From Dacryopinax spathularia (taxonomy: Eukaryota > Basidiomycota > Dacrymycetes > Dacrymycetales > Dacrymycetaceae), in assembly GCA_037974965.1 (NCBI GenBank), contig JBBPFI010000006.1, forward strand, positions 1,054,001 through 1,118,000: a DNA stretch of 64,000 nucleotides, written 5' to 3'. The notes beneath the pieces were generated by a model. That model did not search any database, was not told the DNA's origin, and worked only from the letters and a program-made list of their open reading frames with translations. Numbering within the stretch: the stretch's first letter is position 1; each line of letters begins with the position of its first letter. This document shows, piece after piece, positions 1-64,000 of this stretch. The position numbers and the translations under genes were made by a program.

Positions 1-825
1 CGGTTCGAGAAGCACAGAGGGAAGCAAGATGGGCGTGGGCGTCGGTGATGGGCAAGAAGGAAGACAAGAAGCGTGCGAAGGGGACGATAGAAGGTGACGA
101 GGAGAGAGGAAGGGGCGACGAGGAGAGAGGTGCAGACGACGACGAGAGGGTGTGATGTCCTTCACTGCACTGTCCAGACCCGTTTCCCCGGCTTTGGGTT
201 CGGCCCTTCTTCCGTACCTTCCGTCCCTCTCTCTCCTTGTCTGGTGCTGCTCTCCCCTCACTCTCCCCCGTTAATCCCTCCTCACTCCCCGCTGGGGAGG
301 CGCTACCAAATGTGTCACGGATCCAATTCCGTCATGTGGTCCCCGTCTTTCCGCTCCCCGCATGCAACCCTCTGTCCTTCCCCTCTTGGTCCCTCACTCG
401 CCGCTGTCACAACCTCCCCCTTTTTCCCCAGCTGTCGGCTACCCCGCGCAGTGAGCGCCTCCTCAAGGCTGCATCATACCAAAGCTTGGCGCGCAAGCCT
501 CCATCCGCTCAAGCATCCTCCACCATTCAATTTCCTGAAACAATTATTTTCTCGCTCCAACACTCAACACTAACCAACTCATCCACAAAATGCGCATCAG
601 CAAACGCTAGAACAACCCTAACATCCGGCCTTCTGGTTCCTTCTGCTCAAGGACCCCGGAACAGAAAACCTGCCGATATCTCACTCTCTGCCGACCGGAA
701 CACCCGCCGTCGGCATCCGTCGCATTTACTTCAATTCATTCCCCAGCGCTGCGCTTGTGAAGGAGATGGACTCCTGAACGGCGATCGCCTGAGATCTGAA
801 AAAGCCGCACTTGGTTCCGCCCCGC
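1..825. other. Left flank, no recognisable gene
   Basis: Pyrimidine-rich DNA. Two overlapping open frames (94-573 and 237-962, plus) are rich in Pro, Ser, Leu and Arg, resemble no family I know, and look like by-products of CT-rich sequence. The stretch around 540-600 (many ACACTAAC/CAACTC words, then an ATG at 590) resembles a fungal 5' leader, but the frame stops after six codons. It could be the head of a small gene broken where the accessory region begins, but that is only a guess. Confidence 0.4.
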
Positions 826-915
826 CGGGCATGCAGTACCTCCAGGTTCCGTGCGCTTTTGTACGGAGCCAAATGTACGGCGTCCGTACAGGGCCGTACA
901 CTCCCAATAGCCGGT
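826..915 (+). repeat. Nested palindrome block, left copy
   Basis: Contains TTTTGTACGGAGCC, then TGTACGGCGTCCGTACA (an almost perfect palindrome), then GGGCCGTACA, so an outer GTACGG/CCGTAC pair encloses an inner one. The same arrangement occurs reverse-complemented at 19505-19615. A CATGC word and a TCCAGG word lie on the outer side of both copies. This is what a transposon end with subterminal protein-binding sites could look like. Confidence 0.5.
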
Positions 916-1116
916 ACCGCCACTGCGCCGCGTCTAAGCCGATAAGGGTCCGCTTCACTTAAGCTACATGCGTAATCATAAACTTTCCTGGTCCCATGAC
1001 TGTTACCTTTCCGTGGGAACATTATTATCGGCCAGCGCTTATCTCTCTCCTTCTATCTCTCTCCTTCTATATCTCTCACTTCGTCTGCATCTGGTATCGA
1101 TCTGTCTCGCCGAGGG

Positions 1117-3396
1117 ATGCGCTTGACTCAGCTCTACAAACTTCTGAAACGCTTTCGACCAGCTATAGGCGACATTACTGTTGAGCAAGCAATCGAGTTC
1201 GTCTTCGCTGCGCGCAGTCTGCAAAATCGAATCTGCTGGCAACAAGACACTGGTGTAGCCGGATTTGAAGATCCACCAACTGAGCTGCCGATATCCGTGA
1301 TCGGACTTCTTGCCATTGGTCTTAAAGTCAGCCGCGCACAAGCCATCGCTCTCTGGGATATCTTCCGGGATACGGCGTGGGTTGCCGACAGGGACTTCAC
1401 TACCCTATGCCCGCCGCTTGTTCACCATCATCGCATCTTTGCAGAGCACGGACAGTCTTTCGATCTCGGTTAGCCTCATGCCTTCGGAGCTCGTTCTTTC
1501 TGCTCACTGTGCCCAGCTGTTGAGGAGTTCTATCCGCCCACTCGCGTCTGCACGTACTCCTACTGTCCCGAATTCGTCAACCATCACCGACAGGCTCGTT
1601 TATACGATCCACGCAGGTACAGGGCCACTCTTTACACCGTTTCCCAAGGCGCACTCCCGGTGATCATAACCTCGCTCCGGTGCCCCTCCTGTCCCTGCAC
1701 CTACCACATGAACTACGCCTGTCAACCTGACGCGTCCGGCAATATGTATCGAATATACTACCCTGGCGTACCCCAAGTAATTCAAGGGGAAAAACACTTT
1801 CTGTTTGAAGACAAACTTTGCGAGCTATTCCGATCTATGACCGTCTTTTCCCAGTACGTTCATCATCTCTGCATCGCGCTCTCCTTCTGTCTCCCTCTCC
1901 TTCTGTCTCACTCTCCCCTTCTATCTCAATACCTCCTCCTGTATCTCTTTCTCCTTCTGTATCTCTCCCTCCTTCTGTATCGCTCCTGTTCTGCTTGCTC
2001 ACACTCTGTGCAGTTCGTCGATGAGCGCAAATGCTCTCGTATATAATAGTACTCTCGGCACACCCCGATACCCTGAAAAAGGCGCTTACAAACCTCCTCT
2101 CCTGCGCGCAGAGTATATCGCAGACCTGTTCGATTTATACGCCCTACTATTACATCATAACGAGCAAGGCAGCCGCCTTCGGCTTCCGCACCTCCCCGGA
2201 CTCACACAAACGGAGCGACTCACGAGGGCAATGCTTGAGCGAAATATATTCATTGCCGAGAAAGGGCAGGAGCAATGGCCGCATGCTTGCGACATCTGCA
2301 GGAAATTTTTTGAACGCGACGGACGCCAGTGTAAGCCAGTCTTCCATTCCCTGTGCTTTAGCTCAATTTCGTCTACCAGATATGTTATCCTGCGCCATTA
2401 CCGATGGTGTGGCTATAGGAAGGCCATGTTGTGCTCAACACAACTGCGCCAATCCTCTCATCACCAATCGTGCCCGTCATTGCCTGATGCACGCTCATCT
2501 GGAAGTGGCTTGCGCTGTTGAAGGTTGTTCGGCACGGGCACGAGACGGATATCAAACATGCTCGATCCGCAGCCATGCCGCTCTTGAATCCAAGTTCCGG
2601 TCCGAGAAGGAGTCCTTCCAGTTACTTAAGAGACGCCTTAACCGGACTCATGCCTACTTCCGAGGTGCAAATCCGCCTTTACATGACGAGCTCGCTGGCG
2701 ATATGGACATAGAAGGAGAGATAGAAGGCGGTGAAACTTCTCTTGGTAGCCGGCTGCCTTCCCAATCCTCTTCTCAGCCCCACAGAAAATTGCGTGCGCG
2801 GTTCACTCGCCGAAGGACGCATAATGAGCAACTGGTGGTACGGCCGTGCGGCATTATCCTGGCTCGAGGTACATTCTACGGAGCTGAGTCGCTGGCATCT
2901 GTAGCTGTTTGTACCTCCCTCCCTCTTCTTGCCCCATTGACTTACTCTTCTTTAGGATTTTCTGTGCACCGTCTTTCCTTCAGCTGCATCCCTCCCTGAC
3001 GTGTTATTCTATGACAATAACTGTCAGCTTCACAAATACATTCACGAACGGCCCCTGCTGAAGGAGTACTTCAAGGACACTGCGCTCGTTGTTGATATCT
3101 TCCATTTCAAGTCGAAGCACTCTGAAAAGGACTGGTACTGCGGCCTGCACTGCAATGCGGCTGCGTATCCCGAATTAGTCGACGAGGAGAATCAAGTATG
3201 GACGTTTAACTCCTCGAAATGCGAACAAATCAACGCATGGCTCAACAACTTTCATCCCATCGTCCGGGAGATGACGCCGGTTCGTTACGAGTTCTTTTTG
3301 GATGAGGTTATCAAGGTCCACAATCGCTTTCTCGTCAGCGAGCTGGCTAAGCGCGGACAGTCCCCACATCTCATTCCCTCTGCAGCTTTGATCTAG
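1117..3396 (+). CDS. CxC5/CxC6-KDZ transposase-type protein, apparently intact
   Basis: Five exons: 1117-1468, 1517-1853, 2014-2330, 2380-2900 and 2956-3396, giving 655 residues with no internal stop. All introns are GT-AG. Residues 129-176 carry the CxC5-type cluster (CTYSYC, then RCPSCPCTYHMNY). Residues about 340-400 carry CxC6 (PCCAQHNC, CLMHAHLEVACAVEGC, then a TC...H pair). The C-terminus (510-655) matches the end of KDZ transposases, with YDNNCQLHKY at about 528, WYCGLHCNAAAYPEL and FNSSKCEQINAW; the Asp in DNNC is probably part of the RNase H-like catalytic core. KDZ proteins are DNA-transposon enzymes, but CxC5/CxC6 forms are also found without a clear element around them. Intron 2 (160 bp) is unusually long and filled with a CT minisatellite. 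The N-terminus could extend into an unseen upstream exon. Confidence 0.8.
1875..1990 (+). repeat. CT-rich minisatellite inside intron 2 of the KDZ gene
   Basis: Degenerate 15-18 bp units of the type TCTCCTTCTGTATCTC. The same family appears at 1040-1080 just before the gene and as a long array at 12715-13150. It accounts for this intron being three times longer than its neighbours. Confidence 0.7.
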
Positions 3397-3420
3397 TCAC
3401 TTGTTGTACTCGTTTTCCAT

Positions 3421-3600
3421 TTGTACAGCAGACCGGCCAATATCCATACACACATTGAGGTTGTTCTTGTCCGTCTGCTGCGCAAGAGCAGGCCGAACAC
3501 TATCCATACACACATTGAAGTCGGCCTTGTCTATCTGCTGCAAATAAGCAGACCGAACACTATCCATACACGCATTGAAACCGCTCTTAAGACATCCAGG
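3421..3600 (+). repeat. 60-bp minisatellite carrying the GATATCCATACACAC motif
   Basis: Three tandem units of about 60 bp. Each has a GCAGACCGAACA-type start, the ATATCCATACACACATTGA core, and a CTTGTCTATCTGCTG end. A degenerate fourth copy of the core lies near 3713-3735. The same unit, in the opposite orientation, occurs twice at 17608-17760. The array sits between the 3' ends of the KDZ gene and gene A. Confidence 0.85.
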
Positions 3601-3779
3601 CTAGCGTTGCTATCAGAAACGGAGGAGGACGTGAGCTCGGCCCCTTCGCTCGACATACGCCTACATAGCAGTTCACCCGATATTCCATTTCGTCAGTCTA
3701 CTGGGTACAGGCAGGCCGAACAATATCTGTACACATGCCTGACGTGCGTATCTCACACTGCTTCCAGCCCTCTAAAGTC

Positions 3780-6700
3780 TCAAAAGGGAACAGCTTTGTT
3801 TTTGCGAAAGTAAGCACTCTCGGAAAGAACCTTGCTCCCTTTGGCATTGATAAGACCTGTATAGTTCGGCTCCCTGCGCGTCTCTGGAGGGGGAGGACCG
3901 GGGAAATCCAGATTCCCCTCGAACCAGCGTTCACGAATGAGATTGTCGAGGACGTGCAGCGGAATTCCGCGATTTCGCGGCCCTTCGAGGTCGTAATACT
4001 TGTAGGAGACTACGACGGTTAGTGTCTGGGAGATCCAAGCAGAAAAGCACTTACTATTCCCGTAGACGTCGTTATGCCACATGCAGACCGCTTTTTTATC
4101 CCTACATCTGATGCAGCATTGGCGCTCCCAGCGTCTGCAAACTCGGTTTACGCCCACGCGTGCCTCCTTATGTATTTGACAGGTGTGGCAGGCTTTCTCT
4201 CCGTAAGCGAGCTATACCAATGCGTAGTCAGACAGTTTCTAGCCCTGCGGATCGAGCGGCTTACGAAAATTTTGGCTGGAAGACCTGGATCTTCTATGAT
4301 AACTTCCCCTTGAGTTTTGACTTCATCGAAAGTAGGGAAGTTGCTCAGCGAATATACGGGCATTTCAAAGAAAGCGCATCGCAGGACATGGCGAGGGAAA
4401 GGGTCGATCCTGTTCTTCGATCGTCTCATTCGCTTCAGATTGTCGTCCACTGTTTGCCAGCCGTCTGGTTGCTGGTCCAGATGAGCCGCAAGCTGCTTAC
4501 GCCTAGCTTTGGTATGCATGAGATAGCGGCGATCGAATTCCTCAAATGTCATTGGGTTCTGATCTTCTCCTACGAGGTGCGCACGCTTAATGGGACCAGC
4601 CGGCTTCTGACGCCAGCGACCGCCCACGAAGACCTGTAGTCGTTCAAGCGCCCATCTCGGAATGTGCCGATACTCGATCTCCAGTTTGTACCGTTCCTCG
4701 GAGACGACCCAATCGAAGACATTTTGAAGAATAGAGATGATAAGTTCTGCTTGATTTAGGGTGAAAGGGACGCCTTCGGTGTAGTGTACAGCGAGAGTGT
4801 CGGCCTAGATCAGAACGTTAGAGTGCGGCGAGTATTCTTTCCATAAACACATACCACAGTTAGGCGGACATTGGCGAACCACTTGTCAACCCGCTCTTCA
4901 TTGTTATGGAGAGGTGGCTTGGGCTTATTGGTGTCCACAGTGCGTAGCACACCTTCAATGTAGAGTGACGAGTAGCGATCCCAGTTAAATAGCCTATCCG
5001 CCTTCGTTTTCGGTATACGGCGTTCTAATTCATCCCAAGCGAAGTGTCCGCCAGCTGTGGCCCTCCGGGGCAAAGGGTCATCGAACCCTTCCATGACGTG
5101 GAAAGCCAAAAGATGAACTGCTTCATCTTTCACCAGTGCGTACGCTTCTTCCAAGATGGATACCCCGTCGGGTTGAGGGATACGAGGGTCATCCCACATG
5201 TCGAGAAAGCATTGCTATGATGCGCCTTAGCATACATGTTGCTCGCCCGTGGGTTGTCACTCACTAGAAACTCGCCTCGCTTATTAAGAAGCCATTGTAC
5301 CCCCGGTCGCGTAATATCACCATATTCTCCGAACCAAGGAAGAGGGGCGGTCCGATTGCGAGCGATTTCGTCCACGACTTGCTGAGGAGTCTTCAGAGAA
5401 AGAATGAGGGTTTCGGGATCGGCCTGCCAATGCGGGAGGATTCGGGATACTTCCTGCCGCAGCAGCTCTTCCGTTCGATTTTCAATGTAAGGGAGCTTGA
5501 AGTCAGCCGGCCTGACTTGAAGATCGTTGCCATGACCAGGGAGTCCCTCGGCAAGCTGGAAGAGTTTCTCCATTGCATGCTGAAGATAGCGGTAGGCCAG
5601 TCTCCCGCTCGTGAGGTCAAAGCCGGCCATCTTGCTCTAGAATATCATCAGCGCAATACAATGCCGACATTATGTCATACTTACCATGAAGTCAGCGGCC
5701 TTCGTAAACCAGGAACTGATAGCCTCATCCGAGTCACTTTCTTCGGGCACTTCGAGTATGAGAATGTGTAATTCGTTAAGCCGAGAGTAGAGAAGTTCTT
5801 CCAGTTCTTCCTCAGCACTGTTCTGTGGCGTGTGAGTGCCCTTCGCCCAGAATTGCAGAGGAGTGCAATCCAGCAAAGTGTCCCAAGGAATATCCTGGAC
5901 GGGGGAAGGAGCCTCTGAGCCACCAGGGGCGTTTTCTCCCTCCAAGTCGCCTCCTTCATGCGCAGCAGATTGAATAGCATCAGCTTGGCGCTCTGCTTCA
6001 GCCCGACGTTCTGTTTCAGCCCGCCGTTCTGCTTCAGCCTGCCGTTCTGCTTCAGCCTGCCGTTCTGCTTCAGCCCGACGTTCTGCTTCAGCCTGACGTT
6101 CTGCTTCAGCCTGACGTTCTGCTTCGGCTCGGCGTTCTGCTTCAGCCCGCATCGCTTCAGCCTTGCGTTTCTCCTCAGCGAGTCGGGCCTCTTCAGCCTT
6201 CCGTGCCTTAAACGCATCCTGAGCTTCCCGAGCCTTCTGCAGTCGTGCAGCTCTCAGGGCTTCTTCTTCCATGCGGGCTCGGGCTTGACGATCAAGCTCG
6301 GCAGCCTGTCGAGCTGCTTCAGCCTGTCGAGCTGCTTCGGCCTGTCGAGCTGCTTCGGCCTGTCGAGCTGCTTCGGCCTGTCGAGCTGCTTCGGCCTGTC
6401 AAGCTGCTTCGGCCTGTCGAGCTGCTTCGGCCTGTCGAGCTGCTTCGGCCTGTAGAGCTTCTTCCCGTTGTCTAGCTGCGGCCCGACGCTCAGCTTCGGC
6501 CTGACGAGCTTGTTCTTCAGCCTTTTGCCTTTGCCTCCAAGCCTCTTGCGCTCTCAGATGTCTTGCCAGCTTCTCCTCCTCTGACAGTTGCGAATACCGT
6601 ACCGGGTCCGACGCCTCACCCTGCCCCTTGTCTCGCACCCTCGCCTGGTCCTTCCGCGGCGCAGCAGCTCTCCTCTGGCGATCCTGTTCGGCGTGTCCGT

Positions 6701-7007
6701 TGTACCTTGGTTGCTGGTTCGGGGACGGGATTGGGTACATCGGGCGACGAGGCTGGTAAGCGAGCGAATTGTTGGAAGCGGTGTATCCTCGATCACTATT
6801 GCTTGGATTGGTGTATGCGTAGTATTGGTGCTGAGCCAGATGGGGTGAACGGCCGGAAGAGCTCCTATATGCGTCGGTACGCTCGGGGGGAGGCGCATAT
6901 CTGGGGGTAGCGGGCCGTGATATCTGCTGGGCTTCTTGCTGATGCTGTTGCTGGCTGTACCAGCTGCTGGTGTGCCAGTAGTGTAGTCCTCTGTTAGGAT
7001 TGGCCAT
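3780..7007 (-). CDS. Gene A: coiled-coil, cysteine-cluster protein of unknown function (one in-frame stop)
   Basis: Six coding exons (7007-5685, 5636-5265, 5214-4855, 4804-4265, 4211-4055, 4009-3780) join to 994 codons; all five introns are 45-53 bp GT-AG with CTAAC or CTGAC branch points. The N-terminus is Gln/Pro-rich and disordered. Residues about 150-350 form a highly charged coiled coil of AEAARQ and AEAERR repeats. The middle (450-860) is a novel globular region. The C-terminus has a cysteine cluster near 873-910 (ACHTCQIHKE, then ERQCCIRCRDKKAVC), which suggests a zinc-binding unit of basidiomycete type. Within the AEAARQ repeat, codon 203 is TGA (6399-6401) where the repeat has CGA, a C-to-T change at a CpG, so the full product is interrupted unless read through. 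I recognise no named family. Gene B is an inverted, shorter paralogue. Confidence 0.7.
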
Positions 7008-7049
7008 TGTGAAAACTTCGATATGTCGAAGGAGGAAGACTGCATACAT

Positions 7050-7262
7050 GCTCAGTACACGCGGTCGGAGGCGGCAGGCACAAACACTGAACGTACGTAC
7101 CTATGAGAGGTAGAAGGCTGAACTTCTCCTCGTTCACCTCGGCTTCCTTTCACCCGCACTATCACTGTTCCTCCTAACTTGGCTAGCAGAACAGTTGGGT
7201 GAACAGCTGCGAATAAACGAGGACAGGATGGGATGGGCTTTGGGTTGAGTTGCGGATGTACG
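7050..7262 (-). promoter_or_regulatory. Conserved upstream region and 5'-leader intron of gene A
   Basis: On the minus strand this reads CCCATCCCATCC, AACTATTCTGCTAGC-like, AAGTTAGGAGG, GAGGTGAACGAGGAGAAGTT, then CTCATAG followed by GTACGT. The same words in the same order occur upstream of gene B (10318-10545). CATAG/GTACGT looks like the donor of a leader intron ending at a TGCAG just before the ATG at 7007. The likeness shows the two genes were duplicated together with their promoters. Confidence 0.65.
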
Positions 7263-7667
7263 TTGGGAGGTAATGTGAGTTGCAAGGATATTGGCAGTGG
7301 AAGTATGTGGCTGAGAAAGCCTATGAATAAAGGTAAAGTTTGGGTATTAATGTGCGGATATGGATGATGTTCTGACACAGTCTAATCTCTATGGCGGTCT
7401 TGTCATTAGAGTACACCACGCCTGATTCTGACATTGGCTTGATCTACAACGCCACTGCATCCCCGTAACAACGCCACCCAGTGACTGTCACATGCATCTC
7501 TGACGCCTTCGTCAGCACCGCTCTGCGGAGCCAAATACCCCCTGTCATTCAAACTCATCCACCTCCTCCTCATCATCCTACGACCATCTTCCTCAGAAAC
7601 CTATCCAGTATCTCGTGAAGCTCATTGAAGAATTGCAGCATCCGTGAGTGGGAGGACTAGCTCAAGT
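7263..7667. other. Divergent intergenic spacer between genes A and E
   Basis: About 400 bp. It holds no gene that I can see and should contain the start region of gene E. Several ATG codons lie here, but no frame resembles a protein. Confidence 0.4.
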
Positions 7668-9341
7668 ATGCGAGCTTACTTCTCGACCAGTTGTGAAGCA
7701 ACCACCGCACTTCAGTCTTATCTATCAAGATACGACTGCAGTATGGACGCCCCGTATCGCCGCCCCTTCTCTGTTATGAATACTCTGTCTGCGGAGAGAG
7801 ACAGTCTGATCGATACCGATACACGCTCGACCATCGACGTCGACTTCCGTGAGAGGCTCGGAACTGCGCCATCCGTCCTCGCTTCTTCTGCAGGAGAAGC
7901 CAAGCCGAACGATATCCATACACGCATTGCCACTCCTGTTGCGAGGGTTGAAGGCGCCGGAACTGCGCCATCCATCCTCGGTTCTTCTGCAGGACCGGCC
8001 AAGCCGAACGATATCCATACACACCTTGCCACTCCTGCTGGGGGCGTCCTCGCTTCTTCTGCGGGAGAAGACAAGCCGAACAATATCCATACACACATTG
8101 CCACTCCTGCTGGGGGGTTGGAGGGCGCCGGAACTGCGCCATCCATCCTCGGTTCTTCTGCAGGACCGGCCAAGCCGAACGATATCCATACACACCTTGC
8201 CACTCCTGCTGAGGGCGTCCTCGCTTCTTCTGCGGGAGAAGACAAGCCGAACAATATCCATACACACATTGCCACTCCTGCTGGGGGGTTGGAGGGCGCC
8301 GGAACTGCGCCATCCATCCTCGGTTCTTCTGCAGGACCGGCCAAGCCGAACGATATCCATACACACCTTGCCACTCCTGCTGGGGGCGTCCTCGCTTCTT
8401 CTGCGGGAGAAGACAAGCCGAACAATATCCATACACACATTGCCACTCCTGCTGGGGGCGTCCTCGCTTCTTCTGCGGGAGAAGACAAGCCGAACAATAT
8501 CCATACACACATTGCCACTCCTGCTGGGGGGTTGGAAGGCGCCGGAACTGCGCCGTCTATCCTCGGTTCTTCTGCAGGACAGGCCAAGCCGAACGACATC
8601 CATACACTCGCACACGACCCTGTGCCAGGATGCGAAGACACTCGTTCCGCGCCCCGCCATGCTCTGCCTAGCTCTGCAAGGACCGCAGTTGTCACCAAAG
8701 GGTCTTCGCGCCGAGCACGTGGTTACTCTCGCAATCCCAATCTCGCAATCACCCAACGCCGGCTTGATGCATATGCTGATTACCTACGTGCGTTTCACTG
8801 TGACTCTCTACCCCTGCAGGTTGCTGTGCAAGGGCGTCTTGCAGAGGTCGCTGCCTTGCGTCGTGCGGTGGATGAGCAGGACGCAGAAGAAAGAGGGATG
8901 AATGCGGTTGGCACCACGCAAGCGGACCAGACCGGCTATGATGCAGCCAATGCCAGCGTCGGCGGCCCTGACGAGGCTTGCGAATTGGACGCCTATCCTC
9001 CCCCGTACATGCGAATGGACCCTTTTCGTGAGCAGACTATCCGTAGTCTGCTCTACCCTGATGGGGAACTCGATTTGTGCGCCGCTGGAGCCGCACATGC
9101 ACTTACAAAGACGAAGACTCCTCCCTCCGTACAGCCGAACGCTTTGGACTCGCGTCCTTGGATATATAACGATGAAGTATATAGGAGCAGCGCGGCCTTG
9201 GACGCGTACCGGAAGGCTCGAGCGGAAGATCGCAGGCGCTACCGTGAAGAGCGTGGGTTGACGACAATCTATGCTCGCTTCTGCGACTTCTTGCCCAAGT
9301 TCCTCAATCCATGCGCCTCTTCAACCGGCATCCCTGTGTAG
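7668..9341 (+). CDS. Gene E: NDIHTH tandem-repeat protein of unknown function
   Basis: Single-exon frame of 557 residues; the ATG at 7668 is the first in frame, though an upstream GTG keeps the frame open to 7644. Residues about 60-315 are a tandem array of two alternating units, a ~33-residue one (EGAGTAPSILGSSAGPAKPN then DIHTHLATP) and a ~24-residue one (VLASSAGEDKPNNIHTH). There are nine repeats in all, each carrying the translation of the region's 22-bp DNA motif (PNDIHTH). The remainder has an alpha-helical segment (LAEVAALRRAVDEQDAEE) and a C-terminal stretch with LDAYRKARAEDRRRYREER. No domain is recognised. The repeat lengths are multiples of three, so other frames also stay open across it. 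It may be a real protein whose repeats grew from the DNA motif, or a non-coding repeat that is open by chance. Confidence 0.5.
   Translation: MRAYFSTSCEATTALQSYLSRYDCSMDAPYRRPFSVMNTLSAERDSLIDTDTRSTIDVDFRERLGTAPSVLASSAGEAKPNDIHTRIATPVARVEGAGTAPSILGSSAGPAKPNDIHTHLATPAGGVLASSAGEDKPNNIHTHIATPAGGLEGAGTAPSILGSSAGPAKPNDIHTHLATPAEGVLASSAGEDKPNNIHTHIATPAGGLEGAGTAPSILGSSAGPAKPNDIHTHLATPAGGVLASSAGEDKPNNIHTHIATPAGGVLASSAGEDKPNNIHTHIATPAGGLEGAGTAPSILGSSAGQAKPNDIHTLAHDPVPGCEDTRSAPRHALPSSARTAVVTKGSSRRARGYSRNPNLAITQRRLDAYADYLRAFHCDSLPLQVAVQGRLAEVAALRRAVDEQDAEERGMNAVGTTQADQTGYDAANASVGGPDEACELDAYPPPYMRMDPFREQTIRSLLYPDGELDLCAAGAAHALTKTKTPPSVQPNALDSRPWIYNDEVYRSSAALDAYRKARAEDRRRYREERGLTTIYARFCDFLPKFLNPCASSTGIPV
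7855..8610 (+). repeat. Tandem array of 99-bp and 72-bp units, nine motif copies
   Basis: Order of units: 99 (diverged), 99, 72, 99, 72, 99, 72, 72, 99 (diverged). Central copies are almost identical, so the array expanded or was homogenised recently. Each unit holds one AAGCCGAACRATATCCATAC core. Confidence 0.9.
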
Positions 9342-10317
9342 TTACTTAGTCGGAGTTCGTAGGTAGCATCTCGGAATGTTTGTATTCACGCACTGTCCTT
9401 GTCTCTGGCTGCGTAGTATGGTGATGTAGATCCATACTACCTCTGTATTCAGCCGTTATCGGCTATCCGATCGCTATAATGCATTCATTGCTTGTACCGC
9501 TGTTCTGTGGTTTTCACAGCAGATTCTTCTGTGATTGGAGTTCTTCTGTGATTTGAGAGTCGGTGGATTCATGAGAAAGGTCTGAGGTTCTTGCGCGCTG
9601 GTGTTGATGCCTTGCACCACCGAGAAGTGCCAAGGCCCACCCTAATAATCCGGTGTGTAAGTGTTCCTATGTTCAGTTCAGTCTTCATTCTAGCCATGAA
9701 AGTGCGGTCAAGACTGGTAGGCACCCACCTTTCGATCTGACCGTCATTCGATTCCACAGCCGTCCGATCTTGGCGCCGTCCGATATGAGCGCCTTCTGAT
9801 TTGAGAGCCATCCGATCTGTGAGCCATCAATAACCAGAACCGTTTCCAACCGGCGCCGTCGGAAGTGAGAGGCATAAGATATGGGAGCCACAAGAAACGG
9901 TCGACAGAATAAACGGTAGTCATTGGAAACAGTAGCCGGCAGATATGGATACTATTTTAAATCAGCCACAATAGTAATCGTCACCTCAGCCATTAGATCG
10001 CAAACAAGAACGACCACGCTTATTTATAAAGGAGTATTGCGCTCGCTATACGCCTGCATTATGATGGGAAGATACGCGCGGTGTCACGTGCTGATTACGT
10101 GTTGCATGTTTATCCCTAGGGTGACGCGCCACACGTTGCATCTGATCTGTCGTTATCTCCTCTTCGTCCAGCGAAACCCATTGCAGCACTGTAGCTCAAG
10201 GTCTCATAATCCCAGCTCCAGTAATCTCACTGGTGTGAGCCAACAGCGCGAGGTTTGCTATCACTGAGCCTCCCTCCATATACACCGCAATTCCACCAAT
10301 CCTTTGTGTCCAAGACT
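9342..10317. repeat. Gene-free spacer with a degenerate 17-bp minisatellite (about 9690-9890)
   Basis: From about 9690 to 9890 the minus strand repeats units like GGATGGCTCTCAAATCA, GGACGGCGCCAAGATC and GGAAGGCGCTCATATC at 16-20 bp spacing. The same family, on the plus strand, forms the array at 14630-14790. The rest of the spacer has no recognisable gene; the part after 9950 is AT-richer than its surroundings. Confidence 0.55.
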
Positions 10318-10545
10318 TACATCGGCAATTCAACCCGAAGCCCATCCCATCCCGTCCTCGTTTACTCGCGGCCACGATTCCAACTATTCTGCTAGCAAGT
10401 TAGGGAAGGAGCCGCGATAGTGCGGGGAAAGGGAGCCCGAGGTGAACGAGGAGAAGTTCAGTCTTCTACCTCTCATAGGTGCGTACGTTAAGTGTTTGTG
10501 CCTGCCGCCTCCGCGTGTACTGAGCATATACCAAGCATTCGCTGC
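10318..10545 (+). promoter_or_regulatory. Conserved upstream region and leader intron of gene B
   Basis: Inverted counterpart of 7050-7262: CCCATCCCATCCCGTCCTCG, AACTATTCTGCTAGCAAGTT, GAGGTGAACGAGGAGAAGTT, CTACCTCTCATAG, then the donor-like GTGCGTACGTTAAG. The likeness ends near the CTGAGCATA branch region, just before the start codon. Confidence 0.65.
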
Positions 10546-10573
10546 CCTCGTCCGTTCACTCACATTCCATACG

Positions 10574-11320
10574 ATGCCATTCGACGACGAGGACCTCACA
10601 GACGGCGGCTGCGGATACCTGTCCGCATCCTCCGCGGAAGACTCCCCAATGCATTCTCCCGCGCACTCCCACTCCCGTCAGCGAGGTTCGCGTCATCGAT
10701 TCAGAAGGAGTGCCCCGCCTCAGCTCCGTCCTTCACGAATCGACTTAACAAAGCAGTCAAGGCCGCTGCAATCTGGGGGTTGGTGTCCACCAGAATACCT
10801 CCTCAAACGGGCTCCGCGAAAACTGCCCTACCAAACGAATCCATCAATAGGAGGCGGCACTTCACAGGCACTTGTAGGACTTCGTGGTGGGGAACCGACA
10901 ATGTCAACAATCTTATGTCTAGACGATCCTTCAGTATGTCAGCCGATCCCAGGAGACAGCACACTAGGAGACCCTGCAGGGGAGGTCAGGTCTATAGCAT
11001 TGGAAGATACGCGCTCTACTGAAGACCATCAATGCCACGAGATGGCTCGCCGGGCTGAAGAAGCTCGTCAGGCTGAAGAAGCTCGCCAGGCCGAAGAAGC
11101 TCGCCAGGCTGAAGAAGCTCGCCAGGCTGAAGAAGCTCGCCAGGCTGAAGAAGCCCGCCAGGCTGTAGCTGCTTGCAAGATCCGCTTAGCGCCTCCCTTG
11201 GGGAAGCATCGTAAACTGAGGAGAGCACGCATGCTGGACAGGGCGAAGGAGGCGTACGAACCTGCGGTGCACCAAGCATATCTCGCGCTCGCCTTCCGCA
11301 GGTCGGACAAGTCGAGCTGA
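10574..11320 (+). CDS. Gene B: shortened inverted paralogue of gene A
   Basis: Frame of 248 residues from ATG 10574 (MPFDDEDLTDGG). It has a Ser/Arg/Pro-rich disordered N-terminus and, near the C-terminus, seven or so AEEARQ repeats like the AEAARQ coil of gene A. The upstream region matches gene A almost word for word. The large middle part of gene A is missing; after 11320 another frame resumes homology (see 11345-11600), so the gene is either truncated or joined by an intron I could not place. Function unknown. Confidence 0.5.
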   Translation: MPFDDEDLTDGGCGYLSASSAEDSPMHSPAHSHSRQRGSRHRFRRSAPPQLRPSRIDLTKQSRPLQSGGWCPPEYLLKRAPRKLPYQTNPSIGGGTSQALVGLRGGEPTMSTILCLDDPSVCQPIPGDSTLGDPAGEVRSIALEDTRSTEDHQCHEMARRAEEARQAEEARQAEEARQAEEARQAEEARQAEEARQAVAACKIRLAPPLGKHRKLRRARMLDRAKEAYEPAVHQAYLALAFRRSDKSS

Positions 11321-11344
11321 CGATGATCAAGAGAGAGACTTGCG

Positions 11345-11600
11345 CGCCGGACGCCTTTACTCTCCTCTGTACATAACAAGAATGCTACGCCTTGTCAATA
11401 ACGTCGAGTCGCCTCTCCACGATCACGAAGGGGGTGTTGACAAGTGGCTCGCCAATGTCCGCTTAGCCGTTGTACGTCTCCATGGAAAGCGTACTCGCCG
11501 CACTCTAACGTACTGACCTAGTCCGATACTCTCGCTGTACACTACACCGAAGGCGACCCTTTCACCCTAATCCAAGCAGATCTCATCATCACAGTTATCA
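11345..11600 (+). pseudogene. Remnant of the gene A central region downstream of gene B
   Basis: Reads LYSPLYITRMLRLVN, then ESPLHDHEGGVDKWLANVRL, matching gene A residues ...PPLHNNEERVDKWFANVRL. The 50-bp intron seen in gene A is conserved here (GTACGTCTCC to TGACCTAG, about 11474-11521), and after it comes SDTLAVHYTEGDPFTLIQAD against ADTLAVHYTEGVPFTLNQAE. Homology stops near 11600. So the B locus once had a full-length copy and lost its middle and end. Confidence 0.6.
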
Positions 11601-11639
11601 ATATCGACTGCGAACTGAACATCCCGTATGAGCACATGC

Positions 11640-11790
11640 CGACGTGCACGAGTGAACAACTACAGCCCTGCAAGGCCCACTCACCCAAAGCGAAGGGGCT
11701 TGCTCCAAAGACTGGGACCCTACTCGGGTCGAATGCAAACCAGCTGTTAGGTGTGAAAGGCTTCGGGCAAGCACACAACACCCTCATGGC
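11640..11790 (+). pseudogene. Fragment similar to part of gene C
   Basis: The words CTCGGGTCGAATGCAAACC and AGCTGTTAGGTGTGAAAGGC resemble 15636-15685 in gene C (GGGTCGAGAGCAAGCC, AGCTGTTAGGAGTGAGCGGC). Similarity covers only about 60-80 bp and is imperfect. It suggests that pieces of gene C-like sequence were pasted behind gene B. Confidence 0.4.
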
Positions 11791-11887
11791 TTTGTGTCCG
11801 CCATTCTCTTCCCGTGCGCTTTCTTTCAAGTGCCCGTATCTATCATGGTTGACACTAGTGCTGTAGTCCGCATCGCTCGCTGTACAG

Positions 11888-12240
11888 GCAAGCCAGACGA
11901 TATCCATACACAACCTGTATGCGCGCGAACTCGCGTTAAAGTGCTCGATAGGCGCTTGGGTCGCTTCCCCTTCCACACTACACCACCCAGCAGGCAGACA
12001 GGCCGAACAATATCCATACACACATTCGCGTCGCGCATCCCTACATCCCTGTATTCGACACCCAGACGCATCCTGTATGCGCACGAACTGGTCCTAAAGT
12101 CCTCGGCATGTGCTTGGCTCGCTTCGCCTCCCACAGCACACCACCCTGCAGGCAGACTGACCGAACAATATCCATACACACATTCGCCGCGCGCATACCT
12201 GCATCCCTGAGCGACCTGGTCGAACGATATCCATACACAC
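11888..12240 (+). repeat. 160-bp tandem duplication with four 22-bp motif copies
   Basis: Two units of about 160 bp (starting near 11917 and 12076) share CCTGTATGCGCRCGAACT, a CGCTTC..CACCACCC stretch, GCAGRCAGRC, and the core ACCGAACAATATCCATACAC. Further copies of the core lie at 11893-11912 and 12214-12240. No protein-like frame is conserved between the units. Confidence 0.8.
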
Positions 12241-12714
12241 GGATAGGGTAAGGGCTCGGCTCTCTTCCAACTCGCGCGGCGTGGACTTACTCTCCGTCAA
12301 TTAAGTATGCCTACCTCGTCCAATCCTCTACCTTTGTCCTCCTTCTGCTTTCCTGACGCTATCGGAGTTCACTTGCTTGTTTCTCATTTTACCCGGGGTG
12401 TAAGGCACTAACGCGTCTGTAGTCAGTCTGGTCTCATCCCTACAGTATCGCTGTCATCTGTAGCTGTTACTGCCCCGCTCGTTCTGTACGTGCTTCTGTT
12501 TCTGAGACTCTCTTCATCGCCGCTGATATCTTGTCGTTTGCATCCCTGCAGACCCTTGCTCTCTCGCGCGTTGGCTATTCCTTTTTATTCGCTTCTTCAC
12601 CCAAGCTGTGTGGGCCGGTATCCCTTTCCAGCTCAGCAATTCTCTCACATCCACAACCTTACTTCTCGTCAATCCCTATTTATCCTACCGCATCGCTCGC
12701 CTCTTCATCTCTCC
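12241..12714. other. Gene-free spacer
   Basis: Pyrimidine-rich, with no recognised gene, repeat or motif copy. Open frames that cross it are continued from the neighbouring minisatellite and carry no domain. Confidence 0.4.
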
Positions 12715-13150
12715 TCCTTGACCTCTCTCTCCTTCTTCATCTCTCACTCCTTCTTCATCTCTCTCTCCTTCATCTCACTCTCCTTCTCCATCTCTCGCTC
12801 CTTCATCTCTCTCCACTTTTTCATCACTCTCTCCTTCTGCATCTCTCGCTCCTTCTGCATCTCTCGCTCCTTCTCCATCTCTCGCTCCTTCTTCATCTCA
12901 CTCTCCTTCTCCATCTCTCGCTCCTTCATCTCTCTCCACTTTTTCATCACTCTCTCCTTCTGCATCTCTCGCTCCTTCTGCATCTCTCGCTCCTTCTGCA
13001 TCTCTCGCTCCTTCTTCATCTCTCTCTTCTTCTTCATTACTCTCTCCTTCTGCATCTCTCGCTCCTTGTGCGTCTCTCCTCTTCTCCCTCTCTCTCTTCT
13101 TCTTCATCACACTCTCCTTCTGCGTCTCTCGCTCCTTCATATTCTCTTGC
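12715..13150 (+). repeat. 18-bp CT minisatellite, about 24 units
   Basis: Units of the type CATCTCTCGCTCCTTCTG, with variants CTTCTT, CTCCAT and CTTCAT. One ~120-bp higher-order block (about 12780-12900) is repeated almost exactly at about 12900-13020. On the minus strand it would read KEREMQ/KEREME. Gene C really encodes a short KEREMRKERD stretch of the same kind at about 16497-16545, so the array may descend from, or feed, coding sequence. Confidence 0.85.
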
Positions 13151-13514
13151 TCCTACTTTCTATCTCTCCTTCTATCTATCTCTCCCCTTCTTCGTCTCGT
13201 ATCTGTCTCCTTTTTCATCTGTCGATACTTCTTCCTCACACTTACCTTCATCATTTCACCTTCATCATATCGCCCTCCTTCGTTCTGTCCTTTGTCTCTC
13301 ACCTTCTCATATCACCCTCATCGCGCATCCTACCGCATATGTGCCGTCGACAGTCGTGAGGTATGTGTGTTACTAGGCTGGCTTGACTACATACTGAAAT
13401 GTCTATATAGAGTCCCTCATGATCTCTCCAAGATGGAAGAGTTCACTCCATTGCAAGCTTGGGCAAGTCGAGGAGAAGCACATTCAGTCGCGCTCTCAAT
13501 AGGACCGTGAATGA
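13151..13514. other. Gene-free spacer
   Basis: Continues the pyrimidine-rich character to about 13330, then ordinary sequence. No protein or RNA gene recognised. Confidence 0.35.
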
Positions 13515-13640
13515 GATCGCCGAACGATATCCATGCACACGTCCAGGCCGAACCATATCCATACACACATCTAGGCCGAACCATATCCATACACACGTCC
13601 TGAACAGGCCGACCGATATCCACACACACAACTTGTCTGT
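13515..13640 (+). repeat. Four tandem copies of the 22-bp motif, about 30-bp period
   Basis: CCGAACGATATCCATGCACA, CCGAACCATATCCATACACA (twice) and CCGACCGATATCCACACACA follow one another with short GTCCAGG or TCTAGG spacers. This is the densest plain array of the motif, with no coding frame needed to explain it. Confidence 0.9.
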
Positions 13641-13817
13641 CTGCTCACTTATACGCATTCTAGAACTGCCACGACTAACGCTCAACACAGCAAGCTTCTA
13701 CGCCTACTGGATGTCAACTACATGTAGGCAGGTCTTTTGGATGCCACCAAAATCCCTGAGAGCAGGAAGACTTCATTCGACTGCATGCTTCGCTTCAATT
13801 ACTGCCAATGAGCCATG

Positions 13818-14485
13818 CAACCCGAGCGATATCCATACTCACAGTGCGCTCGTCTTGCATTCTTGCATGCGTGCTGGTTCCAACTGAGCAACCCTCTGGC
13901 AATGTGTAGCAAAAGCGAGCCATCAAGTGGAGCGGCGAAGCACAGCTTGGCCAGAGGAGCGCCTAGCGATATCCATACACATATCTCCTCATGTGGAACA
14001 AGCCTATCGAAATACCTGCACAGTACGTCTTGTTCACTTCTGTATTGGGCTAGTGCGGCTATAGCTAACTGCACACCGCAAGTCTTTATATACCACCGGA
14101 TGTCAGCTTGAAATCAGATCATGCATTTCTCGCAAGCCGGACAGGCTGATCGATGCCCATACCCATAGTGAGTGCGCTCTCGGTGTTTGTGCGGCTCACT
14201 ATAATTAATTGCACATTGCCAGCTCGGTCGAACGTACGATCTTGGACGCGTCCCATGCGTTCCAAAGACGACCCCAAGCCAAGCCAAGCCAAGCGACATC
14301 CATACACACCGTGCGGTCCTCTCGCAGCCTCGATGCGAGCGCTCGCAACGACCTGGTACAGACTCAGGGTTGAATGTTCGTCCTGGCTACTTGATCTTGG
14401 CGATTAATAATTTGAGCTGCAGGCCGAGCTCAAATTATGAAGGCACGTTCGGAGAAGAACTCAGGCCGAACAGCTATACACATTC
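13818..14485 (+). repeat. Scattered single copies of the 22-bp motif
   Basis: Cores lie near 13821 (GAGCGATATCCATACTCACA), 13966 (TAGCGATATCCATACACA) and 14293 (AAGCGACATCCATACACACC), with decayed copies near 14148 and 14462. Each is followed by unique DNA, and the spacing is irregular. No gene is recognised between them; the whole stretch 13641-15034 appears non-coding. Confidence 0.75.
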
Positions 14486-14629
14486 TCCGCCAATTTATAT
14501 CTAGTTCATTTGTGCGGCTACATCTCTTAATAAAATGTGCTGATGTGCTCTTCTAAACGAACTTCGGGACGCCTGACACAGAATCAGGTTGCAGGTACCC
14601 AGATCAGTCGGTTCTAGTCTCGAATGGGG

Positions 14630-14790
14630 ATCGTTTGAATGGACCTCGTTTCGGATGACGCTTACTTCGGATGGCGCCAGTTTCGGATGGCGCCAGTTTC
14701 GAATGGCGCCAGTATCTATGGGCGCCAGATTATACTGGCGCCCATATCTGATGGCGCTACTTTCTTATGGCGCCAGTTTCTGGTGGTCCT
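14630..14790 (+). repeat. 17-bp GGATGGCGCCAGTTTC minisatellite
   Basis: Eight or nine degenerate units with GGCGCC at the centre of most. Because GGCGCC is its own reverse complement, neighbouring units can pair (for example GGCGCCAG...CTGGCGCC near 14713-14735). It belongs to the same family as the degenerate array at 9690-9890, which lies in the opposite orientation. Confidence 0.8.
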
Positions 14791-15034
14791 CACAAGGGGC
14801 GGCGCTCGTATCGAAAGGCTCGTATTTCGTGTTGGAATCTTATAATAAAATAATGTGTGTCCCATGCGTTGCACATCCATTGTAGCATGGATTAATGATG
14901 TCGGTGCGCATCAACAAGGAACCTAAAATCCCTTGATGGTTTGGTCGTCGCTTTTTTCCTACGCGGGTAGACGTACTTGCTCTCTCATTATTTCCACTAT
15001 TACTTTAACTTTGAATTGTCTCCCAAGCTACAAC

Positions 15035-17091
15035 ATGTCCGCCTTCACACCGGATGTGAAGCCCGAGCTTGACAGCTACAGTTACCCAAGGGATGTGACT
15101 ATCATGATGGACCTCTGGGGATTGAGCGAAATTGCGCCACATAACTGTGAGGCATGCGGCGCCTTGTGCATACCCTTTGTTGCATACAATCGGAAGGGCA
15201 AGTACCCCCTTAATAAATACAGGATATTTGTCCGCGTGAGTAGGAAATCATGCTCATGTATGTGCCTATCTGACATGGTTAACAGTGTGCGGACATCGGG
15301 CACTTCGATAACAGTTTCACTTGGATCTCCAACCCCGTTCCATCCTCTTACCTTGCACACGTACAGGGTGCGCTGGCCGGCCATCCCCTCTATGACTACC
15401 CATCCAGTCCACCTCGTGGCAGTCCAGAGAAACCCTTCTACACCGACTCGTATAGTGCAAGGCCATCGCAGCTTCCCCGGAAGGTCAAGAATACTTGCAA
15501 GAACGGCTGCACGAAACCGCTGAACGCCGACTGCCCGAAGCTGTACTGCCGAACGTGTTGCTTGATCGCTCAGGAGAACGCGGAAGACGGAGAGCGCTAT
15601 GAATGTTCGAAGCACAAGCTTTCCCGCTCACCCTGGGTCGAGAGCAAGCCAGCTGTTAGGAGTGAGCGGCTTCAAGCAGGAACTCCTGCTGGTATCGACG
15701 TCATAGTGTTGGACGCAGATGACAACGCCCAACCAACGTCGACTCAGCAGCGTCGTACGCCCCACCGGCGAATGGAATCTCCAACTCCGACCAGATTGCC
15801 TCGCGCTTTCCAAGGCCCAGCTACACCGCGGCAGGCCCGTCCATTGGGACGTCTTGTACCCGAGAGCTATGATCTCGAGAGAGAGAGAGGAAGGGATGAG
15901 AAAGCACGCATTGAGCTACAGGAGAAAGAAGCGAGAGAAAGAGAAGAGGAGAGAGGGAGACAGTTTACCGTGGTCATCTTGACAGAGGTGTGTAACGTCC
16001 CATGTTCTCAGTACAACAAGCATACTGACCTAAGTATACAATGGCAGGACGATGCCCTGTCTTTCCCAGGCGTACGTGCTAAAGCGGGCTTGAGTGGCCT
16101 CACAACGCGCGTGAAGGAATGGGACGCCCATATTCACGAATGGATTCGAGGCAGGCTTGGGAAGCCTTATGGGTCACTCGAGCTCTTCAATCCGGAGTCA
16201 AATCGCTGGGAAGTCTATGGCCTCGATGCCCTGCGTAATGTCAAAAGAGACGAGAGACTGCTATGTCGCCTGCCAGGGGTGCAAGTCGATCTTCCGCATG
16301 TCCAGGAGGAGATGCTACGTCTCGCGTATGCTACCCCCTTGCGAGACGCTCATCGCAGGTCTGCTGCGTCACCGAAGAAGGCGACTACGCGACCTAAGCT
16401 CATCGCCCAAGATATCGATTCCACACGAAGCATCAGCCCTGGCACTACCAAAGGGGCCCCGAGCCCAAAAGGGACCTCCTTAGATGGAGTGGTGTTGAAG
16501 GAGAGAGAGATGAGGAAGGAGCGTGATGTGATGAAGGAGCGAGAGATCATCATGATATCATCGGATGATGATGATCCCCCGAATCGAAAGCGCTCGCGAT
16601 CCACTGGGACAGATGACTCCCTTCCATCTTTCGGCGAGATAATACGCAAGCCGAGCACCCCCTCGACCTCCGCTTCTGCAGCCGAGCGCAACCCCCGGAA
16701 TGGTCCTTCAGCGAGTACACCAACAGAAGATGGAGCTATCATCCGTGGGGCCTGGCCTGGCAACGCATCCTTCGGCGTCGTCCATCATCAGATTAGCGAG
16801 ATCACGCAAAAAATGAATGAAGAACGGAAGTCGTTAGAAGTTGCTCTGGCTAAAGTGGTTGGTCATCGTGTTCCTCGCCAAACGTGGTACGATCAAGTCC
16901 ACGTTCTTCAAGAAGCTAGCAGCAGCCTTCTCGACAGCTTCAAGAAAACGCCTGCGAAAAGCTGGTCGTCGTTCCGGATCAAGGTCGGCGAAGAGAAGGA
17001 TGCTCGTCAGCCGGGAGTGATGAAGATGAATGGCAAGAAAGATAACCCGAGATCAAGCGAAAAGCGCCGCCCCAAGAAGATCAAGAAGTGA
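15035..17091 (+). CDS. Gene C: GRF-like zinc-finger and cysteine-rich protein
   Basis: Three exons (15035-15235, 15286-15987, 16048-17091), 648 residues; the introns are 50 and 60 bp, the second in phase and without stops. Residues about 35-85 (NCEACGALCIPFVAY, NKYRIF, then RCADIGHFDNSFTWI across intron 1) follow the CxxC...C...F.W plan of a GRF-type zinc finger, a single-strand nucleic-acid binder in other proteins. A second cluster follows near 130-165 (CKNGCTKPLNADCPKLYCRT, CCLIAQ, CSKH). Next come an Arg/Glu-rich helix, a conserved ~90-residue globular stretch (WDAHIHEWIRGRLG, NRWEVYGLDAL, ERLLCRLPGVQ), an acidic/Ser tract, and a basic tail (EKRRPKKIKK) that may be a nuclear signal. The exact function is unknown; nucleic-acid binding is inferred. 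Confidence 0.7.
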
Positions 17092-17400
17092 TGGTTATAT
17101 CAAGACGTCATGTTTATACCTTCGTCGACATGGTCATCAGCACTCTTAAGCTAATCACCTTTTATCACCTATGCGATTTCTCTGTGTTTTGATTTGGCAA
17201 GATGCCCGCGCGCGTTACCATTGTTTACCTGCGCACACCGCCTCGTTAGGTGTCAGTCCCACGTTCCTTTTCATGTTTCTCACTTGACCTCATCCTTCAC
17301 CCCGTTATATATGTTATCCCTAACTAAAGTCTTTAATAATCATTATTTTCCTCTGTATATTGCGCCAGGCACAATGACGGCGCGATAGGAGTCCACTCGG
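17092..17400. other. 3' spacer of gene C
   Basis: About 300 bp, AT-richer than average. No gene or motif copy recognised. Confidence 0.4.
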
Positions 17401-17500
17401 AGCCGCGTCGTGTGTATGGATAACGCTCGGCGTGTCCGACGTGTATGTATGGATATCGTTCGGCCTAGAGGTGTGGATGGATATCGGTCGGCTTGCTTAG
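17401..17500 (-). repeat. Three 22-bp motif copies in reverse orientation
   Basis: Reads on the plus strand GTGTGTATGGATAACGCTCG, GTATGTATGGATATCGTTCG and GTGTGGATGGATATCGGTCG within 90 bp. Orientation is opposite to all clusters left of 14.5 kb. Confidence 0.85.
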
Positions 17501-17607
17501 CCGTACCCATAGCGAGAAACGCAAGTCCCTACTAAATGTTAATGGACCGAAAGTGACAATAGGAATTGTTGTTGGACCGGTCGCAGCACTATGACAGCAT
17601 TATCCTG

Positions 17608-17760
17608 TGCAGCAGACGGACAAGGGCAGGCGACTTCGATGTGTGTATGGATATTGTCCGGTCTGCTTCTGGGCAGCAGACGGACAAGGACGAGTTCGGT
17701 CCCCACGGCGAGATCGATATGAACGTGTGTATGGATATCGAACGGCGTGCTCACTCGGTC
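17608..17760 (-). repeat. Inverted counterpart of the 60-bp minisatellite at 3421-3600
   Basis: Two units, each with GCAGCAGACGGACAAGG, then GTGTGTATGGATATTGTCCG or GTGTGTATGGATATCGAACG; the first also has the GGTCTGCTTCTG end. The reverse complement of 3421-3600 reads almost the same (GCAGCAGACGGACAAGAACA). The two arrays lie in opposite orientation about 14 kb apart, each downstream of a minus-strand gene. Confidence 0.85.
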
Positions 17761-17901
17761 AAGCAGTCAAATGAGGACAGCTATGAGGATTCGCGAATCG
17801 ATCGGCAGTTTCTCAAGTCAAGAACACAAGAATCTATTGACGTGCGGGGATCTCGGATATACAGTGACAGGGGAATGCTATTGCGCGTAGGAACGAGTAC
17901 C

Positions 17902-19052
17902 TTATTCGATCTTCTTCTGAATCCACCCAGGCGCTGCCTTCAAGATGCCAATCGCCAGCTTGACAGCATCCACATGGTAGACCTTGAGAAGGACGACATA
18001 GAAAACTAGGATATTATATGTCAGCAAGTAGCTCGACTAGTGAAAACAAAATGACTTACTTATCGCAACGAGGATGATGCGGCGGAAGTCCCAGAGGGCC
18101 CGAAGGAGAGTGTCGAAGATGCAATAGATCACCTTACCGAGCCAGTAGACATGGCCGCCCAAGTCATAGCAAAAGAGGCGAGGGTGACAGCCGTGCTCGC
18201 GAATCCTCTTGACGGCTCCAACCACGTACGGCCAGTTACGAGACGTCCTCAACCAAACTTCCGCTGCGTCATCCCAGCCAGCTCGAGCAATGGCCGCAAG
18301 GTTGTCGTACACAGCGTCGACGTCAGCTGCACCGCGGCGAGCGCCTGCGTCACGCTCTGCAGCAACGGCCTCATCGTACTCGCGTGCCGTCAGGTCGAAG
18401 ATGCGGCGTCTGCGGGGACCTTCACTGAGGGGGCCGCCCTGCGCGAGTGTCAGCACCAGACTTCGACAGGCAAGCCGAACGATATCCATACACACATGGA
18501 TATCGATCGTTGAGGACGTACCTGTCCTTCTTCCATCTCGCGAGGCGTGGCCCTGCTGTCCGCCAGCCCGGCGTGCTCATCCCTCACAACACCATCCGCC
18601 CCCTGTGTCCGCCCCCTTTCCACCTTCTCGTCTGCACCATCCGGGCCTGCCTCAGCTTTGATCATTGGCCCGCCGGCCATCGCTCCCAGCTCGTTCGCGC
18701 CAAGGGTCGCGAACAGGACTCCATCGCCGAGCCAACCCTTCAGGCGCCGTTCGGCGTAATCGGCGGGCTTGTAGAAGTCGGAAAGCTCGCGAACGGTCGA
18801 GCTGGTCGATACGGCAAGGGAAGGCGAGGCGGTAGGGATTGCTGGGGCGGTACGACTGCCCTCGGCGAGCTGTTCGAGCGGAATGGCGACAACTTCCCTC
18901 GCTTTACCTTTCTCCTCCTTCTTCTTTGCCTCCAAACCGGGGTTCGCCGGCTCACGTTGTGTTGCTTGCTCGGATGTATCGTCGTTTTTCTTGCTTGCCA
19001 GAGTCTTCTTATGGAGCCAGCTCTCGGATACCATGGCGTACAAGTGATCCAT
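17902..19052 (-). CDS. Gene D: uncharacterised protein with C-terminal membrane segments
   Basis: Exons 19052-18522, 18438-18060 and 18005-17902, 337 residues. The N-terminal half is charged and low-complexity (KKKEEKGKAREV). The central part has VRELSDFYKPADYAERRLKG, a short conserved-looking segment. After intron 1 comes a helical domain (EYDEAVAAERDAGARRG, WDDAAEVWLRTSRNWPYVVG) and then a hydrophobic end (WLGKVIYCIFDTLLRALWDF, RRIILVAIIFYVVLLKVYHV) that can make one or two membrane helices. Intron 1 (18439-18521) contains a 22-bp motif copy forming a perfect hairpin. The frame also opens upstream to 19175, but the ATG at 19052 fits better. No family recognised; it may be a mitochondrial or ER membrane protein. 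Confidence 0.65.
18474..18511 (-). repeat. 22-bp motif forming a 10-bp perfect hairpin in gene D intron 1
   Basis: In transcript sense CGATATCCAT, a 6-base GTGTGT loop, then ATGGATATCG, with the motif tail TTCGGC beyond. The arms are perfectly complementary. It sits between the donor and the branch region of an otherwise normal 83-bp intron. Confidence 0.85.
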
Positions 19053-19269
19053 GGTGGTCGAGGTGAGAGATGAGCGATGCGATGCGACTGAGTGGCACGG
19101 GAATAGGGACCAAGATGATCTTGGAATTTCGGTGAGTGCAACCCCTATCGAGTATCTGCGGCGAAATTGACTCACAATTCCGTCGCAGGGCAGATGTACG
19201 TCTTCTATTGTGTGCGAGAGAATCTGCTATCCAGTGAGTGATGTAGTCATTGAATGAAACGATTCACTC

Positions 19270-19296
19270 ACTGTGTGTATGGATATCGTTCGTCCC
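19270..19296 (-). repeat. Rightmost copy of the 22-bp motif
   Basis: GTGTGTATGGATATCGTTCG on the plus strand, about 220 bp upstream of the gene D start. No further copy is visible to the right, through base 64000. Confidence 0.9.
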
Positions 19297-19504
19297 GCTC
19301 GGGACGTCGACCACTTCTTCGGGCAACATGGCGATCAAGTGGGCAAGACAGCTCGGGTACAGGGAAGGATTGAAGTCGTAGTGGGAGGCTTAGAGTACAA
19401 GTTGGCTGTTCGTAGGATGCTTGCGTGTAAAAGGGGCGAGGGGGGCGGGGGATGAGCTCGAGGAGAATATCGAACGACGTTATGCTAAATAAGTCCCTAT
19501 CGCT

Positions 19505-19615
19505 ATCTACCGGCTATACGAATCGGCTATACGGATGGAGTACGGAGCTGTACGGATCCGTACATATCAGCTCCCGTACAAAACCTCACGTTCCCTGGAT
19601 GGCCTCCGGGCATGC
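19505..19615 (-). repeat. Nested palindrome block, right copy
   Basis: On the minus strand: TTTTGTACGGGAGCTG, then TGTACGGATCCGTACA (a perfect 16-bp palindrome), then CAGCTCCGTAC and TATAGCCG words. The outer GTACGG(G)AGCTG/CAGCTCCGTAC arms also pair. It is the reverse-oriented partner of 826-915. Confidence 0.55.
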
Positions 19616-20547
19616 ATGACAAAGCGCCGGCCTGGAAAGCTTCCGCGTAAGCTCGGCGCTCGGGCGGTGACTAGGAGGGTTCTGCAGCCCAGCTTGGTTC
19701 GGTTGGTTGACTCGGAGGGAACGCTCGAATCGGTTTGCGGCTGTCCGGCTGGCCTCCACCGTCTGCTACTCTATGTTTGTCACTGGAATATTATTGCCAG
19801 CTGGTCGTCAAGCGCTGGATCAGCCTGCCTTCAGACGTCAGACCTTCTTTGTGCGGCACTATCGCCGCCGCCGGCTTCTTCTTGGGATGAGTGATATTCC
19901 GATGAATGCCTCTCTCTAGCCAGTACTCCATCAGGGCACAACGCGGAGATCTGTTGCTGATCTGAGCGTGAATGGGATCGGTGTCATCAGCTGAGTTGCC
20001 GAGTTTGCTGGTCGCATGCGTTCTTGTTGTGCTGGCTTCTGATAGATCTTGGAATGGAGGGATCGGCGGGGGGACGTTTACCCGGCTTTGTTCTTCTGTC
20101 GTCGAATACTTATGGAATGCCCACTTTATGGTGCTGCGATGATGCGAGAATTCCTGTAACAAAGAAACGGGGCCCCGGATGTTGTCCTCATATCCTGAAC
20201 GAGAGAGGAGGCACACAGTGGTGGGAGAATCTGCTGATGGTGTCATCCTGCCTTAAAGCACATTCGGTGGTCGGTGGTCAGCCTCGTGGGGGAGAATTGG
20301 TGGCGGAGGTGAATGTATTTGCAATACGGTAGGTACAACAACAACAACAAGCAAGGTGGGTATACAACCCAAGCCGATTAACGATACACGACCACATCGA
20401 CAGATCCAATACTTAACAATAAATAAAGCCACATCACCTATAACAATCTCACCACCTGCGAGAAAAAAATCGGTTCTCCCAGATATTACCGCCGGACAAG
20501 CGTCCTGCATCCCCTCGCGTGCCAGGCATGCCCCGCAACTAGCAGGA
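19616..20547. other. Gene-free spacer at the accessory/housekeeping boundary
   Basis: Frames of 100-190 codons exist on both strands, but none shows domain-like or conserved-looking sequence, and one (20253-20837 minus) only shadows the POL4 3' end. An (ACA)n-like tract lies at 20336-20350. No 22-bp motif. Confidence 0.45.
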
Positions 20548-22938
20548 CTACATATCCGCATTCCTCCACCTGGGCGGGACGTACTCCAACCCCAGGAACT
20601 CGAATATCTCCCTTTCCGAATCGATATATATCGGCTGCGTGTCACGTAGTCGGGTGAGGCCCGAGCTGTCGAATTTGATGCCCCTACGCCTCCGCGTATC
20701 AGCGTGTCGTTTAGGAACGAAAAGAATGAGGATGAGGAGAAGAAGGAAGAACAGAAAGGAAGAGCAGCGGGAAAGGAGCCGTGCGATGAGGGCGATGAGG
20801 AAGAAATCGGAAAAGATGAGAAGGCGGAAGGAGACAAGGAGAATTAAAGGGTGAGAGAAGGGGGACGGACGTACATCTCCTCCTTAGCCCACAACCTCAA
20901 ATCCCTCTCAAACTGCTTACTCCCGCTCCACCCCACCACAGCCGCCCAATAAACGTCCCTCGGCGCGCATATCAAATCCAACCTCCTATGTATCCCCGCC
21001 CCGCCCATCTCCTTTGTCGGTTTGCAGACTACGAGCGCCTTGGAGAGAGTGTCGAAGTGCGAGGAAGGGTGGTTTGGCCGGAGCTTGGAGCGGGTGTGGG
21101 AGGAGGTGGAGAAGGGGTTGTGCCCGGGGTGCATTACGCCGAATATGTGGGTTATGAAGCCTGCTCTGGAGGTTAGTCATGCTCGGCTTCGTCCCCATCC
21201 TGCATGCTCGCGCGCCCTGCCAACATGACTTGCCAACAAGGAGATATGCCCGAGAAGCAGGAAGGGAGAAGAGGAGGGAGAAGAGGAGGGAGAAGAGGAC
21301 GCGATGAGATAACTACGCACCCGTATTACTCAAATAATTAACCAACCTCTCCACCAACCCCTGCTCCTTCCCTTGCTCCCGATGCGTAAAAACGATATCC
21401 ACATCCCCGCTCGTCGGTTTCCCCCTCCTGTGACCGCCGCAGATGGTGTGCATGCACCCTGGGAGAATCTGGTCTAGGGCTTGCTGGACGGTGGAGGCGA
21501 TGAGCTCTACTTCGGGGCGGGGGATGCTATGACGATTGTTGGAGTTAGTTTGAGGGTTGAGGGAGGAGAAGCCGGGGCGCGGAGAGAGGCTGACCGGATC
21601 ATCAGGTCCTCGTGGATCTCCAGCGCCATCCTCAACACCTCCCCCCCATTCCCCATCCCCACCCACTCCCTCAGCTCCTCCACCCCCGTAACGCCCCTCG
21701 CATACAGCGCCCTAGCAGTCGTACTCCCCACGCTGTGCACGCGCGTCAGTTCTTCCAGCGCTCTGTAGCGGTCGGAGGAGAGGATGGCGTCGGTTTCGGA
21801 GATGTGGCCCGTGGTGATGTATTGCTCGACTAGGGAGATTATCTTGGGGCCTATGCCGGGGAGAGAACGGATTTGCGCGGTGGAGGTTATTTCCCGTGGG
21901 TAGGCCTTGAGGACCTGCACACACGCCATGAGCATAACCCCCATTGCCAGAAATCCGCCCAGCAGCAGCATTGGCCAGGTATGGAGACCTGGAAAGCAGC
22001 AGGCGGGCACGGGAGAAGCAGCGCGGTGGGAAAGTTATGATGGGGGGATGAAGGCGAGGACGCACCGAGATCCCCCTAGCGTAACTCAACGCACTCCTAT
22101 CCTCCCCCTCCAACTCCCGACTCCGCATAATAACAACAAGCATATCCAGCAACTCCTTATTCGGCGTAAAAAGCGGCGTGCGGCGCTTACACGCATACCT
22201 CGAATTAGGCAAGGGCCAGCCAGGGGTGAACGTGAGTGGGAGGGTGTCTTCCTCTGCTCGTGTGGGGTTGGGGTTGTATTTGGGGAGTTTGGCTGGGGAG
22301 GGTGTGGCGGCCCCTGAGCCAGGTTGGGCAGCCAGGGAGGGGGAAGAGGGCGAGGAGGAGCGCTTGCGTTTCTTCCTATTCCCAGGTTCGGGTGTACTTG
22401 GCAACCCAAGAGCCTCAAGTTTCCTCCTAACCCCGTCGGCGTCTACGACCGGTTTCTGACCCGGCGAGCTCGGCGCCGTACTAGGCGCACTAGCCGTCAA
22501 CCCCGGCGTACCCCCTCTACTCCCCGCTCCCTCCTCATCCTCGCGCGGCTTCATCCCAGGAACAGCAAGATACGCATCCCACCCCTTCGCCCCGCCCGCA
22601 GCAGCCGAATCCTCCAGCCACTGCGTACTGAACACCCACCTCTTTTCGCATTCCTGAAGGGGCATATGTCTCTCCAGCCTCTTACGGGCCGAGACGGCCG
22701 TAAGCACTACATCGGCCTTCTGGGGTGAGGGGACGAGGGTCGCGCCGTGTGATTCGGCGAGACAGCATAAATGGGCGAGCTGGGAAGTTGAGAGCTTGGC
22801 GGGGATGATGTGCAGGTTTAAGCCGGCTAGGAAATGGGGTAGACCGGGTGAGAGGGCTGCTTGTCGGGGAGGTTGGGGAACGTGGTCGTTGGAAGAGGAA
22901 GGGGCGGGGTCGAGCGGCGGTCGGGTTGGCATCCTCAC
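20548..22938 (-). CDS. POL4: Family X DNA polymerase with BRCT domain (Pol4/lambda type)
   Basis: Five exons (22938-22066, 21914-21595, 21526-21321, 21160-20875, 20683-20548), 606 residues. The enzyme fills short gaps during base-excision repair and end joining in the nucleus. An N-terminal BRCT domain (about 35-115; KADVVLTAVSARKRLE, KRWVFSTQWLEDS) should bind end-joining partners. A Ser/Pro-rich linker precedes the 8-kDa domain and its helix-hairpin-helix (SLPGIGPKIISLVEQY). The palm follows, with CGGHRRGKPTSGDVDIVFTH giving the two metal-binding Asp near 439 and 441; the third is in HRRLDLICAP near 528. The protein ends TRLRDTQPIYIDSEREIFEF then LGLEYVPPRWR, as in the lambda/mu group. The donor at 21594 is a weak GTCAGC. 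Start not certain; a leader exon is possible. Confidence 0.92.
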
Positions 22939-23224
22939 TCCTCTCCTTCTCCCTAAGAGACTCGGGCCAAGAGCGGGGAGGCGTGGGGAGGGGGATGTGA
23001 CTGTTCTGAATGAGGATAGGGAGGAGGATAACCCATTATGGATTTGGGTTTTGAGTTGTTGTGGGGGTGTGGGGGGATGGCTAGGCGAGACCGCACTGAC
23101 CGGCGCGGCGGTGGTGGCTTGACGTCACACGTCACCCAGCAATCGCGTCCCTGCACTTTCATTCCAGTCGCGCTACACCTGACTTCTCATCGCGTCCCCA
23201 CAACCGCTTCTCCCAGTTCTTCTC
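22939..23224. promoter_or_regulatory. Shared divergent promoter, POL4 and HAD phosphatase
   Basis: 286 bp between two head-to-head start codons. It must hold both promoters. No TATA-like element stands out; a GACGTCAC word (CRE-like) lies at 23120-23130. Confidence 0.5.
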
Positions 23225-24279
23225 ATGGCCTCCTCAGGTGCGCCAGAAGCGGCAGGACCGTCAAGGCCAAAGATAAAATACGTGATATTCGACATGGACG
23301 GTCTGCTGCTCGATACCGAGTCGGTCTATACGCTCGTCACGAACCAGATCTTGGAGCCGTATGGGGTGGAGATGACCTGGGACATAAAGGCGAAGCTTAT
23401 GGGCATGCGTGCGTTTCTTCTCCCTTCTGCCTGCTTCCCTTCTCCCTCCCTTCTCCTTCCTACTCTCCCCTGCCTCGTATGAACTGCTTCGGTGGTATAT
23501 CGGAGGCGAGGACGATACTGATGATAGCCCTCCAGCGGAAAGAGAAGCCTCCGCCCTCCTCCTCTCCCATTTCCCGCACATCCCCCTCACCCTAGACTCC
23601 TACATCGCCCAACGCCGAGCGCTACAAGACACCCTCTGGCCGCTCGCCCTCCCCCTGCCCGGCGCACTCCGTCTCGTCACGCACCTTCACGCTCACTCAA
23701 TCCCCCTAGCACTCGCCACAGGCTCTCAAAGGAGGAACTACGAGCTCAAGAGCGCCCATTTACCTGACTTGTTTGGAGTTTTTGAGAGGGTGGTGTGTGG
23801 TGATGATCCTAGGATTGGGGAGGGGAGGGGGAAGCCGATGGGGGATATCTTCTTGTTGGCTGCGAGGGAGTTGGGGGTCGATGTGGGGGAGAATGAGGAG
23901 GCTGGGGAGGGGGAAGAGGGCGAGGAGAGGAGGGGAAGGAGAGGGGAAGGGTTGGTGTTTGAAGATGCTGTTGGGGGGGTTGTGGCTGGTAAACGGGCGG
24001 GGATGAACGGTGCGTCCACTTTCACTTCAACTTCTTATCTTCCTATCTTCCTTCTTCCTTCTTCCTTCTTGCGTTTTATGCGGGGGTTATTGTCTGTGCG
24101 TAGTGGACTGTGAGGCTGATGTTGCGTGGGTAGTTGTGTGGGTACCGGACCCGAGGTTACGACAGCTCGACCCGGAAAACACCTATGGTGCGGACCAGAT
24201 CTTACCGGAGCTTACAGCGTTCAAGCCCGAGGAATGGGGTTTACCGCCATACGACGACGAGGCTGCAGCTGCAGCTTAA
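23225..24279 (+). CDS. HAD-superfamily phosphatase, GS1/HDHD1 type
   Basis: Exons 23225-23408, 23536-24009 and 24134-24279, 267 residues. Motif I is VIFDMDGLLLDTES (nucleophile Asp near 23, second Asp 25). Motif II is IPLALATGSQRRNYELKSAH. Motif III/IV is the Lys in GRGKPMGDIF with VFEDAVGGVVAG. The DGLLLDTES signature and the cap helices (ASALLLSHFPHIPLTLDSYI) place it with pseudouridine 5'-phosphatase and 2-deoxyglucose-6-phosphatase-like enzymes, so it should dephosphorylate a small sugar or nucleoside phosphate in the cytosol. An acidic/Gly insertion (GENEEAGEGEEGEERRG) lies between motifs III and IV. The substrate cannot be read from the sequence. Confidence 0.85.
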
Positions 24280-24611
24280 CCTACCAGGAAGGGCTCGGAA
24301 AAGGCAGAGGTGGCTAGATGCATATGCGGGCGTTCGTGCGCATACAGCTTAGAGGTGAGGACTGCGGGTGTCAGATAGGATGCAACTTCGCACTTGTGCG
24401 AATGGGTCGTACTAGACCGTGAGGGAGGGTGATATCATAAGATAAATAGAGCAAGAGAAATCGTAACGGTACATCAATACTCGTACACAACGCCTGCGTG
24501 CGTGAACTGCGCATCCGCCAATCAACCCAGCCCATCATCCCGCCGCCCTCTCCCCTCGTGCGGTGCCCGTTCTTTGAGTACGTACAGTTCCTCATGAGCC
24601 CAGTCGATCGC

Positions 24612-25229
24612 TCACAAACACCCATCACTCAACACCTCCCCACACCTCCCACAAACGACCCTCCGATCCATAAAACAACACAGCACGCCCAAAGGGAAGA
24701 ATATAACGGCCGCTAAGATGCCCAGGATGCCGTGGGTCGTCAGCGGTAGATGGCCGTGCTGGAGACAGAGCGAGCGGGGGTGGTCGGGCGGGAGGAAGGA
24801 GGTGAGTGTTTGGCCTGTTTGGATCTGCACGGGATGTGTCAGTAATCTGTTCTGCTCTGAGAGGGGAAAAGAGGGGAAAGGAGAGGGGAGAGGGAGGAGG
24901 AAGGAGAGGGGACGTACGTTCCGGTAATAATACACCGTCCTGCCCTGTGCTGGCCCAGCACTCGGAGTCAACACCTTCCGTCCAGTAGGCTGAAAGCCGC
25001 CCACATCAGGCAATTTCTGCTGTCCATATGGGTCAGGCTGGGGTTGCACTTGCGGGCCTTTGGAGGAAGATGGGAAGGTCGCATAGGACAAGGAGGAGAC
25101 GGGCTGTTGGGCTGGGAAGGGTTGGGAGGAGGAGGATGAGGGCGCTTCGGGTTGAGGTTGAGCAGTTGGGGTGTAGGCGGGAGGGGGCACGTCGGGCGCT
25201 TGGTTTGAGGTGGTGGAGTATGCTGCCAT
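24612..25229 (-). CDS. BRI3/LITAF-like small membrane protein
   Basis: Exons 25229-24918 and 24825-neighbouring 24824-24612, 174 residues; the 93-bp intron is in phase and stop-free. The first 120 residues are Pro/Gln/Ser-rich with a PPPAY motif (possible WW-domain ligand for Nedd4/Rsp5-type ligases). The end has TTHGILGILAAVIFFPLGVL then CCFMDRRVVCGRCGEVL, a hydrophobic hairpin followed by a CxxCG knuckle, as in Brain protein I3 and LITAF-like proteins, which sit on late endosome or lysosome membranes. It shares its upstream region with the HDHD3-like gene. The function in fungi is not established. Confidence 0.75.
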   Translation of the reverse strand: MAAYSTTSNQAPDVPPPAYTPTAQPQPEAPSSSSSQPFPAQQPVSSLSYATFPSSSKGPQVQPQPDPYGQQKLPDVGGFQPTGRKVLTPSAGPAQGRTVYYYRNVRPLSFLLPLPSPFPSFPLSEQNRLLTHPVQIQTGQTLTSFLPPDHPRSLCLQHGHLPLTTHGILGILAAVIFFPLGVLCCFMDRRVVCGRCGEVLSDGCL

Positions 25230-25663
25230 GACGTTCTCTCTTCCTTCGCTTTCAGGCAGTGGGATGGTGGTTGTGGTCGTTGTTAGAGAAGTAGAGGGGT
25301 GGTGAAGCAAGTAACGATCAGAGATGTTGTAGTGGTGGTGGTAGAGCAAAGAGAATTTAAACCCCTCTCTCCCCTATCGCCTGCGCTGCTGTCAGCGCAG
25401 TTAAATCGCATACCCGAAGATTCGGTAGCGGGGCGGGACGGCTGACGTTCGGCTGCGGACGGGCGCTTGGGGCTTGGGCTGTGGCTGTGCTGGCCGGGAT
25501 TCTCGGGCGCTAACAGCCTGGGCTCCGTGATGACGCGAGTAGTTAGGGGACGCGTTGCTGGATTTGATTGTTGGATCGATAACTGCTCAACTCACTCAGC
25601 CTGCCAAAGAGGGAACATCGAAAGAGGAAGAGAACGACGAAGAGGAAGAAAGGAGACGGCGCG
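25230..25663. promoter_or_regulatory. Divergent promoter, BRI3-like and HDHD3-like genes
   Basis: 434 bp between head-to-head starts. A GGGGCGGGACGGC GC-box-like stretch lies at about 25430 and a TGACGCGA word near 25530. Nothing else recognised. Confidence 0.45.
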
Positions 25664-26792
25664 ATGCCACCACCCATACGACTCATAACATTCGACGCAT
25701 TCGACACCATCGTCCGTCCCAAACTGCCCATCTTCGTCTCCTACACTCAGATATTCAACGCACACAATATAAGCGTCACGCCCGAGGCAGTAAAGCGCGC
25801 TTTTAAGCCTTGTCAGTCTCCCTTTTACTCCCCTTCCCTTCCCTCGCTTTGGTTTTGGCTGGTGAGGTGGTGGGTTGACCGGAGTAGCGTTTAGGAAAGT
25901 CGAGGCTGAGTATCCGGTGTATGGCAGAGCCGCAGGGCTGACGCCACATGACTGGTGGGGGCGAGTAATAGCGGGGACGCTCGAAGGAGCAGGGGTGCCC
26001 TCCTCAGGCACGTCCTCTTCTCCCCTTGTCTTCTCAATCCCATAGCTCACGGATGATTAGTTGCGGAGAAGGAACTGCCGGGAGTGGTAAACGACCTTAT
26101 GCACCGATTTGGCAGCGAGGAGGGGTACGACCTCTTCCCCGACGTCCTACCAGCGCGTACGTCTCTCCCCTCTCCATACCCCTCTCCGCCCTTCTCCCTT
26201 CCCCCTACCCCTTTCCCCCTTCTCATTCCCTCCCCCTCTTTGAACACAGCGCTCAACCGGCGCCCCCAAATAGTGAAAGCCCTCCTCGCCCTCCCCAACC
26301 CACCCCACCTAGCCCTAGTAAGCAACACCGACTCCCGGATGCATTCCGTCCTCCGTTCTCTCGGTGTCGCCAGATTCTTGGAGCCGGCGATCTTGAGTAG
26401 CGAGGTGGGGTACGAGAAACCAGATGAGAGGGTTTGGCAGGAGGCGGTGAGGAGGTGTGGGGTTGAGGGACTTGATTGGGAGGGGGAGGGGAGGAAGGGG
26501 GTGTTGCATGTGGGGGATGAGTTGGCTGCGTGCGTCGCTCTTCTCTTCTTTTTCTTTCCCCTTCTTGGTATGAGGGAAGATGAGAGGAGCAAGGGCTGAT
26601 GGAGGGGGTAGGGACTACTACGGTGCCAGAAAAGCAGGCCTTGAAGCACTCCTCCTAAGACGAGAAGGAGAATACAGCGATGGCTCGCGAAGAGAAGCGG
26701 ACGAGGACCTAGCGGGCGTCGAGGTGGTGAAGGACTTTCAGGGCGTTGTGGACTGGGTTAGGAGGCGGAACGGGCTCTCCTCTGGTTCGTAG
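25664..26792 (+). CDS. HAD-like hydrolase, HDHD3 type
   Basis: Five exons (25664-25811, 25888-25994, 26069-26156, 26250-26529, 26612-26792), 267 residues. Motif I is RLITFDAFDTIVRPK (DAFDT instead of DxDGT, as in HDHD3 relatives). Then come the cap (EYPVYGRAAGLTPHDWWGRV), motif II HLALVSNTDSRMHSVLRSLG, motif III Lys in SEVGYE-K-PDERVW, and motif IV VLHVGDELAADYYGARKAG. All four are in order, so it is probably an active cytosolic phosphatase with unknown substrate. The second intron boundary is the least certain: GTGCCC to GCGGAG keeps frame, and alternatives exist. Confidence 0.82.
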
Positions 26793-26951
26793 GCACGAGA
26801 AGAGGAGCAGGCCAGAGGAGAGAATTGGGCTTGGGGGTCGTGGGGAGGCGTCATGTAGATCGTCTACGTGTACAACATCGTGCGGAAAGTACGTCAAACA
26901 TGAGGTGTGTCACTGTCATGGTCATATCAGTCTTCCCTCCTTAGACCAGGG

Positions 26952-27647
26952 TCAGAAAGGCGCCTCCCTAACCCAGTACGGCTCCTCCCTCTCCCCGCCT
27001 CCAGTATGAGAACTAACGCTCACACTCTCCACCCACTCCTCATCCTCCCACTCCCACTCCCATTCCCATCCCGTTGTCCAGTCCCACACCCAGGCCCATT
27101 CGTCCCGCCCGTCCCTTCTTCTTCTTTCCCTCCTCTCTCTCCCTCCTCCTCCTTCTCCTCCTTCTCTGCCCTCTCTTCCGTCTCTTCCCTCTCTTCCCTC
27201 TCTAGCCTCTCTAGCCTCGCGTCTCTTCCCAGCCGCTCGCCCCCTCATCCCCGGCTCCCGACCCTCTACCGGCGGGCACGACCCCTCAGCAGGACCCTCA
27301 GGCTGATAGCGCCTTATATCCAAACACCCCGCACAAACCTCCCCATCCCTCGCCCCTCCCGCCACGCACCCACCCAAAAACACACCCACCCCAACTCCCG
27401 CCAGCTCCCTCCCCACCAGGCTCATCCCCAGCCCCAGCCCCACATCCCCACCCGTGAGACTGAGTAGGGCAAACGAGCGGAATAAGACCAGAGCTGCGAA
27501 GAGCGGGATTGTGTGCGGGTAGCAGTCTGTGTAGAGGTAGGTGAGCAGGCCTTCGGCCATCCCTATGGGGAGGGAGAAGGAGGGGAAGATGAGGGGGAGG
27601 ATGAGGAGCGGGGGTTGGGCGAGGAGGGGCGGGAGGGCGGTTAGCAT
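26952..27647 (-). CDS. Uncharacterised small membrane protein
   Basis: 231 residues from ATG 27647 in one exon; the frame is open further upstream, so a longer start or leader exon is possible. The first ~110 residues are strongly hydrophobic with about four segments (LLAQPPLLILPLIFPSFSLP, TIPLFAALVLFRSFALLSLT, and a Gly-rich GVGVGVFLGGCVAGG). A GEVCAGCLD pair of cysteines follows, then a long Arg/Glu/Gly-rich low-complexity tail and a WEWEWEW stretch. I do not recognise the family. It is convergent with the HDHD3-like gene, 159 bp away. Confidence 0.55.
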   Translation of the reverse strand: MLTALPPLLAQPPLLILPLIFPSFSLPIGMAEGLLTYLYTDCYPHTIPLFAALVLFRSFALLSLTGGDVGLGLGMSLVGRELAGVGVGVFLGGCVAGGARDGEVCAGCLDIRRYQPEGPAEGSCPPVEGREPGMRGRAAGKRREAREAREGREGRDGREGREGGEGGGGRERRERRRRDGRDEWAWVWDWTTGWEWEWEWEDEEWVESVSVSSHTGGGEREEPYWVREAPF

Positions 27648-28015
27648 TACGCGTGGCGCGTTCTCGGCTCTTTGGTTGTCGGCGATTGTCTGTCGTTGCA
27701 CGTCGTTTGTCGCTCTTCGAGCGGGCTTGAGATGGGCGGCAGGGCGGGGAAAGAGGTATGGATGTAGATGTTATACATGGACGGGTACTACTTGTAATGG
27801 AGTACACGACCCGCCAGCAGGGAGCCTCATGGTTGCCATGCTGTCTCCAGGCACAAAAGAACACAGGCCACGTATTGTGGAAGATCTAATCGTACAGAAC
27901 CAGGGCCATCTCCGTCAGAAGCATAGAAGAAGCGGGAAGGTGCGGCTCACGAGCCGGGTGTACGGAAACATGGCGAAGGTTGAGAAGGGGGAGAAGGGGG
28001 AGAAGGATGGGAAGA

Positions 28016-29877
28016 TTAGACGGCTTCTTCGTCCCTGTAGTTCGCCATTGGGTCTTCTCGCTGTAGGCGGTTCATGCGGTATGCCTCTGCAGTTATTGTC
28101 AGTGATCATGAAGTTATAGTAAAAGGTAAGGCGAGAGATGACTCACCCAGCTGCTCCTCTGTGATCTCCCCCGTATCGTTGTCCCCCGTTCTTCGCCGTT
28201 TGCTATCCCATTCATCTTCCTCCCGATCCCTATCCCGTCCTTTCCGTTTCCTCTCCTCCTGGATCGCTTTCTGCAGCTTATCCTGATCCAACTTCAAGTC
28301 CCCCTCGCCTAACCGCTTCTTCGACCAGTCCTTTCCGCCGCTCCGCGCTGCCTCCTCGCCTTCCTTCGCCAGCCGCTCAGCGTGCTCCTCTGCGAGAGAC
28401 TTGACTGGTTCGGGCTCTTCTCGCGGCCGGGCGAGGAGCTCTTGTACGCTGGCGGCGTTTTGGGCTTCGATCGCTGCTGAGCCAGCGCAGTAGGAGGCGT
28501 GGATCGTCGAGTGGCAACATGCGTAGCCCCATGATGAGGTGGCGATGTCGTACCACGAGCCCCATACGGATGTATGGTTGTTGACATATTCTACGCAGCA
28601 TCAGCATCATCCCTAACAACAGATGAAACGGCTTACCATCTTCAGGGTACTTCGACCTGGCCTTGGCCTTTTCCCGACCTTTGATGACCTGCCCACTAGC
28701 CGAGTACTCCACGTACTCCTCAGTCTGGCCCGTCAACAGCTCCTTCGGCACCTTCTCGAGATACTGCTCTCCGCCATACTTTGACAAGAGCGACGACTTG
28801 GTCGTATCCTTGATCTGCTCCTTCTTCTCCTTGTACTGCTTGTGCATGAGCTCCCCCTGCGTCGGGTTCGCCTGAAGGTTGACGTTATTCCCCCTCTGCT
28901 CGGCCTGCCAGGCAAAGAGCTGCAGTTTCTGGACTTCCGGGGCGTCACCAGAGTATCGGAGGAAGTTCTCGCCGGCGAATACGGCGTCTTCGGGATTCAG
29001 GTGCTGAAGTGGATTCTCGCGCATGGATCGCGTCTTGGGGTCGTAGTACGCCGAGTCTGGATCCAGGTTGAGCAGGTACTTGGCTGTGTCCTCTCGTATC
29101 CGCAGGTTGCGGACAGTGATACGCGTCTTCGTATCGAGTTTCTGGCCAACTTGATCCGCCCCTTCCGCATACTTCTCCTCATCCTCCTCTTCCTCGTCAC
29201 TCGACCCAAACTCGGCATCCTCCTTTCCTTCCTTCCCAACTTTAGCAACCTTCTTCACTGCTGACAGATCAGTCGCAGTCTGGTTATCGATCTCCTCCTC
29301 CTTCAGCTTTCTCCGTGCCTCCTCGATCGCCTCATACTGCTCATACACCCTCTGGTGCTCCGACGGGTCATACCCGTTCCAGCGGTCCCGCTTCGCATCG
29401 TACCCCAGCTCAATGTCCTGCACGATCTCATCCGGCGCAATATCCTTATTCGTCCACCTCGCGCCCTTCTTCCTTGGCCGCTCCAAGCAGTCCTTCGTCT
29501 TATGCGTCATAGCGCCACAGTTCTCACACGCGCCCTTCCGGTACTTCGTAGCAGCAGGTCCAGCCCGCTGTCCCCTAGCGTACCAGGCTTGCTCCTTCAG
29601 GTTTCCGGGAGCCTCCTCGGGCCGACGCTGATGGTCTAGCGAGGGCCCGCCGGTGTCGAGGTACCATGGTGCTTTGGAGATGTATTGCGGGATGTGCGGG
29701 TTGATGGGTCGGCCCTTTTCGTCGAGTTCTGGGGCTGCTGTACCGGCTTTTCGTGCTGCTTCGAGGTCTTTTTGACGACGGAAGTCTTCACGGGATAGCT
29801 TCCCAACAGCTGAAGAACGTCAGATATGCATATAATACTGAGTATTCTGAGTTGTACTTACCACTTGATGAAGCCAT
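28016..29877 (-). CDS. SLU7: Pre-mRNA splicing factor SLU7
   Basis: Four exons (29877-29862, 29809-28637, 28590-28147, 28086-28016), 567 residues. SLU7 acts in the second catalytic step of splicing, helping choose the 3' splice site. The zinc knuckle is CENCGAMTHKTKDC (C-x2-C-x4-H-x4-C), followed by the typical ERPRKKGARWTNKDIAPDE and DIELGYDAKRDRWNGYDP. Further on are RNLRIREDTAKYLLNLDPDS and YYDPKTRSMRENPL, both hallmark segments, and the end MNRLQREDPMANY. The first coding exon is only 16 bp (MASSS). Its upstream region is shared with CDC1. Confidence 0.96.
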
Positions 29878-30146
29878 AGTTGAAGGATGCGACCGAAGAC
29901 AGCTGTGACTGATTGAAGTCAGCAAGCGCTCGGAAGAGGTGCCAAGCTCAGCCAATAAACGGAAGCATTCCTACGCCACGTGGTCATGTAAGGCGGGCGA
30001 AGTTAGGCTCGTGCAGTGCAGGGGTGTGCCTGGGCCGCCGCTCGCCGCATCCGAAGGCACGTCAGTTCCCTTATCCCTTTCACCGCTTCTCTTCCTCACT
30101 CCTCACCTTCTCTTCCTTCTCTCCTCCCTCAAACCCACCCCCTCTC
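29878..30146. promoter_or_regulatory. Divergent promoter, SLU7 and CDC1
   Basis: 269 bp between head-to-head starts, ending in a CT-rich run (30068-30145) before the CDC1 ATG, a usual fungal core-promoter feature. Confidence 0.5.
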
Positions 30147-32140
30147 ATGGCCTGGATGCTGCGAGAGCGTCGCATACCCAGGTGGAGGAGGGCAAGTGCT
30201 ATCGATATACTACGCGCTTCTTGGGTCGTAATCATCCTATGGGGAGAACTGGGAAAGTTCTACGCGAGCGTCTCGTGGTGCAGCTGGCCGGACCGCGCAT
30301 TCCGATATGTACGGACATCGCTATCTCTGCGTCGTCGCCGTCTCTGACGATGACTGCCTGTACTAGGTCGACGCGCACAACCGCCCGACACGGATACTCA
30401 TCGTCTCCGACCCGCAGATCCTCGACAGCCGGTCCTACCCCGGCCGTTCCTGGATTCTCACGCGTCTCACGCAGTTCGTCGTCGATCTGAATCTTAGGAA
30501 GAGCTGGAAGGCGGCGCTCCGGATGCGACCGCAAATTGTCATATTCCTCGGAGACATGATGGACGGTGGTCGGTATGCGAAAGACCCGGACGAGTGAGAC
30601 CACCTTCTCCTCTGCCAGCCACGTTACGGCATGCTGAACCCTTAGCCAGATATGCCAGGTATTTTGCCAGGTTTCAGTCCATATTCAGGCTGCCGTCTTC
30701 TGTGCTGTCGTACTATGTACCCGGGAACCACGATGTGGGGTGAGTCCCCTGTGTTGCCAGGTCGAGAGAGCATGCTCATCTTTGGTTAGGTTGGGCTACA
30801 ACCAAGCGTTCTCTTCACGAGCTCGAGAACGATATCAGAAGTACTTCGGGGCGTTGAACCAAGTGCTGGAGGTGTCGAACCATTCCTTGGTCCTGATAGA
30901 CGCGCCTGGTCTCGTGGAGGAAGACTACCGGCGACATTCTGCCCAAACAGACTTCAACTCATGGCTGCCCACCGCCGGCGGCTCTATCGAGTTCGTTCAA
31001 TCGATCAAGCAAAGTGAGCCTTCCCAAATCATGGGGTCCTGCTTAGACTGACTGTCCCTAGATCCCGTGCTCGAGCCTACTATCCTATTCAGCCATATCC
31101 CCTTATCACGGCCGGAAGGTGCAAACTGTGGACCGAGACGAGAAAAGGGCACCATACATCGAGGTGCTGGCATGGGCTATCAAAATCTCCTAGGGCGAGA
31201 GACAACACAGTTCTTGCTGGAGAGTGTCAAACCGGAGCTGATCTTCAGGTAAGAACCACTGCGTCTTGTCTTCCTAAACATCTTACAATTGTCTTCTAGC
31301 GGTGACGACCACGATGCTTGCGAATATGTACATCACTATTCCGTCTCGAACGACAGGCGGGAAGCGAGAGAAGTCACAGTTAAGTCGTTCTCGATGGCAA
31401 TGGGTGTCAAACATCCAGGCTTTCAGCTCCTCTCAATAGCTCCACCACCTGCCGCTCCGCGACATGGAGAAGCCCAATGTCTCCTACCGGATCAGATCGG
31501 CATCTACACTCGAACATACTTGCCGCTGTTCATCATCTCCCTCCTCTTCCTAGCATATATGCACCTTTTCAACGGACGGAAAGGCGCATCTTTTGCTGAT
31601 GACGACGAATTACAATTTTCTCGCCCGGCACAAAGCCGCTTCAAATCCCATGACGTTGCTTCGCCTTTACCCGGCTATGCACCCCAGTCATTCGGGAAGC
31701 TGACATCAAAACTCTCGAGTCGGACCGTTTCTCCCGTTTCGACACCTTTACCAGATCAAGAAGAGTTTGCGCTGTCTCAGCTAAATGGAAATGGCTACCT
31801 AGCGTCAGGGGCGGAGATGGACATCCCAGACCACGGTGACGGTCTCCCAACACCCGGAACCGCGTCAAAACCCAACCCTCTTCGGCGAGGAAGCAGCTTC
31901 AACCGCTGGATCAGCAAAGAAAAAGACGAAGTCCGGCTCTCCGACCCGCGTTCCTGGTCTCCCTTCCTCTCCTCCCTCCTGGCCTCCTACGCACCATCCT
32001 TCTTCACCCGAAATCGGAGACGATCCTCCTCCCCCGAGCGGACCTCACGGATGGAGAGGTTCCTCAAGGACCTATGGAGAGCCGCTTGGCCTCCCCTGCT
32101 TTTCACGCTTCTGCTATGGACTTATTTGTTCTGGACCTAA
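30147..32140 (+). CDS. CDC1: Cdc1/Ted1-type ER metallophosphoesterase
   Basis: Six exons (30147-30308, 30367-30593, 30650-30739, 30790-31013, 31062-31248, 31300-32140), 576 residues. It is likely the Mn-dependent enzyme that trims ethanolamine phosphate from GPI anchors in the ER. It begins with a membrane helix (AIDILRASWVVIILWGELGK). Metallophosphatase motifs follow in order: LIVSDPQILD, IVIFLGDMMDGG, VPGNHDVG, ILFSHIPL and IFSGDDHDACEY. Two or three C-terminal helices (YLPLFIISLLFLAYMHLF; PPLLFTLLLWTYLFWT) flank a ~170-residue Ser/Pro-rich loop. Whether it is nearer Cdc1 or Ted1 needs a tree. Confidence 0.9.
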
Positions 32141-32358
32141 TGACACGTTGTACCATTTAGTATCGGTCCCGGACGGACAATGTATCACCCCCGCATCGTT
32201 AGATGATGTTGCATGTTACGAATCGAAGCGAGTAGTCAACATGTCTTTTTCCCTAGTTCGCTCTCGTACTGGAGCCAACATTCAGGAGCGCGACGCGACG
32301 CGACGCGTCGAACATTACGCGCCGTGTTCATCCCATTCCTCGCCTGCGACTTTCTATC

Positions 32359-33679
32359 ATGGCACAACAAAACGCATATACCCTCAGACTAGCACCACCC
32401 TCCGAACAGCAGACCTTCCGGCTCATCGAGCTCCCGCCTGAGCTCCTCTCAATAATTGAGAATGAGACCTCCGACCTCTCCCTAACAATAAAGGGCAAGC
32501 AATCGGACGACGCGGTGCTCTGTTCTGCCTCCTCGACGTATGCATTGAAGGCAGTTATCGTCTCGAATTCTTTTTTGGTCGTACAGCCGGCTCAAAGCGA
32601 GGGTAAAGATGAGGGAGAAGGAAAGAAGGTGCTAGAAGTGACGGGACAGGTGAAGGACATTATCGAGGTGCAGAGGACGGTGCCGAAGCTTGAGCGGCTG
32701 CAGGGGTTGATGAGGGGGAGTGAATGGACTGGGGAGGATGAGGATATGGAGGATCGGGAGGTGAGCATTGTCACCTTCTTGCGTGGGCCTGTACGCTGAA
32801 GGCTTGAAGGGCAAACGGCGGTATACGTATGAGCAAGTCGCGAGCGTGATCCAGGCAAGTCCGGCCGAGCTGGATGAAGGGCTTCGAGAAGCTCATGTCC
32901 TGCATATTCGCGGTGCGTTCCTTCATTTTAACTATCTTTCATGGGACTGATGAGCATACAGGAGAACTCCGCTCCTTACCCCCTTCCCAACTAGCCATGA
33001 TCCTCGAAGCGATCCTGACAAGTATGGTGGCCCGATCCTTCTCACCCAAGCGCGTCCCGCTCGCCGAGTTCCTGGAAGCGATGGAAGAAGACCATGATCT
33101 TCCGCCTGAGGTCGTGAGGGGTGTGATTGGCTGGTATGGGGATGTGAGCGAGGAGCGATGGAGGGCGGATATGCCTGCTCTTGTGAAGGAGATCGGGTTG
33201 GGGTTGTTGACGGATGTTCGGGTCTGTCCTGCAGTCAGATGTGTACGGTTTGACGATGTTGAGACTGTCTTCCAGGACAATCCGCTTACGGAGGCGGCCT
33301 TCATGTCCGCATGGGAGAAGAAAGTGGGAGATACGTTCGCCAATGAGATCAGCATGGATCTGCTGCAGGTACGCCATCATACACCGTTCCGTGTCACTCT
33401 ATTGACTCTCCACAGGGCTACTTCCTTCGCCCAGAACCTCCAAGCAAAACACTCGTCTACTTCCCCCATACCGCTCTCCCAGCCGCACCAGCAGCGCGGT
33501 TCGCCGACCTCTTCCTCGCCCGCCCGCGCTGGCTATCCGAAGACCTCGAGCCTTTCCTGCGAGGCTTACCAGGCGGAGACAGCAAGACGGTCCGCGACGC
33601 CCTGCTCGTCAAGTTCGCACGGAAGAGCGAGGGTGAGAATGGGAGTGTTTGGTGGAGCGCAAGGGCGAATTATACTTGA
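32359..33679 (+). CDS. DCC1: Sister-chromatid cohesion protein DCC1
   Basis: Five exons (32359-32760, 32810-32912, 32962-33221, 33276-33368, 33416-33679), 373 residues. DCC1 joins CTF8 and CTF18 to form the alternative PCNA loader used in replication and cohesion. Visible family segments are FRLIELPPELLSIIENE, LTIKGKQSDDAVLCSASSTY with AVIVSNSFLVV, RRYTYEQVASVIQASPAEL, and a C-terminal winged-helix region (DLLQGYFLRPEPPSKTLVYF, then LPAAPAARFADLFLARPRW). Length is close to the family norm. The donor at 33222 (GTCTGT) is weak. Confidence 0.92.
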
Positions 33680-33780
33680 TGTATCACGGTCGCATCTCGC
33701 CCGGGGAGATCTTTGTGTGTATACAGGAGTAGCTAGAGTATCGAAGAACGAAACGGGTATCTCCAATCTGATAAGAGTAT

Positions 33781-35842
33781 CTATCGACGACTCGGATGCG
33801 GCCTATACTCGTCCGCATCATGCTTGCTAACCTTCCGTTTTCTCGCCCCGGACGACACCTCCGCCTTACTAGGGACATAAGACTTCGGTACGGGTATGGA
33901 CTTAATATAGTTCCACATGTACTTCGTAACGCGGTCGTTCATCCGGATATCCTTGAACTGGTCGCGTGTCTTCTTCCGTAGCAGGCGGATATGCTCCGCT
34001 TTCTGTTCTGGTGGGCAGTCTTTCATGTACCCGATGAGGAGGCCGATCATGACTAGCTCCACCGGTGATACTCTGCCCATAAAAGTCAGCGTAGCTCGGG
34101 GAAGGGAAGATGGGCAAGCTCACCGGTCAGCGATGGTCTTGAAACCGTAGTTGTACCGATGATCCCGAGCGAGAGCGACATAATCGGCGAAGATCTGCAG
34201 TACTTCCAACTTGAACGATTTTGTCGGCACTTCTTTCTTGCGCAGGAACTTTTCGAGCGTCGTAAGCCCCGGCCATGAGAAATTCGGGAGGTTGTAGAGC
34301 TAGGAACCACTGTCAGTTTACGGTGATTTGCGAGGACATATATGCGCGTACGGCAAAGAGGATCTGGGCAACGCAGGCGAAGTCCACGCCACGTTTCTTC
34401 TGCCACTGGATGGAGTCGCCGAGCGTATGTTCGGCGTCGACATACTGCTTCTGAAGCTGCCGTACGAAGTCGGCAAACGGTGATGTAATTCCTTGCAATT
34501 TCTCTGCAGCAGTATGTTCAGGCCATGGCCCGGATCTCTCAGAACGGCGCACGCACCTGCAGGTGATAGAGCGACACCAAGCTGCACCCTCCTAAAGATC
34601 TCCCGCTCGTCGTCCTCATTAATATCCTGGTATTGTACTGCATACACCTGCCTCAGCAACCGCATCGATAACCAGACGGTGGGAGGACATACTGCAAGAA
34701 ATCGGTTTCTGATCAAACTCCCTCCTTAGCCGATCCGGAAGCGGCAGGTTGCGCTTCGGGTTCTCCCCCACCGGAACGTCGTACCAGTACTTGATACCAT
34801 TACTGTCCCCCATAAGCCTAAGCTCTCACCCAAAGCAGGAGTAACTCACTTATGCACATCTAAGAGCGCATATATGAGTTCAAAGAGCGGGAGATGGGAA
34901 GACATGACGTACAGGGTATGAGCCCGTCCATGAACCGGACCATACTGGTCAACCGCTGTTTCCCGTCCATGCATACGCGCTGCTCGACGTCCATCCCCTT
35001 GCCGTCATCCCACTGTCTTCGGACAGAGAAGATGACCTGCCCTATGCTGAGCCATCAGATCAAGGTGAGAAAGAGGAAGAAGCGTACAGCAGGGATATAA
35101 AAGTTATTCAACATCGAATCAATCAGCATGATCTGCTTCTTATCCGGCCACACCACATCTACATACCCGCGCGCATCAGCCTCCCATTTCTCTTGCTTGC
35201 CCTTCACCGTACTCCCAGGCAGAAAGGAGGAAGGAAAGACGCACCGCGCTGATACTCCGGGTCGAGATCAATATACCCCTCATGAATCAAATCATGCAAA
35301 TCCCGAGCAGTCAAGCGCATCACATCGTAGTCCGGCAATTTCTGGGTCAATCGAAGGGAACCATAGTCCCTCTTGACTCCATCTGGGTCTGTCCCGCCTA
35401 CGCTCTCAGACGTGGCGTTGGAGCGTCGTTTGCTCGGTTTCTTCGTTCCGGAAGTAGAGCCGTTGGCCTTCCCGCTGCTGCTGCTTGCCTGAGCGGGCCG
35501 AGGTTGAGAATGGGAGTGAGGTTGAGATTGAGGCTGGGGATGAGAATACGAATAAGAAGCAGGAGCAGGCACGTCCAGCTCGTCGTCCGAGTCCGAGGGG
35601 TCCCTCAGTATCTCCTGAAGGACCTGGTCTTCCTCCTCGTCCGCCAGGTCGACATTCTTCATCGCGGCGTTCATGGCTGGCATTCGCTGGGCATAGGACT
35701 GTCCGTATGACGTTGAGGAGGCGGACGTGCTTGAATATGGTTGTTGTGGGCGCAGACGAGGATCGGACGGCTCGGTCTTGGGTTTGTAGTTGGAGGGGTC
35801 GGAGCGGTCGGACCGCTTGGGGATACGGCCGAGTGACTCCAT
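33781..35842 (-). CDS. Fungal DUF262 (GmrSD/ParB-like) protein
   Basis: Nine exons (35842-35245, 35158-35088, 35036-34913, 34859-34850, 34802-34693, 34637-34557, 34503-34352, 34299-34124, 34072-33781), 537 residues. After a 170-residue Ser/Gln-rich disordered lead comes a DUF262 domain: LTARDLHDLIHEGYIDLDPE, YQRDVVWPDKKQIMLIDSML, and the signature MDGKQRLTSM near 247 (DGQQR in bacterial type IV restriction GmrS, which binds and hydrolyses nucleotides). It ends in a basic tail (SSGARKRKVSKHDADE). Fungal DUF262 proteins are widespread but uncharacterised. I see no HNH nuclease partner domain. Exon 4 is only 10 bp. Role unknown; NTP binding is inferred from the motif. Confidence 0.82.
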
Positions 35843-36446
35843 CTGTCTTCTTTGCTCCAGTTTTCCGATCGCTCCAATCACTTTCACAAGAGATAACTCG
35901 CAAGATTAACGTCGCAAGACTATGTGGGAGGGAAGAGGTGTAGACAGTGGCGGAATTAGCGGAAAGCGCGATTCTCAATCAACACGCGTTTGTGGGAGAA
36001 GGGAAGAAGGGAACCCTGAGCTGAGTGCCGAGCGGGGGAAGGCTCGGGCCGTGATCATCTCCGATCAAAATTGCCCGGTCAGATGAAGCAACACGATGTA
36101 ACTACTTTGAAAGTCCGGACAAGCCGATTATGATCGCGCATAAACCGATGCATTACACGCCCCCCCATCTCGCCCATCTAGCGCAAAACAAAACAATCTA
36201 GCCATCAATCTGCACAATCTGCACAGTCATACTCCAGTCACGTTCGTACTCAAGAACCCTTTTATGGTATCGTTCTCCCTCAGAAAGAAGTGGGACGCTC
36301 AGTACCTGTTTGTTTGTTGTTGGAGGTGGGTGGATTAGGTGGGTTTGATGGGTTGGGTGAGTTGAGTGGGTGATGTATGCGTGGGTGAGTGAGTGGGTGT
36401 GACGGTGCGAGTGCCGGACGGGGTGAGGTGTAGGTGGATGGGAAGA
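35843..36446. other. Spacer between DUF262 gene start and PRMT1 stop
   Basis: About 600 bp holding the DUF262 gene promoter and the PRMT1 3' end. A (GTGA/GTGG)-rich microsatellite-like run lies at 36325-36420. No gene recognised. Confidence 0.45.
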
Positions 36447-37918
<1,472 letters not shown>

Positions 37919-38781
37919 ATGTCCTAGTCTGATACTGAGGCCAAGCGGAAGATGAGGAGCAGCCAGTGTAGGTGTAGATCGAGCGCGAGATAGAGACGAG
38001 ATCAGAAAGCTAGCTGTTGATCTAGACAAACAAGGCAGGTTGATAGATGCACAGCAAAGCAAGTGCAGCAGTAGGCGGATGATAACCCAGGGACCCGCTC
38101 GTTACTAGTTGCGGCTGAAGTGCGATGTCGGCTGTCTAGTTTTTTTCCCGCAACTTTTGTTGAAGGTTTGCCTGCTCAGACCCCTGTCCTCGCCTCCCTC
38201 TCGCGCGCTGCCGATAATTTCTCCTTCCGCCACTCTGTCCCTGCGCCACCCGCTGGAAGGTTAGTGGCTATGCTGATGATCTAGACCAATTCCGGCCATG
38301 ACCAGCAGAGCACGCTGTGTTGTGTTATTGACGAGGACTGTATCCGTTCCCTTCATTGCGCGTCATCGACCCCCTCCAAAACCAATTCATCCGCGTTGGG
38401 CTTGGCTCTTTTCCGCCCTGAAGGTTCGCCTCGGCTCCTCCCCTCGCCTTCGCTGTTCGCTTCGTTCCTCATCGGGTTTGGTCCCCTGTGCAAACCCATC
38501 AAACGGGTTCACACTGCGCGACGTACCACGTCGGCAACACTTCCTCTTCCATCGTCCACCTCCATTCCTGTCAACGCTCATCGTCGGTCTTTCGCGCCCG
38601 CTCCATTCTGTTTCTCTCCTTGCTGGCTCTGCTTCTACCCTGATCTCCTGACCCAACTGCCACGCCTTGCTTACCTCGCTCGACCCCGCATTGCACGTCA
38701 CCTACCGAACTACCCAACTAGTCGCGCTCACGGGCGGGTGCACACCTGGCCTCCTCAGGATCAGAAAAGACTCTCGTGCAT
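37919..38781. promoter_or_regulatory. Divergent region between HMT1 and the histidine kinase
   Basis: 863 bp. Plus-strand frames at 38298-38866 are pyrimidine-rich by-products without domains. Probably holds both promoters and a long leader for the kinase, with a CT-rich stretch at 38440-38650. Confidence 0.45.
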
Positions 38782-41700
38782 ATGCACACCCACGCTCAGA
38801 GCGACGACGATCCAGGAGCGGGCTCGTCCACCCCTCCCGCCCCTCCCCCTGCCAATCCAGAAATGACCGACGACGCCGATGCCGGAGCAGGAGAGGCAGG
38901 AGACGAGCCCGGCCTTCCTCTACCCGCAACGCAAGACCGCCACAACTCCGACCCCGGTTCCAATTCCAAAAAGTCCAAGCGCAGCCGGATATTCGCCCGC
39001 GTGAGCGAGAAAGCCAAGTCCGGCGTTGGCGGCGTTGGCGGCGTTGGCGGCGTTGGCGGGGGCACGCGTTCCTCCGCCCTGCGCTCCTCTACCGGCGCCG
39101 GCAAACGCGCGACGTTCGAGCACGACGGTGACAGCCCCCGAAAACCGTTCAAGGTCCGGTTCAACGAGTTTCTCAAGGTCATCTCGACCGCTGTGTCGCT
39201 CAGCGATAGCCCGATCGAGCCGACGGTCGAGAGCACGGAGGCGAGCAGCTATCGGGCGAATTATCAGCGGAGGGAAAGTGATTGGGCTATTGGGGAGGAC
39301 GACCCGTCGATGCCTCCGCCGGAAGTGAACGAGGTTGTTGTGGACGCCGATTGGGACTTGGACAAATGGGCCGATGTCTCCACCACGGGAATATCCGACA
39401 GCGCCGGGGCAGCGCTGCGGCATATGCTCCCCCATGACGGAGTTCGAGAGGCGCACGCACCCCGCGCGCTGGGCTCTGCGCCTGATGGGCGGTCGCAGGC
39501 GGGGTTCACGAACGGCGCCAACTCCTCGGGCATCCGCGAGCTCTGGGGGCTCACAACCGTCCTCCGCTGGCGCCTGTACCCCCGGATAGTCCGGTTCTTC
39601 GACCTGAGCTTCTACTCCGCCTACTCGGAGGACAAATACCGCAAGGACGTGTGGTTCACCCAGAAGAAACTGGCGACCGTCACGGCTTGTTTTTATCTGC
39701 TTGTTGTTGTCCTCGGGTGCGCGATTGCGCCCAAGCCGTTTACGCGGTTTAATGAGATTGCGAATGTGGGAGGGGGGCTGTTGTTTTGTATTCCGGTGCT
39801 GGTGTTGGTGTTGTTTAATGTGCCGAGGATGAAGTGCGTCCTCCGCTCTCCTCCTCTCTGTGTCTTTCCTCTTCTCTGTCTCTTTCCTCTTTTCTGTCTT
39901 TCTCCTCTTCTCTGTTTTTCTCCTCCTCTCTCTCTCCTCTTCTCTCTCTCCTCTTCTCTCTCTCTCACACACGCCTTCCCGCTCTTCCTTCTCACTTCTT
40001 CTTGGAGCTGTGTCTGACTGCTTTCTGTGCAGGATGAGATATCAGTGGCCCTACCAAGTGGTACTGACAGTCGCGACGTGGCAATGGGCATGGTACAACA
40101 TCTTCGACCAATGGTCATGCGGGTTCTTCGAGTCCAAGACGAACAACACCTGCGGGACGAAAGACTTCCAGCTGACGCAGTTGTACGTCCCCTCCCTTTT
40201 CCCCCTCCCACCCCCATACCTCGTCTCCTCTCTGCGTCGCCCCCCGAACTGCCAAAGAAGAGTTAGTATGCTGAAACGGTGATGCAGCTACTCGGCGGCC
40301 ATGCCTTTCCTGGCCTTGTTTGCATTGAACCAGCAAAGGTTCTTTGCTGCTTGCGCTTTTATCGCTTATGAGATTGTGGCGGGGGTGCTGATTCTCCCAG
40401 ACTATCACATTTGGGCGCGAAGTGAGTGCTCCTTTCCCTCCCTCTCCTCCCCTCTTCCCTGCTCCTCCTTCAGCCCCACCCTTCCTCACCGCCCCGCTGA
40501 TCTCCCTGCCCGTCGTCGAGCCCAGACTAACCCACTCCCGCACAGACATCGTCTACACCTCCCTCTGGCACATCCTCATGCTCTACGTCCACTTCACGCT
40601 CGAAACCGCCGAGCGCCGGTCCTACACCCTTCGCGAGCAGCTAAAGGACCAGTGCAAGGCCACCCAAAAGGCGCAAGTGAACGAGCGGAAGGAGAGCGAT
40701 AGCAAGAAACGGTTTGTGAGCTATATCTTTCATGAGGTTCGGGTGCCGTTGAATACTGCTCGTATGTCTTTCTCTCTCTTATATTGCCCTGCTCGGGGCA
40801 GTGATACTGGCGGGATGCTGATGTGGTTGCGCGTGGTGTAGTGCTCGCTTCGCAGAACTTGATCGGGTCGGGAAGGATAAGGAAAGAGGATGATGTGGAG
40901 TTCCAGGCGCTCGAGGGAAGTCTGAAGATGATGTCCAAAGGTACCCCGCCTTCTGCTGCCGTTCTCGTAGGACGCTAAAGCCCCGGCAGTGCTAAACGAC
41001 GTCCTCGACTTCAACCGCATGGACTCGGGCCGGTTCGTAACCGTCTCCAAGCCCTACTGTTTCCACGCCACCATCCGGTCCATGCTCCTCCCGCTCGAAC
41101 TCTCCGCAAAATCCCGCGGTCTGACCCTGACCATGCGTCTTGACCCCAAGATCGACGAAGTCGCCAACCGGGCCGCCTATGGGAGCGGGGAGGAATATGA
41201 TTCCCACGCGGACAAAGAGGGCTGGGTCTTGGGGGACGAGATGCGCTTACGCCAACTGGTCACAAACCTCACGAGTAACGCGTGCAAGTTCACGAGCGAA
41301 GGAGGGAGGGTGCACGTCGAGACGCGACTCATCATCCCCGCACTCGATAGTGGCCCCCCTCCGCCACCGGCGCTGTTAGATGGAGACCCGGAGAAAGAAG
41401 ACGAGGAGGTCGTCACGCCCTCCAGTCCCATAAGGGAGAAGGACAAGTCTGGCACTGCGCTCCAACTACTAGACCCGATCGCCGAAGGCCAAAAACATTC
41501 TCCGATCGAGCCTACATCTCAGAACGGGACTCGAGCACATACGCCCAACCCTCACGCGCTTAACCACATAGGCCTAGGAACGGGGTATAACGGTGGACCC
41601 GGTAACGCGCTGTATACACCGGCGAGCGGGAGGAGTATGTCCCTTAGGAGCGGGGCTGCTGGGCATGGTGCTGGTGCGGGTGCTGGTGCGGGTACTGGGG

Positions 41701-43206
41701 TTGGGGGGCTGGGTCAGCCGGTCAAGACGGGTATTGTGGTGAGGATTGAAGTTAGGGATACGGGCGTGGGGATCAAGCCGAGGGATTTGATCGATAATCG
41801 GTTGTTTAGGTGGGTTCTGGCTCTCATTTCTCCTTTCCTTTCCCCTTTCCCCTTTTCTCTTTCGCCTCCACCCATACCCGTCCCTTTCGCCTGCTTTGTG
41901 CGCTCTCCTTTCGCTTGACATGCATGACTAACGAGTTGATGCAGTCCCTACGTGCAGACAGAGATCGGCAGGTTCCAGGGCGGGAAAGGAACAGGTCTTG
42001 GCCTTGCGCTGGTCAGGAACATCGTCAAGCTCTCTGGAGGCCGGCTGGGGGTCAAGTCCCGCGTCGGGCAAGGCTCCACATTCTGGGTCGAGCTCGCCCT
42101 CGGCGTAGGCCCACACGCCGTAAAAGTGAAAGACGGCAGCATCCTCCCAAAACGGGATACCCGACCTTCTGGCGCTTCCAAAGGTCTGTTTCCCCCTTCT
42201 TCTACACACCTTGAGGAGTTGAGCTGATGATCGGGTGTGGGGATAGCGGTGACGAGCTTCGATTTTGGCAAACCGCCCGTAGCGAGACCGGATACGCCGC
42301 TCATGAGTCCGCTTACTGCTCCGCTGCAGGAGATCCCGCCTATCGAAGCTGAGAAACCAGGTCCACAACATCGGCCTTCCCTAGATCCGTTAACGGGGCA
42401 AGTTGTGCTCCCTCCTCCGAAGTCCCCTCGACCTGGCGAAGAGCCGACTACAACGAAAGCTGCAAAAGCTGGGGATCCTCCGCCCGCAGTGACGGTCCAG
42501 CAGACCATGACGCAGAAGGGCGACCCTGCTGCTCTCCTTACCGGGTCTGTACCTGCCGACCTGAACATGCTTGTCAAGGCCGCCCCCACCACTGAGGACC
42601 CTCTCCCAGTACTAGTAGTGGACGACGACATGCTCACGCGCAAGCTCATGTCCCGCATGCTCACCCGTCTAGGGTGCAGCGTCGAGCTAGCCGAGAACGG
42701 CCAAGTCGCCCTCGACTGCCTCATCGGCCCAGGAGCCCACACACAAGCGGTGACGGGGCGCAAACTGCCCTCGTCGACCAGTACGCTCCTCACGCCTGGC
42801 TCGGAGCTGAGCGCAGAGCCTATCATGGTGGACGAGCATAAATATGCCGTTGTTTTCTTGGACAACCAGATGCCGTTTTATTCGGGTGTGCAGGTGGTGG
42901 AGCATTTGAGGGTGTTGGGGAGGAACACTTTTGTTGTGGGCGTGACGGGGAATGCGCTCCAGGAGGATCAGAAGGAGTACCTGGACGCAGGGGTGGACAA
43001 GTGAGCCTTTTCCCCTCCTCTCCAGGTCTGTGCAAGGCTGACGGGAAACGTGCAGGATTCTGACAAAACCGGTACTGGAGAAAGACCTCAGAAGCGTAGT
43101 TGCCGTCGCCCGCGAACGACATAAGAAACTGCGAGACGGGATCGACCCCGGGCCCTACGGCGCACCCACCCACCCATCCGTCCCACCCAGTCCAAATACG
43201 CCCTAA
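38782..43206 (+). CDS. Membrane-bound hybrid histidine kinase
   Basis: Nine exons (38782-39833, 40033-40182, 40288-40421, 40546-40761, 40842-40940, 40990-41809, 41945-42183, 42247-43000, 43056-43206), 1204 residues. After a 270-residue disordered lead come five or six membrane helices (TVTACFYLLVVVLGCAIAP, GGGLLFCIPVLVLVLF, VVLTVATWQWAWYNIF, FFAACAFIAYEIVAGVLILP, LWHILMLYVHF). The H box is FVSYIFHEVRVPLNTA with His near 508, the N box TNLTSNACKFTSEGG, the G boxes DTGVGIKP and GGKGTGLGLALV. A receiver domain follows: VVDDD near 1029, phospho-acceptor Asp near 1109 (VVFLDNQMPF), Lys near 1159 (ILTKPV). All catalytic residues are present. The N and G boxes are split by a ~150-residue Gly/Pro insertion. 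It should sense a membrane signal and feed a Ypd1/Hog1-type phosphorelay; the ligand is unknown. Confidence 0.93.
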
Positions 43207-43490
43207 CCCTCTCCTGCTCATGCATCTATGCACAAGGACGATCACACACATCTCACAGCATTTTTCTCGCTAGACATTTCGAACATTTTTACCAGCACAA
43301 TTTGGAAGAGGAAGGATGGACAGTCTCCTTTCGGAGATTGGACTGAGAGGTTGGACTGCACTGTATGCATACCCTAATTTCGCACTGTATTTCTAGAGAC
43401 ACAGAAGTTGTAGCCTAGCATAATACGCATTTAGCATTATTACTTCGACTGAGTTCCGGATCCACCTGCGCCCTGAGCGCCTAAGCGGGA
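43207..43490. other. 3' spacer of the histidine kinase
   Basis: About 285 bp, ending at the transposon target site. No gene recognised. Confidence 0.4.
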
Positions 43491-43498
43491 GCTGCCGC

Positions 43499-43904
43499 CA
43501 CCCCTGGCAGACAAGATCAGGGACCTAACAGGCCTGTTCAGACCTATGAGCGTGAACAGCCTAATAGGGGTCCCACCTGTTGAGATCTAAACAGCACACA
43601 TACACGCTCCGACCTGATCACCCAAGTATGGAAACGGACCCAAATACACCTGATCCGAGGCGTTAGTGTTCAGAAATGAGTTCCGCGTGTCCAGATAGGG
43701 ATCAGGTCAGCATGAACATGTCAGCAGAGTTGCGCACCTTCGAAGTGCAAACAGGTCGTCGTTCAGGCTCGGAGTAGATTTCGGAAATAATGATCTGTTC
43801 ACCACAACACAACAATGCACCGGATAAATTACAGGAGGCCCGGACTAATTCAAGTGATCAATAAAGAGTTCATTGGTATTTTTATTTCGAAAATTTATGT
43901 TCAG
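43499..43904 (+). repeat. Left terminal inverted repeat
   Basis: 406 bp; pairs with 44472-44876 on the other strand. The 8-bp direct repeat GCTGCCGC lies immediately outside. Confidence 0.92.
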
Positions 43905-44471
43905 AAACTACCTGGTTTTCTTGTCTTGATATGTATTATGATAGTAAAAAGCCATGTTCACTTAGACAAGGTCTTCTCAAAGGGCTATAATGCAGCTTTT
44001 GAGTGGATTTCCTTGAAGTAGACACTACTGAAGAGGGTTGGTAGAAAATTCAGGATAATTTACCTACGCTCATTAAATCGATTTTGTGCACTTATTCTTG
44101 GGGAACAAAGTAAACAACATTGAATGTACAAATGTATACTTCAAATCATGCTCCTTCACAATACCTGCTCAATTTTGAATATGTTCTTCTCATATGTCAA
44201 AGTGATTATTTGCAGCTCAGATTGGCTTGCTAACCATGGTTTTACCCACTCAACATCATGAAAGCTTTCCTAAGACCTATGCTGATAAATGGTGATTATT
44301 CATGTATCTTGAAAGGAAATCCAGCAAGCTGTCTATAAGGACTCTTATTTCAGAGCCTAGACATGCCGATATGAGTGTTGAATAGCATGCCACACATCTG
44401 GTCTGGTCTGTACATCATCAACAATATGACTCTGCTTCTGAACAGGAAAAAGCAAAAGATAAGTTGGATCC

Positions 44472-44876
44472 TGAACATAAATTTTCGAAATAAAAATACC
44501 AATGAACTCTTTATTGATCACTTGAATTAGTCCGGGCCTCCTGTAATTTATCCGGTGCATTGTTGTGTTGTGGTGAACAGATCATTATTTCCGAAATCTA
44601 CTCCGAGCCTGAACGACGACCTGTTTGCACTTCGAAGGTGCGCAACTCTGCTGACATGTTCATGCTGACCTGATCCCTATCTGGACACGCGGAACTCATT
44701 TCTGAACACTAACGCCTCGGATCAGGTGTATTTGGGTCCGTTTCCATACTTGGGTGATCAGGTCGGAGCGTGTATGTGTGCTGTTTAGATCTCAACAGGT
44801 GGGACCCCTATTAGGCTGTTCACGCTCATAGGTCTGAACAGGCCTGTTAGGTCCCTGATCTTGCCTGCCAGGGGTG
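44472..44876 (-). repeat. Right terminal inverted repeat
   Basis: 405 bp; reverse complement of the left arm. Its outer end is about 250 bp from the ERO1 start codon. Confidence 0.92.
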
Positions 44877-45124
44877 GCTGCCGCCCGATCGAGAATTTAG
44901 GCGCACATATTCACGCGTACAGCCACGTCGACCGGTCATTACACGTCTCTCTTCCGCATCATTCATTGCAACTTGCAACGCCAAAAGGGTGCATCTACCC
45001 GCTCATACCATTACCATTTCGCTCTTCACCGCTTTCTCTTCCTGCTACATACCCCGACGCTCCTCCTTAACTATCTGAACGGCCAGCACATCCAAAAGTC
45101 ACTACAGACGAATACAGAGGCAAG

Positions 45125-47277
45125 ATGCGCCTCCCAAGCCTCGCCAGCCTGCCTTTCCTCCTCCTCTCATTCATCGCCTCCTTCCCTACCCCTTCAACCG
45201 CCGACATACCCCCACTAAAGCCCAATCACTCCTTCCTCAAGCCCGACTCCTCTCCGCCTTCCCACCCCGTTCAGCACGTATTAGAACATACGCCAAAGGA
45301 CGAGACGTGGGATTGTTCGTGTCATGTACGTTTGCTTACCTGGAGTCAAGACTGGAGGGAACTGATGTGGTTGGAAAGTTGTCAGGACCGATCGAGACGA
45401 CTCAATGCGACTATGAGACTGTGGAGAGCGCGACGGAGGTGTTGTTTGATAGGCTGGAGAGGCTGGTGAAGCTGCCTTTCTTCAAGTACTACAAGGTGCG
45501 CCTTTCGCGACTATAGGTCGATGCGAGTGTTAATTGGTTGCATAGGTGGACCTCTTCCGAGAATGTCCGTTCTGGGCAGAAGATGGGTTCTGTATGCAGC
45601 GGAGTTGTGCTGTGGACAGCATGGATGAGGTTAGTGCTCATGGCTTGATCTAGCCAGTTAAAGCTGACACCATGGACAGAGCGACGTCCCAGAGCCCTGG
45701 CGAGCCGAAGCCCTAAGCCGGGTCACAACCACCTCGCAAAAGGACACGCACCACCAATACCCAGGGTGTTACTATCGCGACTCCGACTTCTGCTTCCTAG
45801 ACGACGAGACCTCAGAAGGTGCGTCAGCCCTTCCACGTCTCTCCCCACACAGGCTTACTAATCCCCGACTGAATGGACAGAGGCGCAATACATCGACCTG
45901 ACCCTGAACCCCGAGACGTTCACGGGCTATGCGGGGGACTCAGCGCACCGTGTTTGGAGCGCGATATACGAGGAGAACTGTTTCGGTCTGAGGGAGAAGG
46001 GTGCGTTGCCGGATGCGGAGGAGGCGCCAGCGTTGGGCAGTAGCGTGGCCCCTCTCGCGATGGGCGCTAAGCCGAAGATGGAGGAGGATGGGGAGTGCAC
46101 GGAGAAGAGGGCTTATTATCGGATTATTTCTGGTAAGTTATTGTTGGGCTCACGTACATTGCGCGCTTGCTAATGGGTTTACCAGGCATGCATGCATCTA
46201 TATCCACTCATCTTTGTTATGGATACCTTGACCAATCAACGGGTGAATGGGTGAGCATCCTCTCCCCAAGCTTTGAACATCGCTAACCGGATCCCCCAGG
46301 GGCCCAATCTGCCTTGTTTCGTCCGCCGGGTAGCCTCACATCCGGAGCGGTTACAGAACATCTACTTCAATACCGTTCTGCTGCTTCGCGCTCTTACACG
46401 GCTTGAGCCATACCTATCAGCGTATGACCTCAGAACTGCCGACCCAGCTGCGGACAGGGAGACAAAGCAGGTCCTTTCCTCTGTGTTGGACGTTGCGAAG
46501 CGCGTGGGCAGGTTCGACGAGCGAGCTCTGTTCAAGGGCGAGAACGCGGATGTAAGTGCAAGTCAGCATATATGCATATTCAGGATGTTGAGGATCGCTC
46601 CAGCTCCTCAAGGAACAGTTCAAGGCTGCCTTTCGAAACGTCTCGCTCATTATGGATTGCGTTGGCTGCGATAAATGCCGTCTGTGGGGCAAGATCCAGA
46701 CTTCTGGCGTTGGGACTGCACTCAAAATCCTCTTCGAACTGGATGACCGAGCGCTAAAGTGCGTTTTCAGTACCGTATGCTCGTGTCATGGCGCTGACGA
46801 CGTAATAGCCCCAGGACCAATCCTTCTTTCCTCCAGCGATCTGAGATCGTTGCCATGGTCAATACGCTCCACCGATTCGTCGAAAGCCTACACATGACCG
46901 AACACTTCCGCAAAATGTGGGCCGAAAGTGCCGGGAAGAACCGAGTACTACACGACGTTGGCGAAGGGGACGAAGTAGTCCCCATGAAGCAAGAGCAGGA
47001 CCGCGACCTCCGGTACTCCGCCGAGAGTGCCAGGCCACGAGCTACAGATGCTGGAAGGCGATTGTCGCAGCCTTCTGCTTCTCCCCGCGCTGGGGAGCTG
47101 GAGGGACAGGAATCGATCGTCGCTAAGCTTGGCGAGCTGGTCAAGGAGTGCAGCAATTGGTCTATGTCAGCTTGTGCGAACCTCGTGAAGGTCATATTGG
47201 ATCTGGCAGGGAAGGTGGTCGATGTGCTTGGCGGGAGCGGGAAAGACAGCGCGCCTGTGCCGGAGAGGGAGTTGTAG
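45125..47277 (+). CDS. ERO1: ER oxidoreductin ERO1
   Basis: Nine exons (45125-45325, 45379-45495, 45546-45629, 45680-45818, 45881-46132, 46186-46250, 46300-46551, 46604-46758, 46809-47277), 577 residues. ERO1 passes oxidising power from O2 through FAD to protein disulfide isomerase in the ER lumen. A signal peptide ([20 protein letters not shown]) is followed by CSC and [46 protein letters not shown], and the active-site [20 protein letters not shown] (CxxCxxC). Length equals yeast Ero1. The acceptor of intron 1 was chosen because it keeps the GPIETTQC frame. The C-terminal tail has a hydrophobic stretch ([20 protein letters not shown]) that may anchor it to the membrane. Confidence 0.95.
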
Positions 47278-47619
47278 ACGGAGTTTGAGGGGACGAGGGG
47301 GGTTTTGTGTAATTATACCTAGCATTATCATTCTGGACCGGACTTGCATAAAAGAATCCGCATGAATCAGATATCATTGGACTATATCCTCTTGACCTGG
47401 AGTGAGGCACAACTGAATTGAATCTAGAAAGGTTCACCGGGCATCACGAGATGCTCGTAAATGTTGTTCCGTAGCGGAGAGTTCTAGGGCTCTCGCTCTG
47501 GTCATCGTTCGTCCAAGTCGCAATACGCCTCCACAATGTGATCGACATGTTTAAATACCTGCCCAGAGTGCAGAGCCTCTACGTATCCTAGTGTATCATC
47601 ACCAACTTCAGCAGCCGCA
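47278..47619. other. Spacer between ERO1 and the NmrA-like gene
   Basis: 342 bp; should hold the ERO1 3' end and the next promoter. No gene recognised. Confidence 0.4.
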
Positions 47620-48589
47620 ATGGTGGTCGTCGCCATCGCAGGAGGAACAGGCTACCTCGGATCACACATCACCACCGCCCTCCTCGCCCATCCCGCCAAG
47701 CCAACCGTCCGCATCCTCACGCGCTCCCACTCGGAAAAAGCGAAGCAGTTCGAGTCCCAAGGCGCTGAGCTCCGGACTGTGGACTATCATGATCCCTCGA
47801 GCGTGACTGTTGCTGTGGAGGGCGCGGACGTGTTCATTAGTGCTATTGGGACGAAGGAGGCCGGGAAAGAGGTGAAGGAGCCGCTTATGCGGGCTGTGTT
47901 GGCTACGAAGAGCGTGAAGGTTATTGTGCCGAGCGAGTTTGGGGTGGATCACAGGGCAGTCGACTTTCAGGTGAGTCCGCTATTTTCATTAGCTTGTCGA
48001 TCGACGATCTTGATGTCGGGCGTGGTAGCAAAAAGACTGGGATGGCAAGAAGGCCGTGATCAACCTGCTCACTTCCCAAACCGAGAAGAAGGTCATCTCG
48101 ATCTACACCGGCCTCTTCATGGAAGGTTCCTTTGGCCCCTGGTTCGGCATCAGCATCAAGAACAAATACGTCGAGTACATCGGGAACGACGAGCGTGTCT
48201 CCTACACCTCGCTGCCCGACGCCGGTCGCGCAGCCGCCGAGGTCGTCATCAAGGCTGCCTCTCGACCCGCCGACATACCAGCTGCGCTCTACCTGCGTAT
48301 CTGTGGCGATTCGGTGCGGTATAGCGAAGTCGCGAAGATCTTCGGCGAGATCCTGGGAGAGGAGATCGAGGTTCGGAAGCGGGACTTGGCGCAGTTCAAG
48401 CAGGAGACGCTGGATGGGGATAGGAACGCGGCGGCTTGTCTGAGGTTCTTGATGGGTCAGGGGGATCTGGACAACACGAAGGATAACGCGAATGAGTGGG
48501 TCAACCCGGGTCAGCAGAAGTGGAAGTGGACGACGGTGAAGGAGTATGCGCAGTCCGTTGGCGGCAAGCCGTTTGGAGGGGAGGTGTAA
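47620..48589 (+). CDS. NmrA-like/isoflavone-reductase-type NAD(P)-binding protein
   Basis: Exons 47620-47970 and 48029-48589, 303 residues. N-terminal Rossmann motif VVVAIAGGTGYLGSHITTAL with VRILTRSHS after strand 2, then VKVIVPSEFGVDHRAV, and a substrate half with ISIYTGLFMEGSFGPWFGI. This is the atypical short-chain dehydrogenase family that includes NmrA redox sensors and aromatic-alcohol reductases. It could be a cytosolic NADPH-dependent reductase or a regulator; sequence alone does not decide. The second exon has normal length and no defects. Confidence 0.85.
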
Positions 48590-48724
48590 GAGCCCTCACT
48601 TACTGCAGGCGACTATAGGCTGTCCAAGAGTTGTGCAGTGTACAATTGCAAGTGATACAGTACAGAGGTACAGAGGCGATCCGTGCAACCGCCACAGCTC
48701 TCCTTTCTCGACATGATCTCCAAG

Positions 48725-50263
48725 CTAGAAGTACTGCCCCGCCCGAATATAGTCCCCACCGCCGGCGCCTTCACCATCTACAGAATGGCTAGGACCTTCC
48801 ACAGCAGCAGCCCGCGCACTAGGTCCAAAGGCAGCTTTCGGCAGTGTGAACGGCTGTAGCTTGAGGACTGCTAGTCCATCCGGTATCGTTGCTCGTACTT
48901 GGGCTTTCGTGGGCACATCTTCGAAGGTCAGCTGCGTCCCAGCGGTCAGCCTCGTGGAAGAGCACAGAGAAGAGATTGAGAGCTTACGGAGTCATTAGCG
49001 ATCTTATACCTATTCAACCACTCCCCCACGCTCTCAATCTCTTCAGCAATCTGCTCTTTTCGCTCCTTCTTGCCCTCCTTGCCGCCTTCACCACTCTGCG
49101 CCCCCTTGAGGTCCCCCAGTTCATCCTTTGCGGCCTTGAGAAAGGCGATAGCCGCCCCGTTCTTTCCGCGCTCGCCAGAATCAATCCCAAACCACTTGAA
49201 GGCCATCGCGAGAGCATAGCTGGCCTGCCGATCCAAGTACTTGCGCAAGTCCGAGGCCACCTCGTCTCGACCCATACTGACGAGCGCGGAGGACTTTTGC
49301 AGCAGCGAGCGAGCGGTAAGGTATTCACTATGTACGTGAATCCAGAGCTTGCCGAGCAATGAGGGTGAAGGGTGCGATTTCGGAAGTGCTGCGCCGGGCA
49401 CCGCTAATGACTCGGCCACAGCTCGTGTCATGAGCTTGCGTATTGCAAGCGAGTTTGCGTCAGCCATCGCTATCCTGTTCGGTCGTGAGCCTTCGGAGCA
49501 GGACAGAACAGAATGCGAATAGGCATACTTGGGCAAAGCAGCGAGCACCTCAGCGCTGAGATCTGGTGGATGGCCTTTTCTCTTGTCGCCGAAAGTCTGC
49601 GCCTTCGCCCACTCTGGCAGGATCACATCCGGGATATACTTGAACACCCCCGCGGCTCGACACAACGTTCGAGCGGCAAAGTTGAGCTGCTCGTCCTTTT
49701 CCTTGCGCTCTGATTCGGAGGTGTAGCCTTCATGTTCATACGATCCGAGAGACATGACTGTTGCATGCGCCAGATCGCACAGACCGTATGCGTATGTGAG
49801 GAGGCAGAAACAGAGCTCGTAGTACAAGCCCGCGCCCTCTACTCTTGGTGAGTTCTTGAGCAGGTGAGATGAGAGTGTGGATCTCCAGCTGAAGACTGTA
49901 GGGTGTCAGCAGCTCAGCGGCAGATATCATGTCAAGGCTTACTTGGTTGAGAGTGAGGAAGGAGCTCATCGGCAAAGACACAGTCAATGATCCCGCCTAG
50001 CTGAGGCAGGTAGTCTTCCACAACCTTGGCAAGCCATGCGTCAGTCAGGAGCCCACAGCAGGACAAGCAATGAGCACTTTGATGACCCGGAGATAGTCCT
50101 TCTGCGCGCCCATCCGTTTCGTCTCTTTCAAGACGCCTCGGACTTGAGCACGGGAAGAGGAGGCATTGCTGATGTTCTCCGTGTAAGAGCCTGTCCGATC
50201 TTCCAGGATCTCGCCAAAAGTTACGGCTCCGGTTGTCGGCAGTTCATAGTAGTACAAAGACAT
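48725..50263 (-). CDS. BRO1-domain protein (BROX-like)
   Basis: Five exons (50263-50078, 50024-49943, 49895-49529, 49474-48988, 48931-48725), 442 residues. BRO1 domains are boomerang-shaped helical modules that bind ESCRT-III (Snf7/CHMP4) at endosomes and the nuclear envelope. Seen here: VVEDYLPQLGGIIDCV, GAGLYYELCFCLLTYAYGLC, QLNFAARTLCRAAGVFKYIP then DVILPEWAKA, and LRKYLDRQASYALAMAFKWF followed by AAIAFLKAAKDELGDLKGA. There is no coiled-coil or Pro-rich extension as in Rim20/Bro1, so the single-domain BROX type fits best. Intron 1 (53 bp) contains the TGACTGAC branch site. The third intron is 54 bp, so reading through it would keep frame. Confidence 0.85.
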
Positions 50264-50532
50264 GGCAGAGGCAGCAGAGGCAGCAGAGATGCAAGAGAAC
50301 AACGGTCGGTTGATCGAGGCAGGTATTATGAGCTGTTATACAGTTGTTGAGAGCCCAGAAGGTGGTTGCCAGAAAAGGAGCCGCCCGTCTGCTCCGGGAA
50401 AGCAACAATGGGTTCCTCCCAACGTGATCAAGGGTCTGGTCACACGCCACACACACAGCCACGTTATGATGACGGTAATGATCATGATCTCGAAGCTTGT
50501 TTGACTACAACAATACAAAGAAACAACAGGGC

Positions 50533-51789
50533 TCAACCGCTCCCGACAATAGTAAGATCCTTCATCTCTTGTAGGACGGCCTCTACCTGGAGAAGTGGCG
50601 ATCAGTTACAGCGGTCGAAATACAAATCACGTCCACTAACCTGAGCGTCTAGCTGTCCGGCTGCGTACTCGTCTCGGATGCTCTCACTGAAGTATCTAGT
50701 TGCAAAATGAGATCGTGTTGTGGGAGCCAGATGAGGTAGACCTTACCGCTGGACACCACCCAGCTTATCGTAGCCCTCCTCCGCGAATTTGCACTGCATA
50801 CGAATCATGGCCTCGAAGCTTGGGTCGAAGAACGGAATGCGAAGGTCCAGCAGCTGCGGCAGCTCACTGATGAGCTGCTCATTGAGTACCTCGAAGACTT
50901 CCTTCGTTTGGTCATTCTCCTCTTGAGCCTAGTTTCACATTAGCATTGGGATGCAGGTTGGTTGAATGAACCGGCGACGCACTCGTGGAAGCTTGGTGGG
51001 ATCGTCGCTGGGCTTGTCGATGAGCTTGCGCAGCTTGCTACGTGCGGCATCATAATCCAGCAACTACAGTCACATGAGCCCATATTCCTATCTCCCTAGT
51101 CAAAATGCGCACCTTCTTGTTACGCTTATTGATCGCCTCATTGATCGTGGGGAAGTAGGACGCCATCCTCCCCACAGGCTCCAGGATACCAGTCCGGTAC
51201 GGCTGATCCAGCTCGCGTGCAATACCGTTATCGAGCTCCTCGACCGCTTGCCTGTACGCATGACAAGCCATCGCGCTATCTGATCCACGGTCGGCAGCAT
51301 TGTAGAAGATTTCCATCGTCTCAGCCAGGCGGGCTTGGGTGGATGTCATCGCTATCATCTGATGAGCATGACAAGGCGCAGACCAGCCAACGATGGGCGT
51401 ACCTCGCATAGCATCCAGATAAGCCTTCGCCTCCTTCTGCATGGCATTCACTTCCTTCTCGAATCTGCGCCGTCTTGTCAGACCCGCAGGCAGACGGCCC
51501 GAGGAAGGCTGCTCACATGCGGTAACGCCCCTCCTCCTCGGCGAACTCATTATCGACCGTCTTCTCGATCTGCCCGGCCTTCTGCATGAGCTATACAGAA
51601 CCGTCAATAGTTGCACATTATTATTTCGAGCAGAATCATACCGTCGTCCCCGCCCGGTTCATCGCCTTCTTCATACTGCGCAGTATCTCAGTATCACCTC
51701 CAGTCCCGACAGCGTGCAACTTACCCCGCCCTGTACAATCATCAGCATCCGGGGTGTACATAACTCAGGAGGAGCACGTACCAAGACAT
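50533..51789 (-). CDS. RVS161: BAR-domain protein Rvs161/Hob3, ten exons
   Basis: Exons 51789-51782, 51730-51725, 51675-51642, 51590-51517, 51464-51403, 51351-51113, 51063-50983, 50928-50747, 50695-50641 and 50586-50533; 264 residues, against 265 in yeast. Rvs161 pairs with Rvs167 to bend membranes in endocytosis and has a role in cell fusion. Typical lead MSWAGMKKAMNRAGTTLMQK, then GQIEKTVDNEFAEEEGRYR, KEAKAYLDAMRAMTSTQARL, MASYFPTINEAINKRNKKLL and QISELPQ-like LISELPQLLDLRIPFFDPSF. Exon 2 is only 6 bp (GGCGGG) yet is needed for the SWAG start. Very intron-dense for such a short gene. Confidence 0.95.
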
Positions 51790-52226
51790 CTTTGCTGTTC
51801 CACTGGCTTATAATACACGTACAGACGGATATAGGAAGTAGTAGGGATGGAGGAAGCACTCAGTAAGGCTGGTCGTTGCTGTGAGCCCACAGCATTCGGC
51901 CGTGCGTTTCGGCATGACCGCACTGGGGGCACAGCCACTAGAATACCTCGAGTGACGTGGTGACTTCTTGGCCTTAGGTTTTCTACCACTTGGTCTACCA
52001 AGCGTGCTCAAGGAGGGGCTTTGATATTTAGACATATGCATATAGGAAACGATCGTTATGACTACGTGTGGACACCAACACAACCACAAAAGAAAAGGGA
52101 GACGGAAAGCATAGACGACAGGTCACGCGCAGGGTCATGTCTGGCAAGAGTGGATCAGAAAGAGACGTATGATTTGCCTGTCCCATACATACCATGGGTA
52201 GGTACCTTTCAACGACCTGAATTCGT
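51790..52226. other. Spacer upstream of RVS161
   Basis: About 440 bp containing the RVS161 promoter and the 3' end of the small secreted-peptide gene. No other gene recognised. Confidence 0.4.
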
Positions 52227-52492
52227 TCAGTAGGAGAGGCATGGCCGCCAGCCGCAGTACTGTAAGAGAGAGTCAGCATACCTGCACTCTAAGCACTACT
52301 TCAAAATGTACTGACCGAAACATCCTCGACCGGCTTGATATCCACTGGATGGGTGAGGATATCGGCTTCAGCCTCCAGGGCCTCCAAGACGTCGGCGGGG
52401 TTGACCGCGGTGTCTGCGGGCACAGGGATGGCAAATGCGGAGGAGGCGAGGAGAGCCGCAGTGAAGGCGGTGATGATGATTTGACGGAACAT
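52227..52492 (-). CDS. Small secreted peptide with YCGWRPC end
   Basis: Exons 52492-52316 and 52259-52227, 69 residues. A clear signal peptide (MFRQIIITAFTAALLASSAFA) is followed by a short acidic pro-segment (NPADVLEALEAEADIL, HPVDIKPVEDVS) and, after a 56-bp intron, YCGWRPCLSY. The two Cys could form a small loop. Basidiomycetes make many short secreted proteins of this plan; the function is unknown. If the intron is retained, the protein would end VSVSTF without cysteines, so the ending depends on the splice call. Confidence 0.6.
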
Positions 52493-52942
52493 GTTGGATG
52501 CGGGTAGGAGCAGATAGCTTCGAAGTTGCACGTACAGCGAGGCTGTGAGCGGATGTCGAAAGACGGAGGGTGATGGCGATGAGAGAGAAAGATGTCGCAG
52601 CACAGGACGCTCCGCCGGTGAGACTTTATAGGCGAGAAGATGGGTCTTTCACAAGTGGTCGACCGCAGTCCAGGTCGAGGCCACTCCAACCCAAGGCCAT
52701 CAGCACGCGAGTCCAGAAGTACCATCGCGCTACGAAGGCTACCCAGTCCCCATATTGGGACTCAAAGGCCAGATAATAGAGATGGCGACGGCGTGGATCG
52801 TTGGTTTTTGGGATATAGATGGACATGGATGACTGGAACTGAGTGAGCTCCGCCGAGAGGGAAGATAGCGTCGGAGTACGCCGGTCGAGCGAGCAAGCCG
52901 AGAAGCCAGGTACAGGGGCACTTTGATCTCCTGAGCCTCGCA
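52493..52942. other. Spacer, no clear gene
   Basis: Frames of 60-120 codons on both strands show no domain. It should include the promoter of the small peptide gene and perhaps the 3' end of the unresolved gene at its right. Confidence 0.35.
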
Positions 52943-53720
52943 TCAGGCCATGTAGACTTGCGATTCTTTGCCATATTCTCTCCATGGAGCCCTGGCGGCG
53001 CGAGTGGTCCCTTCGTCCGCATTCAGGTTGACTTGCCAGAGAGTGCTTGAGCCAGCATCAATGTTATAGCGCCCAGAGTCAGCACAGCTGGGATCATAGG
53101 GATAGTGCTCCATCTCAAAGTCACCCTTGTCTGACAGCAATCGCACAACTTTATCGTCCTCATACTTAGGCTGTCCGGGGTACGGATACCCTGAGCCCCC
53201 ACAGTATTGGATCGTTCGGGCTGGTCAGTGACAGGCTGCGGAGATCGGACGACCATCATGATCGACCCAGTCTGACTCGAGCAGCACATGGTTTCTGCCA
53301 TAAGAATCGGATGTGAGCTGTGATAGGCGCGAGAAGTGCCGAGCAAGGAAAGTGCCTGGCCAGAATCGCAATAAAGTTGAGCAGGCTTCCGAGGTTCCAG
53401 CAGCCCGAAGAAGCTTGGCAGAAGTACTGCAGCCAGGACGGGTAGTCGAGCTCGGCTTGTGTTCACGTCAATGCATCCTAGCAACTCTTGCCAGTTCGAA
53501 TTTGGAGTACTCGAAGCGTCGATCCAGGAGGAACTTCGCGAACGTTGGTTGAGAACGTGCCTCATACGAAGTGGCAGGCAAAGAAGGGCATTCGACACGG
53601 GACCAGCTCGAACGCCACGCTGCGTTATTTTGGGGTGGGACATACGCGACCCTGACCTCCTTCAGCGCTCCAGTGTCGTCATAGCCGTAACGCCTGACTT
53701 GCGGAGAGCTCGTTTCCCTA
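52943..53720 (-). pseudogene. Unresolved multi-exon gene or gene remnant
   Basis: Minus-strand pieces in changing frames look like real protein: RYGYDDTGALKEVRVAYVPP then SQPTFAKFLLDRRFEYSKFE (about 53715-53490), YPSWLQYFCQASSGCWNLGS then LLNFIAILARHFP (about 53445-53340), RNHVLLESDWVDHDGRPIS (about 53300-53240), and QYCGGSGYPYPGQPKYEDDK to RAPWREYGKESQVYMA ending at 52943. I could not find introns joining all pieces, and no good start lies before the decarboxylase gene only ~80 bp away. It is either a gene with missed exons or a 5'-truncated one. Family not recognised; one piece is membrane-like. Confidence 0.4.
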
Positions 53721-53802
53721 CTTATGCAGGCTATATACTATGGCGACTGGGGTTAACTGTTGCATATCCCTTCCCTAGCCCAAGCAAGAATTGAAGGAAG
53801 AA

Positions 53803-55126
53803 ATGGAGACGCTACATTACTATGCTGATCAAGCGCTGGCAGCTGCCAATATGGTACGGCTGATGCCGAGCATTCTGTAATTTCCCGTACTGACGCCTTG
53901 CTCGCAGGTCCAGCACCGCCAAGTCGGATGGCTGACCGTGAACCGAAAGGTACGTGGTCTGGAATGGATGAACTAGCGAGCCGCGCTAATCAGGAATCCC
54001 AGACTGGCGAGTTCATCCGCGAACAGCAGCCGCTGAGCGAGAAGGTCCGACTGCTGATCTTGTTCAACCCGCTTGTCGGTGAGTAAAGAACACCGGAAGA
54101 TATAGACGATCACTTACGAGATGTTACCGCAGAATGGGTCGACAGGACGAACCTCTTCCGGTGGTGGTTGCATAAGCAGAATGACAAGGCCTGTATGCGC
54201 ATCTAACCGCGGGACTGGTGGCCATCGTTTGACAACCATGTGCAGACAAGAAAGAGGCCAGACCGGACTCGAAGAAGCAAATCAGGCCGTTCATCGAAGC
54301 ATACAAGATCAACATGGACGACTTTGAGCCGTCCGATCCTGACGCGTACGAGGTGCGCTTCCAAATTAGGCCAAGCAACGCGCATCGTGACTCACTCCGT
54401 TTCCAGACTTTCTACGACTTCTTCATCCGGAAACACAAGCCCGAATCCCGCCCGCTCTACGCACCCGATGACCCGACCAAAGCCGTCTGCGCGGCCGACT
54501 GCCGGTTAGTGGTGTACGAGTCTGTCGCTGAGGGGCATACGATCTGGATCAAGGGGAACAACTTCTCCATTGCCAACCTCATCCTGGACAAGGTCGCTGC
54601 CAAGCCGTGGGATAATGGCGCTATTGCGAGCTTCCGCTTGAGTCCGCAGGATTATCACCGGTATCATTCGCCTGTGAATGGGACCGTGAAGTGGTGGAAG
54701 GCGCTGGATGGGCAATACTATTCGGTATGCCTGAACCTTCAGAAGCCCCGTATATGCGCTTACGTTGGTGGATAGGTCGACCCACTCGCCATCACCTCCT
54801 CAGTCGACATCCTCACTGCCAACGCCCGCTCGGCATTCTGTCTCCAATCCCCCGAATTCGGCGAAATCCTCTTCGTCGCCATCGGCGCGGACGAAGTCGG
54901 CACTGTCAAGCTCGCCGAGAAGGCCATGACGCCCGGTGCGCAGATCAAAAAGGGCGAAGAAGTGGGATTCTTCGAGTTTGGTGGGAGCAGTATCGTGGTC
55001 GCTTTTGAACCGGGGAGGATCGCGTTTGATCAGGACTTGGTGGAGTGGTCGAAGAAGGCTATTGAGGTGGACGTTGAGGTGCTTAGTAGTCTGGGTACGG
55101 CGACCGCTCCAGCTGGAGGGCTGTAG
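53803..55126 (+). CDS. Phosphatidylserine decarboxylase-like proenzyme, copy 1
   Basis: Seven exons (53803-53853, 53908-53949, 54003-54078, 54133-54192, 54246-54352, 54407-54724, 54776-55126), 334 residues. The family converts phosphatidylserine to phosphatidylethanolamine using a pyruvoyl group made by self-cleavage at a Ser. Family segments: TFYDFFIRKHKPESRPLYAP, VCAADCRLVVYESVAEGHTI, the DYHRYHSPVNGTV core, AFCLQSPEFGEILFVAIGAD and VGFFEFGGSSIVVAFEPGRI, where GGSS replaces the classical LGST self-cleavage site. No mitochondrial or C2 domain is seen, so it is a short cytosolic form that may act on other substrates. Intron positions are identical to copy 2. Confidence 0.88.
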
Positions 55127-55511
55127 TTTCTCTTGTAGCCAAATCCCCAATGGACAATCTCTTTCTCTCTTGATTTCTATCCTGGTACATAGTCGGCAGC
55201 TTTCGCTCCCTTTCGCAGGAAGCCGGACTCCGCGGCTACCCTAGAGGTGGCAGTAATCCCTACCACACGTCAAACTCCTCCCTTCTCTGCCAATCAGAAT
55301 CCACCCTCCCCGCATGTCGTCATAGCCTATCCTTAGTCCGCCTACCTATGACAGCCTACTCGCATAACAGCATACATCCAAATATCAATAGACATTATTC
55401 GGCGTCCGAGTTCGGCAAATTTCCACACGAGCGCTTCTTGCACATCTACGATTAACTACTTGCATTCAAACATCTTCTGCCTGTTGGGATACTGCTTGAA
55501 GGAAGAGGAAG
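55127..55511. other. Spacer between the two decarboxylase copies
   Basis: 385 bp containing the promoter of copy 2; AT-richer than the genes. No gene recognised. Confidence 0.4.
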
Positions 55512-56865
55512 ATGGAGACACTGCACTATTATGCCGACCAGGCACTCGCGGCGTGCAAGATGGTATGCTCTACTTCCACATGCCTCAGCGAAGAGTTGGG
55601 CGCTAATGAGGGTTGAACAGGTCCAGAACCGCGAAGTTGGCTGGTTGACCGTGAACCGCAAGGTGAGCCGTCAACTCCATACAGGCTGTAGTCCCCAGCT
55701 GACAAGTGACTGCAGACAGGGGAGTTCATCCGCGAACAGCAGCCTTTGGCGGAAAAGATCCGGTTGTTGATCTTGTTCAATCCGCTTGTTGGTGCGTCCT
55801 GCCCTTCACCGCCTATGTGTCCAGGAAGACAACGACTGACGGTGCATCGCAGAATGGGTGGACACGACCAACTTCTTCCGGCGATGGCTGCATAAGCGGG
55901 CTGATGAGGCTTGTACGTCCTCCCTTCACCTGATTGATGATGGGCCAAATTGGCTGACGCAGGATGTGCGACAGATTTCCGAGAAAGGAGTCCAGAGTCC
56001 AAGAAGCAGATTAAGCCCTTCATTGATTTCTTCCACATTAACATGAACGAGTTTGAGCCTTCTGATCCTGATGCGTACCCCGTGAGTCTCCTACCCAGGT
56101 CAGCGCCGGCTGAGGGAGACCCAGAAGCTGACACGCGGGACAGACATTCTACGACTTCTTCGTCCGTCCACACACACCCGAATCCCGTCCACTTGCAGCG
56201 CCCGACGACCCAACCGTAGCAGTCTGCGCCGCCGACTCTCGCCTAGTAGTATACGAAAGCGTTGCCGAATCACAAAAGATCTGGATCAAGGGTCGACATT
56301 TCTCGATCGCCAACCTCATCCTGGACAAGGTCGCCGCCCGGCCGTGGGATAATGGCGCTGTGGCGAGTTTCAGACTGAGCCCGCAGGATTACCATCGGTA
56401 TCATTCGCCTGTGAATGGGACGGTGAAGTGGTGGAAACAGCTTGATGGGCAGTATTATGCGGTGCGTTTGCCAGCGTAACTCAGATCGCGGCGATCGTTG
56501 CTGATAAAGCTGCGGTGAATCAGGTCGATCCCCTGGCGGTGACGTCCTCGGTCGATATCCTCACCGCCAACGCGAGGTCGGCATTCTGCATCTCCTCACC
56601 CGAGTTTGGCGAGGTCTTGTTCGTGGCCATCGGCGCTAACGAGGTAGGCACTGTCAAGCTCGCCGAGAAGGCCATGACGCCCGGTGCGGAGATCAAGAAG
56701 GGTGAAGAGGTCGGGATGTTCGAGTTTGGCGGGAGCAGCATCGTCATTGCTTTTGAGCCGGGCAGGATCCACTTTGACAAGGATCTGATCGAGTACTCAA
56801 AGAAGGCTATCCAGGTTGACGTTGAGGTCAATACCAGCATGGGAAAAGCGACGAAGACACTGTAG
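55512..56865 (+). CDS. Phosphatidylserine decarboxylase-like proenzyme, copy 2
   Basis: Seven exons (55512-55562, 55621-55662, 55716-55791, 55853-55912, 55975-56081, 56144-56461, 56524-56865), 331 residues. The first six exons have exactly the same lengths as in copy 1 (51, 42, 76, 60, 107, 318), and only the last differs. Key segments are kept: TFYDFFVRPHTPESRPLAAP, DYHRYHSPVNGTV, FCISSPEFGEVLFVAIGANE and MFEFGGSSIVIAFEPGRI. This is a tandem duplicate in the same orientation, with introns diverged but coding sequence well kept, so both copies look under selection. Confidence 0.88.
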
Positions 56866-58634
56866 AAGCAGGAGCTTCAGGTGTCGCCAGAGGGTGGGTC
56901 TGCAGATGACTGGAGGTTGGAGTAGGTTGCACACAAGATCGCATCGGACGATTCGTAGGCGAAGATGTAGTAGCATATATTGACGTATAATATGATGTAC
57001 ATACACGGCGATATTCCAGTGAATGGCTCCTCTTCTACTCAACAATCCATGTAAGGATAACCAACGGGAGGGCGTGTAGCGATTCAAGCTGGCAGGGAGC
57101 ACGCTACCGGCGAGTATATCGAGGGTAACGCACTAGCCAACGTGCCCCCAGGGGCGGATGGCGTGGGGGACGGCCGAAAGGGCGATATGGAGCGATATTG
57201 GGGAGAGACAGGAGGCGAGGTAGGGGAGGGAGACCCAACGATATCAGCGCGGGGATGGCCGAGCTGCAAGCGTGGAGGAGCCCACCGAAGAGGAGAAAGC
57301 GTGGAGGGGAGAAACAGCGATGTGGAAAGAAGGGATGGATCGCGGGTGTGTGATATCGTAAAGAGTGAAGCGAGAGGGGGGTGGAACGGGCGCGCGATGA
57401 GGGGCGGGTCAGCTGGAACGCTGGGAAAGGAGAGGATTCGATGTGTGACAGCGACAACGGTTGGAAGGGCGAAGGGGTGAGGCACCCAGTCGATGGGGGC
57501 CCGCTTGGGTCTGCGTCTGATCGGGACCAGAGTTGGGCGAGGTCCACACACAGCCCTTGGTCCCGAGCGACGGGGGACACGGGCGCGAGTTGAGAGTCAG
57601 CGGGGAGATAAAGAGGGCGACGACGACGGAGGAGAATGAGACGGGGGTGAGAAACAGGTCAGTCAGTCAGCAAGAACAAAATGGTGGAGCCCGGGCGCGG
57701 ACGAAGTTGATCGCGGGTCGACCGAGGGTTGCGGAACAGCGAGGCAGGTCAGCGGGCATCCTCCATTCCGCACTCGCCGAGGACGTCGATTGGACCACAC
57801 AGCGTGCGCAAGGGGGGCGTCTCGCCCGCCTGATCCAGCCACGCATGCACACAACATGCCCGCAGCACACAGTTCATCCGCAGGGTTCAGCGGCACTTTC
57901 CTTCCTTGCATGGGCGGTGTACAACGGTTACAGAACCTATCCCGGTCCGGGGACGACGAGGAAGAGGAGAGCCCAGGGGAGAAGGAACTTTGGGCTGCTG
58001 GGACGTTCGAAGACCCCAGGAGCGTGCAGACCGGAACGAGGCCCTATCTCACTGCCTATCACCCCGACGGGCAATAACGGTGCCGCGCGCGGCGACCAAT
58101 GACCCTCAGACACGAAAAAGCTGCGACGGGCGGCGTCATTGCCTCGCACCCTGGCGCAAACCATGGCCAGCGAGCACGCCAGGTTTCGTTCTGGCTCACC
58201 TCGATAATGATATAGGGCAACAATGATGATATGATGGAGTATGATACGATGGGGGCTGCGTTGGCGATGGGCGCTTTGTGCCACCGTCTGTGTAATGCCA
58301 ATGTCTGCATAGATACTCGCGAGGACGCCGTGTGCGCTATCGCAGAAGCGCACGAAGGAGCCTGCCCGTCAGAGTGCCGTGTGACGAGTCTGACGACGGG
58401 GCCCATGTTGCAGGCAGCAGTGGCTCGGCTCGCCGTCACGCCGGCTGTGGCAAAGGGTGGCCCCCCGTCCCTTCGCAGCCCACCCGCGCAGACCATCGCC
58501 CGCCCTCGCCCTCGTTCCCCTCTTTTACTTCCCCCTCCCCGTCTGGGTCCCTCCCCCTCGCTGTCCCCCTCTCCCCGTACACCACTTCCTCCCTTCATCC
58601 CCCCCTTCCCAGTTGGGACACACCCCCACCCAAC
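56866..58634. other. Long intergenic region upstream of CHD1
   Basis: 1.77 kb. Overlapping frames on both strands (for example 57084-57580 minus, 57533-58102 plus, 58059-58598 minus) show no domain, and none is favoured by splice signals. A purine-rich stretch lies at 57160-57480, and a strong C/T tract at 58500-58630 just before the CHD1 start, as in many fungal promoters. An unrecognised small gene cannot be ruled out. Confidence 0.4.
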
Positions 58635-61600
58635 ATGTCACTCATGTCAATGCTCAACCCGCCCTCACCGGCACCTCCCTCACCTGCGCCGGCACCACCG
58701 GCTCAGCCCGTAGAGCAGCCTCCGCCTCCGCCCGCGTCGACTGCCCCCGTCTCCACGGCACCGACAACTCATCCGCCGTCGACGGGCTCGCCACTTTCCT
58801 CGCTTCCCAACCTCAACTCACCTCGCTACTCAGACCAGTCAGCGGACGGGTCCCCCGACCCTGGTAGCACCATGGCTCCTGAGGTCTCGCCCACCAACAA
58901 GGCGAGCTCTTCCAGCGACAATGCTAGGGACGACGCCGACTACCAAGTCCAAACGGACGAGGACGAGTCTATGAGCGAGCTCACCGACGCTGAGGGCGAG
59001 AATGGTCCGCCTGCCATCGCGCTCGCTACTGCCGCTGCCAACGATGTTGCTGACAAGCGGCGACACGGTGAGACTAGCGCGGCTGAGGCTGCAAAGCTCG
59101 ACCCGGCACTCTATGGCCTTCGGCGATCCGTATGTCTCTTTACCTTCACAACACACATCTACGCGTACTAATGAACGTATATGCGCGTCTCTAGAGCCGC
59201 ACCGACCAGGTATGCTTCCGTAGCCACCTTCGCATATATCGTTACTTACCCAATTTGGCATGTCCAGTCATTTGACACACCCTCATCACCATCAGATGCA
59301 GACGACGAGACGGACGAGTCCGACGCGCCTCGCGCAACATCAAGACGGCCTGCGAAGAAGTCCAGGAAGTCTGGGTCAAGCAAGCCAAAATCGCGACCAA
59401 AGCGTACGCGGACCGCTTCATCACGTTCGCCTGTGCTCACATCTTTGCTTCAGTTCCTGTGCGGGCTAGATCACCTTCCGACGATGATAGCTACCATCCG
59501 AACGCACGAGAGGCTGCGCGCCTCAGCGCCAACGTCAAGAAGGCGCCGAACTACGTCGAGGAGCCTTCTGATCATGCCGACGACTTTTCCGAATCCGAGG
59601 TTGGCGTCTGGGCACATCAGTCTGATGTGGATATGGGTCCGTATCTTCTGATTTCATTCATGCTGGACGTTACCCTGACCGTGTTTCTAGAGGACAGCCA
59701 CGAAATCGAGAGTGTTTGGGGCTGGGAGCGAGATGAAGCTCACCTGAATGATCCCGAGGATCTGCCCTACGAGAACCTGCGCTTCCACATCAAGTGGAAG
59801 GGCTTCTCTCACCTGCACAACACCGAGGAGACCTACGAGTTCCTCAAGCGCTACAAGGGCTTGAAGCGGGTCGACAACTTCATCAAGCAAGTTCTGCAGC
59901 CGTACAATGCTGTGATGAAGCACGGTACTCGGGAAGAGATGGAAGCCGTCCAGATCGACCGGATGCGGAAACTCGAGGAAAGCGAGGGGTTCAAGGTTGT
60001 AGAGCGTATCTTGTCCGAGAGGCAGGGCGAGGAGGAGATTGAGTATTTCTGCAAGTGGAGGGGCTTGCAGTACCATGATTGTACTTGGGAGAGTGCGTAT
60101 CCGCCCCAGCCTGATTCCTGACAAGTTTCTGACGAGTCACCAGCCAAGAGCAACCTTGAAGCGTTGCCGGAGGGTCCAAAAGCCATAGAAGAATATTTCG
60201 CCCTGATAAATAGCCCATATGCGCCTCAGAACAGCCAGCATTACCCCGCAAACGCTCGGCCTCGGTACAACCCGATGAAGGAGGACCCGTCCTACCTGAA
60301 AAAGACGGGTGGCGAGCTCAAGCCCTTCCAACTTCATGGATTGAATTGGCTTCAGCACTTGTGGTCGAAAGGCGAGAATGGCATCTTGGCAGACGAGATG
60401 GGTCTTGGCAAGACGTGCGTTCCATTTTTTTTGTTCATCTATGTGGCCAGATAATTTACCATCGCACAGCGTTCAAACTGTTGCTTTCCTCTCTTGGCTT
60501 GTACATACCCGTCACCAGCACGGCCCATTCTGTGTTGTCGTGCCCCTGTCCACACTTCCTGCTTGGTGCGATCAGTTCAACGCATGGGCGCCCGACCTGC
60601 ACTGGGTGGTCTGGTACGGCAGCGCCCGCTCACGCGAAGTTATCCGCGAGTACGAGTTCTACACTGGACCCAAGGGCAACAGGAAACCGCGCTTCAACGT
60701 GCTCATCACAACATACGAGTACATCTTGAAGGACCGCGATATCCTGCAGAGCATCAAGTGGCAAGCGCTTGCAGTTGATGAAGCCCACCGGCTGAAGAAC
60801 AGTGATGCGCAGTTATACGAAACTCTGTTTGGTTTCAACTGCGCGTTCAAGTTGCTGATCACCGGCACACCGCTTCAGAACAGTATAAAGGGTACGCATA
60901 TCCACGTGACTGTGGCTTTCCTGTCTGACTCCCTGTGCAGAGCTGCTCGCTCTCATGCACTTCCTTGCGCCTGAGCGCTACTCTCTCAACACCGCTGCCG
61001 ACTACGAGCACGCCTCTCCTGAGGAGCAGCAGAAGTTCATCGAGCAACTACAAGATCAGCTTTCGCAGATGATGCTCCGGCGGCTCAAGAAGGATGTCGT
61101 GAAGGACATGCCTACCAAGTCTGAACGCATCCTTCGAGTAGAGATGTCCGCGCTGCAGCGGCATTACTACAAGAATATCTTGACGAAGAACTTTGCTGTT
61201 CTTAAGAACAAGGGCCCGACCGGCGGCCCTGGTCCGCAGATTAGTCTACTCAACATCGGTTAGCATCTCCTGACACATTTAGGCCGCATATATGCTGACA
61301 TGCGCATGCAGCAATGGAGCTGAAGAAAGCTGCCAACCACCCCTACTTGTTCGACGGCTGCGAGGAGCATTCTGACAACCCTGAAGAACAGCTGAAGGGG
61401 ATGGTCATGTCTAGCGGCAAGATGGTCCTGCTCGACAAGCTGCTCCACCGACTGAAGACGGACGGCCATCGCGTCCTCATCTTCAGCCAGATGGTCCGAC
61501 TCTTGGACATCCTTTCTGACTACCTCACCTTGCGCAACTATCAGCACCAACGTTTGGACGGTCAGTATATGCTATTCATTCTTGCCGGTTTTAGCTCATT

Positions 61601-64000
61601 TTGCATCGCAGGTACTGTGACCTCCGATACGCGGAGAAAGGCTATTGAGCACTTCAACGCTGAAGGGTCGCAAGACTTCGTCTTCTTGCTCTCCACCCGT
61701 GCTGGTGGGCTTGGCATCAACTTGGAGACTGCTGACACAGTCATCATCTTTGATGTATGCGCTTCACTGAGCCTTTTCCCCTTTGCCCGTGTCTGATGCG
61801 CAATCCCAGAGTGATTGGAACCCGCAAAACGACCTGCAGGCGATGGCCCGTGCCCATCGTATTGGCCAAAAGTCGCATGTCAGCGTATACCGTTTTGTCA
61901 GCAAGGACACCGTGGAGGAAGATGTCCTCCAGCGGGCAAAAGCCAAGATGGCTCTCGAGTACGCTGTTGTCGGCCAGACGGACACATCTGGCTTCACCGA
62001 CGACAAGAAGAAGAAGAAAGGCGAAGCGACCAGCAAGGACCAGGGCGATCCTCGGAACATGGACAAGGAAGAACTCAGCGCTATCCTCAAATATGGTGCT
62101 CAGAACATGTTCAAGAGCGACGACTCTCAGCAGACTCAGAAGCTCGCTGAGCTCGATCTTGATGATATTCTCAAGCATGCCGAGGACCACGAGACTGAGG
62201 CTGCTACTGCTGTCGGTTCCTCGTCTTTTGGTGGCGCCGAGTTCTTGCAATCTTTCTCCGCTATCAGCGATGTCAAGGCCGACATCGAATGGGAGGACAT
62301 CATCCCATTATCTGAACGTGAAAAGGCGGAGAAGGAGAAGGAAGAAGAGGAGCGGCGGAAGGAGGAGCAGAGGCTTGCTCAGGGTCGCAAGCGCGCTGCT
62401 GCTCAGGTGGCCCCAGGCGCATACGAGATCGATGGCGCTGCTCCTAGTCCGCCTGCTGGCAGTAAAAAGGGCAGCAAGAAGGATGCTAAGGCGAACAGTG
62501 CTAATGGCGCGCAGCGTAAGACGGCCGCTCAGAAGTCGATGGAACTGAAAGGCAAGTCATTCCCACTCATTCATGATGCCTTGATCTGACAAGGACTCCT
62601 TTTTAGAGCGCGATATCCGTGTCCTCATCCGTGGGCTGCAGAAGTGGGGCGATATCCGGTTACGGTTCGAGGACATCGTCAAGGAGGCACGTCTGGACGA
62701 CAAGAACAAGGACGTACTCTTGGCCACCGCCGACGAAGTCCAGAAGGTCTGCGAGGACGCGCTTGAGAAAAACCGGCAAGAGCGCCAGGCGCGCCAGGAA
62801 GCAGGCGAGGTCGTCCCGCCTCTGCAGAAGAGCAAAGCAGTTCTCGTTAGCTTCCGTGGAGTTCACAATATCAACGCCGACACCGTCGTCTCTCGCATCC
62901 GTGACTTGTCCCTCCTTCACAAGGAGCTCGAAAAGGTTCCCGATCCGTACTCGTGGCGGATCCCTGCGGAGCACCTTCGCCCGACTCTCAACTGGAACAA
63001 CAAGTGGGGTCCCGAAGATGATGCCATGCTCTTGGTCGGCGCTTGGAAACATGGCTTCGGCAATTGGGAAGCCATCCAAGTCGACCCGGCACTGAACCTT
63101 AACGGCAAGTTCTTCCTCGAAGAGGACAAGAAGGCTACGAAGACAGAAGGAAAAGCTGCAGACTCTTCCCAGGTTGAGGGGTCGCAACCACCTGACGCCA
63201 ACAAACTCATCCCGAACGCCATCCACCTTGTTCGTCGCGGTGATTATCTGCTCAACGTCCTGAGGGAGCAGCAGGAGAACATGAAAGCCATGCAGGCAAC
63301 CTTACGTGGAGCCAAGTTGGCCTCAACGACGAGCAAAGTCAAGACGGAGGCACCGCCGCCCCCTGTACCCGCTTCCTCATCCAAGAAGCGACCGTCCACG
63401 CCGGAACCTGCCGCGAGCGATCAGCCAAAGAAGAAGCAAAAGCGGCGACCCACGCCCACGTATACGGACTCCGAGTCATCCGACGAGGAGTGCGAATCCA
63501 TGGATGAGGGTGCTACCAAGGAAGAGCTGCGTCCTGTCAAGCAGTATCTCAAGCGCCTGCGTCACAACGATGACGAGGATCAGACGCGCGAAGAGAAAGT
63601 ACGGCATCTCAAAGAATGCCTTTCGAACATCGGCGGTCGTATTGATCAGGTCGTTGCCAACAAGGCCGCCAGTGGCGAGAACGCTCAGAAGTGGAAGAAG
63701 CATCTGTGGATGTAAGTGGCCTTCTCTTTCGATACGTGGCTCATATCTGACACTCGCCTTGCAGTTTCACCACATACTTCTGGCCCCGAGAGCACGTCAG
63801 CTGGAAGAAGCTCGAGGCTATCTATTCCAAGATGGCGGAGGCATCTCGGCCTTCTTTGAAGCGCTCTTCCGATTCGGCTGATGTGGACGAGCGCGATACG
63901 AAACGTCGCAAGACCGGTGGTGAGAAGGCCAACGGCAGTGGTCATGGGAAAGCCGCCCCAAAAACAAACGGACACGGCGTGTCCGTAAAGAAAGAGCCCA
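58635..64000 (+). CDS. CHD1: CHD1 chromatin remodeller, 3' end cut by the window
   Basis: Thirteen exons seen (58635-59129, 59195-59209, 59268-59403, 59454-59636, 59691-60092, 60144-60414, 60470-60891, 60941-61258, 61312-61560, 61612-61754, 61810-62551, 62607-63711, 63765-64000), about 1402 residues so far. CHD1 spaces nucleosomes behind RNA polymerase II. A disordered acidic lead is followed by tandem chromodomains ([59 protein letters not shown]). The Snf2 ATPase follows: [83 protein letters not shown]. The SANT/SLIDE part is near [20 protein letters not shown], then a C-terminal helical domain ([20 protein letters not shown]). Exon 2 is 15 bp, and the intron after exon 11 starts GCAAGT (GC-AG type). 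Confidence 0.95.

Follow-up and report, generated by a model that had tools for sequence, protein, structure and literature searches.

Why does a 22-bp motif recur in about 33 copies within a single 16-kb stretch of the genome of Dacryopinax spathularia, an edible jelly fungus? We addressed this question in a window of 64,000 nucleotides (the whole stretch of DNA that was analysed), where the motif-bearing stretch is the interior of one KDZ-type DNA transposon of 18,773 bp (window positions 834-19606). Its inverted termini are imperfect, it is flanked by 8-bp duplications of the target, and it encodes a CxC5/CxC6/KDZ transposase.

The element that carries the motif

The element and its genes are laid out as follows.

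826..833, no strand: left target site duplication, 8 bp, CGGGCATG
834..903, plus strand: left terminus, an imperfect inverted repeat that contains GTACGG twice and CCGTAC twice (a terminal repeat of its own)
1117..3396, plus strand: transposase gene, last intron uncertain; CxC5 (2.8e-27), CxC6 (3.9e-21), KDZ just under the Pfam cut-off
3780..7009, minus strand: gene B, with several exons of approximate limits and repeats rich in glutamate and alanine
7629..9341, plus strand: gene E open frame, stop to stop, with nine motif copies at 7905-8609 and a degenerate one at 7806
10574..11320, plus strand: gene D
15035..17091, plus strand: gene F, a cysteine-cluster (zinc-cluster) protein and candidate motif binder; weak DUF702 match (E 0.002, under the cut-off)
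18037..19226, minus strand: gene G, exons approximate
19537..19606, minus strand: right terminus, nearly mirroring the left one
19607..19614, no strand: right target site duplication, 8 bp, CGGGCATG

Four copies of this element are present in the genome, all four with an 8-bp duplication and each duplication different. The terminal inverted repeats are imperfect and about 66 bp long, and their GTACGG repeats, which differ from the internal 22-bp motif, occupy nearly mirrored positions. The CxC5 and CxC6 matches of the transposase far exceed their Pfam cut-offs, and the KDZ domain reaches 25.9 bits (E 9.7e-6) on the last exon and 21.7 bits (E 1.8e-4) on the spliced model, against a cut-off of 26.6; these three were the sole Pfam families matched in the transposase, with no match to MuDR (MULE). 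Among the scanned frames of the window element, no TET/JBP family was matched. The genome holds 28 KDZ loci, of which we examined 16, in eight groups including that of the window. E1 and E1d denote two diverged copies of the window family; for E2 to E8, the sequence itself was read in part and pattern matches supply the rest. Pfam searches of the gene B, D, E and E8 frames gave no convincing family, and a Spore_GerQ match in the repetitive gene E of E3, which passed the cut-off yet has no stretch that passes alone, was taken as an artefact.

Searching the window with the 20-mer CCGAACRATATCCATACACA at up to three mismatches gave 31 matches, against none in 100 dinucleotide-preserving shuffles, and the 15-mer core gave 32 against a shuffle mean of 0.92—in line with the roughly 33 copies that an earlier note on this DNA had counted. 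Its site positions agree with ours, including nine in gene E and both strands, as does its statement that the other ~44 kb hold none: the sole core match outside the 16-kb stretch (27315, three mismatches) is within chance. Where it placed five scattered sites at 13.8-14.5 kb, scattered sites do occur, but at up to three mismatches they number three (13822-14308). Outside gene E, the sites are:

3433..3736, plus strand: sites downstream of the transposase, at 3433, 3493 and 3553 (60-bp tandem) and at 3716
11893..12240, plus strand: 11893, 12003, 12161 and 12220
13520..13629, plus strand: array upstream of F, at 13520, 13548, 13576 and 13609
13822..14309, plus strand: single sites upstream of F, at 13822, 13962 and 14289
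17410..17745, minus strand (opposite to F): sites downstream of F, at about 17410, 17443, 17471, 17641 and 17725
18475..18495, plus strand: single site, likely in a gene G intron (by eye)
19273..19293, minus strand: single site, nearest the right end and about 0.3 kb from it

By eye, an inverted partial motif site follows the one at 18475. A genome-wide core search, proposed in the earlier note for up to three mismatches and run here at up to one, returned 104 matches, against 0 for the reversed pattern, and they are neither spread evenly through the genome nor limited to one locus: 103 fall inside the four copies of this one KDZ element (27, 25, 24 and 27), on which ground a host regulatory motif was rejected. 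Chance could give the remaining match, at C9:120877 (about 2.5 expected by simple arithmetic).

Conservation and concerted change

Where E1 is set against E1d (dS 0.27-1.01 for the compared exons), six of seven interval alignments show stronger conservation of motif bases than of the remainder—for example 0.76 versus 0.54, 0.58 versus 0.41, 0.80 versus 0.45 and 0.92 versus 0.82—with the caveat that global alignment by itself can line up repeats. The seventh (0.48 versus 0.51) is one of two pairings at an inversion breakpoint, and for six sites outside gene E that lie inside BLAST alignments the difference was not significant (0.81 versus 0.75, p 0.165). Across 13 pairings, selected as having a site in both copies, 15-20 of 21 motif bases are kept and 12-53 of 80 in the flanks. 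Moreover, the two copies differ in concert. At the fourth position of CGANCG, 23 of 33 E1 sites carry A and 34 of 38 E1d sites carry T, counts that are non-independent because of tandem copies; the same A/T difference occurs at five scattered paired sites (19273, 18475, 3716, 11893 and 12003), and at six further paired sites E1 shows G, C or T instead of A.

These observations partly support the earlier proposal that the 22 bp itself is copied or selected, for instance as a protein-binding or insertion site. Selection is supported by the six alignments, by the concerted base and by the family versions of the motif described below; copying also contributes, as in the tandem arrays and in whole 102-bp units, like those of gene E, that recur away from gene E in E3. 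An insertion target is not supported and was rejected, because it was the whole element that was inserted and its 8-bp duplications are unrelated to the motif. The claim that slippage could not explain the scattered single copies holds, since these sites are conserved and simple slippage alone is thereby rejected.

Family-specific motifs and a candidate binder

A dispersed motif of their own was found in seven of the eight KDZ groups and at 15 of the 16 loci examined. For the six besides the window family, the genome matches to these motifs lie inside such elements in 25 of 28, 21 of 23, 10 of 10, 34 of 34 and 41 of 41 cases, the 34 being two groups plus two matches in a third. For three families, the motif was at first a guess based on two copies between F and the transposase, and it then turned up across 5 to 15 kb of element. 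By eye, the motifs of E1 to E6 look related and that of E8 does not. E7 yielded no convincing motif in 9.8 kb; a candidate from its own sequence matched at four places in 10 kb, where shuffles would give 0.01, one of them inside the F coding sequence, and was not counted. Unbiased 15-mer discovery gave at most three separated clusters in 11 of 12 control stretches and three to eight in eight element stretches; the twelfth control (L042), which seems to contain a local duplication, gave five. On this measure, controls were not exceeded by E2, by E8 or by one of the two E1 stretches, and the highest-ranking word of E2 and E7 was a different repeat.

Gene F has a match within 20 kb of 25 of the 28 KDZ loci, and the nearest motif arrays on both sides point toward it in E1, E1d, E2, E3 and E5; E3 and E5 have a further cluster upstream that is oriented away from F, and the upstream sites of E4 are mixed. 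F pieces across families are 34-49% identical to that of the window, versus 73-81% for the last transposase exon. Between E1 and E1d, dN/dS does not single F out (0.21, with 0.15 for the alignable transposase, 0.15-0.25 for three exon pieces of B, and 0.25-0.47 for the E C-terminus, D and G). No domain in F passes the Pfam threshold, and DUF702 matched weakly in two of five F pieces scanned; no relative appeared among 7,991 protein-database candidates scored and no match in the PDB. A single-sequence fold was poor (pLDDT 42.9) and was not used.

We propose that the motif is a family-specific recognition site for a sequence-specific DNA-binding protein that the transposon itself would encode, with F as the likeliest reader and anti-silencing as the likeliest effect—a proposal on which we hold belief and doubt in equal measure. 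The sites would probably serve self-recognition or anti-silencing. On this view, each KDZ family would carry its own version of the motif over much of the element, mostly outside genes, letting the protein recognise its own family; the best candidate would be F, whose product has clustered cysteines and toward which motif arrays point from either side, and binding may hold the chromatin of the element open against host silencing, as VANC does for VANDAL. The presence of a DNA methyltransferase region counts in favour. More tentatively, with doubt outweighing belief, fungal KDZ transposons in general might carry a self/non-self code, a family signature read by a co-evolving zinc-cluster protein, encoded by the element, which would protect or activate its own family and no other.

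Alternatively, the internal sites could be an extended version of En/Spm-like subterminal repeats, at which binding of the transposase, or of some accessory protein, folds the 19-kb element and joins its ends. The family specificity of sites within a DNA transposon, and the one site close to the right end, fit this idea, which we nevertheless consider unlikely: the leftmost site lies 2.6 kb inside the left end, most sit over 2 kb away from both ends, and both ends have nearly mirrored GTACGG repeats of their own, in E1d too. Arrays on both sides of F and family specificity would also suit ordinary transcription-factor sites, through which an element-encoded regulator, perhaps F acting on itself, switches element genes with no chromatin counter-defence. 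This appears quite unlikely, as the stretch from which B and E start divergently (about 7.0-7.7 kb) has no sites and many lie downstream of genes, within gene E or, in one case, in a likely intron.

A third possibility dispenses with a protein: the motif arose as a gene E tandem repeat and was spread and homogenised by unequal crossing-over and gene conversion. Despite the tandem arrays and the recurring 102-bp units of E3, we regard it as very unlikely, given how much better paired sites are kept than their flanks, the A/T difference at scattered sites, and nearest arrays whose orientation to F is the same in families that differ in motif. Hardly credible is selection on the peptide PNDIHTH, with the copies beyond gene E as decayed gene pieces: the gene E copies are in frame (reading K-P-N-D/N-I-H-T-H within 72/99-bp tandem repeats) and some of their differences are synonymous there, but 22 of 32 E1 sites lie outside gene E (10 inside), some on the other strand, and the E3 gene E, its homology judged by eye, encodes YESPTNIN at its motif, on which ground a purely peptide-level repeat was rejected.

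Parallels with known transposons

In En/Spm, hAT and similar elements, several short copies of one motif near the ends are bound by an element protein. The window element shares the short repeats of one motif, with an element protein as reader proposed here; unlike En/Spm subterminal repeats, its sites run through the interior and its ends carry a different repeat.

A close parallel to the proposed recognition site is VANDAL (MuDR) of Arabidopsis, whose VANC anti-silencing proteins go with short family-specific motifs (Hosaka et al. 2017, PMC5735166; Sasaki et al. 2023, PMC10398659). Both systems have family-specific motifs that are tandem and dispersed and shift in step between related families, with an accessory gene beside the transposase. 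The VANDAL motifs are largely noncoding; of the 32 E1 sites, 22 fall outside gene E and 10 within it. The window element differs in its KDZ instead of MuDR transposase, its fungal instead of plant host, its motif of about 21-25 bp versus 8-9, and one array within a coding gene (gene E); binding and demethylation are described for VANC, and in the window element binding is a prediction. None of the Pfam families matched by pieces of F, E, D and B is VANC-like.

Like fungal KDZ (Kyakuja-Dileera-Zisupton) elements, the window element has inverted termini, 8-bp duplications and a KDZ-type transposase that carries CxC zinc modules, its KDZ domain scoring just under the Pfam cut-off. The accessible parts of two papers give 8 bp for Zisupton and Dileera (7 bp in Kyakuja; Kojima 2025, PMC12730594) and for Cryptococcus KDZ1 (PMC12810828). 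At 18.8 kb with CxC5/CxC6, it contrasts with Cryptococcus KDZ1-3, which in those parts of PMC12810828 are about 9-11 kb and carry CxC1; it also has a dispersed internal motif, none being mentioned for fungal KDZ in the same parts of either paper. Titles and opening lines of abstracts in the open literature, with subscription papers outside that scope, contained no description of dispersed family motifs in KDZ elements. Under the proposed reading, a VANDAL/VANC-like arrangement would operate in an unrelated transposon superfamily.

VANDAL is the only detailed case that we found, in the accessible parts of the open literature, of sequence-specific anti-silencing by a transposon protein. At least seven parallel motifs, each specific to a family, occur in the D. 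spathularia genome with an F relative nearby—a test set for the co-change of specificity and sites. If the self/non-self code were true, plants and fungi would have evolved one counter-defence independently, in unrelated transposon superfamilies, and a second, independent case of this kind, this time fungal, would point to repeated evasion of host defence by transposons that tag their own DNA.

The motif and its carrier element

An earlier note had described the motif as repeated and confined to one stretch, and this description held: the 20-mer, with up to three mismatches, gave 31 matches in the window versus none in 100 shuffles, and its 15-mer core 32 matches versus a mean of 0.92 expected. 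All matches lay within 3.4–19.3 kb, except one with three mismatches at 27.3 kb. Genome-wide, the core search at one mismatch returned 104 matches (none for a reversed control pattern), with 27, 25, 24 and 27 in four copies of a KDZ-type DNA transposon and a single match elsewhere; the motif belongs to the element. The four copies were recognized when the region was compared by BLAST with the other motif-bearing places.

Copies of the element (the second, third and diverged copies placed by BLAST)
Window copy: window 834-19606, 18,773 bp
Second copy: contig C14, 101,561-120,146, 99% identical
Third copy: contig C15, 64,805-83,109, 91-99% identical by segment
Diverged copy, E1d: contig C14, 478,978-497,572, about 67-81% identical in matched segments

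The ends of the element are imperfect inverted repeats, and the 8-bp target duplications differ in each of the four copies (CGGGCATG, GCCCCTTG, GTGGAGAG and CCGCCCGC). The product of its first gene is a transposase that contains the modules CxC5 and CxC6, its KDZ domain scoring slightly below the Pfam cut-off; the closest database relatives of this transposase are Calocera proteins (51-58% identical). GTACGG repeats, perhaps the transposase's own sites, occupy nearly mirrored positions in the termini of both E1, the window family, and E1d.

Compared with E1d, the window copy has its interior in reverse orientation with respect to its ends. The breakpoint intervals (window 3410-3589 and 17099-17714) contain oppositely oriented motif arrays, so that recombination between arrays offers the simple explanation. 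We also observed two inverted duplications, window 4736-4930 versus 11396-11590 and 7045-7263 versus 10315-10530 (identities of about 83% and 85%, seen against the C14 copy), which suggest that gene D is a partial copy of gene B and its upstream region.

Motifs in other KDZ families

A search with the last exon of the transposase identified 28 KDZ loci in the genome, 25 of them with a match to gene F, which encodes a cysteine-cluster protein, within 20 kb. A related element of group E2 (contig C17, stretch L053) carries CCGAACGATATCAATACCAACAC, similar to the E1 motif yet distinct, and 25 of the 28 genome matches to its core fall inside the two E2 copies; two E2-type matches at C2:525490-527663, with no KDZ match listed nearby, possibly mark a remnant element. 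For E3 to E5, the gap between F and transposase was read in three elements, a candidate present twice was picked out in each, and the genome was searched. The E3 candidate had 21 of 23 matches within E3 and the E4 candidate all ten within the two E4 copies, while all 34 matches to a degenerate E5 pattern lay in elements (E5 14, the two copies of E6 18, E4 2), with E5 and E6 carrying consistent variants. In E8, a more distant family, the motif is a 23-bp near-palindrome unrelated to the others, CAAGTACCGAGCACGGTGRCTTG, derived from tandem repeats in stretch L055; all 41 of its genome matches fall, within the three E8 copies, between the match to F and that to the transposase. Only E7, of which 9.8 kb were examined, yielded no convincing motif. 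A motif of their own was thus found in seven of eight groups and at 15 of the 16 loci examined among the 28.

When the sequence pieces analysed were cross-matched at four mismatches, E1 overlapped with E2 and the groups E3 to E6 with one another, and there was no other overlap; the 44 kb of the window outside the element had no family-motif match. Aligned by eye and written in one direction, the motifs of E1 (GCAGGCCGAACGATATCCATACACACA), E2 (CCGAACGATATCAATACCAACAC), E5 (GGCGTCGCTTGCGAATCCCCCACA) and E6 (GGCGTCGTCTGCGAATCCCCCACA) appear to derive from a single ancestral site.

The E8 stretch L055 holds, on the minus strand at 4119-5318 and 7166-8260, an HxD-pattern frame that we take to resemble 2-oxoglutarate dioxygenases and frames presumably akin to a mitochondrial insertase; Pfam supported neither name in these frames. 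E8 may carry extra cargo.

Conservation of the site and its relation to gene F

The motif translates as PNDIHTH in gene E of E1, and the E3 motif as YESPTNIN in the E3 gene judged homologous by its C-terminal part; what the two genes have in common is, as read from their sequences, the family's DNA site and not a peptide. Array spacings of 204, 78 and 102 in E2, E5 and E6 would by themselves fit a location in gene E there as well.

Synonymous divergence between E1 and E1d is 0.27-1.01 per site, mostly 0.5-1.0, and neutral DNA is expected to be roughly half identical at 0.85. In six of seven interval alignments, identity was higher at motif bases than at the remaining bases. These figures are not clean because global alignment alone can line up repeats, and some of the alignments are alternative pairings with shared sites at the inversion breakpoints.

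Fraction of identical bases, E1 versus E1d, interval alignments
Upstream of F: motif 0.76, rest 0.54
Between D and F: motif 0.58, rest 0.41
Downstream of F, two pairings: motif 0.80, rest 0.45; motif 0.57, rest 0.24
Right end: motif 0.92, rest 0.82
Downstream of the transposase, two pairings: motif 0.69, rest 0.46; motif 0.48, rest 0.51

A stricter test on six sites outside gene E within BLAST alignments gave no significant difference (0.81 versus 0.75, p 0.165). Across 13 pairings of 12 sites, selected for having a site in both copies, 15-20 of 21 motif bases were kept versus 12-53 of 80 flanking bases, and information content drops outside the site.

Position 4 of CGANCGATATCC is A in 23 of 33 E1 sites (T in 3) and T in 34 of 38 E1d sites (A in none), counts that tandem copies render non-independent. 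The A/T pair recurs at the scattered sites 19273, 18475, 3716, 11893 and 12003; at the remaining paired sites the E1 base is G, C or T, except for the A at 12161, which shares its E1d partner site with 12003. If the preference of a binding protein had altered, a change common to scattered sites would be expected, the alternative being gene conversion with very short tracts.

Such a protein would most likely be F. In E1, E1d, E2, E3 and E5, the nearest upstream sites share the strand of F, the nearest downstream sites occupy the opposite strand, and both sides thereby point toward F.

Sites pointing toward F (direction in E3 and E5 via the by-eye motif alignment)
E1: 7 upstream, 5 downstream
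E1d: 9 upstream, 9 downstream
E3: 5 upstream, 2 downstream
E5: 1 upstream, 2 downstream

E3 and E5 have an additional cluster of the other orientation farther upstream; E4 shows mixed orientation upstream of F, and E6, at the threshold used, sites on the upstream side only. In E1d and, according to the mapped matches, in E2 through E6, F and the transposase are adjacent and face each other. By eye, F relatives have in common two cysteine clusters, a central and a C-terminal domain; a DUF702 match in F is slightly under the cut-off, and weak in two of five F pieces scanned. Between E1 and E1d, F is 71% identical and the alignable transposase 81% (511 codons; 96% in its last exon), and since D and the C-terminus of E diverge more than F, rate alone cannot single out F.

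Tandem 16-bp units, a possible second shared repeat, were also seen near F at window 14648-14781 and L053 8007-8070 (both GCGCC-containing) and at L052 about 127-255. CT-rich (or GA-rich) 18-bp arrays occur in several KDZ elements: window 12708-13198, L034 7544-8093, L053 9032-9309 and L054 about 7377-7560.

Possible anti-silencing role and genome setting

The motif is probably the recognition site of some element protein. Hosaka et al. (2017; follow-up by Sasaki et al. 2023) describe the targets of VANC, the anti-silencing proteins of plant VANDAL elements, as family-specific, widely dispersed and changing in concert—features shared by the KDZ motif sites. Fungal transposons with TET/JBP enzymes escape methylation, as argued by Kojima (2025); the scanned frames of the window element contain no TET/JBP match. 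We therefore propose sequence-specific anti-silencing, in which an element protein, most likely F, would recognize the family motif and so protect the element; to this explanation as a whole we give an even chance. The genome contains a DNA methyltransferase region. Four sub-threshold Tet_JBP matches (C8:499943, C8:761543, C8:998044 and C13:1016521), two scoring identically, are possibly carried by other transposons.

In the genome paper (PMC11066560), DNA transposons are reported to make up 0.12% of the assembly. The 28 KDZ loci, with mapped elements of up to 19 kb, suggest a higher share, and KDZ elements may be largely unannotated in this genome.
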